DNA of 64,000 bases from Cynocephalus volans (lineage: Eukaryota; Chordata; Mammalia; Dermoptera; Cynocephalidae): assembly GCF_027409185.1 (NCBI RefSeq), contig NC_084462.1, positions 183,200,071 through 183,264,070 of the forward strand, read 5' to 3'. The translations under genes and the position numbers were made by a program. The notes below the pieces were generated by a model. It had not been told where the DNA came from. It worked only from the letters and a program-made list of their open reading frames with translations, and searched no databases. Below, one piece after another: positions 1 to 64,000 of this stretch. Every line of letters begins with the position of its first letter. Positions within the stretch are counted from its first letter, which is position 1.

Positions 1-436
1 CCCTCTCGGCCGCCTAAGAGTGGGCCTTGGGCCTGGAGCGCTTACTCTTTATCTCAGAGAAAGAGTCCTCCCGGCCTCATGGGGCTTCTCGCCTTGGGTG
101 AGAAAACCTTTCCCTGTTTCAGACTCAGCGTGTCCTCCTTTGTCCTGCTTAAGCATGTGTGTTACATGGCACCTGGCCAACCCCTCTACTGCAGGAGGGG
201 ACAGGTCCTCCTGCTGCAGCACAGGAGGGGTGCCTGCAGGCCCACTGCCCTACAAAGGCTGCCGGGAGGGACCGCTGGCCACGGGGACCTGCACCCACCA
301 CTGAAGCTGATCTTGCTCTGTCCCTTCTCTATGAGAGGAAAGCCCAGTCCAGCCACTGCCCGACTGCGCATTTTCCATGGTGACTCCAATGCCATGATGC
401 ACTGGGCGGGAGCCTTGGACTTCTACTCCTGATAAC

Positions 437-565
437 AAGCAACAAGTATTTTAAATGGAATTGTGGTGATGTTTGCACAGCTTTATAAATTTACTGAAAC
501 TAATGAATTGTGTACTTAAAATGGGTTGATTTTTATACCTCAATAAAGCTGGTTTTAAAAACCTA
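437..565 (+). repeat. Old L1 3' end-like fragment
   Basis: The phrase 'gaattgtgtacttaaaatgg' followed by 'cctcaataaagctg' and an A-rich end resembles the 3' terminus of ancient mammalian L1 (L1M) elements. It is short and diverged; family assignment is from memory. Confidence 0.4.
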
Positions 566-584
566 AATTCCTCCCGCCCACTTG

Positions 585-2860
585 CAAGCAGTTCCTGTTC
601 AAAACCATTGGTGCCCAGCAAAAGCACTGGTCAACTCTCTGTCTCTGTAGATTTGCCTTCTCTGACATTTTTGTATACATGGAATCATGTTGTTTTTTTA
701 AAATCTGGCTTCTGTCACAGCTTAGTATTTTTGAGGTTCTTCCATGTTGTAACATGTTCCTTTTTGCTAAATAATATTCAGTTGTTTATATATGCCACAT
801 TTTGTTTATCCATACACCAGTTGATAAAATATTTGAATTGTGTCCAGTATTTGACTGTTATGAGTAGTCACGTATAATCTTTTTGTGAACATATATTTTT
901 GTCTCGAATATATCTAGGAGTAGAATTGGTAGGTTGTATTGGTAAGTTTATGTGAATTTTTAAAGAAACATCCAAACTGTCTTCCAAAGTAGCTGTATCC
1001 TATTTCTTTCCCACCAGCAATCCTAGTGTGCAACAGCTCCGGTCTCTCCACACCCTCACCAGTGCTTGGTGTTGTCAGTGTATTTTTTTACTGTAGTCAG
1101 TCTAGTGGGTGTGCGGTAGTATCTCATTGTGGTTTTAATTTGTATTTCCTTAATGATCAGTGATGTAAAGCATCTGTTTATAACCCTATTAGCCAATCAT
1201 TTATCTGTTTTTTGGTGAAATGTCTGTTCAGATCTTTTGCCCATTTTTAAATTTGTCTGTCTTCTCCTTATAGAGTTATAGAAATTCTTTATAAATTCTA
1301 GATACAAATCTCCTTTCACATAAGTAATTTGCAAATGGTTTCCCCATTTTGTAGCTTGTCTTCATTTTAATGGTGTCTTCTGAAGAACACAAGTTTTTGA
1401 TGAAATCAACTTTATCTTTCATTTAATAGATTATGCTTTTGGTCTTATTTCTAAAAAAATCATTGCTAAATTCAAGGTCATGAAAGTTTTCTCTTCCATC
1501 CTCTTCTATTTACTTCTTATATTTAGCTCTTTGATCCATTTTGAGATGATTTTTGTGTGTGCTGTGTGCTGTAAGAGTCTAAGAGTCTAAACTGGTCACT
1601 GTTTTGCATATGAATACCTAGTTGCTATGACATCATTGCTAAAAAGCTATCCTTTTTCTCTTGAATTGCCTTGGTACCTTGGTCAAAGACCAATTGGCCA
1701 TAAATGTAAAGATTTATTTCTGGACTTTCTCTTTTTGTTCTACTGGTTTATATCTGTCTTTATACCAACACAATACTATATTGATTGCTGTTGCTTTATA
1801 CTTGCAGTAAGTCTTGAAATTGGGTAGTATTAGTCCTCTTGTTTTTGTTTCTTTTATTTTGAAGTTATTTTTACTATTCGAGATCCTTTTCCTTTCCATA
1901 TGAATTTTAGGATCAGTTTGTCAATTTGTACAAAAAGCCTTGCAGATTGTGATTGCATTGAATCTGTAGATCAGTTTGGGGAGAATTGCTATCTTAATAA
2001 TATTGAATCATCCGATCCATGAAGATTGAATGTCTGTTTATTTGACAGTCTTTAATTTCTCTTAACACTATTTTATACTTTTTCTTGTGCAGGTCTTGCA
2101 CTTTTGTTAAATTATTTCTAAATATTTTAGTCCTTTTATGCTACTATAAGTGCAGTGTTTTCTTAATTTTATTTTTGAATTGCTCATTTCTAGAAATGAA
2201 CAATTTTTATATATTGGTTCTTTTATCCTGTGACCTTGTTAAACCCATTTTTTAGTTCTAGTAGTTTTTTGTAGACTCTTTAGGATTTCATCCATAAAAG
2301 ATCGTTATCATTATTATGAAATCTCTCTTTATCTCTAGTAATATTTCTTGTTTTAAGGTCTGTTTTGTCTGTTAATATAGGCACTCCAGCTCTCTCTGCT
2401 TGCTGTTTGCATGGCATATCTTTTCTATCCTTTTACTTATAACCTGTTTGCATTTTTAAATTTCTTCAAATATTTTTTCTACTTCCTGCCTGTTCTCTCA
2501 TTTCAGAAGACATTCTGTTGCCCTTATATTAGTGCACCAACATCAATTTTAGTATATGTGCTGCTGAAGCGAGCACTTAGTGCACCAACATCACACATAT
2601 AATGATGTGTCCCACTGGTCTCTGAGGCGTGGTCATTTTTTTCCATCTTTTTCCTCTTCACACTGGTTAACTTCTGTTAATCTGCCTTCAGGTGGACTGA
2701 GTCTTTGTTGTGCCCGCTCACACCTGTGCATGTTGGTCTGCTGTAGGGAATTTTCCTCTTCTGTTACTGTTCTTTTCAAGTCTAGGATTTTTCTTTGGTT
2801 CTTTTGTATAGTTTTTAATTTTTATTGAGATTATCTTAGAGTCATCATCATCTTTCATTC
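585..2860 (-). repeat. Ancient L1 (L1M-like), antisense
   Basis: Read on the minus strand this contains eroded L1 ORF2. Landmarks on the plus strand are 'cttttgcccatttttaa' at about 1236, the antisense of the ORF2 region before its C-terminus, the antisense of an 'RAGVAI' reverse-transcriptase/endonuclease-region motif near 2385, and the antisense of the 'IDSMQSQS' region near 1955. No frame is open for long. It sits in an intron of the gene ending at 6118. Confidence 0.75.
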
Positions 2861-3045
2861 TTGAAACATGGTTTGCTTTAATTCTTTGAACATATTTATA
2901 ATGGCTGCTTTGATGTCTTTGTGTGCCCACATCTGGGCCCACTCAGCTTCTGTCAGCTGCTCTTTTTTCTTGAGCATGGGTCGCACATTCCTGTGTCTTT
3001 GCGTGTCTCCATATTTTGTTGTTGTTGTTGAAAATTGGGCATTTT

Positions 3046-3156
3046 ATTTATTTTTTATTTTTATTTTTAGGTGGCTGGCTGGTGTGGGGGATCTGATCCC
3101 TTGACCTTGGTGTTGTAACTCTGTGCTCTAACCAACTGAGCTAAACAGTCAGCTCA
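3046..3156 (-). mobile_element. tRNA-Ile-derived SINE (CYN-like), antisense
   Basis: On the minus strand it reads as a tRNA-Ile-like body with A box ('AGCTCAGTTGGTTAGAGCAC'), a 'CACCAAGGTCAAGGG' B-box arm and an A-rich tail. A 15-bp target duplication 'aaaa[t/c]tgggcatttta' flanks it at 3031-3045 and 3157-3171, with one mismatch, so it moved by L1-type target-primed reverse transcription. Confidence 0.8.
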
Positions 3157-4486
3157 AAAACTGGGCATTTTAGATGATGTAGTACAGCAACTCCCCAGGG
3201 TCGTCATTGTTTGTTGTTAGTTTTGTTTTATTTCATTTTAGTAATTTGCCTAGACTTAATCTGCAAGTCTATTCCTCCTGCCCCCTGCTCACATTGTGCC
3301 GTGCTGTCGCTGATGCCTGGGTTCTGTGTTTTTGTTCTGTTTCATTCTCATTTTTATTTTATAGCCTAGCTTCCTAGGGGTCGTCCCGTGTCTGCATTGC
3401 TTAGTGCTCAGCTGGTGGTTAGTCAGAAGTTGTACTTAAATACCGAAGCCACTAAGGCTTGTGTCCTCTGCTAGTGGACCTGTGTATGGGTTGGGGAATA
3501 CACTCAATGTTCAGGCAGTTCTTAACTCTTGCCTGGCTCTCATTTTTTCCAGGGCTTCCCAGGTCATTCCTATGTGTGCATGCAGCCTCCCAATCAACCA
3601 GGGATGTGGGGTGGGTCCTTGTAGCCCTCTGCAGCACCCTCATTTCCAGAATCTCCTTCAGTTTCTGGACTGTTGGTCTGCTGCTGGCCATGACCCGAGG
3701 CTAGCAGGGCTGTGGACTTTCTCTATTCCTTTCCTACGCCTTTGCTACTTTTACTGACGGGGCTGCAGGAGTGAGGGTTTTTACCCTCTGCTCCAAATCA
3801 AGTGAGCGCCTCTGGCAGTGCAGACACCATTTTCGTGCCCAGCCCGGCCCTGGCAGCACAGTGGTGTGGGGTTGAACGGGTACTGTGTGGTGGGCGGTAG
3901 CAGCCTGGGCTAGAAGCCCACGGATTCCACAGTTCTTACCTAGAGCTCAGCAGCTTCACACGGATGAACTTGTTTGCCTTTGGTTAATTTTCAGAGCCCT
4001 CCAATGGTGGTTTATAATTTTGTCTTGTTTTATAGTTGCGTTTTGGGGGGGAGAAGATTTGCAGACCTCTTTACTCCCTCGTTAGAATTCTCTGTCTTTT
4101 TAAGCTGATGATATTTCTAGCTTGTCATGGAAAGACATGCTTAAGAGCAAATGATATAGAATGTCCAGCTGGGTGTCACAGAGCTTGACTTGGTGACACA
4201 GCGGTCTGTGGAAATGGAGCAGCTGTGGCTGGTGTTAAGGGAACAGGGAGGACAGGGTTGGTTTTATAGATCTGCTGTACTCCATTTCTTGTTTTCAAAT
4301 GTGCTATCGATTAAAATATTCTCTGGTCATAACCACGAAAATTTTGACCTTTTACAAACTTATCGTAGTTCTAATTCTGAGGGAAAATATATAGGATTTA
4401 AATCTTTAAAAAAAAAATCACAGTAGTGTTTTCAATTACTACGTCTAATTCAAACAACTTAATTTTCTTTTTTTTTTAAATTGTAG

Positions 4487-4559
4487 TTTGTTCTGTCGTT
4501 TGAAACCAAGAGAGAAGATTGTTCCGAAGTGGCATGAGAAGCCCTACGAATGGAATCAG
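4487..4559 (+). CDS. TDRD9: TDRD9 penultimate coding exon (partial gene)
   Basis: A 73-bp exon between a polypyrimidine/AG acceptor (4485-4486) and a good GT donor (4560, 'CAG|gtcagtg'). It starts with one base completing a split codon and then encodes FCRLKPREKIVPKWHEKP followed by YEWNQ, ending in phase 0. It joins in frame to the terminal exon at 6017. TDRD9 is a germline DEAH-box RNA helicase with a Tudor domain that acts with MIWI2 in nuage for piRNA-guided transposon silencing; only the tail after the Tudor domain is here. Assignment rests on the tail, which I recall only loosely, and on synteny: TDRD9 is the immediate same-strand upstream neighbour of ASPG in human. The exon structure is firm; the gene name is probable. 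Confidence 0.7.
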
Positions 4560-6016
4560 GTCAGTGAGAAGCGGACTTCCATGTGCGTGGCCTTCCACCC
4601 AGATGAGGAGACAGGCCATCTATGGGCACAGGGCTTAGCACCTGGGCCAGAGGGTGCTGAGGGACAGGGGTGAGAGGCAAAGTGACAGTTCTGGCAGTGA
4701 CTGGCAGGTGTCATAGAATGGGCAGGCACCTTCTAGGTAGTGAGTGTCCTTTCCATTCTGCCTCAGCCAAGGCAGAGCCCAGGCAATTGCTCTGCGAGTT
4801 TGTGACAAACAGGCATGAGTGTCTGGACTTGGTCAGTGTAAAGACGCTTCTGTGCCACTCCTGTCATGTGGCTTGCTTATTTGCTCTTAGGTTATATTGG
4901 TTATTGTCTTCGTCTGCTTGGGCTGCTGAGTACCACAGACTGGGTGGCTTATGAACAGCAGATGTTTATTTCTCACAGTTCTGGAGGCTGGAAGCTTGAG
5001 ATCAGGGTGTATCAGGTTTGGTTTTGGAGAGGGCTTGCAGATGGCTGCCTTCTCCCTTTGTCCCCCTTTGCAAAGAGCCAGCCAGCTTTCTGGTGTCTCT
5101 TTTTGTAAGGGCACCAGTGCCATCATGGGCACCCCCCACATGACCTCATCTCACCATAATCACCTCCCAAAGGCCTCACCTCCAAACACCATCACATTGG
5201 GGGTTAGGGCTTCCACATATCAGTTTGAGGGGACACCGTTCAGTCGTGAGACAGGGCAGGGCTCATCTTGGGCTCTTGACATTTCCTGTCTGTAAGGCTT
5301 AGAAAACTGAATAAAATGTGATGTCAGGGGGAATTTTAAGCTTTAATCCTGGATCCAGGATGTCTTTGTACATAAACCAGAGGGGGCAGTGGTTCCGCAT
5401 CCCTTTGGCAGTTCCATGAGACTGTGCCCCGAGTGTCGTGCCTCCTATCTGCTCTCCAGGCTCCTTTCTCTGCAAGACATTTTGTCTCTCCACGTGTCCC
5501 TTGGCCGGTTTCCCTCTTCAGAGGCTCAGGGCCAGTCCTGGGAGCTGGCTCCATCATGTGAACACAGGACTCTGCACGGGTGACTAGAGGGGAGGTCCCC
5601 CAGCCATCACGCCTGTCAGACTTGGTCGGGGTGTTTGAGGTTGATATAACAACAGTCCTGTAACAGCAGGACTTAGTTTGAAAGCAGAATTTCATCTTGA
5701 GGTTGGTGTGTTTTAGAAAACTTACTTGTTTTAAATACGTATAATGAAGTTACTGTTCACATTTACATAGGAGTATCTGGGAGATTTCTCAGTAAATGTC
5801 ATCATATTATTAAACGTGAATTTAAAAACGAATTATCAAATATATAGTACGACATGTGAAAGTAGAGGAAAGTTCTGCAAATATTTTTGGAAAGCTGAAA
5901 GAGTACTTTCTGCTATTTTATTGTGTATATATACTTTTATTTATTCATTTTATTTTGTGTTATGTCTAGAAAAGCCCCATCACAGAGATTGACTGGTCCT
6001 TTTGTCCGCCCCATAG
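4560..6016 (+). other. Last TDRD9 intron
   Basis: The intron runs from the donor 'gtcagtgag' at 4560 to the acceptor 'ccccatag' at 6009-6016. It contains a MaLR LTR at about 4903-5270. The remainder (4570-4900, 5280-6000) shows no further exon or RNA gene that I can recognise. Confidence 0.65.
4903..5270 (-). mobile_element. MaLR-type solo LTR (MLT1/MST-like), antisense
   Basis: The stretch runs from 'gtctgcttgggctgctgagtacc' through 'tttctcacagttctggagg' to 'ttcagtc', the reverse-complement layout of ERVL-MaLR LTRs. It is intronic to the gene ending at 6118. The subfamily is uncertain. Confidence 0.65.
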
Positions 6017-6118
6017 GTTGATCCAAAGCTGGTTATGGAGCAGGGTGATCGGGAGAGCAGCAGAGGGAAGAATACATTCCTCTACCAGCTGCACAAGCTG
6101 ACTGTGCTCAGTCCCTAA
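6017..6118 (+). CDS. TDRD9: TDRD9 terminal coding exon with stop
   Basis: After the AG acceptor at 6015-6016 the exon encodes VDPKLVMEQGDRESSRGKNT then FLYQLHKLTVLSP and stops at TAA 6116-6118. It continues the frame of the exon at 4487-4559 (phase 0 junction after WNQ), giving a 58-residue visible C-terminus. The sequence is basic and polar with no domain of its own; the helicase, HA2, OB and Tudor parts of TDRD9 lie upstream of the window. The frame is uninterrupted and codon use looks constrained, so this end of the gene appears functional. The gene name rests on synteny with ASPG and partial recall of the family tail. Confidence 0.7.
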   Translation, partial: VDPKLVMEQGDRESSRGKNTFLYQLHKLTVLSP

Positions 6119-6765
6119 ACAGGCCGCTGGCTCATGTCCCAGTTCATCCTGAAGAAAGCCTCAGAGAGGTGGACTAACACCCCTGCAGACTGACTTCTCT
6201 CTGTCTTGGACTGTTAACATCTGTGCTCACTGTATCCAAATGGTCTGCTCCATCCTGGTTCCTTTTCTCTGTCGGTGGTGCTGGAGAGTGGTGTTTCTGT
6301 TCACGTGGGAAGGATTGGAAAGCTTAGTCTTTTCTTGAAACAGAAAATCACTATTAAATATTTTGGGAAAAATTGTTCTGAAAGAAGACTTTGTTTGAAA
6401 AGAGCTGTATTTTGCTTTAAATTTATTAAAGTAAGTAACATAAGTAGCTAATTTTACATATTAGGTTCCAGAATGTGCTTGTATATTCTATTCTGTTATA
6501 GTGATTTAAACCCGGGATTCAGGGAAAACCAAGTCTTCCAGTTTATCAGAAGGGGAAAAGTGTGTTCTTAAAAATAACCATGTAGCATTTTCTGATTTTC
6601 TTTTTTCCTTGAGGGAAAATATCTAATTTTAGTAAAACTTGCTACAGTTTTGTATGTTTTAGATTTTAAGTTAAGTTACAATTCTCGGTCCACATTTGGA
6701 AATCAGAGAGATTACCTGGAAACTGGTATGTGTTAAAACAATAAAAGCCTTAGACAGAGTTTCTG
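6119..6765 (+). other. TDRD9: TDRD9 3' untranslated region
   Basis: AT-rich sequence directly after the stop codon, not recognisably repetitive, running to the polyadenylation signal at 6740-6745. A CYN-like SINE begins at 6824, just beyond the expected cleavage site. Confidence 0.55.
6740..6745 (+). terminator. Polyadenylation signal AATAAA
   Basis: Canonical AATAAA at 622 bp after the stop codon at 6116-6118, followed by a T/G-rich stretch ('gtttctgtttctgacagttttt'-like) that could be the downstream element. It is the best signal before the SINE at 6824. Confidence 0.55.
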
Positions 6766-6823
6766 TTTCTGACAGTTTTTAGTTAGGAGAGATTAAAATG
6801 TATTGTTGTAAAAATAAACAATC

Positions 6824-6932
6824 TGGGGGGCCAGCCCGTGGCTCAACTGGGGAGAGTGTGGTGCTGATAACACCAAGTCAAGGGTTAAGACCCCCTTACT
6901 GGTCATCTTTATTTAAAAAAAAAAAAAAAAAA
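6824..6932 (+). mobile_element. tRNA-Ile-derived SINE (CYN-like), sense monomer
   Basis: The element runs from 'ccagcccgtggctcaactgg' through 'gtggtgctgataacaccaag' (tRNA-Ile anticodon-arm region) and 'aagggttaagaccc' to 'tactggtcatcttt' and a poly-A of about 18. It is close to the right-hand monomers of the dimers at 33788 and 45947. Confidence 0.85.
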
Positions 6933-6939
6933 GATCTGA

Positions 6940-8160
6940 ACTTATAAAACTGATAAAGGAACTCTTTTAAAAAGTAAACTCTTATATCAGTCAGGGTTTC
7001 ATCAGCAAAACAGAGCCGTTGAGAATAGGGCAATGGAAGACTTGTGTGTCAGTTGGCTCTTAGTAAGCATGAGACGGCAAGCTGACGGATCAGAGAATGC
7101 TCTGCCTCGGCCAGCTGGTCCCAGGTGGGCCGCTGAAGCTTGTGAGAAAACACAAGAAGCACCTGTGTTTGGGCATCCAAGTGGGATTATGAACAGGAAC
7201 TTGTGTAGGGGTCTCAGAAACCGTCACATGTTGGGGAGCATCTATAGAACTAGGGGCCCAGTCGAGTGCCCAGCAGCTGTGCCAGGCCTCGGGGGGTCAC
7301 CTGGGCCAGCATCAGGAAGCCAGCGAAGGCACTGTGGGGGTCAGGGGTGCTGCACCCAGCTGTCTCTATGACCCATCCTGGTCTTTGTAGTCACAGCCTT
7401 CCCATCCTTGCTCAGCTTCCTCTTGGGCCAGCTCTAGCCTAAAATTGTCCCAGTCGGGGGGATTCTGGGGACTGTGCCTCCCAACCTTAGATAGGAGGCA
7501 GTAGTGCCAAGTTAGCAACAAACAATCCTTTGCAGTGCTGGAGGGCATCCAAATTTTGTTCAGCTTTAAAGCTAAGGTTTCAACTGTCTTTTCAGAAAGA
7601 CACCTGTGAAAGGCAGCAGGTATTTTGACTCTGCTGTTTGCTCTTTGTTTTGCTGGAGTATGAGCAGTCAGTCGATGGTATGCGAAGTGATCGCGCTGTG
7701 GGATTAGTGGTACAGTAGAACGCTCCCGAACAGTCATGCACTCCTGGTTTTTAATTAAACTTAAAGAATGGTTAAAAACTTAAATAGTACCAAAAGTCTT
7801 TAAAAAGAAAGAAAGAAACCAGCCCTCAGAGGAAACCATGCTGACTCTTACCCATTTTTTCTGGAGTTGCCTCCATCTTGCTAAGCAGTTTTATTGTTCT
7901 GCTTTCTTATGATTTCCATTGTAATCATATCTGTTTAGTCGCTGAGTAACAGTGTGGACCAGCTCTCACATCACTCTGCACCTCCTATTCCCCGTCTCCC
8001 AGTGCAGTCACATGAATATTGCTGGTTAAATCAATCATTGTACTTCATAAGATTGACTTTGTAAATAGCAAAGAAAATTATTTTCTGCAAAACCAAGTGG
8101 TGCACTTCAGTTGCATCCCGTTCCTCACATGGCTTTACTTTTAGAGGGTAATTGCCTTGT
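6940..8160. other. Intergenic, nothing recognised
   Basis: No gene, RNA gene or confidently assigned repeat. The ORFs of 112 and 123 codons here lack any family signature, and codon-level constraint is not apparent. Confidence 0.4.
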
Positions 8161-8349
8161 TTTTCTCTTGGAAAATACGCTATTCACATATTTTTTAAAA
8201 AAGCATTTGTGTTCTTAGTAACACATGTACATAATATATAAGGAAAACATTTGAAAGGGTACCGAGTGAAAGTCTTTCTCAGCCCTGTCCCCAGCCCCTG
8301 AATGCGCCCCGAGGCAAGTATCGGTCCTTCATGCGCACTTTCCTTCCAC

Positions 8350-9190
8350 AAGGCGGATGGAGCATGTGCTCCATGCCAGACACCACAATGGACGCTGGAG
8401 GCCAGCTATGAGCAAAGTGTGCCAGGTTGACCATACTCAGGGAGCCTTCGGTTTGGGTAGAGAGGTAAGCAACAGACAAGCATGCGAGCCAGGAGCAGGT
8501 GAGGCCAGCAGTGGGAAAGAGTCTCATACCAGCCTTCGGCTTTGTGGTCTGGTGGTATCTGCTGCTCCTATTCAGCTGTGCAGCTGTAGCTCGAACATAG
8601 CAATAAACAGTATCTGAATGGGTGAGGCTGTGTTCCAGCAAAACTTGGTTTACAAAACCAGGTATCAGACTGGCTTGAGCCTGTGGCTGTGGTTTGCTGA
8701 CCCCACCGTGGAGGGGAGTGTGGGAGTGGCGCCGCATGCATCAGGGCAGTCAGGACGAGCCCGCTGATGAGCTGGCATTCAAGTAGACACCTGATCTGGC
8801 TCCTATACAAATAGCTGGGGAGGAGCTGTTCTCTGCCAAAGAAGCCATGCAAAGGCTCTGAGAGACCGTGTGCCCTGTGTGTTCGAGGAGCTGGCCGGGG
8901 GCCCCTTGAACCAAGGGGCTCAGCATGCAGAGGGGTGAGAAGGATCAGGAGGTGGAGTTAGACAGAAGCCAGGGCAGGTAGGTCATCAGGTGGGCTTTGT
9001 AGTCGACTCTGACCAAGGTAGAGAGCTTGTGGGGAGTTTTGAGCAAGAGAATATCATGCCTTGGCCACTTTTTGAGAAAGACTAATGGCTGCTGGGTGGG
9101 GTGCAGAGTGCAAAAGCACTGCAGGTAAGTCCAGGGGGAGGTGCTGGCATCAGACGGGGTGTGCCAGAGAGAACCCACGTGACTAGGGGT
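8350..9190 (-). repeat. LINE-2 (L2) fragment, antisense
   Basis: Successive phrases 'catgtgctccatgccagaca', 'caggtaggtcatcaggtggg' and 'gagttttgagcaagagaata' follow the order of the L2 3' portion read in antisense. It is highly diverged, as expected for an ancient mammalian repeat. Boundaries are approximate. Confidence 0.5.
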
Positions 9191-9283
9191 GGGAGAGGGT
9201 GGTGGGTATGATGAATCAGAGAAGAGAGTTCTTCGTGGCATCAGCATGTGGACTAAGTGATGACCACACCCCCTGCTGTTTAT

Positions 9284-9695
9284 TGATTGAATTGTATCCC
9301 CAAAGTTCATATATTAGAAGCTTAATCTCCACTGTAACTGTTGAAGTTAGGAAATCCTATTATAGCAATTGGAAGGTAGGGCCTCGAAGAGGTGATTAGC
9401 TTGTAGGACTGTGCCATAGAATGGGTGGTAATGGTGAATGGGTAAGTAATGGTGGTCAGGGGCATAGTTCTGAGGGCTTTAAAAGAAGAGCACATGAGAG
9501 GTTAGTCTTTGCTCTGCCACGTTTTTGCCATGTGAGAAACTGGGTCACTGTTGCCACCATCAAGACCCTCGCCAGATGCGTTCCCTGCACTGTGGCCTTC
9601 CCAGCCTCCAAAACTGTAAGCAGTAATTTTTTTTTCTTTATAAATCACCCGGTTTCAGGTATTTATGTTATAAGCAACAGAGACAGACTAATACA
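9284..9695 (+). mobile_element. MaLR LTR (THE1/MST-like), sense
   Basis: A TG...CA-bounded LTR of about 412 bp with 'gaaatcctattatagcaatt', 'ggcttccaaaactgtaag'-type 3' section and terminal 'gacagactaataca'. Close relatives occur at 36491-36917 and 51204-51604, all in the same orientation. Confidence 0.75.
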
Positions 9696-9699
9696 CCCC

Positions 9700-10090
9700 C
9701 CAAGCTATGTCCATGTCCCAGCCCCCACAATTCTCTGTAAATGTGACCTTATTTGGGAAAAAGGTCTTTGCAAGTTTGGTTAAGGATCTTGAAATGAGAT
9801 CATCCTGGATTTATGGTGGAGCCTAACCAGTGACAGGTGTCCTCATCAGAGACAGAGGAGGAGGCCATGTGAAGACAGGCAGAGATTGGAGGGATGTGGC
9901 CACAAGCCAAAAAATGCCTGGAGCCACTGGAGGCTGGAAGAAGCAAGGACAGGTCTCCCCAGAGTCTCCCGAGGGAGCATGGCTCTGTCACACCTTGACG
10001 CGGGACTTGTGGCCTCCAGAACTGTGAGAATCCATTCCTATTTTATAAGCCCCCCAGTCTGTGGCAATGTGTTCCAGCAGCCCCAGAAAG
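9700..10090 (+). mobile_element. MLT1-like LTR, sense
   Basis: Contains 'tgtaaatgtgaccttatttg', 'catgtgaagacaggcagaga' and 'ggcctccagaactgtgagaa' in the order typical of MLT1 LTRs. It directly abuts the MaLR LTR at 9284-9695. Confidence 0.65.
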
Positions 10091-10139
10091 CTTACCCAAC
10101 CAGCGTCTTCTGTAGCCTTCCAGAGATCATCTGTTCACA

Positions 10140-11240
10140 TACATGGACGCAGGTTCTGTTTATTTTCCCGAGTACGTAGCTTTTTTCACTCGGTATTTGT
10201 TGTGTATCATACTTTCAAATATCTACAAAAAGAGTTGCCTCTTTTTTAGGTGCTTCATGGATATAATTTTATTGATGTTTCATAATTGATTTAACTACTA
10301 CCCATGGTGGATTTTGGATAGTTTCTAGTCTTGCTTTTATAGACAATGTTAGAATAGATGTCCTATACATTTTTGTCATTTTACATATGTGTAATATATC
10401 ACATAATAAGTTCCTAGAATTGGAATTGCTGGGTCAAAGGGTGTTTAGTAAATAACTCAACTCATAGATATTGCCACATTGCTCTCTGTAGAGGTGATAC
10501 GAGTACACACACTTGCCCACCAGCAGCAGAGGACAGTCCTGTTGCCCTCTACTCGTGCCATGGTGGTGGTAGGAAAGTGTTTGACGTTTATGCGATACCA
10601 TTTCTCCCTATCAGATTAGTAGTTGTAATTTGATTTTCTCTTTATAAGTGAGGCTGAGCTCCTTTATACGCCAAGAGCTGCTGATTTTTCCTTTTATGTG
10701 GACTGTTTGTACCTTTTGCCAAACATTCTTTGTTATACTCCTATGCTTTTTTCTTATTTGTTTTTAAGAACTCTCTGTTGTAAGAAATCAGCTCTTTGTG
10801 ATGAAAATTACAGATATTTTCCCTTGTTTGTCATTTGTCTTTTGACTTTATTATGTTTTTACTTTACCATATAAAATTTCAGGTAGTCAAATATATAAAT
10901 CTTTTATACCTTCTCAAAAAGCATACCCCCTGGTTTGAGATTATTAGAAATATCTCCTGTGTTTACTTTTAGTGCTCTTATGGTTCCATTTTAAGGTAAT
11001 TTTTCTTTCCTTTCTTTCTTTTTTTTTTTTTTGGCAGCTGGGTGGTACAGGGATCCGAACCCTTGACCTTGGTGGTACAACACCGTGCTCTAACCAACTA
11101 AGTTAACTCGCCTGGTTCCATTTTTTAAGTCAACTTTATTGAGGTAAAATTTACATATAATAAAATGCACCCATTTTACGTGTACAGTTTGAGTTTTGAG
11201 GAATGTAAAACACCCATGAAACCACGCCACAATTAAGATA
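10140..11240 (-). repeat. Ancient L1, antisense, interrupted by a SINE
   Basis: Antisense L1 ORF2/3'UTR features include 'ttggaattgctgggtcaaag' at about 10420 and 'taataaaatgcacccatttt' at about 11157. A CYN-like SINE at 11012-11112 interrupts it. This belongs to the antisense L1 tract that continues to about 17150. Confidence 0.65.
11012..11112 (-). mobile_element. tRNA-derived SINE (CYN-like), antisense
   Basis: Poly-T followed by the reverse complement of the tRNA-Ile-like body ('ccttgaccttggtggtacaa', 'gctctaaccaactaagttaa'). A 12-bp repeat 'tggttccatttt' at 10981-10992 and 11113-11124 is a likely target duplication, with about 20 bp of T-rich tail between the left copy and the SINE. Confidence 0.75.
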
Positions 11241-11242
11241 AT

Positions 11243-11395
11243 GGGGGCTGGCTGGCCAGCTCAGTTGGTTAAAGCGCAGCCTTGTAACACAAACGTTAAG
11301 GGTTCAGATCCCCATACCGGCCAGCCCATAACAAAAAAAAATAATAAAAATAATTTTAAAATTAAATAAAATAAATAATAATAATAAATAATGAA
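11243..11395 (+). mobile_element. tRNA-derived SINE (CYN-like), sense
   Basis: The body reads 'ggctggctggccagctcagt', 'tggttaaagcgcagccttgt' and 'aagggttcagatccccatac', ending 'cggccagccc' and an A/AAT-rich tail. The anticodon-arm region differs from the 'GTGCTGATAAC' type, so it represents another subfamily. Confidence 0.8.
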
Positions 11396-11464
11396 GATCT
11401 CTGCCACCCCCCGAAGTTCCCCTGTGTCTCTTTGTGGTCAGTCCCTACCGTCACTACAGCTGGA

Positions 11465-11648
11465 GGAAGCACTGAGGTTCTTGCTGTTGTCATCTTGAGC
11501 TGGATATTTCTTTGTCTTGGGGACTGTCCTATGCTTTGTAGGGTGTTCAGCACCCCTGGCCTCATCCCTCTAGATGCAAGTTAACAGTCCTCCCAGTTGT
11601 GACCATCAAAAATGTCTCCAGACATCACGCTGGTTGAGAATCACTGTG
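11465..11648 (-). mobile_element. MER5A-like hAT-Charlie DNA transposon remnant
   Basis: 'ggggactgtcctatgctttg', 'ctagatgcaagttaacagtc' and 'aaaaatgtctccagacatca' through 'ggttgagaatcactg' match the antisense of the short non-autonomous hAT element MER5A as I remember it. Confidence 0.65.
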
Positions 11649-12278
11649 TAGAACAAATTTCCCCTTTCTAGAATTTCATAGTGATGGACTCACAGTATTT
11701 ACTCTCTGTATCTGGATTCTTTCACTCAGCATGTTTTTGAGATTCATCCATGTTGCTGTGTTTAGTGGTTCATTCCTTGGTATAGCTCTGTAGTAGTCCA
11801 CTGCATAGGCAGACACATTTTATTGATCCATTCACCTGTTGATGGTTATTTGGGTTGTTTTCAAGTTTGGTTAGTTGTGTATTAATCTTTGTGTGGGCAT
11901 ATATTTCATTACTGTTGGGTGAATAGCTAGGGATGGAATGGCTGGGTCATATGGTGAGTATATACTTACCTTTTTAAAGGAACGTCTTAAACACTTTTCT
12001 AGGATGGCTGCACCATTTTGCATCTCTACCAGCAGTGTATGGGGTCCCAGTTGCTCCAGACTCCCCCCAGCATGTGGTACTGGCAGTCTGGGAGCTTTAG
12101 TCTGAATAAGTGGGTTGTAGTGTCCCATTGTGATTTTATTTGCATTTCTCTGATGAATACTGGTATTGAGCATCTTTTTGTGTGATTATTATTTGTATAT
12201 CTTCTCTTTTGAAGTGTTTGTTCCAAATATTTTCCCTATTTTTTAAATGAGGTTGGCTATCTTATTATTGAGTTGTGT

Positions 12279-13970
12279 TATGCTGAGAGAAATTAGAGAG
12301 GATACAAGAAGATGGAAAGATATCCCATGCTCTTGGATTGGAAGAATCAACATAGTGAAAATGTCCATACTACCCAAAGTGATATACAAATTCAGTGCAA
12401 TCCCCATCAAAATTCCAATGACATTTTTCTCAGAAATGGAAAGAACTATCCAGACATTTATATGGAATCACAAAAGACCACACATAGCCAAAGCAACGCT
12501 GAGCAAAAAAAATAAAGCTGGAGGCATAACACTACCTGACTTTAAACTATACTATAAAGCTATAATAACCAAAACAGTATGGTACTGGCATAAAAACAGA
12601 CACACTGACCAATGGAATAGAATAGAGAATTCAGAAATCAACCCACACACCTACAGCCATCTGATCTTTGACAAAGGCACCAAGCCTACACACTGGGGAA
12701 GAGACTGCCTCTTCAGCAAATGGTGCTGGCAGAACTGGATATCAATATGCAGGAGAATGAAACTAGACTCATACCTTTCACCATACACTAAAGTCAACTC
12801 AAAATGGATTAAAGAATTAAATATACACCCTGAAACAATAAAACTTCTTAAAGAAAACATAGGAGAAACACTTCAGGAAGTAGGACTGGACACAGACTTC
12901 ATGAATACGACCCCAAAAGCATGGGCAACCAAAGGAAAAATAAACAAATGGGATTATATCAAACTAAAGAGTTTCTGCACAGCAAAAGAAACAATTAACA
13001 GAGTTAAAAGACAACCAACAGAGTGGGAGAAAATATTTGCAAAATATACATCTGACAAAGGATTAATATCCAGAATATAGAAGGAACTCAAACAACTTTA
13101 CAAGAAAAAAACAAGCAACCCAATTAAAAAATGGGCAAAAGAGCTAAGTAGGCATTTCTCTAAGGAAGATATCCAAATGGCCAACAGACATATGAAAAAA
13201 TGCTCAACATCACTCAGCATCCAGGAAATGCAAATCAAAACCACACTGAGATACCATCTAACCCCAGTTAGGATGGCTAAAATCCGAAAGACTCTGAACG
13301 ATAAATGATGGCAAGGTTGCGGAGAAAAAGGAACTCTCATACATTGTTGGTGGGACTGAAAAATGGTGCAGCCTCTGTGGAAAATGGTATGGAGTTTCCT
13401 CAAACAATTGCAGATAGATCTACCATACGACCCAGCTATCCTACTGTTGGGAATATACCCAGAGGAATGGAAATCATCAAGTCGAAGGTATACCTGTTCC
13501 CCAATGTTCATCGCAGCACTCTTTACAATAGCCAAGAGTTGGAACCAGCCCAAATGTCCATCATCAGATGAGTGGATATGGAAAATGTGGTACATCTACA
13601 CAATGGAATACTACTCAGCTATAAAAACGAATGAAATACTGCCATTTGCAACAACATGGATGGACCTTGAGAGAATTATATTAAGTGAAACAAGTCAGGC
13701 ACAGAAAGAGAAATACCACATATTCTCACTTATTGGTGGGAGAGAAAAATAAAGAGATAAATTCACACACACACAAAGGAAAAAACACCGGGGAGGGGGG
13801 AGAAGAAGACATAACGATTACAATTCTTTGAAGTTGACATAACAAGCATACAGAAAGGACATTGTTGGGTGGGAGGGGGAGAGGGAGGAGGGAGGAGGAA
13901 GGGAGGTTTCGGTGATGGGTCACAATAATCAACCACATTGTATATCAACAAAATAAAACTTAAAAAAAAA
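12279..13970 (+). mobile_element. Young 5'-truncated L1 (ORF2 C-terminal part and 3'UTR)
   Basis: A 1.7-kb L1 insertion bounded by a perfect 14-bp target duplication 'ttattgagttgtgt' (12265-12278 and 13971-13984). It carries the end of the ORF2 reverse transcriptase and C-terminal region, open for 277 codons to a premature TAG at 13078. Visible landmarks are [20 protein letters not shown] and [12 protein letters not shown]. The 3'UTR has CA repeats and a G-rich run at 13790, ending in poly-A. It is about 97% similar by eye to the copy at 43759-44700, so both belong to one recently active subfamily. Confidence 0.9.
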
Positions 13971-14198
13971 TTATTGAGTTGTGTGAGTTTGTGGATATAC
14001 TGGGTACAAGTTCTTTGTCAAAGATATGTATTGGAAATGTTTTCTCCCAGTCTGGCTTGCCTTTGCATTTTTTAATGGTGTCTTTTGAAGACAAAACATT
14101 TTTATTTTGATGATTAATTTAGTGATTTTTCCTTTATGGTTTGATCGTTTTATGTCCTGTGTAAGAAACCTTTGGCTAAGTCAAGATTGCAAAGGTTG

Positions 14199-14850
14199 GA
14201 AAACAGTATGTAGGTTTCTGAAACAACTACAGATAGATCTACCGTGGGATCCAGCCATCACACTTCTTGCTAAATACTCAAGGGAATGGAAATCATCATG
14301 TTGAAGGGATACCTGCACTCCCATGTTCATTGCAGCTCTGAATAGCCAAGGTATGGAACCAATCTAAATGTCCATTGATGGACAATTGGATAAGGAAAAT
14401 GTGGTATATATACACCATGAAATACTACGGTGCCATAAAAAAGAATGAAATTCTCCCATTTGCAACAGCATGGATGAGCCTGGAGAAACTTATGTTGAGT
14501 GAAATAAGCAGAGCACAGAGGGATAAATACCGTATGTACTCACTGATAAGTGGGAGCTAAGACAGAAAGAAGGAAGGAAAGAAAGACCACAGTGGTGTGT
14601 TGGACTTGCAGGGGAGAGAACATACCTAGGAATACAAAGTGGAGTGGGGAGAGGGGGATGGGGAGGGAGGTCGGGGATAATCAGGGGGATAATTAGGTGG
14701 GAGACACGGGGTATAATCACGATTTGTGGTAATGGGCATGCTGCCAATATGGATCTGGCCATCACATCTGGGAACAAGTGGTGACAATTAGCTTTGTACG
14801 CCATGAATATTCATAACCAATAAAATTTTTTTTTTTTAATTTAAAAAAAT
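14199..14850 (+). mobile_element. 5'-truncated L1 of a second subfamily
   Basis: Contains the last part of ORF2 ('GIYTQE'-type region, YNGILLSNK-like C-terminus eroded) and a distinct 3'UTR with a G-rich run at 14640-14700. It ends 'ccaataaaattttt' and an A-rich tail. The 13-bp target duplication 'attgcaaaggttg' is at 14186-14198 and 14851-14863. The 3'UTR is unlike that of the copy at 12279-13970. Confidence 0.85.
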
Positions 14851-15275
14851 ATTGCAAAGGTTGTCTATTACGTGTTCTAGAATTTTTATAGTTTTGGCTT
14901 TTCCATTTAGGTCTGTGATCCATTTCAAGTTTATTTTTTACTTTTTGCTTGTTTTGGGGGTGGTGGAGATGTGAGGTTGAGATTTAAATTTTTCCATGCA
15001 TTTGTTGAAAAGAATATACTTTCCCTATTGAGTTACCTTGAGACCTTTGTTAAAAATCATATACGTGTGGGTTTATTTCTGGAGTCTCTTCTGTTACATT
15101 GATTTATATGTTTGCCCTTAAACCAGTAATATCCCACAGTCTTGATTATTGCCATTGCAGCTTACTTTACTAACTCTTGAAATAAGATTGTGAAAGTCTT
15201 TCAACTTTTTTTCAAAATGGTTTTTAGTATTCTAGGTTTTTTGCCTTGCCACGTAGGTTTAAGGAGGTGCTCATT

Positions 15276-15490
15276 GGAGGATTTCAGATTTTCGAATTAG
15301 GGATGCTCAACTGGTAAGTATAATGCAAATATGAGGGTACTTCAAAAAGTTTGTGGAAAATTAAAAGATAATAGGAATATCTCTATGAACTTTTTGAAGA
15401 TCCCCTTGTATTCCAAAATCCAAAAAGATCTGAAATCTGAAACACTTCTGGTCCCAAAGCATTTCAGATAAGGGATACTCAACCTGTAGA
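15276..15490. mobile_element. Tigger-like DNA transposon fragment, split
   Basis: Arms 'attagggatgctcaactggt', 'aagtataatgcaaat' and 'ttccaaaatccaaaaagatc', then 'gcatttcagataagggatac', match a TcMar-Tigger family of mammals. The two arms join precisely when 15332-15408 plus one TA are removed. Confidence 0.6.
15332..15408. mobile_element. 77-bp palindromic mariner-like MITE
   Basis: Terminal inverted repeats of about 25 bp ('tgagggtacttcaaaaagtt' against the complement of 'aactttttgaagatcccctt') flank a short AT-rich middle. TA dinucleotides at 15330-15331 and 15409-15410 are the expected Tc1/mariner target duplication. No coding capacity. Confidence 0.7.
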
Positions 15491-17086
15491 AAGTTTGGGA
15501 TCAGCCCATCAATTTCTATGAAAATGCCTGCTGGAATTAATTAGGATTTTGTTGATTCTATGATTGTATGGGGAGCACATCTTAATAGATGAACAAGGTA
15601 TTTCTCTCCATTTATTTAGGTCTTCTTTAATTTCTGTCACTCATGTTTTATTCCTAGGTGTCTCATGTTTTCTGTTGCTGTTGTAAGTCTTATTTTCTTT
15701 TGGCATTCTATTATGAACATTTTCAATCATACAGCAAAGGTAAAAGAATTTTATGGTGAACATCAGTATATTGTACAGCTAGATTTTAACATTAACATTT
15801 TACTTTACTTGTTTTATCACCTTTCCCCATTTCTCCATTCTTCAGTCCGTCATATTTTTTGATGCATTTCAAAGTAAACTGTCAATGGCATTACATTTCC
15901 TGTAAATATTACAGATGTGTTCAAGATCTATTTACTTCTTTTTGGTTTACTTTTCTTTCTTATGAAATGTACATGCAGTGAAATGCATAAATCTTAAGAG
16001 TTTATCCTGTGAGTTTAGATGAATGCAGTCAATCCCCTGGAAAGATATAGGACATTAACACCACCCCAGAAAATTCCCTCACGCCACTTCCTGGGTAGCC
16101 TTTCTCTTCACTTACAGAGAAGCAGCGACAGGTCTGAGTATTTTCCACCATGGATTAGTTTTGCCTGTTTTAGAACTTCAGTTAGCATATTATTTTAAAA
16201 ATTTGATTAATAGGCTTTATTTTTTAGAAGTTTTAGGTTTATAGAAAAGTCGAGCATATAGTACTGAGAGTCTCCAATCCGCCTCTTCTCCACACAGTTT
16301 CCCTATTCTTAACCTCTTGTGTTAGTATGGCACATTTGTTAACAATCGATGAACCGATATTGATGCCTTATTCTTAACTGAAGCCCCTAGTTACGTCATC
16401 AGCGTTCACTGTGTACTCTGTCTACATCCCGTGGGTTTTGACAGATACATAACGCCGTGTATCCACCATTACAGTACGGTGTAGAATAACTTCACTGCCC
16501 TAAAGTCCTCTGTGCCCCCGACCCCCTTCCCACTGGCCACCACTGATCTTTTTACTATCTCTGTAGTCTTTTTTTCTTTTCCAGAATGTCATGCATTTGG
16601 AACCATACGGTCTGTAGCCCTTCCAGACTGGCTTCTTTCACTCAGCAATATGTATTTCAGGTTCCTCCATCTCTTTTTGAGGATTGACAGTTCGTTTTTA
16701 CTGCTGGATCATGTTTCGTTGTATGGACATGCCACAGCTTGTTTATCCGTTCACCTGGTGAGGGACGTCTTGGCTACTTCCAGTTTTTGGCAATTTGAAT
16801 GAATTTGCTATAAACATTTGTGTGCAGGTTTCTGTGTGGATGTAAGTTTTCAGCTCATTTGGGTAAATACCAAGGAGTGCAGTTGCTGGATCAGATGACA
16901 AGCGTACGTCTAGCTTTGGAAGAGACTGCCGGACTGTCTTCTAGGGTGGCTGTGCTGCTCCTATTCCCGCCAGCAGTGAAGGAGGGTTCCTGTTGCTCTG
17001 TGCTCTCATCAGCATTTGGCGTGGTCGTCGTTTCAGATTTTTGCCATCCTAGGAGGTGTGTGGTGGTGGTCTCATTATTTTGTTTT

Positions 17087-17152
17087 GGTTTTTTGCAGCC
17101 GGCCAGTAAGGGGATCTGAACCCACGACGTTGGTTTTACAAGGCCATGCTCA
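17087..17152 (-). mobile_element. Partial tRNA-derived SINE, antisense
   Basis: 'gcagccggccagtaagggga', 'tctgaacccacgacgttggt' and 'tttacaaggcc' correspond to the 3' half of the tRNA-like body in antisense. The A-box half is missing or decayed. Confidence 0.6.
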
Positions 17153-17231
17153 TTGTTTAAATTCCCTAATGACATATGTCATTATCTTTTCATGTGATTA
17201 TTTGCTGGAAAATTCCATAGTATTTGGAGAT

Positions 17232-17640
17232 TTAAAACCACACTTCTAAACAACACAAGGTTTAAAGAAAAAATATTAAGAAAAATTTTTTAAATACTTT
17301 GAACTAAATGAACATTAAAATACAACTTAAAACTTGTGGTATGCAGCAAAAGTAGTACTTAGAAGGAAAATTATAAAATTGAATCCATATATTAGAAAAG
17401 AAGGAAAATCTAAAATCAAGAATTTAAGCTTCCATCTTAGGAAACTAGAGGAAAGAAGAGCAGTAGAAAACTAAAGCAAGCAGAAGAAAAGAAATGATAA
17501 AAATTAGAATAGAAATCATGAAACTGAAAGCAAAACTAAGGAAAAAAATCAATGAAACCAAAAGCTCATTCTTTTAAAAGATCAAATTGATAAAACTCTA
17601 GTCAGGCTAGCCAAAAAAAGAAGGCCCGCTATATTTTTGT
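17232..17640 (+). repeat. Old L1 ORF2 fragment, sense
   Basis: A-rich sequence whose eroded frame resembles the linker between the L1 endonuclease and reverse-transcriptase domains ('...INETKSSFF..INKTL.RLA' near 17545-17615). It is in the opposite orientation to the tract before it. Confidence 0.6.
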
Positions 17641-17709
17641 TACTGATTTCCAGTTTAATTTAATTGTGGTCTGAGAGCATCTAAAAAAAAGAAATGGAAT
17701 GAAAAAAAA

Positions 17710-18870
17710 AAAAAAAAACAACCCTGCTTTGTTTACAAAATTAAGCAAGGAGTTATACTGATTTAGTGAAATTCACGTCAGAAAATACATTTTCAGTGAA
17801 AATTCATCATTGTTGATATAATGCTGATTGATGTGTTTTAAATTCACAAACACTTTGTTGAAATGAAATGGTGTCAGAAAGGCAGAGTAGAAATTTTGGA
17901 GCAGTTTCCTAACTGATCTCTAACTGCCGTCTCTTCTCTCGTCCTCTGCCCTGTGGCCTTGGTCCTGCTTGTCAAGTGCAGTTCGCGTTGGCGCTGTGAT
18001 GCTGGGGCAGCTGTGGTGTGGGGGCCTCCTCTCAGCCTGGACCTGGGCCCTGCTTGTCCTGTCCTGCTCGCCCTGCAGCCAGCCCCTGGCCCGCCAGCTG
18101 TTCCTCCCCTTTCTCTCTGCACACACTTCCTTCCCCGTGGACTTCACCCGCTGCGGGAGCCCCTGGAAGTGTTGCTTCTACTGCCAAGCTGTCCAGAGTC
18201 TCTGGACAGAATCAAGGACCCCTTTTCCTGAATTCCCAGAATTTGCTTACACTGCCAGAATTAGGCAGTTCATTTACTCAATAAGCATTCTTTGATTGCC
18301 TGTTGGGGGTGCTAAGCTTCCTCTAAGAGCGGAGTTTTTCATGTTGTATTATCTCTTGAGGGTAGACTATATTTTATTAAATTCTGAATCTGAAGTACTT
18401 GACACCTAGTTGATATTCAAGTACAGTTTGAGTAGAATCCACAATAGCCTGAGAAGAGAATTACTTGTCTGCGTGGGTCGGCCTGCTGGCATCTGTCAGG
18501 AAGGGCTTGCAGAGGCAGCCCTGGTGTTTGTAGGAGCAGGAGGACTGTGATGGGACTGGGGTCGGGTAGGGTTGGGCTTGGGGAATGCGCTGCAAGCTGG
18601 GCATCAACCAGCCTCAGAGGTGAGCCTCTCCCAGGCCCTTGCTAACCCGCTGGGCCCACCTGGTGCTGCTGATCCGCCTGCCGCGTGCACCTCCCTCTTG
18701 GGCTGTCACGGGGCTTGTTGCTATGGAGACGTCAGAGTGTGCTGCATTCAGATGGAAGAGTGACGTGTTAAATGTAAAATGGGTTACTGAAATGGAATCA
18801 CAGCAGTTCACAATGACTAACAAGTGCAGAAATAAATTATTAAAAATGTAAATTTTAGAAAAAAACTTTC
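17710..18870. other. Intergenic, nothing recognised
   Basis: No gene or RNA gene seen. GC-rich between 17950 and 18230, where overlapping ORFs of about 90-108 codons have no family signature. Confidence 0.35.
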
Positions 18871-18874
18871 TAAA

Positions 18875-18990
18875 CAACTGAGTACCTACTAGGTACCAGG
18901 TTATTATCATACAGGGTGCTGGGGAGAGAAATGAAAAAGGTTTCTGCCCAGAAGAGCTCACAGTAGAGTGGGGAGACAAGCAGACTGTGG
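18875..18990 (-). repeat. LINE-2 3' end fragment, antisense
   Basis: 'gagtacctactaggtaccag' followed by 'gtgctggggagagaaatgaa' and 'agctcacagtagagtgggga' is the antisense of the L2 3' terminus. Confidence 0.55.
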
Positions 18991-18999
18991 AACATGGCT

Positions 19000-19620
19000 G
19001 CTGCGTGTGCCTGGCGGTGGACAGAGTGCAGCAGGAGCCCTTGACCAGGTGGCCTCAGCTTGGTTTCTGACCTGGTGGGGGTGGGGTGCGTGGACCTTTG
19101 CCCTGGGTGTTTCCTCAGGTACCTGGCAATTCAGTTGTGCTTTGGAGGAAGACAGGTAGAAGAGTGTTTGGGGATGGGGTGGGCATTGCAGTTCCTCTGA
19201 AAAGCTCATGAAGACCATCAGAGAGCCGCATGTGTTGGGGGCTGGATAGTTGCAGGACAGCTGGGGGGTAGGACCAAAGGGAGGAAAATTAGCGAAACAG
19301 AAAGCTGAAGAGGCAGAGAGCAGGTGGTGTTTCGGTCTGTCCTGCGATGCCTCCCCCACCCCACGCTGAGAATCTCTGATAGCGAACACCCCCGTTCTGA
19401 GGATTGCTTCTCTCCCTCTCAGTGACCCAAACCAGAAGCTCTGAAGCTCCGGAGCCAAGTTCTCTGCTGTGTGGAGAAAGCCAGCCTGCTGCTGGAGCGA
19501 CGGCTGAAGCAGGGATGGGAGGAGGGGGGTCTTAGGGGACACGAGTCCTTGCTTGGTTCCAGCCACTGTCCCGACCCTGGGTTCCATGAGATTCAAGGAG
19601 TCTGATGAAAAATTCCGCTT
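19000..19620. other. Intergenic, nothing recognised
   Basis: Moderately GC-rich sequence; a 212-codon minus-strand ORF (18958-19596) has no start context, motif or family signature that I can support as a gene. Confidence 0.35.
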
Positions 19621-19629
19621 TTTATGCCA

Positions 19630-20140
19630 GCTGGTTCAGGTGTGGTTTCTTGCTGAAATAATGCCAGTACACAGTGGCTGAGCACAAAGAAGCGTGGGCT
19701 TCACAGTCAAGGCGGTGCCTGCCAGTGAAGGCTTTCGGCAGGGCAGCAACATGCTCACATTTGGACTGTATAGAGTGTTCTGGTATTGGGGTGCCAAAGC
19801 GATGGGCAGGATAGGAGGATGAGGTGGTGAGACCAGCTCCTAGTGCAGCAGGAGGGCCCTTGCAGCAGTGGGGAAGCCGGGGAAGGGGAGAAGAATGGGT
19901 TCTCAAAACAACAAGGAGGGAGGCTTGGCAGGACTTCGGGACTGGCCAGCAGTGGCCAACAAACAGTCTTCTGGGATGGCCACGGGGCTTCAGTAGCTAA
20001 CTGGGTCAGTTAGACATCCTCTGCCAGGAAAATGAAAAATAAGAAGAGCGGATTTGTGGAGTAGGGGAAGATTATGGATTTGGGCTTGAACGTACCCATG
20101 GGGCAGCCGAGTCGAGGTGTAGAAGAAGCTGTGAGATGTC
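19630..20140 (-). repeat. Probable LINE-2 fragment, antisense
   Basis: 'gaaggctttcggcagggcag' with 'caacatgctcacatttggac' and 'tgagaccagctcctagtgca' follow the order of an antisense L2 segment, strongly diverged. Confidence 0.4.
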
Positions 20141-21047
20141 CGCAGGGCAGGAGAGGGTCTGGGTGGAGGGAGAGGTTAGGGAGGCAGCAGTGTACAGTGG
20201 TGGCTGACCTGTTTTATTATTCCACCTATTCCACATATAAGCCCTGCAGATTTCAACTTCCAGGTACGCCTGAAATTCCATGTGTTACCACCTCATGGCC
20301 CCATGCTGGCCACCAGATCCCTGGCGCCAGCAACTTCCTGCCGGTTTCTCCCCTGCTTCTGTTCTTCCTCCCTCTGGTCCATTCTACGTGCAGTCCTCCT
20401 CCTTGAAGAATGTGGATCAGATCAGAAAAGTAAGTGTTGACAAATCTCACAGGACCCAAAGGTTCTGAAGTATCATCTTTGTGGGTTGGGGATGTACAGG
20501 GAAAGAACGCATCTCGACGTGGGAAAGAACGCATCTCGACGTGGGAAACTTTTAGGATTGAGTTTGCACATCCTGAGCACAGTGAAGGGAAGGGGGCCAT
20601 GAGGCAGGATTTCCGAGTAAACGAGGGTGATGCAGTGAATTGCAACTTGAACCTGCTGGGAAAACGAGGAAGAGGAGGGATAAGGAACAATCAATGCATG
20701 GTAAGTAATAAACCCAAAGGTAAGGGAACAAACTCAAGTATATTAGTTATTACATGCACATAATTTTCCCAGCAAAAGACACACTGTCAAATGGGGCTAA
20801 AAAAATAAACCCCAGCCGGATGGATTGAAGACACACTTAAAGTGGTGAAAGCTGAAAATAAAGGTGGGGGCAAAGATGACATAAATGCAAACAAAAAGAA
20901 AGCTGAGGTTGCACTATCAGCATCAGGCAATGGACATTTAAAGTCAAGAGCACTAAGTAAAAAGGAATATGATTTAATGTCAGCAGCAGAATGACATGTT
21001 ACGAGCATGTGTGCACCAGGCAGCATACTGACAGAAGAGTGTATACA
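20140..21047. other. Intergenic, nothing recognised; contains a 22-bp tandem duplication
   Basis: No gene seen. A perfect 22-bp unit beginning 'gggaaagaacgcatctcgac' is present twice in tandem (20499-20520 and 20521-20542). The A-rich part after 20790 could be old repeat material but I cannot assign it. Confidence 0.4.
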
Positions 21048-21061
21048 GAAAGGTTGTAGAG

Positions 21062-22793
21062 CTTTTTTTTTTTTTTTTTTTTTACAACGGGTTTGCTGCC
21101 AGAACACAGGTGTCATGAAAACCACTGCCAAATCAAAGCCAAAATGGGAAAGGAAAAGACTCATATTAACATCGTCATCATTGGACACGTAGACGCAGGC
21201 AAGTCCACCACGACTGGCCATCTGATGGACAAGATGGGATTGACGAAAGAATCATCAGAAAGTTTGAGAAGGAGGCTGCTGAGATGGAAAAGGGCTCCTT
21301 CAGGTATGTCTGGGTCTTGGATAAACTGAAAGCTGAGCGTGAGCGTGCTATCACCATGGAAAGCTCCTTGTGGAAATTTGAGGCCAGCAAGTATTACCTG
21401 ACTATCATTGATGCCCCAGGACACAGAGACTTTATCAAAAATGTGATTACAGGCACATCTCAGGTGACTGTGCTGTTCTGATTGTTGAACTGGTGTCTCC
21501 GAGAATGGGCAGACCTGTGAGCATGCTCTTCTGGCTTCCACACTGGGTGTGAAACAACAGATCGTTGGTGTTAACAAAGTGAATTCCACTGAGCCACCCT
21601 ACAGCCAGAAGAGATAGGAGAAAATTGTTAAGGAAGTCAGCACCTACATTAAGAAAATTGGCTACAACCCCAACACAGTAGCCTTTGTGCCAGTTTCTGG
21701 TTGGAATGGTGACAACATGCTGGAGCTGAGTGCTAATGTGCCTTGGTTCAAAGGATGGAAAGTCACCTGTAAAGATGGCAATGCCAGTGGAACCACACCG
21801 CTTGAAGCTCTGGATTGCGTCTTGCCACCAACTCGTCCAACTGACAAACCCTTGTGTGTGCCCCTCCAGGATGTCTACAAAATTGGTGGCATTGGTACTG
21901 TCCCTGTGGGCCAAGTAGAGACTGGTGTTCTCAAACCTGGCCTGGTGGTCACCTTTGCTCCAGTCACCATTACAACTGAAGTAAGGTCTGTTGAAATGCA
22001 CCATGAAGGTTTGAGTGAAACTCTTCCTGGAGACAGTGTGGGCTTCAATGTTACGAACGTGTCTGTCAAAAGATATTCGTCGTGGCAGTGTCGCTGGTGA
22101 CAGCGAACATGACTCACGAATGGAAGCAGCTGGCTTCACTGATCAGGTGATTATCCTTAGCCGTCCAGGCCACATCAGTGCTGGTTATGCCCCTGTACTG
22201 AATTGTCACACAGCCCACATTGCTTGCAAGTTTGCTGAGCTGAAGGAAAAGATCGGTCGGCATTCTGGTGAGAAGCAGGAAGGTGGCCCTAAATTCTTGA
22301 AATCTGGCGATGCTGCCATCCTTGATATGGTTCCTGGCAAGCCCATGTGTGTTGATTTCTCTGACTATTCTTCTCTGGGTCGTTTTGCTGATATGAGACA
22401 GACAGTTGATGTGGGTGTCGTCAAAGCAGTGGACAAGAAGGCTGCTGGAGCTGGCAAGGTCACCAAGTCTATCCAGAAAGCTCAGAAGGCTAAGTGAATA
22501 TTATCCCTAATCCCTGCCACCCCAGTCTTAATCAGTGGTGGAAGAATGGTCTCAGAACTGTTTATCTCAAGTGACCATTTAAGTTTAATAGTAAAAGACA
22601 GGTTAATGATAACGATGCATTGTAAAACCTTCAGAAAGAAAAGAGAATATTTTGTGGACCATTTTGGTTTTTTGTGTGGCAGTTTTAAGTTATAAGTTTT
22701 TAAAATCAGTACTTTTTAATGGAAACAACTTGACCAAAAATCTGTCACAGAATTTTGAGACCCATTAAAACAAAGTTTAATGAGAGAAAAAAA
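21062..22793 (+). pseudogene. EEF1A1P: EEF1A1 processed pseudogene
   Basis: An intronless copy of the mRNA for translation elongation factor 1-alpha 1, the GTPase that delivers aminoacyl-tRNA to the ribosome. It spans the 5'UTR (from a pyrimidine run at 21062, then 'acaacgggtttgctgccaga'), the start context and ATG at 21144 ([20 protein letters not shown] with the P-loop intact), the whole body and the 3'UTR. The stop is at 22495 after a conserved KAQKAK end. Breaks include a deletion near 21235, a deletion near 21487 (the region after 'DCAVLIV'), an in-frame TAG at 21616 and a further frameshift near 22080. A degraded target duplication is likely: 21048-21061 and 22794-22807 agree at 10 of 14 bases. 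It cannot encode a full-length protein and has no introns or promoter of its own. Confidence 0.95.
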
Positions 22794-22807
22794 GAAAACT
22801 TATAGAA

Positions 22808-23640
22808 ATGCAAGCGAATCTCGCGAAAACGCAGTGACAGTGGGTGATCTCAGTGCACCTCTTTTCAATTCTGAGAGTTCTAAGTGACCGAATAGGAAAC
22901 AGGAATTAAATAGTATTGTCAATAAAGCTGCTGTAGTCCCTATATAGACTCCAACATCTCTCGAATTGAAAGTATGATTTTTTTCTTATGTTGGTGAAAC
23001 ATTTATAAAAATAGATCATGTGCTTAACACAAACACTTTTTAAATAAGGCGATTTTAAAAGCCACATTTTGGGGCTATAATTCATTAAAATTAGACATAT
23101 ATAATGAAAAAGTGGCCCCCTTCCAAATTTTAACTTCTTGAAAATTAAAATCAAACAGAAAACATGTTCCTAGATAGCTCCTAGGTCAAAGAAGAAATTA
23201 AGAGTCATTACAAACTACCAAAAAGGTAATAAAAAGACTCTTGTACTAAAACCTGCAAGCGGCTCAGACTAAAAAAAAGAAAAACAAAAAAACAAAAAAC
23301 AACTATATTTAAGAAATTAGAAAAAGAAAAAACAATTGCTAGGAAGATAAATGTATTATAGATATAGAATCAGGATATAGAAATTAATAAATCCAAAAGC
23401 TGGTTTCATAAAAATGAATAATTCACAAGTCTGATTAAGATATAAAATAAGAAAGAGAGCAAAACGGACTGGATTAAAATTTTACCACTGAAAAGGGTCT
23501 AGCATCAGATAGTTTCATTCTCTTTAGAGAACAGATGAATGAAATGTGTCGAAGCCACAAAAACATGAATATCTTCCAGTCATTAAAACAGCTAGCTTGT
23601 AACTTTAATATCAAAACCTGTTGAAGACAGTGTCAGTGGT
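22808..23640. other. A-rich intergenic sequence with probable old L1
   Basis: AT-rich sequence. The part at about 23060-23640 has eroded L1 ORF2 character ('aaaaccaaagctggttt'-like phrase near 23393 and 'gtgtcgaagccac'). No gene seen. Confidence 0.4.
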
Positions 23641-23644
23641 AGAA

Positions 23645-24579
23645 AACCATGAGAAAAACTAAAGCATTAACAGTCGAATCCAGGGGTGTTCAGAGAGTAA
23701 CCGTGACCCACCAGCGCCTGTGCCTGGGCTGGAGAAGCGGTTCCACACCAGCAACTGCGCCAGGCCCAGCGGGAACCTGGGGACAGCCACGTGGTCTGCA
23801 GCAGGGGCCAAGGCCCTTCACGACCAGCTCAGGCAGTTTTGTTCTGCATGGAAGGGCAGGTGTGCAAAAGCAGTTTTGAGGAGAACTGCCTGTTCCGTGA
23901 CCTTTGCAGTATTGTGTCAAAACAGTAAAAACTCCCACTACTGGTTGTAAGTGTGTAGAGAAAGAAGAGTCGTGAAGCCACGTGGCACAGTGTGATGCAG
24001 AACGTTAGCAGCACTGACGGTTCAACGTGTTCTCTCTCTGTCAAAAGCCTGACGACAGCTGTCTGCACGGTCCTTGCTGTCCTGTCACCGTGTCACTCGT
24101 CATGCGCGAGTGTCCCTGCCCCACCCTGTCCTGTCCTGTCCTGGGGGCTCCGCTCCCAGCGCGCTGTCGCCGCACTTCCAGGGCTGCCGGGTGTCTCCAG
24201 GGCACCTTTCGGGTGAACGTTTCGCTGGGGTCCCCTCCTCTGGGACGCCCCATCCTCCTCGGCACGTCCTCTTTCCTCACGGACGTCGATGCGTCGCCCT
24301 CCCGGGCCCCTCGGCTGCTCCTCCTGTGGCTCGTCCCTGTCCCCTGCCCCCGAGCTCACTCCAGCGGCCTCGCTCCTCTGCGCCTCCACCCTGGGGGCCC
24401 GTCCCCTCTTTCACGTGTCCGTGCAGGCAAGAGGTCACGTGGGTTGAGCACAGGAGGCGACACAGACGGAGGAGCCGCGGCCGCTGAGAGCTCCCTGCGC
24501 CCCCTGGCGGCGGAGCTGCCGCGTGACCGGCACGGGGGCTGTGTGACTGGGGGACAGGTGGTGACTAAACTGTGGTGAC
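23645..24579. other. GC-rich, CpG-bearing unassigned sequence
   Basis: The sequence becomes GC-rich towards the minisatellite at 24580 and keeps many CpG dinucleotides, with a short 'ctgtc' repeat at 24127-24141. Overlapping ORFs of up to 183 codons on both strands look compositional: none has a domain or motif I recognise. A CTCF-like motif lies at 24496-24512. Confidence 0.4.
24496..24512 (-). promoter_or_regulatory. CTCF-like motif beside the minisatellite
   Basis: 'tgcgccccctggcggcg' fits the reverse CTCF core (YGCCMYCTRSTGG) at all but one position, where C replaces T. It lies about 70 bp from the first 49-bp repeat. Prediction by eye only. Confidence 0.3.
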
Positions 24580-26385
24580 TGAAACGTGTGCGTGTCACCA
24601 GTGTGTGAAGCGAGGACCACCCGGAGAGTGAAACGTGCGCGTGTCACCAGTGTGTGAGGCCAGGACCACCCGGAGAGTGAAACGTGCGCGTGTCACCAGT
24701 GTGTGAGGCCAGGACCACCCGGAGAGTGAAACGTGTGCGTGTCGCCGGTGTGTGAGGCCAGGACGACCCGGAAAGTGAAACGTGTGCGTGTCACAGGTGC
24801 GTGAGGCCAGGACGACCCGGAGAGTGAAACGTGTGCGTGTCACAGGTGCGTGAGGCCAGGACCACCCGGAGAGTGAAACGTGTGCGTGTCACAGGTGCGT
24901 GAGGCCAGGACCACCCGGAGAGTGAAACGTGTGCGTGTCACAGGTGCGTGAGGCCAGGACCACCCGGAGAGTGAAACGTGTGCGTGTCACCGGTGTGTGA
25001 AGCGAGGACCACCCGGAGAGTGAAACGTGTGCGTGTCACCGGTGTGTGAAGCGAGGACTACCCGGAGAGTGAAACGTGTGCGTGTCGCCGGTGCGTGAAG
25101 CCAGGACCGCCCGGGGAGTGAGACGTGTGCGTGTCACCGGTGTGTGAAGCGAGGACCACCCGGAGAGTGAGACGTGTGCGTGTCACCGGTGCGTGAGGCC
25201 AGGACCACCCGGAGAGTGAAACGTGTGCGTGTCACAGGTGCGTGAGGCCAGGACCACCCGGAGAGTGAAACGTGTGCGTGTCACCGGTGTGTGAAGCGAG
25301 GACCACCCGGAGAGTGAAACGTGTGCGTGTCACCGGTGTGTGAAGCGAGGACTACCCGGAGAGTGAAACGTGTGCGTGTCGCCGGTGTGTGAAGTCAGGA
25401 CCACCCGGAGAGTGAAACGTGTGCGTGTCGCCGGTGCGTGAAGCCAGGACCGCCCGGGGAGTGAAACGTGTGCGTGTCACCAGTGTGTGAGGCCAGGACG
25501 ACCCGGAGAGTGAGACGTGTGCGTGTCACCGGTGTGTGAGGCCAGGACCACCCGGAGAGTGAAACGTGTGCGTGTCACCGGTGCGTGAGGCCAGGACGAC
25601 CCGGAGAGTGAAACGTGTGCGTGTCACCAGTGTGTGAAGCCAGGACCACCCGGAGAGTGAGACGTGTGCGTGTCACCAGTGTGTGAAGCCAGGACCACCC
25701 GGAGAGTGAAACGTGTGCGTGTCGCCGGTGTGTGAAGCGAGGACCACCCGGAGAGTGAAACGTGTGCGTGTCGCCGGTGTGTGAAGCGAGGACCACCCGG
25801 AGAGTGAAACGTGTGCGTGTCGCCAGTGTGTGAAGCGAGGACCACCCGGAGAGTGAGACGTGTGCGTGTCGCCGGTGTGTGAAGCGAGGACCACCCGGAG
25901 AGTGAGACGTGTGCGTGTCGCCAGTGTGTGAAGCGAGGACCACCCGGAGAGTGAAACGTGTGCGTGTCACCGGTATGTGAAGCGAGGACCACCCGGAGAG
26001 TGAGACGTGTGCGTGTCACCAGTGTGTGAAGCCAGGACCACCCGGAGAGTGAAACGTGTGCGTGTCACCGGTGTGTGAGGCCAGGACGACCCGGAGAGTG
26101 AAACGTGCGCGTGTCACCAGTGTGTGAAGCGAGGACCACCCGGAGAGTGAAACGTGTGCGTGTCGCCGGTGTGTGAAGCCAGGACCACCCGGAGAGTGAA
26201 ACGTGTGCGTGTCACCGGTGTGTGAAGCCAGGCCCACCCGGAGAGTGAAACGTGTGCGTGTCACCGGTGTGTGAAGCGAGGACCACCCGGAGAGTGAAAC
26301 GTGTGCGTGTCGCCAGTGTGTGAAGCGAGGACCACCCAGAGAGTGAGACGTGTGCGTGTCACCGGTGTGTGAAGCGAGGACTACC
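24580..26385 (+). repeat. 49-bp minisatellite, about 36.9 copies
   Basis: The unit begins 'tgaaacgtgtgcgtgtcacc' and ends 'aggaccacccggagag'. The phase is kept exactly: the 'tgaRacg' starts fall at 24580 + 49n, and the last start at 26344 is 1764 bp = 36 x 49 away. Copies differ only by substitutions at a few fixed places, mostly CpG/TpG or A/G: gtcAcc/gtcGcc, ccAgtg/ccGgtg/caGgtg, tGtg/cGtg, aagcGagg/aagcCagg/aggcCagg, ccAcc/cGacc/cTacc. The minus strand has no stop codon in any frame over long stretches because of the repeat, not because of a gene. Confidence 0.97.
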
Positions 26386-26489
26386 TGTACTTAAATGTAA
26401 TGAGAACCAAACGTCAGCAGTCACTCTTCTCTTAAGTGTCAAAGTATTAAAGCCCTTTCAGTTAAAATCAGGAACTGGACTGGGATGTC

Positions 26490-26612
26490 CACTACTGATG
26501 TAATTCGACAGTGACTTCAAGGTTCTCGCAAATGCGATAAGACGAGAAAGATGAACGAGCTGATATAACATTAGACAGGAAGAGGTAAAGCTCTTTTTGC
26601 TGACATAGTGTA
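26490..26612 (+). repeat. Short old L1 ORF2 fragment
   Basis: 'cgcaaatgcgataagacgag' followed by 'ggaagaggtaaagctctttt' and 'tgctgacata' is an eroded version of the L1 reverse-transcriptase stretch ending at the F-A-D-D catalytic box. Insertion of the LTR-like sequence that follows ends it. Confidence 0.5.
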
Positions 26613-27170
26613 TACGTATGTGTTGGGGGTACCCCAGACCACCCCAGATTCAGTAGTTCACTAAGAGGACTTACAGGACTCAGCATATAGTTGTACTCAT
26701 GGCCGAGATTTATCACAGCAAAAGGATACAGAGAAAAATCAGCAAAGGGAAAGGGCATATGGGGTCCAGAGGAAACCAGGGACAAGCTTCCAAGGGTCCT
26801 GTCCCAGTGGAGTCACCCAGGATATGCTTAATTTGTCCATCAGCAAGTTGTGAGAGCATAGGTGAAGTGCTTTCTACCAGGGAAGCTCATCAGAGTTGTG
26901 ATGCCCAGGTTTTTAATTGGAGACTGGTCTCATAGGCACCCTCTGCCCAGCACATACTGAAATTACGGTTCAGCATAAACCACATTGCTTGTATAAATCG
27001 TTCCGGCACAGTGAGCCATCCTTAGTTAAAGAATCATCGGAACCGTCCTAAAATCCAAGCTCTCAAATGACAGACAAGGGCCAACTTTGCCAGCAGCCCT
27101 TTCCAAGAAGATCAGTCTCAGGCCTGCTGTGTGGACTCTTTTTCTGTACAACCTAGAAGATGCACTGCTG
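26613..27170. mobile_element. LTR-like repeat, family not certain
   Basis: 'gaggacttacaggactcagc', 'gaaaccagggacaagcttcc', 'agtggagtcacccaggatat' and 'cagtctcaggcctgctgtgt' are phrases I recognise from a common mammalian LTR, probably ERVL, but I cannot name the subfamily or fix its orientation. Confidence 0.45.
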
Positions 27171-27239
27171 TACTCAGAGTTGGTAAGGCTCTGTATACAA
27201 GCTAAGGATCCAAAAGTCATAGCTTTCTGCACTATGGAA

Positions 27240-28560
27240 ATAAGAACCTACAAATGAGGAAAACATTCCATGTATATAGTGAAAAAAATACAAGATGTTT
27301 AGAATGAGGGCATAGGTCCCATACCTATATGAAGAAAACTGAGATCTTATTGGAAGACATAAAATATGGACAACTGAAAAAGCATGGTTGAGCTCTCATA
27401 ACATACAAAATGCCAGTTCTCCTGAGTTGCTATGCAAATGCAATACAATTCCAATTAGAATCCCAACAGGCTGTCTTTTTGGACTTGGTAACAGTGACTT
27501 AAAATTTGTATGGATGAATAAATGCCCAAGAATAGAATCCAACTTTTGGTATATTATGGGTATATTAGCCAAGATTGGACAATCGGAAGCTGTACAAGAA
27601 GATACCAACATATTTGACTACATAAACATTAAAAAAACCTTGTCTGGTAAAAGGTACCATAACCAATCAATGGACAGATTGGATTGGGTGGACTGATGCA
27701 ACTGGCAAAGGGCTAAGGTATACTGCACACGAACCTTTTTTAAAAAACTGTCAGGAAATAGAATGAGAATTAAACAGAGAAACAAGACAATTAATGACTC
27801 AGTCCATGGAAGATTAAATCCTAATGGTCAACAAATATGAACATGCCCAAATTCCTTAGTAGTAAAGGAGTTGTAAATCAGTGACTGATTTATACCAGTA
27901 GACGGGCAAGTTTTAAAAATAACTATCACTTTTTGATGGGGAGGTGGAGGGAAAAATTTCTTATTATTGCTGGTAAAAATATGAAGTGTTCTAGCTTCTT
28001 TTGGAAACCAATCTGCCAGCATCTGTGAAAACGAAGAAGAGGCGTGCCCTTTGACGGAGATGTGGTGTAGTGGCCCCAAAAGGGAACGGCCAACCACGCT
28101 GTAGCAGTCAACACCAAGGAATACTGTGCAACCACATGGAGAATGAGTTGAGAGTTAGAGCTGTTAACCCAGGGGAGGGGCTTCCACAGGGTGTGGCCAG
28201 TGAGAAAAGGAAGATGCGGAAGTGTGTTTAATATCTTGTTTAAAAATCGGTAACCAGAAAACCCACACATATGTATCTGTGTAAGTGTGTATGTGCTTTT
28301 GCATGTCTGGATGGGATTAAGAGCACAGAGAAGAATGTGGAAGGATATGTTCTAGATAAGAATGTTTTTAATCATGGGGGATGGGGAGTGCTGGGATGGG
28401 TAGTAATGAGGGTAGAGTGGGAGCCATGGATAAAGGGGAAAAGGGTTACTCTAGATGCTGCATGCATCTGGTTACATTTACACATCAATAAACTTAAATT
28501 TGTGAGCCATTATCTGTGGCAGAATCTATCCTATATTTCTTCCTTTTCTTCTTTATAAAA
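27240..28560 (+). repeat. Old L1, ORF2 to 3' end, sense
   Basis: Eroded ORF2 C-terminal half: 'gcaatacaattccaattaga' at about 27439 corresponds to the 'NAIPI' region and 'ggaatactgtgcaaccacat' at about 28118 to the 'YSAI' region near its end. It ends about 28490-28560. It may be the continuation of the fragment at 26490 across the LTR-like insertion. Confidence 0.55.
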
Positions 28561-28589
28561 CAGATTCTGCTTATTGAGAAGGCAGCACT

Positions 28590-29545
28590 CTGTCTAGCTA
28601 AGAGTTGCCTAGCTAAGAGTTTACATTTTCCAGGGTCTCTTGCAGCTAGATATGGCCAAGTGACTAGTTCTAACCAATAGGATCAAAGCAAGAAGTTGTT
28701 AGATAAAGCCTCTGGCCAATGACCTGGGGCTCCCCTGGGGCCCTGAGGCACAGAGCCAGGGTAAACTGAACCCAGCCGCAACCAGACAAAGAGCACACCA
28801 AGAACACCATTTTCACATGGGTAGCCCTCCGTAGAGACTGCAATTGCCATGGCTGCTGCAAAAGTGGCTAGTCCCTATAGCAGCAGTCACAGCCACCTGC
28901 AGATGGCACGCCAGACTCTCAACTGCACTGACACAAGGAGAGGCACCAATGGAAACAAACAAAAAAAAGAAAGGTCCTCCCTCTCCACAAAGCACACTGG
29001 AGTAACTGATTTAGGATAATAGGGGAGGACTTGGTCACATCTGTCTCAGTATGGGACAGATCATGTCATCTAGGCAACAAACCTACAGAGGAGCAGTTGA
29101 TCTGTCAGATGGAGAGAACAAACCTATGGTTATTAGAGGGGGGAGGGGAGGAGGAGGGAGGGGGCAGGGGAGAGATTGGATAAGGGGCCTAAGCATGATT
29201 TGTAATGATGAATATGCTCAGAAAAAAAGCCTCAGGGAGAGCTGCTTATAAGAGAGACAGGTGGTACGGGCCCTTTTGTTCTTTTAGATTTCTCTCTGCT
29301 TCCTTCTGGAATGCAGACCTGATGGCTGAAGCTTCAGCAGCCGTCTTCAACCTTGGGAGGACCTTGAAAATGGAAGCCACGTGTGAACGACTGCAGAATC
29401 TGGGTTAATATCGACCCTGGGGCTGTCCCACCAGCCCTGCAGACTTCTTTTATGTGAGAGAGAAGTTAACTTTTTAAAGTCTCTGTTATTTTTGGTCAGT
29501 GTTACAAGCAGCCAAACATAGTTCCTGTTAGATGCTGTATATACT
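28590..29545 (+). repeat. Old interspersed repeat split by a composite-element insertion
   Basis: The left part 28590-28712 ('cagggtctcttgcagctaga', 'ctagttctaaccaataggat') and the right part 29226-29545 ('tctggaatgcagacctgatg', 'gaaaatggaagccacgtgtg', 'cagacttcttttatgtgaga') belong to one ancient LTR-like or DNA repeat. I know its phrases but not its name for certain. The piece at 28713-29225 interrupts it. Confidence 0.45.
28713..29225 (+). mobile_element. 5'-truncated copy of the composite retroelement
   Basis: From 'agagcacaccaagaacacca' (28790) through 'gccatggctgctgcaaaagt', 'actgacacaaggagag' and a G-rich run at 29136-29170 to 'gattggataaggggcctaag' it tracks the tail of the element at 46775-47415. 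The first 75 bp resemble its VNTR unit. It ends in A's and is flanked by 'aaagcctc' at 28705-28712 and 29226-29233, an 8-bp minimum target duplication. No ORF. Confidence 0.7.
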
Positions 29546-29569
29546 AAAAAAAAAACAACAAAAGAATAC

Positions 29570-30638
29570 ACATTTGGTCAACAATGTACTAAGCTGCAGA
29601 AGGAGTATTAAAAGTCAAAATTCGAGACCAAAGCAAATGGATATGGTCTAGATTAAGTGTGCTCATGGATGTTTGCTTCCAGGCCATTTATGCAGACTTG
29701 CCCAAATTCAAAGTAATTCTTGACCCAAACCTGCTCACCACTCTGAAAAAGTCCAGGCTTGTTTCCTTTTAGAAGCACAGCCTGTATTCAAATCATCAGG
29801 ATTCAAGGAAGTAAGCATTTTTTAAGCATCTCCTTTCCTCACCATAAAGTAACCACTCTACTTTCAGGAATACAGGAGATCTATGTGAGCTGGTCTTTGA
29901 CATCAAGTTAAGACTCACTAAGGAGCTAGAGCACAGCAGCAGAGCCTATAATCGAATACCATGGTGAGTAATGGTACAGAAAACAGTGCCCTGCTTTTTG
30001 GCGGGTTCTGGGTTATTCTCCAGATTCACTGCGGTATTGGAATAATTATCTTAGTACATTAACTTGGAAACGGTTTTTTTAAGCAAAAGAGAAAAATTCC
30101 ATTGTAACCTCAGAGAGCTGATATAATATTGAAAGACAATAGGCAAAGACATCCGGGGAGTCTTAAACTGTGCTTTTGAAGGCCTGTTATTAGAAAGTAG
30201 CATATTGTGTTTTATATAACGTTTTCTCCTTAAATTGCATTTCATAATGAGCTACTTATACTTGGTTTCAGAATACCAATCCAAGTGTAGGGAACATTTT
30301 TTCCCTGCATAAGTTGAGAAATGTCAGTGAGAAAACAGCCCTGCCATCTAGTGCATTTCTCTTAGAACTGCAGGTTTTGTAGGCAAAAGGAGAAGCTTTT
30401 CTAAATATTAGCTTGCAAGCTATTAATAGTAGCAAATGCCTTAGAATTGAAAAAGAATGGAAACACTGGGAAGTATGGCAAGCTGAGAAAGCAGAACTTT
30501 TTTAGCTTCATGGAAGCATATTTATAAATAATTTGGAGAGCTGTTAGATGAGAGTGAGTTTTGTTTATTATTGGTTGTTTAAGTTTATTATAAAATAACT
30601 TTTGATTTGGGTTGCTATAAAACAAACAAAAAAATCAC
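29570..30638. other. AT-rich intergenic, nothing recognised
   Basis: No gene or RNA gene seen and no repeat confidently assigned. Confidence 0.35.
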
Positions 30639-30639
30639 C

Positions 30640-33600
30640 AGGGTAAGAAACAGATGTCACCAAGATGGAGGAACAGACGGTCCCCATGTTGCTTCCCCCC
30701 AGAAGAGATCAAACTATTAAAACACAAAAACTGCTGTTCTGTAATTACTAGAACTTGGGTGAAGAGGCAGAGAGACCTGCTGAGTCCATGAAGGTGGGGA
30801 AAGCTAGGGTGGGCAGGAGGAGGGACCACCCTGATCAGAACCAGCCCCAGCATCCCCTGGCCCGGAGTGTCACAGTGCACAGAGCAGCTACCTGGGGATG
30901 GCAAAGCCACAACAGCACCCTTTGCTTGAAGCTACATGAGTCTGCAGGGGAGAAGGTGAAAAAAATAAAAATAAAAAATCTCATTGGAGCACACCATCCC
31001 ACTCATTTCCCAGGCAAGCAAATCTGCTCACAAGCTTCCCCAGCACCAGCATAGGAGGAGGGGCCACAGCAGATGAGAGGAAGAATCCACCCAGAGGTCA
31101 GTGGTCTTTGAGGGATATTTGTATTGGGGGGGAAGGGAAGGCTGATCCACTGGGGAGCAGTGTAGGCAGCTGATCTGCCTTCTGATTGGCATGGGCACCA
31201 CACAGTGGAGACCAGCCAGTGCAATACAACTGCAGAGGGTACAGTTTGCAGGAAAGACTTGGTCCTGGGCCAGAATTTCCACACAGCCCAGTTGCATCTG
31301 TTGTGACGCTACATGATCCAGAAGTGAATAAAAGGCTGACAATTAAAATCTGGTTAGCACAAAAACTTTTTCCTGATCTGAATAACAATAGTAAGGCAGC
31401 AATTTAATTCAGGCCCAGAGTTCAAGTTCTAATTCCCACAAGAATTTTCCCCCAATCTGGGAATTAATCACAGGACAACAAATTAGTTCCAGAGCATTGC
31501 TTAATTGGTGATTGCTATTAATCCACCACAGAATAGAAAAACAAAAACAAACAAACAAAAAAAAACACAGACCAGAAACAAAGTTCTGATATTGAGTAGC
31601 AAAGATCTAACATCACGAAAGATCACCTGTAAAACCTGGAGGAGGTAGTGTCTCCTCAAATGCACAGGTATCAACGTAAAGACACAAAGATCAAGAAAGA
31701 ACAGAGAAATATGTTACCAATAAAGGAAACCAACAAAGCTCCAGTCATGGGCCCAGAAGAATAGTAGATTTATGAAATGTCTGACAGAGAATTTAGAATA
31801 ATCCTCTTCAAGATATCAGGGAGACACAAGAAAACATGGATAGAAAATTAAATGATATTTGGAAAACAATCCAGAAACAGAACAAGAAACTTGGCAAAGA
31901 AGTAGAATCAACTAAAACAAACAAAAAAAGAACAAACAGAAATTCTAGAAATAAAGAATATGTTTTCTGAGCCAAAAAGCTCAATAGAATTCTTTAACAG
32001 CAGACTTGATCAAACAGAGGAAAGAATCAATGAGCTTGAAGACAGAACATGTGAAATTATCCAATCAGAGGAGCAAAACAAACAAACAAACAAACAAAAA
32101 AGGCACAGAATTGCTGCAATTATGAGTCCTTCCAGCAAAATAACCTCCACATAGTTGGAGTACCCAAAGGAGGTGAAAAAAGAGGAGACCTAGAAAGCAT
32201 ATTTAAAGAAATAATGGCTGAAAAAATTCCCAGGTATGGAGAAAGATAACAGGATTCAGGTACAGGAAACTCAGAGGCCACCAATCAGATTTAATCCAAA
32301 GAGTGAACAGGCACATGATAATCAAATTATCAAAAACCAAAGACAAAGAATGAATACTGAAAGCAGCAAGAGAAAAGAAACACATAACATTTAATGGAGC
32401 CCCAGTAAGGCTTTCTGTGGATTTCTCAGAAGAAACCCTATAAGCCAGGAGAGAGAGGGATGATATATTCAAAGTGCCAAAGGAAAAAGACTGTAAGCCA
32501 AGAATTATGTACCCAGCAAAACTAACCTTCAAATACAAAGGAGAAATAAAATCTTTCTCAGACTAACAAGAGCTAAGGGAATTCATCAACACTAGACCTG
32601 CCATACAAGAAATGCTAAAGGGAGCTCTTCAAGCTGAAAGATGATGCTAAAGTTTAACAAGAAAACATTTGAAAGTACGAAGCTCACTAGTAAAATAAAT
32701 ACACAGAAATTCTTAGAATACTCCAATGTTGTGAGAGTGGTGAATGAACCACTTGTATCCTTACTCTGAAGACTAAAGGACAAACCCAACAAGACAGCAA
32801 CACATTCAACAACTGCAATATTAAAAGATGTAACCTGAAATAACAAAATGTCAAAATGTGTGTGTATGGGGGGAGATGATGTCAAAGTGTAGAGTTGGCC
32901 TTGGTTATTCCTTTTTTCTTAGCAATCAGACTAAGTTGTTATTAGTTTAAAAAATATGTTATAAATATATGGTTTTTTGTAAGCCTCATGGTAACCATAA
33001 CACAAAAATCTGTAATAGACATACTAAAAATAAATAGTGAAAAATAAGAATATGTTACTAGAGAAAACCACTTAATCACAAAGGAAGACAGTAAGACGAG
33101 AAAAAAGGAAAAGATCTGCAAAACAACCAGGAAAAAAGTAATAAAATTGCAGTAACAATTCCCTATATATCAATAATAACTCTAAATGTAAATGGATTAA
33201 ATTCCCAAATTAAAAGATACAGAGTAGCTGAATGGATTATAAAACGAGGACCTACTTCTTCCTACAAAAAACTCATTTCACCTATTAAGACACACATTGA
33301 CTGAAAGTGAAGGGATGGAAAAAGATATTTCATGAAAATGGCAAAAAAGAGCAGGAGTAGCTATACTTATATCAGATAAAATAGACTCAAGCCAAGGAAA
33401 GTAAAAAAAAAAAAAAAAAGATAAGGAAGGTCATTATATAATGATAAAGGGGTCAATTCAGCAAGCAGATATAGCAATTCTAAATACGTGCACACACAAC
33501 TTCAGAGCACCCAAATACGTAGAGCAAATACTACTACACCTAATGGAAGAAATAGACTCCAACAAAGTAATATTTGGGGACTTTATTACCTGTTTTCAGC

Positions 33601-33787
33601 AATGAATGGATCATCCAGACAGAAAATTAACTAAGAAACATCAATCTCCTCTCTAGACTGATTAGACCTAACAGATGTTTATTGAATATTTCACCCAACA
33701 GCTGCAGAACACACAATCTTCTCAGCAGCACATGGAACATTCTGTAAAATAGACCATATATTATGTCACAAAATACATCTCAACTAG

Positions 33788-33820
<33 letters not shown>

Positions 33821-35440
33821 TGACCGGTAAGGGGATCTTAACCCTTGACTTGGTGTTGTCAGCACCACGCTCACCCAGTGAGCGAACTGGCCATCCCTAT
33901 ATAGGATCCGAACCCGGGGCCTTGGTATTATCAGCACTGCACTCTACCGAGTGAGCCACAGGCCGGCCCATCTCAACTAGTTTTTAAAAATTGAAGTCTA
34001 TCAACTATCTTGTCCAACCACAACAAATAAAACTAGAAATCAATAATAGAAGAGACATTGGAAACTGTACAGATACATGGAAATTAAACAACATTCTCAT
34101 AAACAATCGAGATGTAAAAGAAGAAATTAAAAAGGAAATTACAAAGTTCCTGGAGACAAATGAAATTGAAAACACAACATACCAGGACCTATGGAATACA
34201 GCAAAAGCAGTTCTAAGAGAGTTTATAGCAGTAAATACCTAAATCAAGAAGAAAGACTTCAAATAAACAACTGAGCATTACACCTCAAGGAACTAGAAAA
34301 ATAAGAACAAAGCAAACCCAAAATTAGTAGAAGGAGAGAAATAACAAAGATCAGAGCAGAAATAAATGAATTAGAGATTTAAAAAACAATACAAAAGATA
34401 AAACAGAGTTGCTTTTTTGAAAAAAATAAAGTAAATTGATAAACCTTTGGGTAAGCTAACAAAGAAATAAATCTTCAAATAAATAAAATCAGAAATAAAA
34501 AAAGAGACATTCCAAGTGATACCACAGAAATACAAAGGATCACAAAAGACTATTATGAGCAACTAACACTAACAAACTGGAAAACCTAGAAGAAATGGAT
34601 AAATTCCTTGACATATACAACTTACCAATGTCGAATCATGAAGGGTTAGAACACCTAAGAAGACCAACGGTGAGTAATGAGATTGCAGCAGTAATGAAGT
34701 CTCCGAACAAAGAAAACTGCAGGAGCAGATGGCCTCACTGCTGAATTTTACCAAACATTTAAAGAAGAACTAATATCAATTCTTCTCAAACTCTCCCGAA
34801 AAATTGAAGAGCGGGGAATACTTCCAAACTCTATGAGGTCAGCATTACCCTCAAAGCATTACCAAAACCAGAAAAAGACACAACAACAAAAAAGAAAACT
34901 ACAGACTTACATCCCTAATGGACATTAATGCAAAGACCCTCAACAAAATACTAGCCAATAGAATCCAACAGCACTTTAAAAAGATCATTCACCATGATCA
35001 AGTGGGATTCATCCAGGGATGCAGCATAAGCATATGGATCAACATATGGTTCAACATAAGCAAATCAATAAATGTGATACATCACATCAACAGAATGAAG
35101 GAAAAAATCATTTCAATAGACACAGAAAAAACATTTGATAAAATCCAACATTCCTTCATGATAAAAACACTCAACAAATTAGGTATAGAAGTAACGCACC
35201 TCTACACAGTAAAGGTCATATAGGACAAACCTAGAGCTGACATCATACTAAATGGATAAAAAGGTTCTTCCTCTAAGATCTGGAACGTGACAGGAGGGCC
35301 CACTTTCCCCACTCTTATTCAGTGTAGGACGAGGAGTTCTAACCAGTGCAATAAGACGAGAAAGAAATGAAGGGCATCCCAATCAGAAAGGAGGAAGTCA
35401 AACCATCCCTACTTGCATATGCATATCCCCATATGCATAG
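30640..35440 (+). mobile_element. Old near-full-length L1, part 1 (5'UTR, ORF1, start of ORF2)
   Basis: It begins 'gtcaccaagatggaggaaca', an L1 5'-end signature, with a GC-rich 5'UTR to about 31750. Decayed ORF1 follows at about 31800-32640, a coiled coil and RNA-binding protein in live L1; one 64-codon stretch remains at 31960-32154. Decayed ORF2 starts near 33150 with the endonuclease domain. A dimer SINE sits at 33788-33968. The reverse-transcriptase region shows [20 protein letters not shown]-like sequence at about 34945. At 35440 the element is cut by an LTR retroelement and resumes at 43281. Confidence 0.85.
33788..33968 (-). mobile_element. Dimeric tRNA-Ile-derived SINE, antisense
   Basis: A T-run followed by two tRNA-Ile-like units in antisense: 'gacttggtgttgtcagcacc' and 'ccttggtattatcagcactg', each with its own A-box and B-box arms. 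The 12-bp target duplication 'catctcaactag' is at 33776-33787 and 33969-33980. It is inserted in the old L1 endonuclease region. Confidence 0.9.
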
Positions 35441-36490
35441 GGTTAAAATTAGATAAATTAAATTGAACAGAACTTAATTGAGCAAAGAATGGTTTGCAAA
35501 TCAGGCAGCAGCCTGAACCATAATAGGTTCGGTGTGACTCTGGGGCTACCACACGGTTGGCTAAGATTTATAGACAAAAAAGGGAAAGTAATGTACAGAA
35601 AATGGAGGTGAGGTGCAGAAACAGCTGCTGGTTACAGCTGGACCCTGGTCTTCTGTGAACATAGTTTTAACAGTTGGGTGCCTCTGATTGGCTGAGACTC
35701 AGCTACCTCTTACAAGATAGGTCACACTCTGTTTACACATCAAGTTAGGTTACAGTTCACTACGTCCGAAGACACCTTTAGGCCAAACTTAACAATTCCC
35801 TTTTGGTCACCTCTCAAACACTGGCACTGTCATAACTCTCTGTCACTATTGTAAATGGACTTATTTGGTCTTAAATTCCACTGGGAAATAGCAGAACAGT
35901 GGGCTTTATAAGGTGGGATCAAGAAAACACAACAGTAGGGAGAACAGTGATTAGCGTCAAGTTAGTTTTTCATAAGGGTTAGAGCAGAGGGGACGTCCTT
36001 ATTACGTTGGAATCTCCTGTTTTCAGGGGGAAAAAACTGGTCTGGTTTGAGAGCTATCTGCTTTCTAAACAATTTAGTTTGATTATGTCACACTTAACAT
36101 GAGTGACTATCTTTTGGTTTGGTCTGATCTGTTGGGGACCAGTGCAGGAGCTCAGTCCAGAACAATGGCCTCCTGTAATTTTGTTTAACAATCCCCGCTT
36201 TCGGTCAGGTCCTCACCTAGGTGAGAGTATGACCAAAACTTAGGGCATTAATGTCACTCTCAGTAACCATCATTTTAGATTTCCAGTCTTAACATATCAT
36301 TTGTAGATTACAGTGTCCTCATGATTGCACATTTCTTTGACTTTTTGTCATTCTACTTGAAGAGAGACCATTTGACCTTCCACGGGTGTCTGCATGCAAA
36401 CATTTAAAATTTCTGAGAGACTGCAAAGCACCAAGGAGGCTACTGTTTTGACCATCAGGAAAATAATACCAAGGGTTTGGAGTATACTCC

Positions 36491-36917
36491 TGTAATGGAT
36501 TGAATTATGTCCCCCCAAAACTCACCAGAGCTTGAATTGTGACCCCCAAGTTTTATGTGTTAGAGACTTAGTCCCCACTGTGACTGGTAAGAGGGTGGGA
36601 AATCCTATTACAGTAATTGAGAGGTGGAGCCTTGAAGAGGTGATTGGATTGTAGGACTGTGCAGTAGTGAGTGGATTAGAAATAGTGGTCAGGGTGTGGT
36701 TCTGAGGGCTTTAAAAGAAGAGGAAAGTCTGTCTTTCTCTCTCTCTGCTCTCTCTGCTCCACATCTTGCAATGTAAGACCCCTGGGTCACTGTCACCACC
36801 ACGAGATGGACTTTGGACTTCCGAGCCTCAGAAACTGTAAGCAATAAATTTCATTTTTCTCTATAAATCACCCGGTTTCAGGTACTTTGTCATGAACAAC
36901 AGAAACAGACTAATACA
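36491..36917 (+). mobile_element. MaLR LTR (THE1/MST-like), sense, nested
   Basis: A 427-bp LTR from 'tgtaatggattgaattatgt' to 'cagactaataca', flanked by 'actcc' (36486-36490) and 'gctcc' (36918-36922), a 5-bp duplication with one mismatch. It lies inside the outer LTR retroelement, so it landed later. Confidence 0.85.
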
Positions 36918-36919
36918 GC

Positions 36920-38696
36920 TCCTTAGCAAGGGTCCCCATGAAACAAACAAACCAGAATCAAATAGATTAAGGAATAGGCCAGGTGAAGAGTCTGCCCATT
37001 TTAACCATTTGTTAATCCCCTGCAGCTGAGTCTTTATGATGCCCAATGTATTCACCTACGTGCTACAGGGAGCTCAGTGGCTGCACAGACCCTTCCTGCC
37101 CATCCAGCGGGCAGTCTGGGGCAATTCCGTCATCTAGCACAACCTTAGCAAGAGAACCTAAAGAAGTCTGCTGTGCAGCCACAGCCTTTACAGTCGAATC
37201 TGCTACAGAGCCTCTTGGGAGGGATAATTTTCTAATCATTGCTTCATTTACATTTACTCCAAGCCATTGAAAAGCAAAACAAAACAAAAATCTAACACAT
37301 GATGCCCGTCCGGAAGGGCTGATGTCTTCTTGTCATGTTCTCTTTAACCTATGATGTGGGTTAAGAGGAGTGAACTGATGTTCTATTTCTGACCGAAGGT
37401 GGAGCAACAAAGATACCATTAAAATTTTCAACCCACATTGGCCCTTCCTTTTTTGTCTGTCAAGACATAAGGTTGCACATTACAAGGTCAGCTGCAAAAT
37501 CCTCCACAAATAAAATATACCCCAGGGGTGCACACAAGCCCCACCACCTGCCTTTTTTTACCAAGGCAATCCAGTTGATTAAGTTAGCTTTGCCCTATGC
37601 TATTGTATCTGTAACACCTTATTTAACTTTTTTATAACTTGTCCAGTAAAACAAGTACCTCTATCACTAGAGGTTTTTTTTTCAGGAATGTCCCACGAGA
37701 GAAACACATTTAAAAATAACTTTTAGGTACTGTTGTAGCATTGGCCTTCCTGCATCAAAAAGCTTCTATACAACCAGAAAACATGCATTGAAAATGCTAA
37801 TGGAATGAAATCCCTCTATAAATGTTCAAATGACCCATCAGGTAGCAGAAATGTATCTGAAGCTTTGATTGTCTTCCCAGAATTCTGAGTTTGACAAACC
37901 AAACGTTGGTCATAAACCATGTTATAACAGTCACCATGCCAATTTTCTCCCCATAATTTGGATCATTTTGTCTCTTCCACATGAGTCCTGAAGTGCAGAG
38001 CCTTTAACAATGAAGATTTAAGGACTCAGGAAGGACCGGGTGGTTGTCCAGGCTCTCTCCATGAGTCCAGGCTTAACACTGAGTTTATATCTTCTTAATT
38101 ACCAATTTCGTTTCTCCAATTCAGGTGCATTGCACTGTTTCTTAAATGGGTTATCTCAGGTAATATGACTTGGATTACGGAGTTCATTCAAACTACATAT
38201 CTTAACAATTTCAGTACAGGCTAACTTAGCATGAAAATCTGTTTCAAGTATTCCCTTGTATTTAATTAATTCTTGTCCTGCTTGATGTTGGTTAGCAGTT
38301 TTATAAACCAGCCAGATTTTTCATTAGAGTCCTGGAAATTCTCAGCTAGTGTAATGATATGGTCTAAGACTATCAGAAACCTGTACTTATCAGAATCCTT
38401 TCCATACTTTCTATGAACCTCCTTGAAGACACAACATTTTAGGATTATAATTGTAAAGAACCTTTAGAAAAAACATCAGAATTAAGCAGTTAACATGGAC
38501 AACAAAACTTAACATAGTCATGACTAAAGACACAATTGATAAAAAAATTTGGCTATTTGGTCTACAATAATTTAACATAAAGACATAATTATGACTGATA
38601 ACATACTGAGACATACTAGAACCTTAGGAATTTCACACAATTTTGGAACTTATATTAATAACCTATTCATACAAATATAACTAAAAAAAAAAGTTA
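36920..38696 (-). other. Internal remnant of the outer LTR retroelement
   Basis: AT-rich sequence between the nested MaLR LTR and the inner LTR pair. It has no recognisable gag, pro, pol or env reading frame on either strand; the longest open frames are 60-90 codons. Confidence 0.45.
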
Positions 38697-41600
38697 TGTT
38701 ACCAGATGGCAGTTCCAGGTTCTTGGTCAAACTGTGAGGGGGATCATTTCACAGGACCACCAACCAAGGTCTGCAACATGGTGAGCACCCAGTCAGCAAA
38801 AGAAAAGGAAGAGGGACAGACAGACGGAACATTCAAACAACAGGCCTTTTATTGTAAAGTGAAAGTATGCACAGAAGGGTGCGTGGGCTACCACAAGAGT
38901 GAGCGATGCCCTGGATTCTTAGGGGGAGGGTTTATATGCTGTTCTGCAATGAGGGTGTTTCTCTATCCTAACTAAGAGGAGCAATATTCAGCTGTGAGGG
39001 AGGATCTAGGGTAACTAAGCTCTAACAGGCTCATGCAAGGTTGCATCTGCTTCCTGTTATGTGTCCCTGAGTTTCTGGAGTTTTGGGTCATGCACAGTGG
39101 GGTCACTTTTCCCTTAACCTTGTCCTTTCCATTTTAGCATCACGGGTGGAAGGTCATATAGGGGTTGCCTGCACTTTTGTTCCTTATGGTTTGTAGGTGT
39201 GGTGGTTTCTGTAATCTGTAAGGTTCCAGGTGTAGCACGCTGATTGGTAGGGTGTTTAAGCTGTCATCAGCTCATTATGGGTTCATTAACTGCAAAACAA
39301 GGAGGTGGCTAGTGGCAATCCAGTCTGAGTATTTATGAGCAGCCACTCTGGGGTGTGTCCCTATTCTGTCTCAGTTAAACACCATTTTTTCTTTGACAAT
39401 GGTCCTCCTATAATTTAACGTATGAAATAAGCCTGTTTATAATCTCTCTTTTGAATGCTTTAGGGGCCAAAGTTAGTTTGAGGTCAAAAAGACTTAATAT
39501 TGATTTTGAAATTGATTTTGGGAAGCCTGTCAAATATGTCAAAAGCTTAGAACACTTGATCAAAATAAGATCACACATCCCCGTAAATAATAGTCATTCA
39601 TTAAGCCAAAGTGATAGTTAAAAGGTTTTAAAAAGCAAAGACCTTTACTCTTTGACAAAGAGGAGACTTAGGTATCCAAATAATCAAAAGACCTAATAAA
39701 TACTACATGAGGCTAGAAAAACAAATTCTAGTTTTTTATTAGCATACTTTTAATATTAATGCATTTTATAGATTAAAACCTTTTCATAAGTTTTAGAAAC
39801 ATAATGTTACTGAGACCCCAAAGGTCCATTTGCTTGCTGTTCAGAAGTCAATAACTGAGAGACAAGTGTTGGTGTAAGGAAAGGTAGCCTTTAATCAGGA
39901 AGCCGGCAGCCTGGAGAGCTGGTGGCTTATGTCTCAAAGACCATCCCCCCTTCTCCCAGGTTTGCCAAGGAGTTTTATAGGGGTCTGTGCTGGAAACTTG
40001 ATTTGTGGTGACCAAGTGGGGATGTGCAGACATGCTTGAGTGTTCCAGAGAATCATCAAGGAACTTCCCGGGGGCTGAAGGGAGAAGTTGACCAACGTCA
40101 TACTCTGTTCTTCGTGGGTTCGGTTCCTGTTATTCTCAAATAAGATCAGGTTAGTAAGCTAGTAAAGAATGGCCACCTGCATTAATAATTTTTCTCTAAC
40201 GATTTGTGTACTTTTAGTATTTTAACCTATTTAGAAATGACTCAGACATTTAATTAGTATCTATTACTTAATTTAACATGGCCTTAAGTTTTTAAATTAC
40301 TAAAAATAATTTTGAAATTATGACAAGTTTATCTGTAAACTTTTATCCCATTCCAACAAGGAGTTAAGTCAAGGGAAACTTGCCTGTTTTTTTTTTTTTT
40401 TTTAAATTTGGATTGACCTGTGTGGAGTTCTTAATCCTGTTCATGACTCCAATTGTAAAGCTACACGACCACGCCAGTTGTCCAGACCGGGTCACAAACC
40501 CTTCATACACCAGGCTGGGTCCCCAGACCCTTCCCACGCAGGTCTATGAACTAGGTAACTGGCAAACAGGTCCTTGGAAGCTGCAGGTTGTAAAGACATG
40601 GCCGCTTGGTGTGGCGGCAGCCACCAGAGGCAGTAGTCAGCCAAGGTGGTGGCGCCCTGCAGGCGCACTGACTCCACCCACACACAACATGCCCACAACG
40701 AATGATGCACCACCCCCAACCTGCCCCAAGGTGAGGGGGCCTGATTAAATTATTCTATTTTCCCAACAACCTGTCTGATTATTGCTCTGAGCAATTGTTA
40801 GCTAGTTTACACATTGGAATTTCTGCCTTCTGACTTTTTATTTTTCCAAACTGGGGTAAATAAAGCAGACTAATTTGGGCCTTATAATGCTGGGGGACAA
40901 GCAGAGGTCCCTCTGGTCCATCCAACCTTTGGTAGATTTAGTTCTAACCCCATCACTGTCTGCTTTACCTATCCTATTCTTAATAACCATCTAATTTTTT
41001 TTATGCTAAACTTACATTTCCAAAAGGATGGCTTAGTACAACAAGGTAGAAAATTTACATCTCAAAAGCACAAAGCTAAGACTTTAGGCCTAGATACCTG
41101 AATCATAAACCACGTTTGCCCAAAGCAAGGAAGGAGGGTGTAATAAACATCCAGTGAAGGCTGGACGGCCAGAAAAGCACCTTAAACAAAAGGCTCATTA
41201 TGTGGATTTAAACCGGTGCCTTTTCAATTGTCAGAGTTTCTAGTGGCTCAGTTCCCCCTTTCTTCCTGGTGCAGGTAGGCAGACACCCTTAAAATGGAGA
41301 TTTCCTTTCTACGTGTAAATTCATTTAAAAAAATGCTTTCAAAATAACCACCTAAATGCCAGAAAGGTGTATTTTTGAGGCCCGTTTAGTTCAGCAGGCA
41401 GTGTTTTTAACAGCTTCTGTCTCTTAGCTAAAATTACTGAGTTCAGGGCGGATAAATCAAAAGAGCAAAAAAAGCTTCCCTCCGCCTGGACTCAGCACAG
41501 AGGGCTCAGAGAAAGAGGCAGCCCGCTTTACCTGAGGGCCATTTTTTAAAACAGTTTATCCAGCTTTTTTTTTTTTTTCACCTTCAGGGCAAGATAGATA

Positions 41601-42832
41601 GTAGATTCAATTTTTCTTATCAATTAGTCACTTAAGCTTTTTATTTGCCTTTTGTACAGAGTCTTTTAAAAAAAGCAATAAAAATTTTGAAATCTTTTTA
41701 GAAACTACACATCAATCTGCATCCCTAGGTAAGCCTAATTTGGGAGCACTTATTTTTAAGTACACTGTTCATTTGGAATGTTCCATCACAATCTTAAATG
41801 ATATTTAGTAAGATTTTGTCATCTTTGAATGCATTTGCTGCTTCTAGGGCCTAGAACTTATACATGTAAAGGCAGGTATTTCAGTTCTTTGGAAATTAAG
41901 AATCCCATTTTTTACATTAAATCTTGGCTTTGGCTCTGAGGTCTTCTTGATTAACTTGGCCAAAGATTTTTTTCTTGCCTAGGCATGTAAAATAAATGAA
42001 GAAGATAGAGCACAAAAATCCCTGTGAATGTTTGAAAGCCAGTTTACTCCCTGTAGTAATCGCCATTTGATCCAATGTGATCCCAGACCCAGTCAGTTTC
42101 TATTGAGATTTCCAAACCCAGTCCAGATAAAAAACGTGCACAGACAAACTCAGATAGCTCAAAACACATATCCCCGAAGCTTCAGCATCTGAGAGAGAAT
42201 TTACCAACAATCCCCAGTTGCTGCAAGAGAGTGTTACTGGACGGCAGTTCCAGGTTCTTGGTCAAACTGTGGAGGAAAGATCAAGCCAAGTCTGCATCGT
42301 GGTGCAGAAAAGGAAGAGACAGAGAGACCAAAGGACATTCAAACAATAGGACTCTACTGTGAAGCAAAAGTACATGCAGCAGGGTGTGTGGGTGTCTCCC
42401 TGAGGGAGGAATGCCCTGTGGATTCTTAAGGGGAGGATTTATATGTTGTTCTGGGATGGGGATGTTTCTCTATCCTAACTACGGAGAGGATCTAGAGAAA
42501 TTAAGGCCTAATAGGCTGATGTGAGGTTGCAAGAGCCTGCTGTCATGCATCCCTAAGTTTCTGGTCATGTGCAGTGGCCCTTCTGGTCCAACATCATGGG
42601 TGGAAGGTTGTATAATGGTCGTTTGCACTTTTGTTCCTTCTAGTGCTCAGGTGTGGTGGTTTTTGTAATCTGCAAGGTTCCAGGTGTAGCATGCTGATGG
42701 GTAGGGTGGTTAAGCTGTCCTCAGCTCATTATGGTTTCATTAACTGCCAGGCAAAGAGGTGGTTTGTGTCAATCCAGTCTGAACGTTTATTAGCAGCCTC
42801 CCTGGGGCATGTCCCTATTCTGTCCTACCTCA
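38697..42832 (-). mobile_element. Second LTR retroelement (inner), antisense
   Basis: Homologous LTRs at 38697-39373 and 42232-42832 share 'ggcagttccaggttcttggt', 'ttatatgctgttctgcaatg' type phrases and 'gtaaggttccaggtgtagca'. On the minus strand the 3' LTR (left) is preceded by a purine-rich tract ('aaagaaaaaatgg') and contains AATAAA (complement of 'ttttattg' at about 38849). The internal 2.9 kb has no recognisable retroviral gene. I could not find a convincing target duplication. Confidence 0.65.
39815..40190 (-). mobile_element. Possible further LTR-like sequence
   Basis: 'gagagacaagtgttggtgta', 'gcctttaatcaggaagccgg' and 'gttttataggggtctgtgct' have the feel of an antisense LTR with a TTTAAT poly-A signal complement. 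No partner copy in this window, so the call is weak. Confidence 0.3.
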
Positions 42833-43280
42833 AGAACAATGGACACAGTGGGTCCAGAGGGCACCTTTCCTGGTCATTCAATGCTCCTGGGGGCCGCTGG
42901 GATCCCTACTTCAGCGTTGAAAGAAAAACTTTAGACAAATTAAATTTAACAGAGCTTAAATGAGCAAAGAATGATTTGTGAATCAGGCAACACCAGAAAC
43001 AAAATAGGTACAGAGTGACTCTAGGGTTGCTGTGTGGTCACCTAAGATTTATAGACAGAAAAGGAAAGTGATGTACAGAAAGAGAAGTGAGGTACAGAAA
43101 CACCTGGATTGGTTACAGCTGGGCGTTTGTCTTATATGAACATGGATTTAACAGTTGGCTGCCTCCAATTGGCTGAGATGCAGCTACCTGTTATAAGAGT
43201 AGGTTGCAGTCAGATTACACGTTGTTAGGTTACAGTTCACTATGTCTGAAGAAACCTTTAGGGCAAACTTAATTTAACAA

Positions 43281-45325
43281 TAGAAAACCCTAAAGACTCC
43301 ACACGAAGATTACTAGAACTAATAAATGAATTCAGTATAGTGGCAGAATACAAAATCAACACACAAAAATCAGTAGCATTCTTATATGCCAATAGCAAAA
43401 TATCTGAAGATGAAATCAAGAAAGTATCCCATTTACAGTAGCTGTCAAAAAAATGAAATACCTAGGAGCAAATTTAACCAAGGAGGTGAAAGACCTGTAC
43501 AATGAAAACTGTAAAACACTGGTGAAAGAAATTGAAGAAGATACAAATAAATGGAACAATATCCCCTTTTTATGTATTAGAAGAATTAATATCAAAATGT
43601 CCATATTACCCAAAGCAATCTACAAATTCAATGCAATTCCTATCAAAATACCAATGGCATCTTCACAGAAATAGAAAAAATGATTTTAAAATTTGTGTGA
43701 AACCACAAAAGACCCCGTATAGCCAAAGCAATCTTGAACAAAAAGAACAAAGCTGGAGAAAATATTTGCAAAATATACATCTGACGAAGGATTAATATCC
43801 AGAATATATAAGGAACTCAAACAACTTTACAAGAAAAAAACAAGCAACCCAATTAAAAAATGGGCAAAAGAGCTAAGTAGGCATTTCTCTAAGGAAGATA
43901 TACAAATGGCCAACAGACATATGAAAAAATGCTCAACATCACTCAGCATCCAGGAAATGCAAATCAAAACCACACTGAGATACCATCTAACCCCAGTTAG
44001 GATGGCTAAAATCCAAAAGACTCTGAACAATAAATGCTGGTGAGGTTGCGGAGAAAAAGGAACTCTCATACGTTGTTGGTGGGACTGCAAAATGGTGCAG
44101 CCTCTATGGAAAATGGTATGGAGTTTCCTCAAACAATTGCAGATAGATCTACCATACGACCCAGCTATCCCACTGCTGGGAATATACCCAGAGGAATGGA
44201 AATCATCAAGTCGAAGGTATACCTGTTCCCCAATGTTCATCGCAGCACTCTTTACAATAGCCAAGAGTTGGAACCAGCCCAAATGTCCATCATTGGATGA
44301 GTGGATACGGAAAATGTGGTACATCTCCACAATGGAATTCTACTCAGCTATAAAAACAAATGAAATACTGCCATTTGCAACAACATGGATGGACCTTGAG
44401 AGAATTATATTTAGTGAAATGAGTCAGGCACAGAAAGAGAAATACCACATGTTCTCACTTATTGGTGGGAGCTAAAAATTAATATATAAATTCACACACA
44501 CACACACGCAAAGACAACCGGGGGGGGGGGGAAGAAGATATAACAACTACAATTACTTGAAGTTGATACGACAAGCAAACAGAAAGGACATTGTTGGGGG
44601 GGAGGGAGGAGAGGGAGAAGGGAGGGAGGTTTTGGTAAGGGGCAACAATAATCAACCACAATGTATATCGAAAAAATAAAATTAAAAAAAAAAAAAAAAA
44701 AACAAAGCTGGAGGCATCACACTACCTGACTTCAAAATATGCTATGAAGCGATAGTAACCAAAACAGCATGGTACTGTCATAAAAACAGACACACTGGCC
44801 AATGGAACAGAATAGAGAGCCCAGAAATAAACCCACACATTTACAGCCAAATGATTTTGGATAAAGGTTCCAAAAATTTACACTAGGGAAAGGACAGCCT
44901 CTTCAACAAATGGTGCTGGGAAAACTGGATATCCACATGCAGAAGACTGAAACTATACCCCTATACCTCACCATACACAAAGCCAACTTAAAATGGATTA
45001 GAGACCTAAATTTAAGTACCAAAATGATGAAACTACTGGAAGAAGTTTCATAGAGGAAATTCTACATGAGATGGGAGTGGGCAGCACTTTTCTGAACAAG
45101 ACTACAAAGGCATAGGCAAAAATAGATAAATGGGAATTCATCAAACTAAGAAGCTTCTGCACAGCAAAGGACACAATCAACAGAGTGAAGTGACAACCTA
45201 TGGAATAGGAGAAAGTGTTTGCAAACTACACATCTAACAAGGGGCTCATATCCAGAATATATGAAGCACTCAAGCAACTCAACAGCAAAAACACAAATAA
45301 GCCAATTAAAAAATGGGCAAAGGAC
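43281..45325 (+). mobile_element. Old near-full-length L1, part 2 (ORF2 reverse transcriptase)
   Basis: Continues the L1 of 30640-35440: 'agaaaaccctaaagactcca' follows on from the F-A-D-D region left at 35440. ORF2 runs on to 43758, is interrupted by a young L1 at 43759-44700, resumes at 44701 with 'aacaaagctggaggcatcac' (the KAGGI motif region), and is cut again at 45325 by the composite element. Confidence 0.85.
43759..44700 (+). mobile_element. Young 5'-truncated L1
   Basis: A 0.94-kb insertion of the same subfamily as 12279-13970, starting inside ORF2 and ending in a poly-A of about 18. The target duplication 'aacaaagctggag' is at 43746-43758 and 44701-44713, and splits the host L1 inside its K-A-G-G-I coding region. 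The 3'UTR shows the CA repeat and the G-run (44520-44531). Confidence 0.9.
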
Positions 45326-45576
45326 TTCCAGTCAAGATGGCAGAATAGACGGTCCCCAGCATCACTCTCTCACACAAATCAACCAATTTACAACTATAAA
45401 AATGTAACAACAGCCAAGCTGGAGCCACTGGAGCTCAGGGGAAGAGGAGGAGAGACCTATGGAGTTTATGAACGGGGAGAAGCCATGACGAGAGAAAGAA
45501 AAAACTGCTCTGAGTATTTCAGGCCGCAGCTGCTTTAAGGCTCGAGCTGCTGAGCACGTGGAGCAGGAGCTGGCAG

Positions 45577-46375
45577 AAGCCACAGCTGTGCCCTTCAGAT
45601 GAGGTTGCTTGGAGACAGCAGGGGAGAAGAGGGCCTTGGTGGCCCCCAGGACAGCAAGACCACTAATAGGGTTCCCATGGACCCATGCAGGAACGAGGAG
45701 CCAGAACAGCTGAAAAAAGGGAGCCATTCAGAGGCTGGTGAGTCATCGCAAGGGACTGGTGCATGGTCTGTCCCATGAGAAAATGTTTGGAGCATGGATG
45801 GTGGGGGAGAGAAGCCCACGGATGGTGGGGGAGAGAAGCCCACCGGGGCAACACTGGGACACAGCAAGGACAGCCGCCCTGCCCCCCAAATAGCGCAGGA
45901 CCACTCAGAGGAGACTGGTCAGGAATGCAGAATTGCATGGGTGCAGTTTTTTTTGTTTTTTTGATTTTAAAGATGACTGGTAAGGGGATCTTAACCCTTG
46001 GCTTGGTGTTGTCAGCACCACACTCAGCCAGTGAGCTAACCAGCCATCCCTAGAGGGTATCCAAACCTATGACCTTGGTGTTATCAGTACCACACTCTCC
46101 CGAGTGAGCTACGGGTCAGCCCTGCATGGGGTGCAGTTTGATGAAGAGACTCAGGCCCAGATCAGAGTTTCTGCACAACCCAGGTGCACCCGGTCTCTGG
46201 AGAGCTGGAAGTACCTATAAGGTCAACCATTAAACCCTGAGCTGCACATAAAGTCTTCCCTAGGGAAACAACAGCAATTTAGCTTAACCACAGAGCTCAA
46301 GCACTGGTTCCCACAGGAAGTTCCCCTGTTTTAGAAGGAAGCAAAGGACAAAAAATTAGTTCCAGCTCAGGCAAA
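45577..46375 (+). repeat. Segment B, copy 1, of the composite element
   Basis: Pairs with 47416-48144: 'gccacagctgtgccctt', 'gagaagagggccttggtggc', 'gaccactaatagggttcc', 'caggaccactcag' and 'caaaggacaaaaaattagtt' recur in the same order. It holds a 24-bp tandem duplication (45796-45819, 45820-45843) and a dimer SINE (45947-46122) that copy 2 lacks. Confidence 0.85.
45947..46122 (-). mobile_element. Dimeric tRNA-Ile-derived SINE, antisense
   Basis: Two units in antisense ('ggcttggtgttgtcagcacc' and 'accttggtgttatcagtacc') after a T-rich tail. The target duplication 'tgcatgg(g)gtgcag' lies at 45934-45946 and 46123-46136. The related segment at 47750-47763 shows the same site unfilled. Confidence 0.9.
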
Positions 46376-46790
46376 CCACAGGCACCTCAGGGCCCAGCAG
46401 GGGACTGGAGGCATGGAGCCAGGGACCAGATCTCCCACCCACAACCACACACACCGCCAGTGCCTCAGGGCCTACCCAGGGAACTGAGGCTTGGAGTCAG
46501 ACACCGGACCCCCTGCCCACACCAAGGCACACCACCAGCACCTTGGAGACCTGCCCAGGGGCCTGGGGCATTGAACTGGGGACTGGACCCCTCTCCCAGA
46601 ACCAGGCACACCACCAGTGCCTTGGGGACCCACCCGGGGGCCTGGGGCATTGAGCCGGGGACCAGAACCCCTTCCCACAACCAGGCACACCACCAGCATG
46701 TTGGGGGCCTGCCCAGGGACTCAGAGTATGGAGCTGGGGACTGGCCCCCCCCCCCACAACCAGGCATACCACCGGCACCAAGGAGCATGC
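46376..46790 (+). repeat. VNTR 1 of the composite element (79-bp unit, about 5 copies)
   Basis: Units carrying 'accaggcacaccaccag', 'ggcctggggcattgaa' and 'ctggggactggacccc' recur at intervals of 78-80 bp (anchors at 46378, 46458, 46536, 46615, 46694 and 46773). The units are GC-rich and diverged from each other. Confidence 0.85.
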
Positions 46791-46848
46791 CAAAAACATC
46801 ACCTCCATGTGGGTGGCCCACCACAGCCACCATAGTATCCATGGCTGC

Positions 46849-46965
46849 AGGGCTGGCCCATGGCTCACTTGGGAGAGCGTGGTGCTGACAACACCAAGCC
46901 AAGGGTTAAGATCCCCTTACCAGTCATCTTTAAAAAAAAAAAAAAAAAAAAAAGAAAAAAGGTAA
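46849..46965 (+). mobile_element. tRNA-Ile-derived SINE, sense monomer
   Basis: 'ggctggcccatggctcactt', 'gtggtgctgacaacaccaag' and 'taccagtcatcttt' with an A-rich tail. The target duplication 'ccatggctgc' is at 46839-46848 and 46966-46975. Confidence 0.9.
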
Positions 46966-47415
46966 CCATGGCTGCTGTGGAAGTGGCTAGACATCACAAC
47001 CACCACACAGATGGTCCGCCAGCCACTTGAGTGCATTGACACAAGGAGAGTCACTACAGAGACCAAAGAAAAGAATTAGATGTCTCTCTCCACAAAGCCT
47101 ATTCCAGAGTGACAGAAGCGGTGTCTGCTCTATGATAATATTGGGGGATCTGAACCCAACTTTCAGCATTTGACAGATCATCTAGGCAACAAATCAACAG
47201 AATAACCATCACTCTTTCAGAAGGAGAGAAGAAATCTAGGGTTATCAGTGGTGGGGGGGCGTGGAGAGAAAGGGGGATAGGGAGAGATTGGACAAGGGGC
47301 ATAAAGAATAAATACAATTTGTAACAATATACATACTAGTAACATTGATTTGATCAACATATGTCAGCACTGAATCCCAAATAAATGTATAATCAATTAT
47401 TATTAAAAAAAAAAA

Positions 47416-48144
47416 AGCCACAGCTGTACCCTTAGGATGGAGTTGCTTGCAGGCATCAGGGGAGAAGAGGGCCTTGGTGGCCCCCAGGCCAGCAAGACCA
47501 CTAATAGGGTTCCTATGGACCCACATAGGAGCAAGGGGCCACAAGAACTGAAAAAAAAAAAGAGCCACTTAGAGGCTGGTGAGTCATTACAAGGGACTGG
47601 AGCATGGCCTGTCCCATGGGAAGTGTTTGGAGCACGGGCGATAGGGGAGATGGGCCCATCAGAGGAACACTGGGGCACAGCAAGGACAGCTGATCTGCCT
47701 CCCAGTCAGCACAGGACCACTCAGTGGAGACTGGTCACGAATATAGAATTGCATGGGGTGCAGTTTGATGAAAAGACTCAGGCCCAGGGTTTCTACACAA
47801 CCTGGGTGCACTGGACTTCTCTAGACCTGGAAGTACCTATAAAGTCAACCATTAAAACTTGAGCAGCACTGAAAGCCTTCCCTAGGGAATCAGCAGCAAA
47901 GCAGCAATTTAGCTGAACTACACAGTCAAGTACTGGTCCTCACAAGAAGTTCCCCCATTTTAGAAGTAAGCAAAGGACAACAAATTAGTTCCAGTGCAGA
48001 GTTTAAGTGTTGGCAACAGCAAATAATCCAACACAGAACTGAAAGAAAAATCAAAGTACCCACAACCAGAGACAAAGTTGATATTAAATAGTAAAGGTCT
48101 CATTTCACCAAAGAACACCTATAACACCAGAAGGACTGGAAGTC
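47416..48144 (+). repeat. Segment B, copy 2, of the composite element
   Basis: Begins directly after the internal poly-A at 47404-47415 with 'agccacagctgtacccttag'. Unlike copy 1 it extends into 'ccagagacaaagttgatatt' and 'caaagaacacctataacacc', which match the stretch just before ORF1 in the L1 at 30640. Confidence 0.85.
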
Positions 48145-48480
48145 CATTGGGCTACCAAGCCAGAAAGTAGGAAGGGCTGGGGGCCTCAGCCATGCTCCCT
48201 GAAACACACAACCAGCCCAGTGATGACCACCAAGCCGCCACAGGAAGTGTCCCAGGCTCTCCTGAGCCAGGGTTGTAGGGGGCCTCGGGTCTCAGCCATG
48301 CCCCCCCCAACACACAACTAGCCCAGCGATGACCACCAAACTGTAGCAAGAAGGGCCCTAGGTTCCCAAGCTGGGGTGGTGGGGGGCAAGGGCTTTTGCC
48401 ACAACCCCCTGACATCTGCACCCAGCCTGGCAGTGACCAAGCCACCACTGGAAGCCCCCTGGTCTCCCCTGTGGGAATGA
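48145..48480 (+). repeat. VNTR 2 of the composite element (about 105-bp unit, 3 copies)
   Basis: 'gcccagtgatgaccaccaag', 'gcccagcgatgaccaccaaa' and 'gcctggcagtgaccaagcca' lie at spacings of 106 and 104 bp. The unit is not obviously the same as the 79-bp unit of VNTR 1. Confidence 0.75.
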
Positions 48481-48634
48481 GTGGGTACCACAGGCCTCAA
48501 TCCTGCCTCTCCTCCTTCCTTCTTCCATCACATTTCCTTCCCCTTCCCCCTCTCCCCTTCACTCCCAACTGCTCTGCAACAACATCATAGAATGTAAAAA
48601 AATAATATTAATAAAAAACCAAGAAAGTAACATA

Positions 48635-49445
48635 AAAAAATGGGCAAAGGACCTAAACAGACATTTCTCAAAGGAAGACATACAAATGGCCAACAAACAC
48701 ATGAAAAAACGCTCAACATCACTAATCATCAGAGAAATGCAAATTAAAACCACAGTGAGATATCATCTCACTCCAGTTAGAGTGGCTATTACCAACAAGA
48801 CAAAAAAATAATAAATGCTGGTGAGGATAAAGAAAAGGTTGTTGGTGGGAATGTAGATTTCTAGAGCCATTGTGGAAAAAAGTATGGTGGTTCCACAGAG
48901 AACAAAAAATTGATCTATGCTATGACCCAGCTATCACACTACTAGGTATATACACCCAAAGGAAATTAAATCAATATATCAAAAAGACACCTGCTCTCGC
49001 ATGCTCATTGCAATGCTATTCACAATATCCAAGAGATGGAATCAACCTAAATGCCCATCAATGGATGAATGGATAAAAAAACTGTGGTATATCTACACAA
49101 TGGAGTACTATTCAGCTATAAAAAGAAATGGTATCCTAGCATCTGCAGCAACTTCAGTGGGACTGGAAACCATCATTTTAAGTGAAGTAAATCAAGCACA
49201 AAAAGACAAATACCACATGATATCACTCATGTGGAATTAAAAAAAAAGAAAAATATTCTCATAAATGGAAAGAAGAGAATAATGGTTACCAGAGGTGGGG
49301 AGGGGAGGAGGTGGGGAGGAGAAGTGGTTGACGAATGGGCACAAAACTATGCTGTCTATCCTAAGTGACTCATGGTGCAGTATATACAGGTATTGAAACA
49401 CACTGTACCCCACAAATATGTACAAATGATTGTTAAAAATAAAAT
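48635..49445 (+). mobile_element. Old near-full-length L1, part 3 (ORF2 end and 3'UTR)
   Basis: Picks up 'tgggcaaaggacctaaacag' where part 2 stopped, runs through the end of ORF2 ('[16 protein letters not shown]' region at about 49090) to the 3'UTR with a G-rich run at 49295-49325 and an AATAAA at about 49437. With parts 1 and 2 and the insertions removed the element is about 6.5 kb. Confidence 0.85.
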
Positions 49446-49449
49446 GTTT

Positions 49450-50000
49450 TATTCCCCTTTAAAATGGTTTGAGGTATAATTTACACACAGGGAAATTAAT
49501 ATTTGAATTATAGTGCAGTGAGTTTTGATGAATTCATACACCCCTGCAACCACACGTCGATTAAGATAACAAAATATTTCCATCACCATCAGAAGTTCCC
49601 ACATATACAGCAAACACCGTTCTGATTGTTTTCACTACAAATTAGTTCTGATTGTTGTAGAAGTTCACGTGAATGGAATCCTGCCGTATCTACTCTTTTG
49701 TGTCAGGCTGCTTTTGCTCAGTGTAATGTTTTTGGAATTTATTCATGTTGTATAAGTCAATTTTTTTTATTAACCATTGTATGAATATTCCAATTTCTTT
49801 ATCCATTCTGATGAGCATTTGGATTCTTTTCACTTTCTGCCTACTATGAATAAAACTGCTATGAACAAGTATTTGTAGATTCATATTTTTATTTCTCTTG
49901 GGAACTATCTAGGAGTTATGGGATAACTGGGTCATAGAACTGGTGGTGGTTTAACTTTACAAGAAACTAACGAGTTTTCTAAAGTGGATGCAAAACTCAA
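49450..50000 (-). repeat. Ancient L1 3' region, antisense
   Basis: 'gaggtataatttacacacag' through 'gtgaatggaatcctgccgta' and 'tatgaataaaactgctatga' follow the antisense order of L1M 3'UTR and late ORF2. Confidence 0.6.
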
Positions 50001-50395
50001 ACTTTGTGCTAATTGGAGCTTTTGCCTCTTAGCTCCCCATCCACCCTTCTTTGCTGTCCTCATCATCCTGGAGCTGGACCCTGTAAACATTTCTTCTTTC
50101 TCAGCTGGTGTAATGTTAAGCCTTGCCAATAGAGGGCACTGGAGGGACACTGCAAAAGGAAGGGGCTTCCTTCCGGCTTCTGGCGCTTTTCTTCTTGCCA
50201 GCAGCTGGTTGCCAGCAGGTCTCAGCAGTAGGCAGTTTCCTGCCCACCAGTCCCAGCTTTGCACCTCAGGCCTTTAGTGGCCTCAGCCACACTGCTCTCC
50301 AAAGAGGCCCCAGTCTCCTCCTGGGGCGAGGGAGGGGGGTCCTCCTAGGATGCTCTCCTCGGTCCGAGTAGTGGCTGCTCCACACCTTCTCTTCC
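50000..50395. other. Insert in old L1, unassigned, probably a repeat
   Basis: GC-richer block between two antisense L1 pieces, with 'ccttgccaatagagggcact' and 'ggcagtttcctgcccaccag', phrases I associate with an interspersed repeat I cannot name. The 'ccaatagagggcact' motif at 50126-50140 is CTCF-like. Confidence 0.35.
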
Positions 50396-50849
50396 TGTAA
50401 TCTTTTCATTCTTTTTAGTAGTTAATTCCATTTTACTAGCTAATAAGTGTATTAAAATTTACCCAAATCTTCCTTTGTGAAGTATCTATTCAAGTCTTGT
50501 GCCCCATTTTGGGGGATTGTCTGTATTTTTATTGTATTGCAGGAGTTCTTTACTCAGAAGGCAAGTCCTGTGTCACATACGTGTTTTGTGAACGTTTTCT
50601 CCTAGTCCACCCTTGCCTGTTTACTTTTTTTATTGTGTAAAAATATATATTAAAATTTGCTATCTTAGCTATTTTTAAGTGTACAGTTCAGTAGTAAGTA
50701 TATTGATATTGTTGTGAAAGAGACCTCCAGAACTTTCTCATCTTGCAAATCCGAAACTCTGTACCCATGAAACAATGCCTCATCCCCTCCTCCTCTGGCT
50801 CCCGTAACCCCAGTTCTACTTTCTGGCTCTATGAGTTTTACCACTCTCG

Positions 50850-51665
50850 TGTCTTAGTCCATTTTGTGCTGCTTTAACAGAATACCCAGGACTGGGTAAT
50901 TTAGAAAGAACAGAAATTTATTTCTCACCGTTCTGGAGACTGGGAAGTCCAAGATCAAGGCGCTGGCATCTGGTGTCTGGTGAGGGCCTGGTTTTTGCTT
51001 CCAAGATGGCACCTTGAACACTGCATCCTCCAGAGAGGAGGAACACTGTGTCCTCACATGGCAAAAGGTGGAACGGTGAAAAGGACCAAAGTCCTTTAGT
51101 GAATCCCTTTTATATCAGCATTAATCCATTCATGAGGGCTTCATCCTCATGACCTAAACACCTCCCCAAATGCCCCACTTCCTGACACTGTTGCATTGGG
51201 GATTGATATGGACTGTGTCCCCCAAGTTTTATGTATTAGTAGCTTGATCCCCACTGTGACTGTTAAGAGGGTGGGAAATCCTATTATGGTAATTGAAAGG
51301 TGGAGCCTTGAAGAGGTGATTAGATTGTAGGACCGTGCCATAGTGAATGGATTAACAATTGTGGTCAGGGGTGTGGTTCTGAGGGCTTTAAAAGGAGAGT
51401 GCACAAGGAACTCTCTCTCTGCTCTGCCTTTTTCTGCCATGTGAGACCCCTGGGTCAATGTTGCCACCACCAAGGCCTTCACCAAATGTGTTCCCTGGAC
51501 TTTGGACTTCCCAGCCTCTGAAAGTGTAAGCAGTATATTTTGTTTTCTTACAAAGTACCCAGTTCCATGTATTTTGTTATAAGCAACAGAAATGGACTAA
51601 TACAGTTTAGTTTTAAACTACGTTTCCAACACATGGATTTTGGGGGACACATACAGACCATAGCA
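50850..51665 (-). mobile_element. MaLR LTR, antisense, carrying a second LTR inside
   Basis: Left part 50850-51203 ('tgtcttagtccattttgtgc', 'tttctcaccgttctggagac', 'gacactgttgcattggggat') and right part 51605-51665 ('gggggacacatacagaccat') are one antisense MLT1/MST-like LTR, interrupted by the sense LTR at 51204-51604. Confidence 0.75.
51204..51604 (+). mobile_element. MaLR LTR (THE1/MST-like), sense, nested
   Basis: A 401-bp TG...CA LTR from 'tgatatggactgtgtccccc' to 'aatggactaataca', closely related to 36491-36917. It landed in the antisense LTR at 50850-51665. I did not see a clear 5-bp target duplication. Confidence 0.85.
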
Positions 51666-52487
51666 TCTGAGTACCTCATATAAGTGAGATCATATAGTAC
51701 ATGTCTTTTGTGCTTATTTTTATGCTTATTTCACTTAGCATAATGTCCTTCAAGGTTCTTCCATGTTGTAGCATGTGACAGGATTTCCTTCCTTTTTAAT
51801 ACGTACACCACGTTGTTTATACGCGCATCCACAGGCGGGCGTTTGGGTTGCTTCCATCTCACGGCTGTTGAGAATAGTGCTGCTGTGAACATGGGTGTGC
51901 AGATACTCCTTTGAGACCCTACTTTCGATTCTTTTGGGTATATGCCCAAATGTATTGCTGGATCATATGGTAGTTCTATTTTTAATTTTTCAGGAACCTC
52001 CCTACTGTTTTCCATGGTGGCTGCACCACTTTACAATCCCACCAACAGAGCACAAGAATTCCAATTTCTCCACATCCTTGCAAGCCCTTGTTTTCTTCTT
52101 TCTTTTTTGATAGCCGTCCTGATGGGTGTGAGGTGGTTTTGACTTGCGCTCCTCTGATGATTAGTGATGTTGAGCCTATTTTCTTGTGCTTGTTGGCCAC
52201 ACGTATGTCTTCTTTGGAGAAATGTCTACTCAAGTCCTTTGCTTATTTTTTAAACAGGTTATTTTATTTTTTGTTGAGTTGTAGGGGTTCTTTGTATATT
52301 CTGGATAATACCTCTTATCATATATATGGTTTGCAAATATTTTCTCCTATTCTGGAGGTTGCCTATTCACTCTGTTGATTGTGTCCTTTGGTTCACAAAA
52401 GTTTTCAAGGTTGATGCAATCCCATTTGCCTATTTTTTGGTTTTGTTGCCTGCACTTTCGATGTCATATATAAGAAATCATTGCCTG

Positions 52488-52566
52488 GCTGGTATGGGAA
52501 TCTGAAACCTTGACCTTGGTGTTATGACACAGCTCTCTAACCAACTGAGCCCACAGGCCAGCCCTG
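52488..52566 (-). mobile_element. tRNA-derived SINE (CYN-like), antisense, tail lost
   Basis: 'ggctggtatgggaatctgaa', 'accttgaccttggtgttatg' and 'ctctctaaccaactgagccc' are the antisense tRNA-like body. No T-run is left on its 3' side. Confidence 0.75.
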
Positions 52567-52569
52567 TTC

Positions 52570-53345
52570 CCATAACTTTAAATGTCATCCCTGTGCTGAT
52601 GACACCAGAATGCACGGCTCTGGTCTGCTCTGGGCTGCCCGGGGGCTATCTCTCAAACAGAATGAATCCAACACACCTTGCTTCCCTCCCACCCATGGCC
52701 CTAAACCCTGTTCCTGCCCTGGGTCTTCTCAGTTCAGTAGAGTGCATCCATCCAGTATGCTGCTCTGGCCAGAGGCTTGAGAGTCAGCCTTGACTGTTCC
52801 CTCAGCCCCCCATCCCAGGCTGCAGCACGTGTTCCCAATATGCCACTCTCACTTCGCCACTGCCTCCTCCGTCCCCAACCCTGCCCACAGCCACCTTCTA
52901 CCAGCACCCCTGACCCCACTCTTGTGTCCATCTCTTCACTCAGCAGCCCTTCTGCGGGCTGATGGTCACATGTAGGGTTAAATCCACACTCTTCACCTGG
53001 TCAATGGTCCCTTAGCCAGTGTCCCATCCCTTCCAGTGCTCTCACCCCACGACCTCCTGGGCATTGTGCAAACTCACCATGCTCATTCCTACCCTGGGGC
53101 CTTGGCACCTGCTTTCCTGAACCCAGCACGCTGGCTTTGCTCATCAACCCTTCAGAGAACCCTTCCCCGGCCACCCTGTTGGAAACAGCAGCATCTGTCA
53201 TCTGTTCCCTTATTGTTCCTCACAGCACTGTCACCACCAGACACTGGCATTTTTGTCTGTTGCTGCTCCCCCACTAGAAGGCAAACTCCACCAGGACAGG
53301 GGTGAGTCCCTTATGCCTAGAGAAGCACCTGGCACAAAGCAGACA
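52570..53345 (+). repeat. LINE-2 3' portion, sense
   Basis: Phrases in L2 order: 'gagagtcagccttgactgtt' (52780), 'ctcattcctaccctggggcc' (53083), 'acccttccccggccaccctg' (53159) and the terminal 'aaggcaaactccaccaggac', 'agaagcacctggcaca'. Non-coding now. Confidence 0.65.
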
Positions 53346-53835
53346 TTAAATCATATTGCACAGTGGTCAAGTCAGAGAGTGCTTGAGACGCAGGTGACAC
53401 GGGCAAAAACACAAGCCAAAGAGGAAAGAACAAGAACCATGGAACAGCTGAGCTGCGCGGGGCCAGATGGCGCCTGCAGACGAAGCTGTGAAGTCACCCC
53501 TGGCTCTTGTATAGTTTTGACAGCAGGAACTTGGTGTGGCTCATGCTCCTGGAAAAAAGCCGCTCAAGTTAGGATTATCACCAAAGAAAGCCTGCCCAGG
53601 CCCCGAGCAGGGTTTCCTGGGATCACAGTGGCAGGTGGGTTGCCCAGGGAGGGCAGCTGGAATCGTGGCCGTCTACAGATGGGGGTGGACAGCGTGTTAG
53701 AGAGCATGGCCCCCCCATGAGGGGCCCCGCAGACATGAGCACCGCTCCGAGCAGCCCAAGAACAGGCATATTTACAGATGAGGACCATCGAAACAAACGT
53801 GCAAATGGCAGCCAAACTGGGGTTTTGGGGGAGCT
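53345..53835. other. Intergenic, nothing recognised
   Basis: No gene, RNA gene or assigned repeat between the L2 end and the MLT1 LTR. Confidence 0.35.
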
Positions 53836-54240
53836 GTTATTGGCTAAATTGTGTCCCCCCCAAATTCATATGTTGAAGCCCTAACCCCCAGTACCTCAGA
53901 ATGTGATTGTATTTGGAGACAGTCTTTAAGAAGTTGATTAAGTTAAAACGAGCCATTAGGGTGGCCCTAATCCCATCTGACTGACGTCCTCATAAGACAG
54001 GAAATTTGGACACCCAGAGAGACATCAGGGATGCAGACCGACATCGGAAAGAGCACGTGAGGACACAGCAGGAAGGGGCTGTCTACACCCGGGGAGAGAG
54101 GCCTCAGGAAGACCCAAACCTGCTGGAGCTTCGCTCCTAGAATTCTGGCCTCCAGAACTGTGAGAAGTACGTTTCTGTTTAAGCCACCCAGTCTGCGGTA
54201 CCTTCTTGCCGCAGCCCTGGCCCCAGCCAACGGATACGCA
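53836..54240 (+). mobile_element. MLT1 LTR, sense
   Basis: 'ggctaaattgtgtccccccc', 'ttcatatgttgaagccctaa', 'tgaggacacagcaggaagg' and 'ggcctccagaactgtgagaa', 'gccacccagtctgcggtacc' occur in MLT1 order. It ends about 1.3 kb upstream of the ASPG start codon. Confidence 0.8.
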
Positions 54241-54775
54241 CCCCAGGGCACAGAATTCAGCTGCTCGTCTGTGAACAAGATCACTTTTGCGTTGTTGTCA
54301 GTTATGAACATAATTTCCATGGAATCTAAATCCGATGCCGGGAACGGCTCTTTGTGGAGACAGTGCCCCGTGTTCCACCGAAGCATATCGGTCCCCACGC
54401 AGCGGAGACACCGCCTCGGTGCGCCCGCGCGGCCGGGAGCTGCGGACTTTCTGTCCACCGAGATCAGCCTGCGGCTTGGGACCCTCGTGCTAGCTGCACC
54501 CGCCGCTGCCCTGCCCGGCCCGGCCCTCGTGGGCTCTCCTGGGAGTGGAGCGGGGCGGGCGCCAGCCCTGGGGGACGGCCTCCTCCGGCTCTTTTTCTGG
54601 ACGGTATGTGGGTGTGCAGATGGGGGTGGGGGTTGGTCCTGCTCTGCCTGCCTCTGGCCACCCCAAGGAGTGGACACCCAGGGCCTGCTCAACAGTGCTG
54701 GCTTTCCTGGAGCACCCGGGTTGTGGCGACGGCCCACAGCAGCTCAGGTCCCGCGCCTGTCCCCCTCCCCACCCC

Positions 54776-55320
54776 CAGCAGGCCCCGCCCCCCCCGGGAG
54801 CTGCTCCCCCGCCCCCTGCAAGGCTCTGCCCCGCCCCCCGCCCAGCAGGCCCCGCCCCCTCCAGGAGCTGCTCCCCCACCCCCTGCAAGGCTCTGCCCCG
54901 CCCCCCGCCCAGCAGGCCCCGCCCCCTCCAGGAGCTGCTCCCCCACCCCCTGCAAGGCTCTGCCCCCCCACGCCCAGCAGGCCCCGCCCCCTCCAGGAGC
55001 TGCTCCCCGCCCCCTGCAAGGCTCCGCCCCCACGCCCAACAGGTCCCGCCCCCTCCAGGAGCTGCTCCCCCGCCCCTGCAAGGCTCCGCCCCTCCCCACC
55101 CAACAGGCCACGCCCCCTCCAGGAGCTGCTCCCCCGCCCCCTGCAAGGCTCTGCCCCCCCACGCCCAACAGGCCCCGCCCCCTCCAGGAGCTGCTCCCCC
55201 GCCCCCTGCAAGGCCCCGCCCCTCTCCACCCAACAGGCCCCGCCCCCTCCAGGAGCTGCTCCCTCGCCCCCTGCAAGGCTCTGCCCCTCCCCGCGGCCAG
55301 CAGGCCCCGCCCCTTCCCCT
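54776..55320 (+). repeat. GC-box minisatellite (62-67 bp unit, about 8 copies)
   Basis: Each unit holds 'caggccccgccccctccagg', 'agctgctccc' and 'ccctgcaaggctctgcccc'. The 'ggagctg' anchors are at 54797, 54864, 54931, 54996, 55058, 55122, 55187 and 55252. The array ends about 200 bp before the ASPG ATG, and every unit contains a CCCCGCCCC motif of the kind bound by SP/KLF factors; one unit reads CCACGCCCC. Confidence 0.95.
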
Positions 55321-55520
55321 CCTACCCCCCAGGCCCTGCGTCCACCCCGTCGCCTCCCGACCGCCCGCCCCCCCGGGCAGTCCCTGCCACTTTCACGGGC
55401 GCCAGGCTGGCCACACGTCGCTCGCGCACTGCTCGTTGCCTCCGCTGCCTGCCCGCAGTCCTCACCGGCCGTCCGCGTCCCCCGGAGTCCCCAGCCCCCC
55501 GCTGTCCCCGCGGGCCGGGC

Positions 55521-55593
55521 ATGGCGCACGCGGCAGGCCCCGAGCGGCGGCTGCTGGCCGTCTACACCGGCGGCACCATCGGCATGCGGAGCC
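55521..55593 (+). pseudogene. ASPG: ASPG exon 1 (start codon, catalytic motif I)
   Basis: ATG at 55521 in a 'gggccgggcATGG' context. It encodes 24 residues near-identical to other mammals, through TGGTIGMRS. After that the expected 'ELGV' split codon and GT donor are absent: a stretch with 'cggagcc' repeated 30 bp apart (55587 and 55614) follows. The next GT candidates, at 55648 ('cct|gtgcgg') and 55664 ('tca|gtgaga'), give the wrong phase for exon 2. The exon end given is the point where similarity stops. Confidence 0.75.
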
Positions 55594-55919
55594 TCCCGCC
55601 TTGGCGGCGACTCGGAGCCTCAGGCCCTTCACCTGTGCGGCGGCGGAGTCAGTGAGAACCGCGTCTGGAAGCGGCTCAGCTGTGCGGCCCGGAGTGGGGT
55701 GGGGGTGGGGGTCGTTCCCGTCTGTCTCGGCCTTTCCGAGGTCCCCCCCACTCCCTAAGAAGCCCCCTCGTGGCCGAGGTGCCCTGCCCTGGAAGCGAGG
55801 AGGGAGGACGCCCCGGAAGGACCTCACCTCGATGGCTGCTCCGTGCCAGCGCCCTGGGTACCCGGGGACACAGCCCGTGCCTGTGCTGTAGCTGGCAGCC
55901 CTCAGGGCGAAGCACCTAG

Positions 55920-58260
55920 AGCCCTGGAATGTGGGGCTGGGTGGGCCCCCAGAGCATCTGTCTGTCCCTGCTTCCCTGGACAGACAAGCCAGTGGGAAGG
56001 CAGTAGGGGGCTGCTGAGGACCCCTTGCCAGGGACAGCAGAGAGGCTGCAACATGCCCCGCCCGTTCTCTGACTTCCCTATGGTCGCAAACCCCCTTGGG
56101 CCCTGGCCGGGCATAGAGCGCCTGGGACAGCCAACACTGGGACACCTTTGGGTCCTGTGCGTTAATGCGTGTGCAGGAGGTGGCTTCAGGGACTCACAGC
56201 GTTTTGTTTTCTCTACCCCTGTGCGCATCACACGAGAGACTGTGCCCAGCTGGGCTCTGCCCATGTGGGCGTAAAGGCCTGGCCCCTGCACTTCTGAAAG
56301 AGGCTGCGAGGTCTCTTCAAACAAGAATCTTGAACGCTGGAAAGATGGGCCCGGGGCGGGGTGTGGACGTTCAGACAGGTTAAAGTCTTCTCGGGTGCCT
56401 AGGCGCGTGCTCTGGCCTGGGTCGTTAGGCCCCAGTGAGAGACCAAGGTCAGCGGGCGTCTGTCTGTGCTCCGAAGCCCCTTTCTCGGTGTGGCCTTCAC
56501 CCCACCTGGTGAGCTCAGAGCAGCCAGCCAGTCCCAACCACAGAGACGTTGGTCCTCCAGCCCTGGTGGAGGCACAGACTCTGTTGTCACAGGAGGCAGC
56601 TCCCAGAGCAGCAGCTCCGCTCACCTGACCAGCTGCTACCCGAAGGAACCGGCGGCTCAGCCACAAGCCTTTGTGTGACCTGCAGTCAGCACTGCTGGGC
56701 TGCAGACCCTTCTCCCTTCAGAAAGGCCGAGGGAACACATGGGTTTGTTTGGCCCCCAGGGGGTGAAGGAGGAAGAGACATGAGACCTGGGAGGGGGACG
56801 ACACCCACGCATGGAGCAGCAAGGGGGCTGGGGTGCCAGGGCCGCAGGAGACTAGGGAGGGCCCTCAGGCCTGCTCCCGTGTTTCCATGTGTGACCAGCG
56901 GTGGGGAACTCGGAAATTGTGCCTGGGAACCTTGATGTTTTTTTGCCTAAAAACGCATGAATTGAAAAGGCTTGCAGAAGGGAGGGCAGCACCCCAGGCC
57001 AGGGAAGGAGAGCTTGGGGGCTGGGCTCTGCGGCCTCGGCGAGCCCCGGGCCTCTCCACGCCCGCTAAAGGGGTTGTTGACCTGGTGTCTGCGGGCTCTG
57101 CCACCTGGAGTCCCGACTCTGACAGGCATCAATGATTGACTCACTTGGCACTGCTCATGTGGGCTCGGCCTCCCCATGAGGGGTGGTGACAGGGGAACAG
57201 TGGCTTCGACCAGAGCAAAGCTGTTTGGATCGTCACTGTTGTGACAGTTTCTGTGTCTGCTGGTGAATAGCAGCTGCGGGGCAGGGCGCGCCACGCGTCA
57301 GAGCCCTGCCACAGTGCACGGAGGGCAGAGGTGGATGGTGGCAGGGACACCCCCGGCCCATCCCTTCTCCGAGTTCAGCGAAGGTGTCACAAGTCAAAGG
57401 GTATCAGGAATCCAAAAACAGCCAGTAATCTCAAGTCCTAGCCCAGGCCAGCAGCAGCGGCCACGTTGCATTCAGCTGAGGAACCCAAAGGCCTCCTGCG
57501 TCAGGCTGCGGTCCCACATACTCGCCACCCTGCCTGGAAGTCCCTTGTGATCCCAGCTCCTGGCCTGCATGGCAGGGAGAGCAGAGCTATGGGGCCAGGT
57601 GGCTGATAGTGAGTCCCTACCTGCTGGCCGTGGTGGGTCGGTGGCTGAGCCTTGTTCATTGGGGTGATGCCCACGGCTGCTTGGTCACTGCAACATGTCA
57701 TCTGCACTCCAGCCTGCACCGCCTGAATGGGGTTCCACACGTTCCCACATTCACATCCTAAGCCTGACTTGGGCAGTTCCAGGGGACCCGCTGGCTAGTG
57801 AGCAAACCCTCCCTTCCAGGTGAGCACGTGCAAAAGGGAGCTGAGAAGTTCCTGGGCCACCAGTGAACTCAGTTACCTGCCTGTGAGGCCCCAGGCAGGG
57901 GGCAGGTGGCTTGAGTTTTGCAGGGCCTGAAGCTTTTGGGGGGCCCTCATTAAGGAAAGTGATACGATTTACAAAATCAGAGTTAGCTGTGAATGAGGAT
58001 ATTTACTTAGAATGATAAAAGAAATCACAACAAATTACAAACTGTATAAGGCCAAGAATATTCTGAAATCCAGAAGAATGTTTTTGTAAACTTCCTGACC
58101 CTCGTTCATGGCTATTTCCCCACATTTTTTGGCGGCACGCTTTCCACGCTCTTGTTGCGTGATAACGTGGCTTGCACCGAGCTGACCTCACCCCCAGGCC
58201 TACTGCTGTCCACCCAGGGGTCAGAGGCGGAGGCTCCTGCCCCCACCCCCCACCATGCCC
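55920..58260 (+). other. ASPG intron 1, first part, nothing recognised
   Basis: GC-rich, largely non-repetitive sequence. Many overlapping ORFs, none with a supportable product. Confidence 0.4.
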
Positions 58261-58261
58261 C

Positions 58262-58796
58262 AGGGGACAGGCAGAATCGTGGCCCCCAGAGATGTCCACG
58301 TCCTCACCCAGACCTGTGAGTGCATGACCTCACAGGGCAGAGGGACTCTGCAGATGTGACGAGGGTTACAGACTTTGAGATGGGAGGTTATCCTGGATTA
58401 TATCTAATCCCATCACAGGAGCCCTTACTCATGGAGAACTTTCTTGGCTGGCTACAGAAAAGGAAGGCTGGGGAGATGAGGCAGGCTCTGAGGTCTGGCT
58501 TTGAAGATGGAGCAAGGGGCCACAGCCTGGGAACATGGGGGACTCTGGAAGCTGAGAATGATCTCTGATGGACAGGCAGTGAGGAAACCTCAGCCCTGTA
58601 CCCCTTGGAAATGAATTCTGCCAACCCCTCGAGCAGCCCTGGACACAGATTCTCCCCCAGAACTTCCAGTAAGGAATGCAGCCCTGCTGACACCTAAGCC
58701 GGACCCCTCACCTCCAGATCTGGGAGATAAAAGCGGGTGCTGTTTTATTGCTGAGCTCGTGGTCATTTATTATGTGGCAATAGGAAACTGATCTGA
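58262..58796 (+). mobile_element. Old MaLR (MLT1-like) LTR, sense
   Basis: 'cagaatcgtggcccccagag', 'tgtccacgtcctcacccaga', 'ggttatcctggattatatct' and 'gggccacagcctgggaacat' in MLT order; long and diverged. Lies in ASPG intron 1. Confidence 0.6.
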
Positions 58797-58969
58797 CCAG
58801 CAGAGGCAAAGGCTGGGGACCACATTGATGCCCAGAACTGGCCACTGACTGGTCCTGAAGGTCTTATGAGTTTGTTGAGGATGCTTCACTCGGGGGGACC
58901 CTGCTGTCCTTGCTGCTGTGTCCTAGTGCCCAGGCTCGTGGGAAATGCTCAATAGAACATTGACAAGGG

Positions 58970-59060
58970 GTGAATGTGCTGAGACGTTAGCCAACCTGTC
59001 CAAGGTCACAGAGCTAGTAGGAGGCAGTGTGGGACAAAGGCCAGGACTTGGATCGAGAGC
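58970..59060 (+). repeat. MIR SINE fragment
   Basis: 'acctgtccaaggtcacagag' and 'ctagtaggaggcagtgtggg' are the conserved MIR core. Confidence 0.65.
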
Positions 59061-59300
59061 TCTTTCTGGGGGCCTTTGCTGAGGGGTTGTTTATTGTTCA
59101 GGAAACGTGCCTTTTTGAGGGTTTTCTTAGGACAGGATGCCATTTCTGCTCAGTGCCCCCTTAGATGCAGGTTTCTGAGCTTAAGAGCCTGAGGGCAGGT
59201 GGCAGAGCTGCTGCTGGTGGGGCCAACCTACTGGCTGGGGGAGCGGGGGCAGAGGACCTGGGCTGGACTCTGGGGGAGTCACACATGGTCATAACCTCTG

Positions 59301-59705
59301 TGTTTTAGTCAGTTTTGTGTTGCTATAACAGAACTACCTGAGACTGGGCAATTTATAAGGAAAAGAGGTTTATTTGGCTTACGGTTCTGGGACAGCTGCA
59401 TCTGGCATGGGCCTCAGGCTGCTTCTACTCATGGTGGAAAGTGGCAGACAGCCGGCGGGTACAAGCAGATCACATGGTGACAGGAAGCAAGAGAGAGAGA
59501 GAGAAGGTGCCAGGGCCTTTTTAAGCAACGAGCTCTCACGGGAACTAATAGAACGAGAACTCACTCATTTATGCCCCCTCCCCCAGGGACAGCATTAATC
59601 CATTCATGAGGGATCTGCCCCCATGACTCAGTTTCCAACACTGCCACATTGGGGATCAGATTTCCACATGAGTGTTGGAGGGGACCACACATCCAAACTC
59701 CATCA
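59301..59705 (-). mobile_element. MaLR LTR (THE1/MST-like), antisense
   Basis: 'ttttagtcagttttgtgttg' through 'agactgggcaatttataagg' and 'taatccattcatgagggatc' to 'catccaaactccatca' is the reverse-complement order of a MaLR LTR. Lies in ASPG intron 1. Confidence 0.8.
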
Positions 59706-60237
59706 CTCTGGGAGCTCGAGAGCCAGTGAGGGAGCATGTGGGAGGTCACTATGGCCTGGTTGTCAGTGGGAGCTTCCTGGAGGTGGTGCCATGAGCTTGA
59801 AGCACCTGTGGGGTGAGAAGTGGGGGCAGGGCAGAAGGACTTTCAGGCAGAGCCAGCAACGCATCCACAGGGTGGAACAGTGGGAGCATGTGGCCGAGTT
59901 GTGAGGGGACAAAGGCTGGAGGGGGCCAGGGCCCCCTGAGTCTTAGTCCAGAGTATGGGGGTGCACCCAGGCAGAGCTCGGGTGGCTGTCAAGGTGCGAG
60001 ACAAGGAGTAGGCCTGGCTGCAGAGGAGGCGGCCATGGCTTCCAAACGGGATGGCCATCCATCCGCTGGAGGATCCTTGTGGCAGCTGTAGCCCTGTCCT
60101 CCCACACAGCCTAGGCCTGGTCCCACCCCCCACCCAGGGCCTGGCCCCCAGCAAGGGAGGAAGGGGGTGTGTGTATGTGGCAGCTGGCTGTGGCTGCTGG
60201 CCCGTGACCCCACACTCCACCTGGACTGTGCCTGCAG

Positions 60238-60346
60238 TGCTCGTCCCTGGGAGGGGTCTGGCTGCTGTATTGAGGACACTGCCCATGTTCCACGACGAGG
60301 AGCAGGCCTGGGCATGTGGACTCCCCGAGGACAGACTGGTGCTGCA
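60238..60346 (+). pseudogene. ASPG: ASPG exon 2
   Basis: After the acceptor 'cctgcag' (60231-60237) it encodes [20 protein letters not shown] then [15 protein letters not shown]. By phase with exon 3 it should end at 60346, where the sequence is CA|GGGAGT: the +2 T of a donor reads G. A GT four bases on would shift the frame. Confidence 0.75.
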
Positions 60347-61138
60347 GGGAGTGTGGGCCCTCTGGGGGTCCTGGGCAGGGGCGTGACTGCTGGCTGTTCT
60401 GGGGGCCCATGTAGCAGCCTCCGGGTCCGAGGGGCAGGCTCTGGTTTCTTAGCACTTTCATGCAAGTTGTTTACACAAGGCCATCCTTACTTTCACGGGG
60501 CTTTAGAGCTGACCAATGGCCACCTTCCACTGGAGCCTGAGCCTCCTGCCACCTGGGAGGAGGGCAGGGCCTGTGGACTGCAGGTGGGCCTGGTCCCATC
60601 TTTCCTTCCCCAAGCCCATGCCGCCTGAGTCCCTGCTAGTGTGGACTGGGACAGAGGTGGCAGCCTTAAGCAAGCATGAGGAGGGTGCCCTGTCTAGGGA
60701 CCAGGCCCATCCAGAGAGTCCGGCTGGCCCATGTTCCTCATCCCCCCCGGCACGGGGGCTCTGGTCCCAGCTGCTTGGAGCCCTTTGCAGCTGGGAGGCT
60801 GAGCTGGGGGTGGCCCTTGAGGTTCACCTTCCCACAAGCGGCCTCCTCCCAGCGTCGTGGGCTGGTCCCAGCCTCCTGCTCAGAGCTGGTATGGGAAGGG
60901 GACACTGTTCAGGAACAGCCTGTCCTGGCCCATGTCTTCGCATCCTCTTGGGGACCACGGTCCCTGCCCCTGGGGACTACAGGTGGAGGTGAGGCAGGGC
61001 CTGTGCTCAGGATGCTGAGAGCTTGCCCATGCCTAGAGCCCACGACATGCAGGGGGCTCCAGGTGGACTAGAGAGCAGCAGAGGTGGAAGCAGGAGGTGG
61101 GGCAGCGTAGGAGCCAGCTGTTCTGGCCCCCCCTGCAG

Positions 61139-61250
61139 CCCCGCCAGCCCCGATCAGAGGGTCATCTGCAGGGTGCTGGAGTGCTACCCCCTCTTTGACT
61201 CCAGTGACATGACCATCACCGAGTGGGTTCAGACAGCCCAGACCATAGAG
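61139..61250 (+). pseudogene. ASPG: ASPG exon 3
   Basis: Acceptor 'cccctgcag' (61130-61138) and donor 'gag|gtagtg' (61251) are both good. It encodes [20 protein letters not shown] then [17 protein letters not shown], close to other mammals, with no break. Confidence 0.85.
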
Positions 61251-61259
61251 GTAGTGGGG

Positions 61260-63230
61260 CTGGGGGCGTGGGTGGGGCAGGGCAGCATGGTGGGGATGGG
61301 GGCTTAGGCTTGGTTGGCAGGAATGGGTGAGGCTGAGGCATGGGTAGGGTGTGGGCGGGGCTAGGGGCTGGGCGGGACCACGCTGCAGAAGCACTTTGGA
61401 GCAGGTGAGTAGTGTGGGTCTGTGGCGGGGTTGACTCACCCAGCCTGAGGCCTGGGAGCATCTGGGAATGATGGCTTCAGGGAGGGGTTGTGTCCTCGGG
61501 TCGCCCCCCAGATGCAAGGCTCTGAGGTCCTTTCTCCCATTCTAGCAGAGCATGGGCATTGCAGGCCAGGTCCACTTTCCCAATGAGGAAACGGCTGGAC
61601 AGGTGTCCTGGTCTGTTTGTACAATTGGCTTGTCCCAGTTAGTATGTGGGGTGGTTTCCTGAGACTGGCAAGCTCCACGTGCTTGGCCCGCACCCTGGTC
61701 CCCTGCCCCAGGGTGGATTTAGGATTGCAGAACCACAGAACCCCTGTGAGGGTCTCGAGTGTGGACCCCTTACCCTGCAAGCAGAGAGGGGCACCCGCCC
61801 CCAGCTTTTCTCCTTCATTCTCCCCCACTGCCACCATGATGGCCACAGCCCCCCGCGCAAGACAGATCTTGCTCCCCTGTTACCTCAACTGCCTCCCGTA
61901 GGCGGGGGTCTCTCCCAGCCCCTCCAGTCCCAGTTCCCACCTGCCTCTCTTAAGAACCCCCTGCTCCCCTCAGTGGGATCTTTCAGTCCAGCGCACCAGT
62001 TCCACCCAGCCACATGCTCTTCTCCTGCCCGGGGGAGAACAGCTTCCTGGGCCTCCCCACCCTCCCACCCCTTCCCCTACCTCCCTGCCCCATGAGCTGC
62101 CTGGGACAGTGTGCGACCCTGGGCTTGTTTCCTGTGTCCTGGGATGGGCCCACCAAGGGCACATCTGGCCTGGGCCATGGTGGTCCAGGGTAGTCTCCTC
62201 TGTTTGTGGCCGGCAGTGCCCACTGGGCCAGGCCCGACTGCTTCCTGAGGCCCAGTATAGTGCCCTGCAGTCCTTGCTGCAGGGTCCTGCCACCTGCCAC
62301 CTTACAAAAGCCTTCTCAGCCCGTTTGGCTCTGCCTGAGGCCATGCCCCAAGTGACCAGCAGAGGGCGCCCCTCCCCACCATAGTCCCTCCTTGCAGTTC
62401 CCAGGCCAACCAGGCTTAGTCTTTTAAGGGGCGGTGAGGGAAGGCCCTCTCCGAGGGGCGTGGGCGTCGGGTGGGGCCCTCGGCTCTCAGAACTGTGCCT
62501 CTGCAGCCGCATCCTGGGCCAGCTGCCCTCTGAGGCACAGTCTCACCGCTCTCCAGGAGGTGGTGGCCAGGGGATATCCCTGCATGGCCAGCCTTGTCCT
62601 GCTGCACTGGCCAGCATGCCTGGGAGGGCTTCTGGCTTTTGCCCTACCTGGAAGGCCCTTCCCCCTTGTTCTTCTGGCAGCGTCCTGCCCGCAACCTCCC
62701 AGTCACTTGCCGGCTCCCAGCAGGTGGCTGTGCCTTGATCCTGCAGGAGTTCTGCCTTGTGCCCACCGTGTGTGTCCTGCAGGTGGCAGGAGCCTCCCAC
62801 TGGACTGCAAGGCTGCTCACCTCCTGGGCTGCCTGCTGCCCTTGAGGCAGTGGGCTCCCATCGGGGCCTCTCTCGGAGCCCTGGGCCGAGTTCTGGCGTG
62901 GGCATCCCTGTCTGTGGTGCCAGGGGAGTCGCTGGCTGGGAGTCTGGGGGGCGTTCCTCGCCTCTGGGAATGTCCAAAGGCCCCTCAGGCCTACGTCCAC
63001 TCATGCTCTGAGCGAGCCACAGAGCTGCAGGCTCACCCGCGAGGTCCTGGGACGGCGGCAGGGGCTGGCCTTCTGGGCCTGTAGGGGACAGGGTCCCACC
63101 GGCGCCTCCCCCGGGCCCGTTCTCTGCATCCGTGCCCTCTCCTTTCCTTTCCCGGTGGTGGAGGGAACAGGCCGCCAGCCCAGCCCCGGTGCGCCCCGTC
63201 CGAGGAGGCGGCTGCCCCGAGCCCGGCGCC
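61260..63230 (+). other. ASPG intron 3, nothing recognised but a CTCF-like site
   Basis: GC-rich intron sequence with several overlapping ORFs that I do not support as genes. Confidence 0.4.
62356..62370 (+). promoter_or_regulatory. CTCF-like motif in ASPG intron 3
   Basis: 'ccagcagagggcgcc' agrees with the CTCF core CCASYAGRKGGCR at every defined position. Occupancy cannot be judged from sequence. Confidence 0.45.
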
Positions 63231-63241
63231 TCCCGCGGCAG

Positions 63242-63363
63242 CACTGCGAGCCCCACGGCGGCTTCGCGGCCGTCCTCGGCACCACGCCATGGCCTTCGCC
63301 GCCTCGGCGCTGTCCTTCCTGCCCGAAACCCCGCACAAGACCGCCACCCTCACCGGAGCCCGG
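63242..63363 (+). pseudogene. ASPG: ASPG exon 4 (catalytic motif II, frameshifted)
   Basis: First frame: H-C-E-P-H-G-G-F-A-A-V-L-G-T-T, corresponding to H-Y-E-Q-Y-H-G-F-V-V-I-H-G-T-D-T. One base is missing before the ATG at 63289, after which MAFAASALSFLPETPHKTAT and LTGAR continue in another frame. The expected end CAG|GT reads CGG|GC. The His, the Asp and the frame of the catalytic motif are all lost. Confidence 0.75.
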
Positions 63364-63364
63364 G

Positions 63365-64000
63365 CAGCCCCGGGGCCCAGGCCTCTGGAGGCGAGGGGTT
63401 CCTGCGGCCACAGGGCCAGTCGGCGCGGCGGGGGCCGAGGCGGGGCCCCGGGCTTCTCGCTGACTCCAGCAGCTGCCCGAGGCGGCTCCTGCTGCGCCTG
63501 GGCCGGCTGCGGCTCGTGGACGCTCCGGTCCTGCCCAGGTGCCAGCACCGCCATCCGCTGGGGTCGGGGCCCACGGCCTGCCGGCGGCCTCGTTGAACTG
63601 TGAGGCCCCGGAAGCTGCCAGAGCCCGGCCTCCAGCTCAGCCCGGGCAGCGTCCTTTCCTCTTCTCTGTGACGGGCCTCACGTCTGCTGCCCACAGCGAC
63701 CGCCTGACTCAGCACGGTGGCTGTGCCCAGTGCAGGTGCCCGGGGAGGCCCGGTCATCTCCCCGCCTTGTCCCTTTCTTTATTCTTCCCACTGTGGTTTC
63801 CACTGATGCCATCCTCAGGGATCCTGGCACATGACATTCTCTCCTCTCTCTCACCCTAACCTGCCAGCAGCCAATGGAATGTTCTAGAACATGCTGGACT
63901 TAAGGGGAGGTGGCAGGGAAGGTCTGGACCCCCATCAGGGCCCCCTGGAGGCTGACTCGGGATCCCTGTTGCCCATGGGTGTCTTCATAAGTGCAAACCC
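63365..64000 (+). other. Rest of the window, nothing firmly recognised
   Basis: GC-rich sequence to about 63700, then ordinary sequence. A possible but unconvincing ASPG exon 5 begins after 'gcccag' at about 63539. Confidence 0.35.

Follow-up and report, generated by a model that had tools for sequence, protein, structure and literature searches.

The 3.3-kb stretch at 45326-48634 of the window (the whole 64,000-nt piece of Cynocephalus volans DNA analysed) raises the question whether an ORF-less retroelement lying within an old L1 is one composite unit, as proposed in the sequence-only reading, or a product of more than one element. With a probability of roughly 0.7, it consists of two old ORF-less L1-derived retrotransposons, designated A and B, arranged head to tail in the host L1, with A representing a non-autonomous L1 family.

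The outer boundaries are as proposed earlier. Exact 18-bp repeats flank the stretch at a TT/AAAA-type site, and deleting the unit along with one TSD copy leaves continuous L1 sequence that can be aligned across the join with that of the L1 at 13047-13250. The duplication and this clean empty site support both a target duplication inside an old L1 and an L1-type (TPRT) insertion of the unit. A search of the window for exact 18-mers with more than two letter types that recur at a distance of 2-5 kb yielded 16 rows. Of these, 15 come from a single diverged pair of repeats near 38.7/42.2 kb and were left out of the TSD evidence; the 16th is AAAAAATGGGCAAAGGAC. A 3' poly(A) is present as well, as A ends with 12 A preceded by AATAAA at 47380. 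The tail of B, with AATAAA at 48610, is A-rich and not pure. Coordinates of all features are summarized in Table 1.

Table 1. Features of the insertion at 45326-48634 and of the second copy of the tail of A
Feature	Position	Strand	Basis or remark
Outer TSD, 5' copy, AAAAAATGGGCAAAGGAC	45308-45325	+	Within host L1; 18/18 vs 48635-48652; AATT upstream, i.e., TT/AAAA
Outer TSD, 3' copy, AAAAAATGGGCAAAGGAC	48635-48652	+	Within host L1
Element A, whole	45326-47416	+	5'UTR, VNTR, linker, ORF2 relic, L1 3'UTR, AATAAA, poly(A)
A head, L1 5' end and 5'UTR	45326-46384	+	nhmmer and BLASTN vs L1 5'UTR; contains later SINE
tRNA-type SINE in A head	45950-46128	-	TSD GGGTGCAGTTT, 11/11; 83.5% to SINE at 33794-33969
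VNTR1, about 5 units of 79 bp	46385-46779	+	Tandem Repeats Finder, 79 bp x 4.8 copies; unit alignment
Linker in A	46780-47135	+	About 230 bp without SINE and one TSD copy; common to 28770-28985
tRNA-type SINE in A linker	46849-46961	+	TSD GTATCCATGGCTGC, 13/14; missing from T28
L1 ORF2 relic, out of frame	47136-47215	+	69% over 81 columns vs L1 about 33568-33648
L1 3'UTR of A	47216-47416	+	G-rich run, AATAAA 47380-47385, poly(A) 47405-47416
Element B, whole	47417-48634	+	5'-truncated L1 5'UTR, degenerate VNTR, pyrimidine tract, A-rich end
B head, 5'-truncated L1 5'UTR	47417-48143	+	nhmmer 47415-48143
VNTR2, units of about 106 bp (two clear, a third weak)	48181-48480	+	48181-48283 vs 48287-48387: 75.7%, E 7.7e-14
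B end	48500-48634	+	Pyrimidine-rich tract, AATAAA 48610-48615, A-rich tail; read from sequence
T28, 5'-truncated second copy (last VNTR unit of A, linker, relic, most of 3'UTR)	28713-29225	+	

The unit does begin like an L1 5' end. The head of A matches the L1 at about 30655 from the 5' end through the 5'UTR, as far as L1 position 31492, and is 68.7% identical over 757 aligned bases when the SINE is excluded. The two sequences diverge at TTCCAG. There is no GT next to this motif in the L1 at 30655, and B reads TTCCA/GTGCAG at the position of the head-VNTR junction; judging from these letters, a splice donor one base before the junction is possible in the L1 subfamily of B. Of the VNTRs noted earlier, VNTR1 was recovered by Tandem Repeats Finder, together with a 24-bp doublet at 45796-45843. 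The G+C content is 0.673 in VNTR1 and 0.627 in VNTR2. The two were rejected as one family, as their score of 21 compares with 300 shuffles averaging 16.4 and reaching up to 28. Neither the L1 5'UTR of the window nor the G+C-rich repeat at 54767 was accepted as the origin of either VNTR, as none of four comparisons exceeded the maximum of 100 shuffles (VNTR1 tied once). Shuffles in these VNTR comparisons, and in the 1000-shuffle 3'UTR tests below, dealt out two-base blocks only; dinucleotides were kept in those for the linker, the relic, and the four-L1 3'UTR comparisons. Derivation of the linker from L1 was likewise rejected, since its score vs the window's L1 was no better than shuffles and was reached by 105/300 of them for A and 54/300 for T28. 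The description of the unit as a single composite made of different parts is not supported: A consists of L1 parts in L1 order (5'UTR, ORF2 relic, 3'UTR) together with VNTR1 and the linker, and B is a separate, different element.

The statement that the unit never reaches ORF1 or ORF2 is supported for ORF1, of which TBLASTX vs the window's L1s gave no trace at E <0.01, but about 80 bp of ORF2 is present in A, and 0/500 shuffles reached the score of this relic vs L1. In TBLASTX vs the window's L1s, the relic appeared at E 0.41, and no further ORF1 or ORF2 trace was found in the unit at E <0.01. SINE/poly(A) matches, which make up the rows between unit positions 592-806 and 1510-1714, were excluded, and weak rows elsewhere in the unit (E 0.017-0.77) were treated as noise. 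The claimed lack of coding capacity is supported. The relic, which is out of frame, is tentatively assigned to the endonuclease region by a motif; PDB searches with 21 aa of the relic and 47 aa of the L1 stretch that it matches gave no match up to E 10. The 3' part of A was matched by nhmmer to the L1 3'UTR at 14599-14821 with E 1.7e-11 and to three other L1 3'UTRs with E 1.9e-7, 0.018, and 0.067. Its score was reached by 0/1000 shuffles vs one L1 3'UTR and by 0, 0, 0, and 1 of 300 shuffles vs four. Beyond the G-run, the similarity of the 3'UTR of A to the four is weak, its score being equalled or exceeded by 12, 181, 288, and 141 of 300 shuffles. The A-rich tail and the G-rich L1-3'UTR-like run reported earlier both exist, but the run (about 47245-47300) is internal and upstream of the poly(A) of A.

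The tail of A has a second copy in the window, T28, with flanks different from those of A and its own TSD, AAAGCCTC, at 28705-28712 and 29226-29233, which is short (10/11 when extended). Linker, relic, and 3'UTR of both copies are in a single colinear alignment with small gaps, with 68% identity over 362 columns, or 75.5% of 326 aligned bases. The 3' end of T28 is about 70 bp short of that of A (the profile match ends at model position 862 vs 931 for A) and falls in an A-run inside the 3'UTR region of A, without AATAAA and without B. The identity of its relic depends on the alignment to A, because the T28 relic alone behaves vs L1 like shuffles (190/500 reach the score) and the A+T28 profile finds the L1 ORF2 stretch at E 0.097 only. 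Beyond the G-run, the T28 3'UTR performs better than that of A (2/1000 shuffles reach the score vs one L1 3'UTR). The VNTR-end/linker/relic/3'UTR joins are thus present in two copies in the window, and the head-VNTR1 join in one. This independent copy speaks against junctions unique to the locus, and since it was inserted separately, an A-type derivative without complete ORFs appears to have multiplied.

Element B opens with a second L1 5'UTR directly after the poly(A) at 47405-47416, and the single composite unit of the sequence-only reading is replaced here by two L1-derived elements. The head of B is 71.4% identical to the L1 at 30903-31643 and 84.8% to the head of A, and its 5'UTR continues beyond the point where A changes to VNTR1. 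Candidates for a separate TSD around B are A-rich only, the best with 12/13. Elsewhere in the window, the B tail has weak antisense matches at 20010-19870 (E 0.009) and 20256-20153 (E 5.7).

That the entire 3.3-kb unit is nevertheless one true composite family (head, VNTR1, L1 3' part, second 5'UTR, VNTR2, and tail) is quite improbable. The single outer TSD, the same orientation of A and B, and no convincing own TSD for B agree with it, but if B had entered the poly(A) later, its TSD would be pure A and invisible. In addition, a full 3' end with AATAAA and poly(A) is located mid-unit, after which the same 5'UTR recurs in 5'-truncated form, and T28 stops about 70 bp before the end of A without B. 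A variant of the two-element reading has A and B joined in one insertion, when the reverse transcriptase left B RNA as its template and switched to the poly(A) of the A transcript. We regard it as possible, though well short of an even chance: besides the single TSD and the same orientation, the 5' piece extends to the L1 5' end, the 3' piece is 5'-truncated, A/AA is common to both at the joint, and chimeras of such origin have both parts co-oriented according to passages of PMC13174262. However, the same picture would arise if B had inserted into A in a nested manner, at its poly(A).

It is likewise unlikely that an autonomous L1 normally has VNTR1 and linker in its 5'UTR or 3'UTR and that A and T28 simply derive from it by ordinary internal deletion. 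Their parts follow L1 order, and unrelated sequence does replace L1 5' and 3'UTRs in evolution (passages of PMC5753468); yet both have the same linker-relic-3'UTR join and no ORF2 body, which needs one deletion and then copying, or two identical deletions. Moreover, the L1 5'UTR at 30655 has no tandem repeat and no VNTR1-like stretch (score 19, shuffle maximum 19). A local rearrangement or assembly chimera, with which the full head-to-tail order in one copy only would agree, is hardly credible against the clean TSD with an empty site, the recurrence of the A tail between different flanks, and the own TSDs of later SINEs.

According to the two-element reading, the L1 RNA would have kept its 5'UTR with the promoter, the 79-bp VNTR and the linker would have replaced ORF1 along with most of ORF2, and an ORF2 scrap, the L1 3'UTR, and the poly(A) signal would have been retained in A. 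Element A may have been transcribed from the L1 promoter and may have used the ORF2 protein of intact L1s in trans by target-primed reverse transcription. The lack of ORFs, together with the TSD and the poly(A), suggests that the A-type derivative was presumably moved in trans by L1 proteins. B would be a related derivative with the same 5'UTR type and a different VNTR and tail, joined to A by a later 5'-truncated insertion into its poly(A) or by template switch in one insertion.

Poly(A) and L1-type TSD are features of SVA, LAVA, PVA, and FVA. Like these, A and B are ORF-less, have a central G+C-rich VNTR, and were probably L1-mobilised. Unlike these, the VNTR unit of A is 79 bp and not 30-50 bp, and its order is L1 5' - VNTR - L1 3'. 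The CT-hexamer and Alu-like 5' domain of SVA/LAVA are missing from A, which aligns with the L1 5'UTR from the first bases to the VNTR, the later SINE aside. The LAVA 3' part contains an L1ME fragment, and VNTR composites are described as hominoid-specific (passages of PMC4432496). A and B are nearer to internally deleted L1s than to SVA/LAVA; the logic is common, the parts are not. In the broad sense, A is a non-autonomous internally deleted L1, with L1 5' and 3' ends and ORFs deleted, the linker-relic-3'UTR joins shared by two copies, and the head join found once. Like HAL1 and other internally deleted L1s, it is L1-derived, without ORF2 function, and with L1 hallmarks of movement. HAL1s, for which passages of PMC5753468 give several independent origins in mammals, have lost ORF2 but keep ORF1 and encode ORF1p, whereas A has no ORF1 trace and carries VNTR and linker. 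SpIREs also combine an L1 5'UTR with sequence from further downstream after an internal loss; they arise by splicing either inside the 5'UTR or into ORF1 and are called dead ends (PMC5860796). In A, by contrast, a VNTR comes after the 5'UTR, ORF1 is absent, and the tail has a second copy. The unit A+B resembles L1 template-switch chimeras in two RNAs, one orientation, and one TSD. It differs from them in that both partners are L1-derived and a nested insertion also fits; those named in the abstract of PMC13174262 join L1 with small RNAs, Alu, or mRNA.

No L1-derived VNTR element of colugos was named in the open-licence PMC literature among the matches listed. Flying lemurs are mentioned in passing only in passages of PMC1764860, and the words 'tandem', 'VNTR', 'HAL1', and 'colugo' did not occur in the main text of PMC9252281 as far as it was available. 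Exact-pattern scans of viral contigs, a collection not meant for mammals, gave no match to the relic, linker, or L1 5' end motif. The linker motif also had none in genome contigs, a collection likewise not meant for mammals. Both collections are uninformative on copy number. One match of the VNTR1 motif among viral contigs, in IMG/VR contig L001, was taken as chance; the sole match of this contig to the window at E 1e-3 is the VNTR motif.

The present basis comprises the tail arrangement of A in two copies and another element, B, in one. A wider proposal is tentative and rather doubtful: A and B may belong to an ORF-less clade outside apes, probably of the colugo lineage, combining one L1 5'UTR type with at least two VNTRs and tails and convergent with SVA/LAVA/PVA/FVA. 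If so, a 5' promoter, a VNTR, and a swappable 3' end would be a repeatable route to an L1 parasite. If families of the A/B type exist elsewhere, comparing unrelated cases could reveal what the VNTR contributes to trans-mobilisation, and the L1 5'UTR would prove to supply L1 parasites with a promoter that is ready for use.

Both SINEs in A entered after its insertion. The one in the head, which we take to be a CYN-like, dermopteran-type tRNA SINE, contains an ARAGORN tRNA call at 45972-46046, and B carries the corresponding site without it. SINEs of this type were the grounds on which the host was taken to be a colugo. The elements are old and CpG-depleted, with CpG observed/expected of 0.00-0.21 across six of their parts.

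The insertion of the unit is real. The 18-bp target duplication (TSD) within an old L1 reported by the sequence-only reading, AAAAAATGGGCAAAGGAC, is 18/18 identical between its two copies, and after removal of the unit and one copy the host L1 aligns unbroken across the junction with another L1 (13047–13250). Exact 18-mers recurring 2–5 kb apart gave 16 rows in the whole window; one is this TSD, and the other 15 all belong to a single pair of diverged repeats, at about 38.7 and 42.2 kb. AATT precedes the 5' TSD copy, which indicates cleavage at TT/AAAA. This host L1 probably also harbours the young L1 upstream and, if so, was hit at least two times.

Element A, the first part of the unit, has the L1-like 5' start claimed before: its head was recognized by both BLASTN and nhmmer as the 5'UTR of the window's L1 near 30655, with 68.7% identity over 757 aligned bases. 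At TTCCAG it diverges from L1 and passes into a 79-bp tandem repeat of 4.8 copies (VNTR1; five units when aligned). Splicing may have created this join, judging from the sequence of element B, the second part of the unit, which has GT one base before the junction point. The linker 3' of VNTR1 matched L1 no better than shuffles, and is followed by 80 bp matching L1 at about 33568–33648, an ORF2 relic (score 29 against a mean of 17.5 and a maximum of 26 for shuffles, 0/500 as high). Two of its reading frames resemble what we take to be the L1 endonuclease motif; PDB searches with short pieces of A's relic and of the matching L1 stretch gave no match. Directly 3' lies an L1 3'UTR, and A ends with an AATAAA signal (47380) followed by twelve A (47405–47416). 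A profile of A and T28, a second partial copy of A's tail part, found the L1 3'UTRs at 14599–14821 (E 1.7e-11) and 49256–49437 (E 1.9e-7) and two further ones at just E 0.018 and 0.067, part of the signal being supplied by a G-rich run. Beyond this run, A alone is weak against four L1 3'UTRs, its scores being reached by 12, 181, 288, and 141 shuffles out of 300; T28 does better with one of them (2/1000).

T28 aligns with A from the last VNTR unit via linker and relic into the 3'UTR, colinearly except for small gaps; identity is 68% in a 362-column alignment and 75.5% among 326 aligned bases (K2P 0.301). Its flanks are unlike those of A, its TSD is AAAGCCTC (8/8; 10/11 if extended), and its 5' end lies inside the VNTR, as expected of a 5'-truncated insertion. 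The 3' end is an A-run about 70 bp short of A's end, so T28 is a shorter-tailed relative and not an exact match. The same internal structure, lacking the ORF2 body, thus occurs in two insertions, so an RNA unable to encode the entire ORF2 protein was copied at least twice. This is the main support for an A-type family, and it consists of just two copies, both within the window. With mammalian rates, the divergences and strong CpG loss suggest a rough age of tens of millions of years, and families of such an age may have a Dfam entry already or be present in primates as well. Two tRNA-type SINEs, presumably CYN SINEs of colugos, were inserted later into A (TSDs 11/11 and 13/14); the site of the first, which has a tRNA-like stretch by ARAGORN, is empty in B, and that of the second in T28.

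B begins immediately after A as a 5'-truncated repeat of A's 5'UTR (84.8% identical, K2P 0.173; 71.4% to L1), continuing beyond A's switch point to L1 position 31643. There follow a different, degenerate repeat of about 106 bp (VNTR2), a tract of pyrimidines, and an A-rich terminus; no relation between VNTR1 and VNTR2 was detectable. The joint fits a nested insertion of B into A's poly(A), which would leave an invisible pure-A TSD (candidate separate TSDs for B are 12/13 and A-rich), and it also fits a template switch in which copying passed from B RNA to that of A.

The sequence shows an L1-type target, poly(A), no ORFs, and a deletion structure common to A and T28. By analogy with L1 biology, A RNA would be transcribed from the L1 5'UTR, supplied with ORF2 protein by intact L1s, and inserted by target-primed reverse transcription, so that A would act like a trans-mobilised L1 parasite. 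The 5' domain common to SVA, LAVA, PVA, and FVA, described as hominoid-specific, is CT/Alu-like (PMC4432496) and is absent in A; HAL1 elements, of several origins, encode ORF1p (PMC5753468), and no ORF1 trace was found in the unit; in SpIREs, termed dead ends, splicing joins 5'UTR to 5'UTR or ORF1 (PMC5860796). A appears to fall outside all these definitions; broadly, it is an internally deleted non-autonomous L1, unusual in having a VNTR.

Coordinates of the unit and of other features in the window
Feature	Position	Description
Unit	45326–48634	TSD copies 45308–45325, 48635–48652
A	45326–47416	head 45326–46384
B	47417–48634	
T28	28713–29225	
Old L1	30655 to at least ~35200	from its 5' end; 5'UTR, decayed ORFs; tRNA-type SINE insertion at 33794–33969
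Young L1	~43759–44701	5'-truncated; 96.9% over 579 bases to L1 13112–13690, K2P 0.032; TSD ACAAAGCTGGAG
L1 ORF2 stretch	12247–13080	open; matches chains in solved structures of LINE-1 ORF2 protein (E 1.5e-131 for the best)
Direct repeats	38697–39370, 42232–42824	diverged, spaced by ~3.5 kb; 71.4% in a 679-column alignment; possibly the LTR pair of an old LTR element
EEF1A-like retrocopy	21618–22494	decayed; Pfam GTP_EFTU_D2, GTP-eEF1A_C, GTP_EFTU_D3 in two frames
Minisatellite	24580–26385	49-bp unit in 36.9 copies (93% matches)
G+C-rich repeat	54767–55317	65 bp x 8.5 copies; shortly after it, an ORF stretch resembling what we take to be the beginning of ASPG, an asparaginase gene
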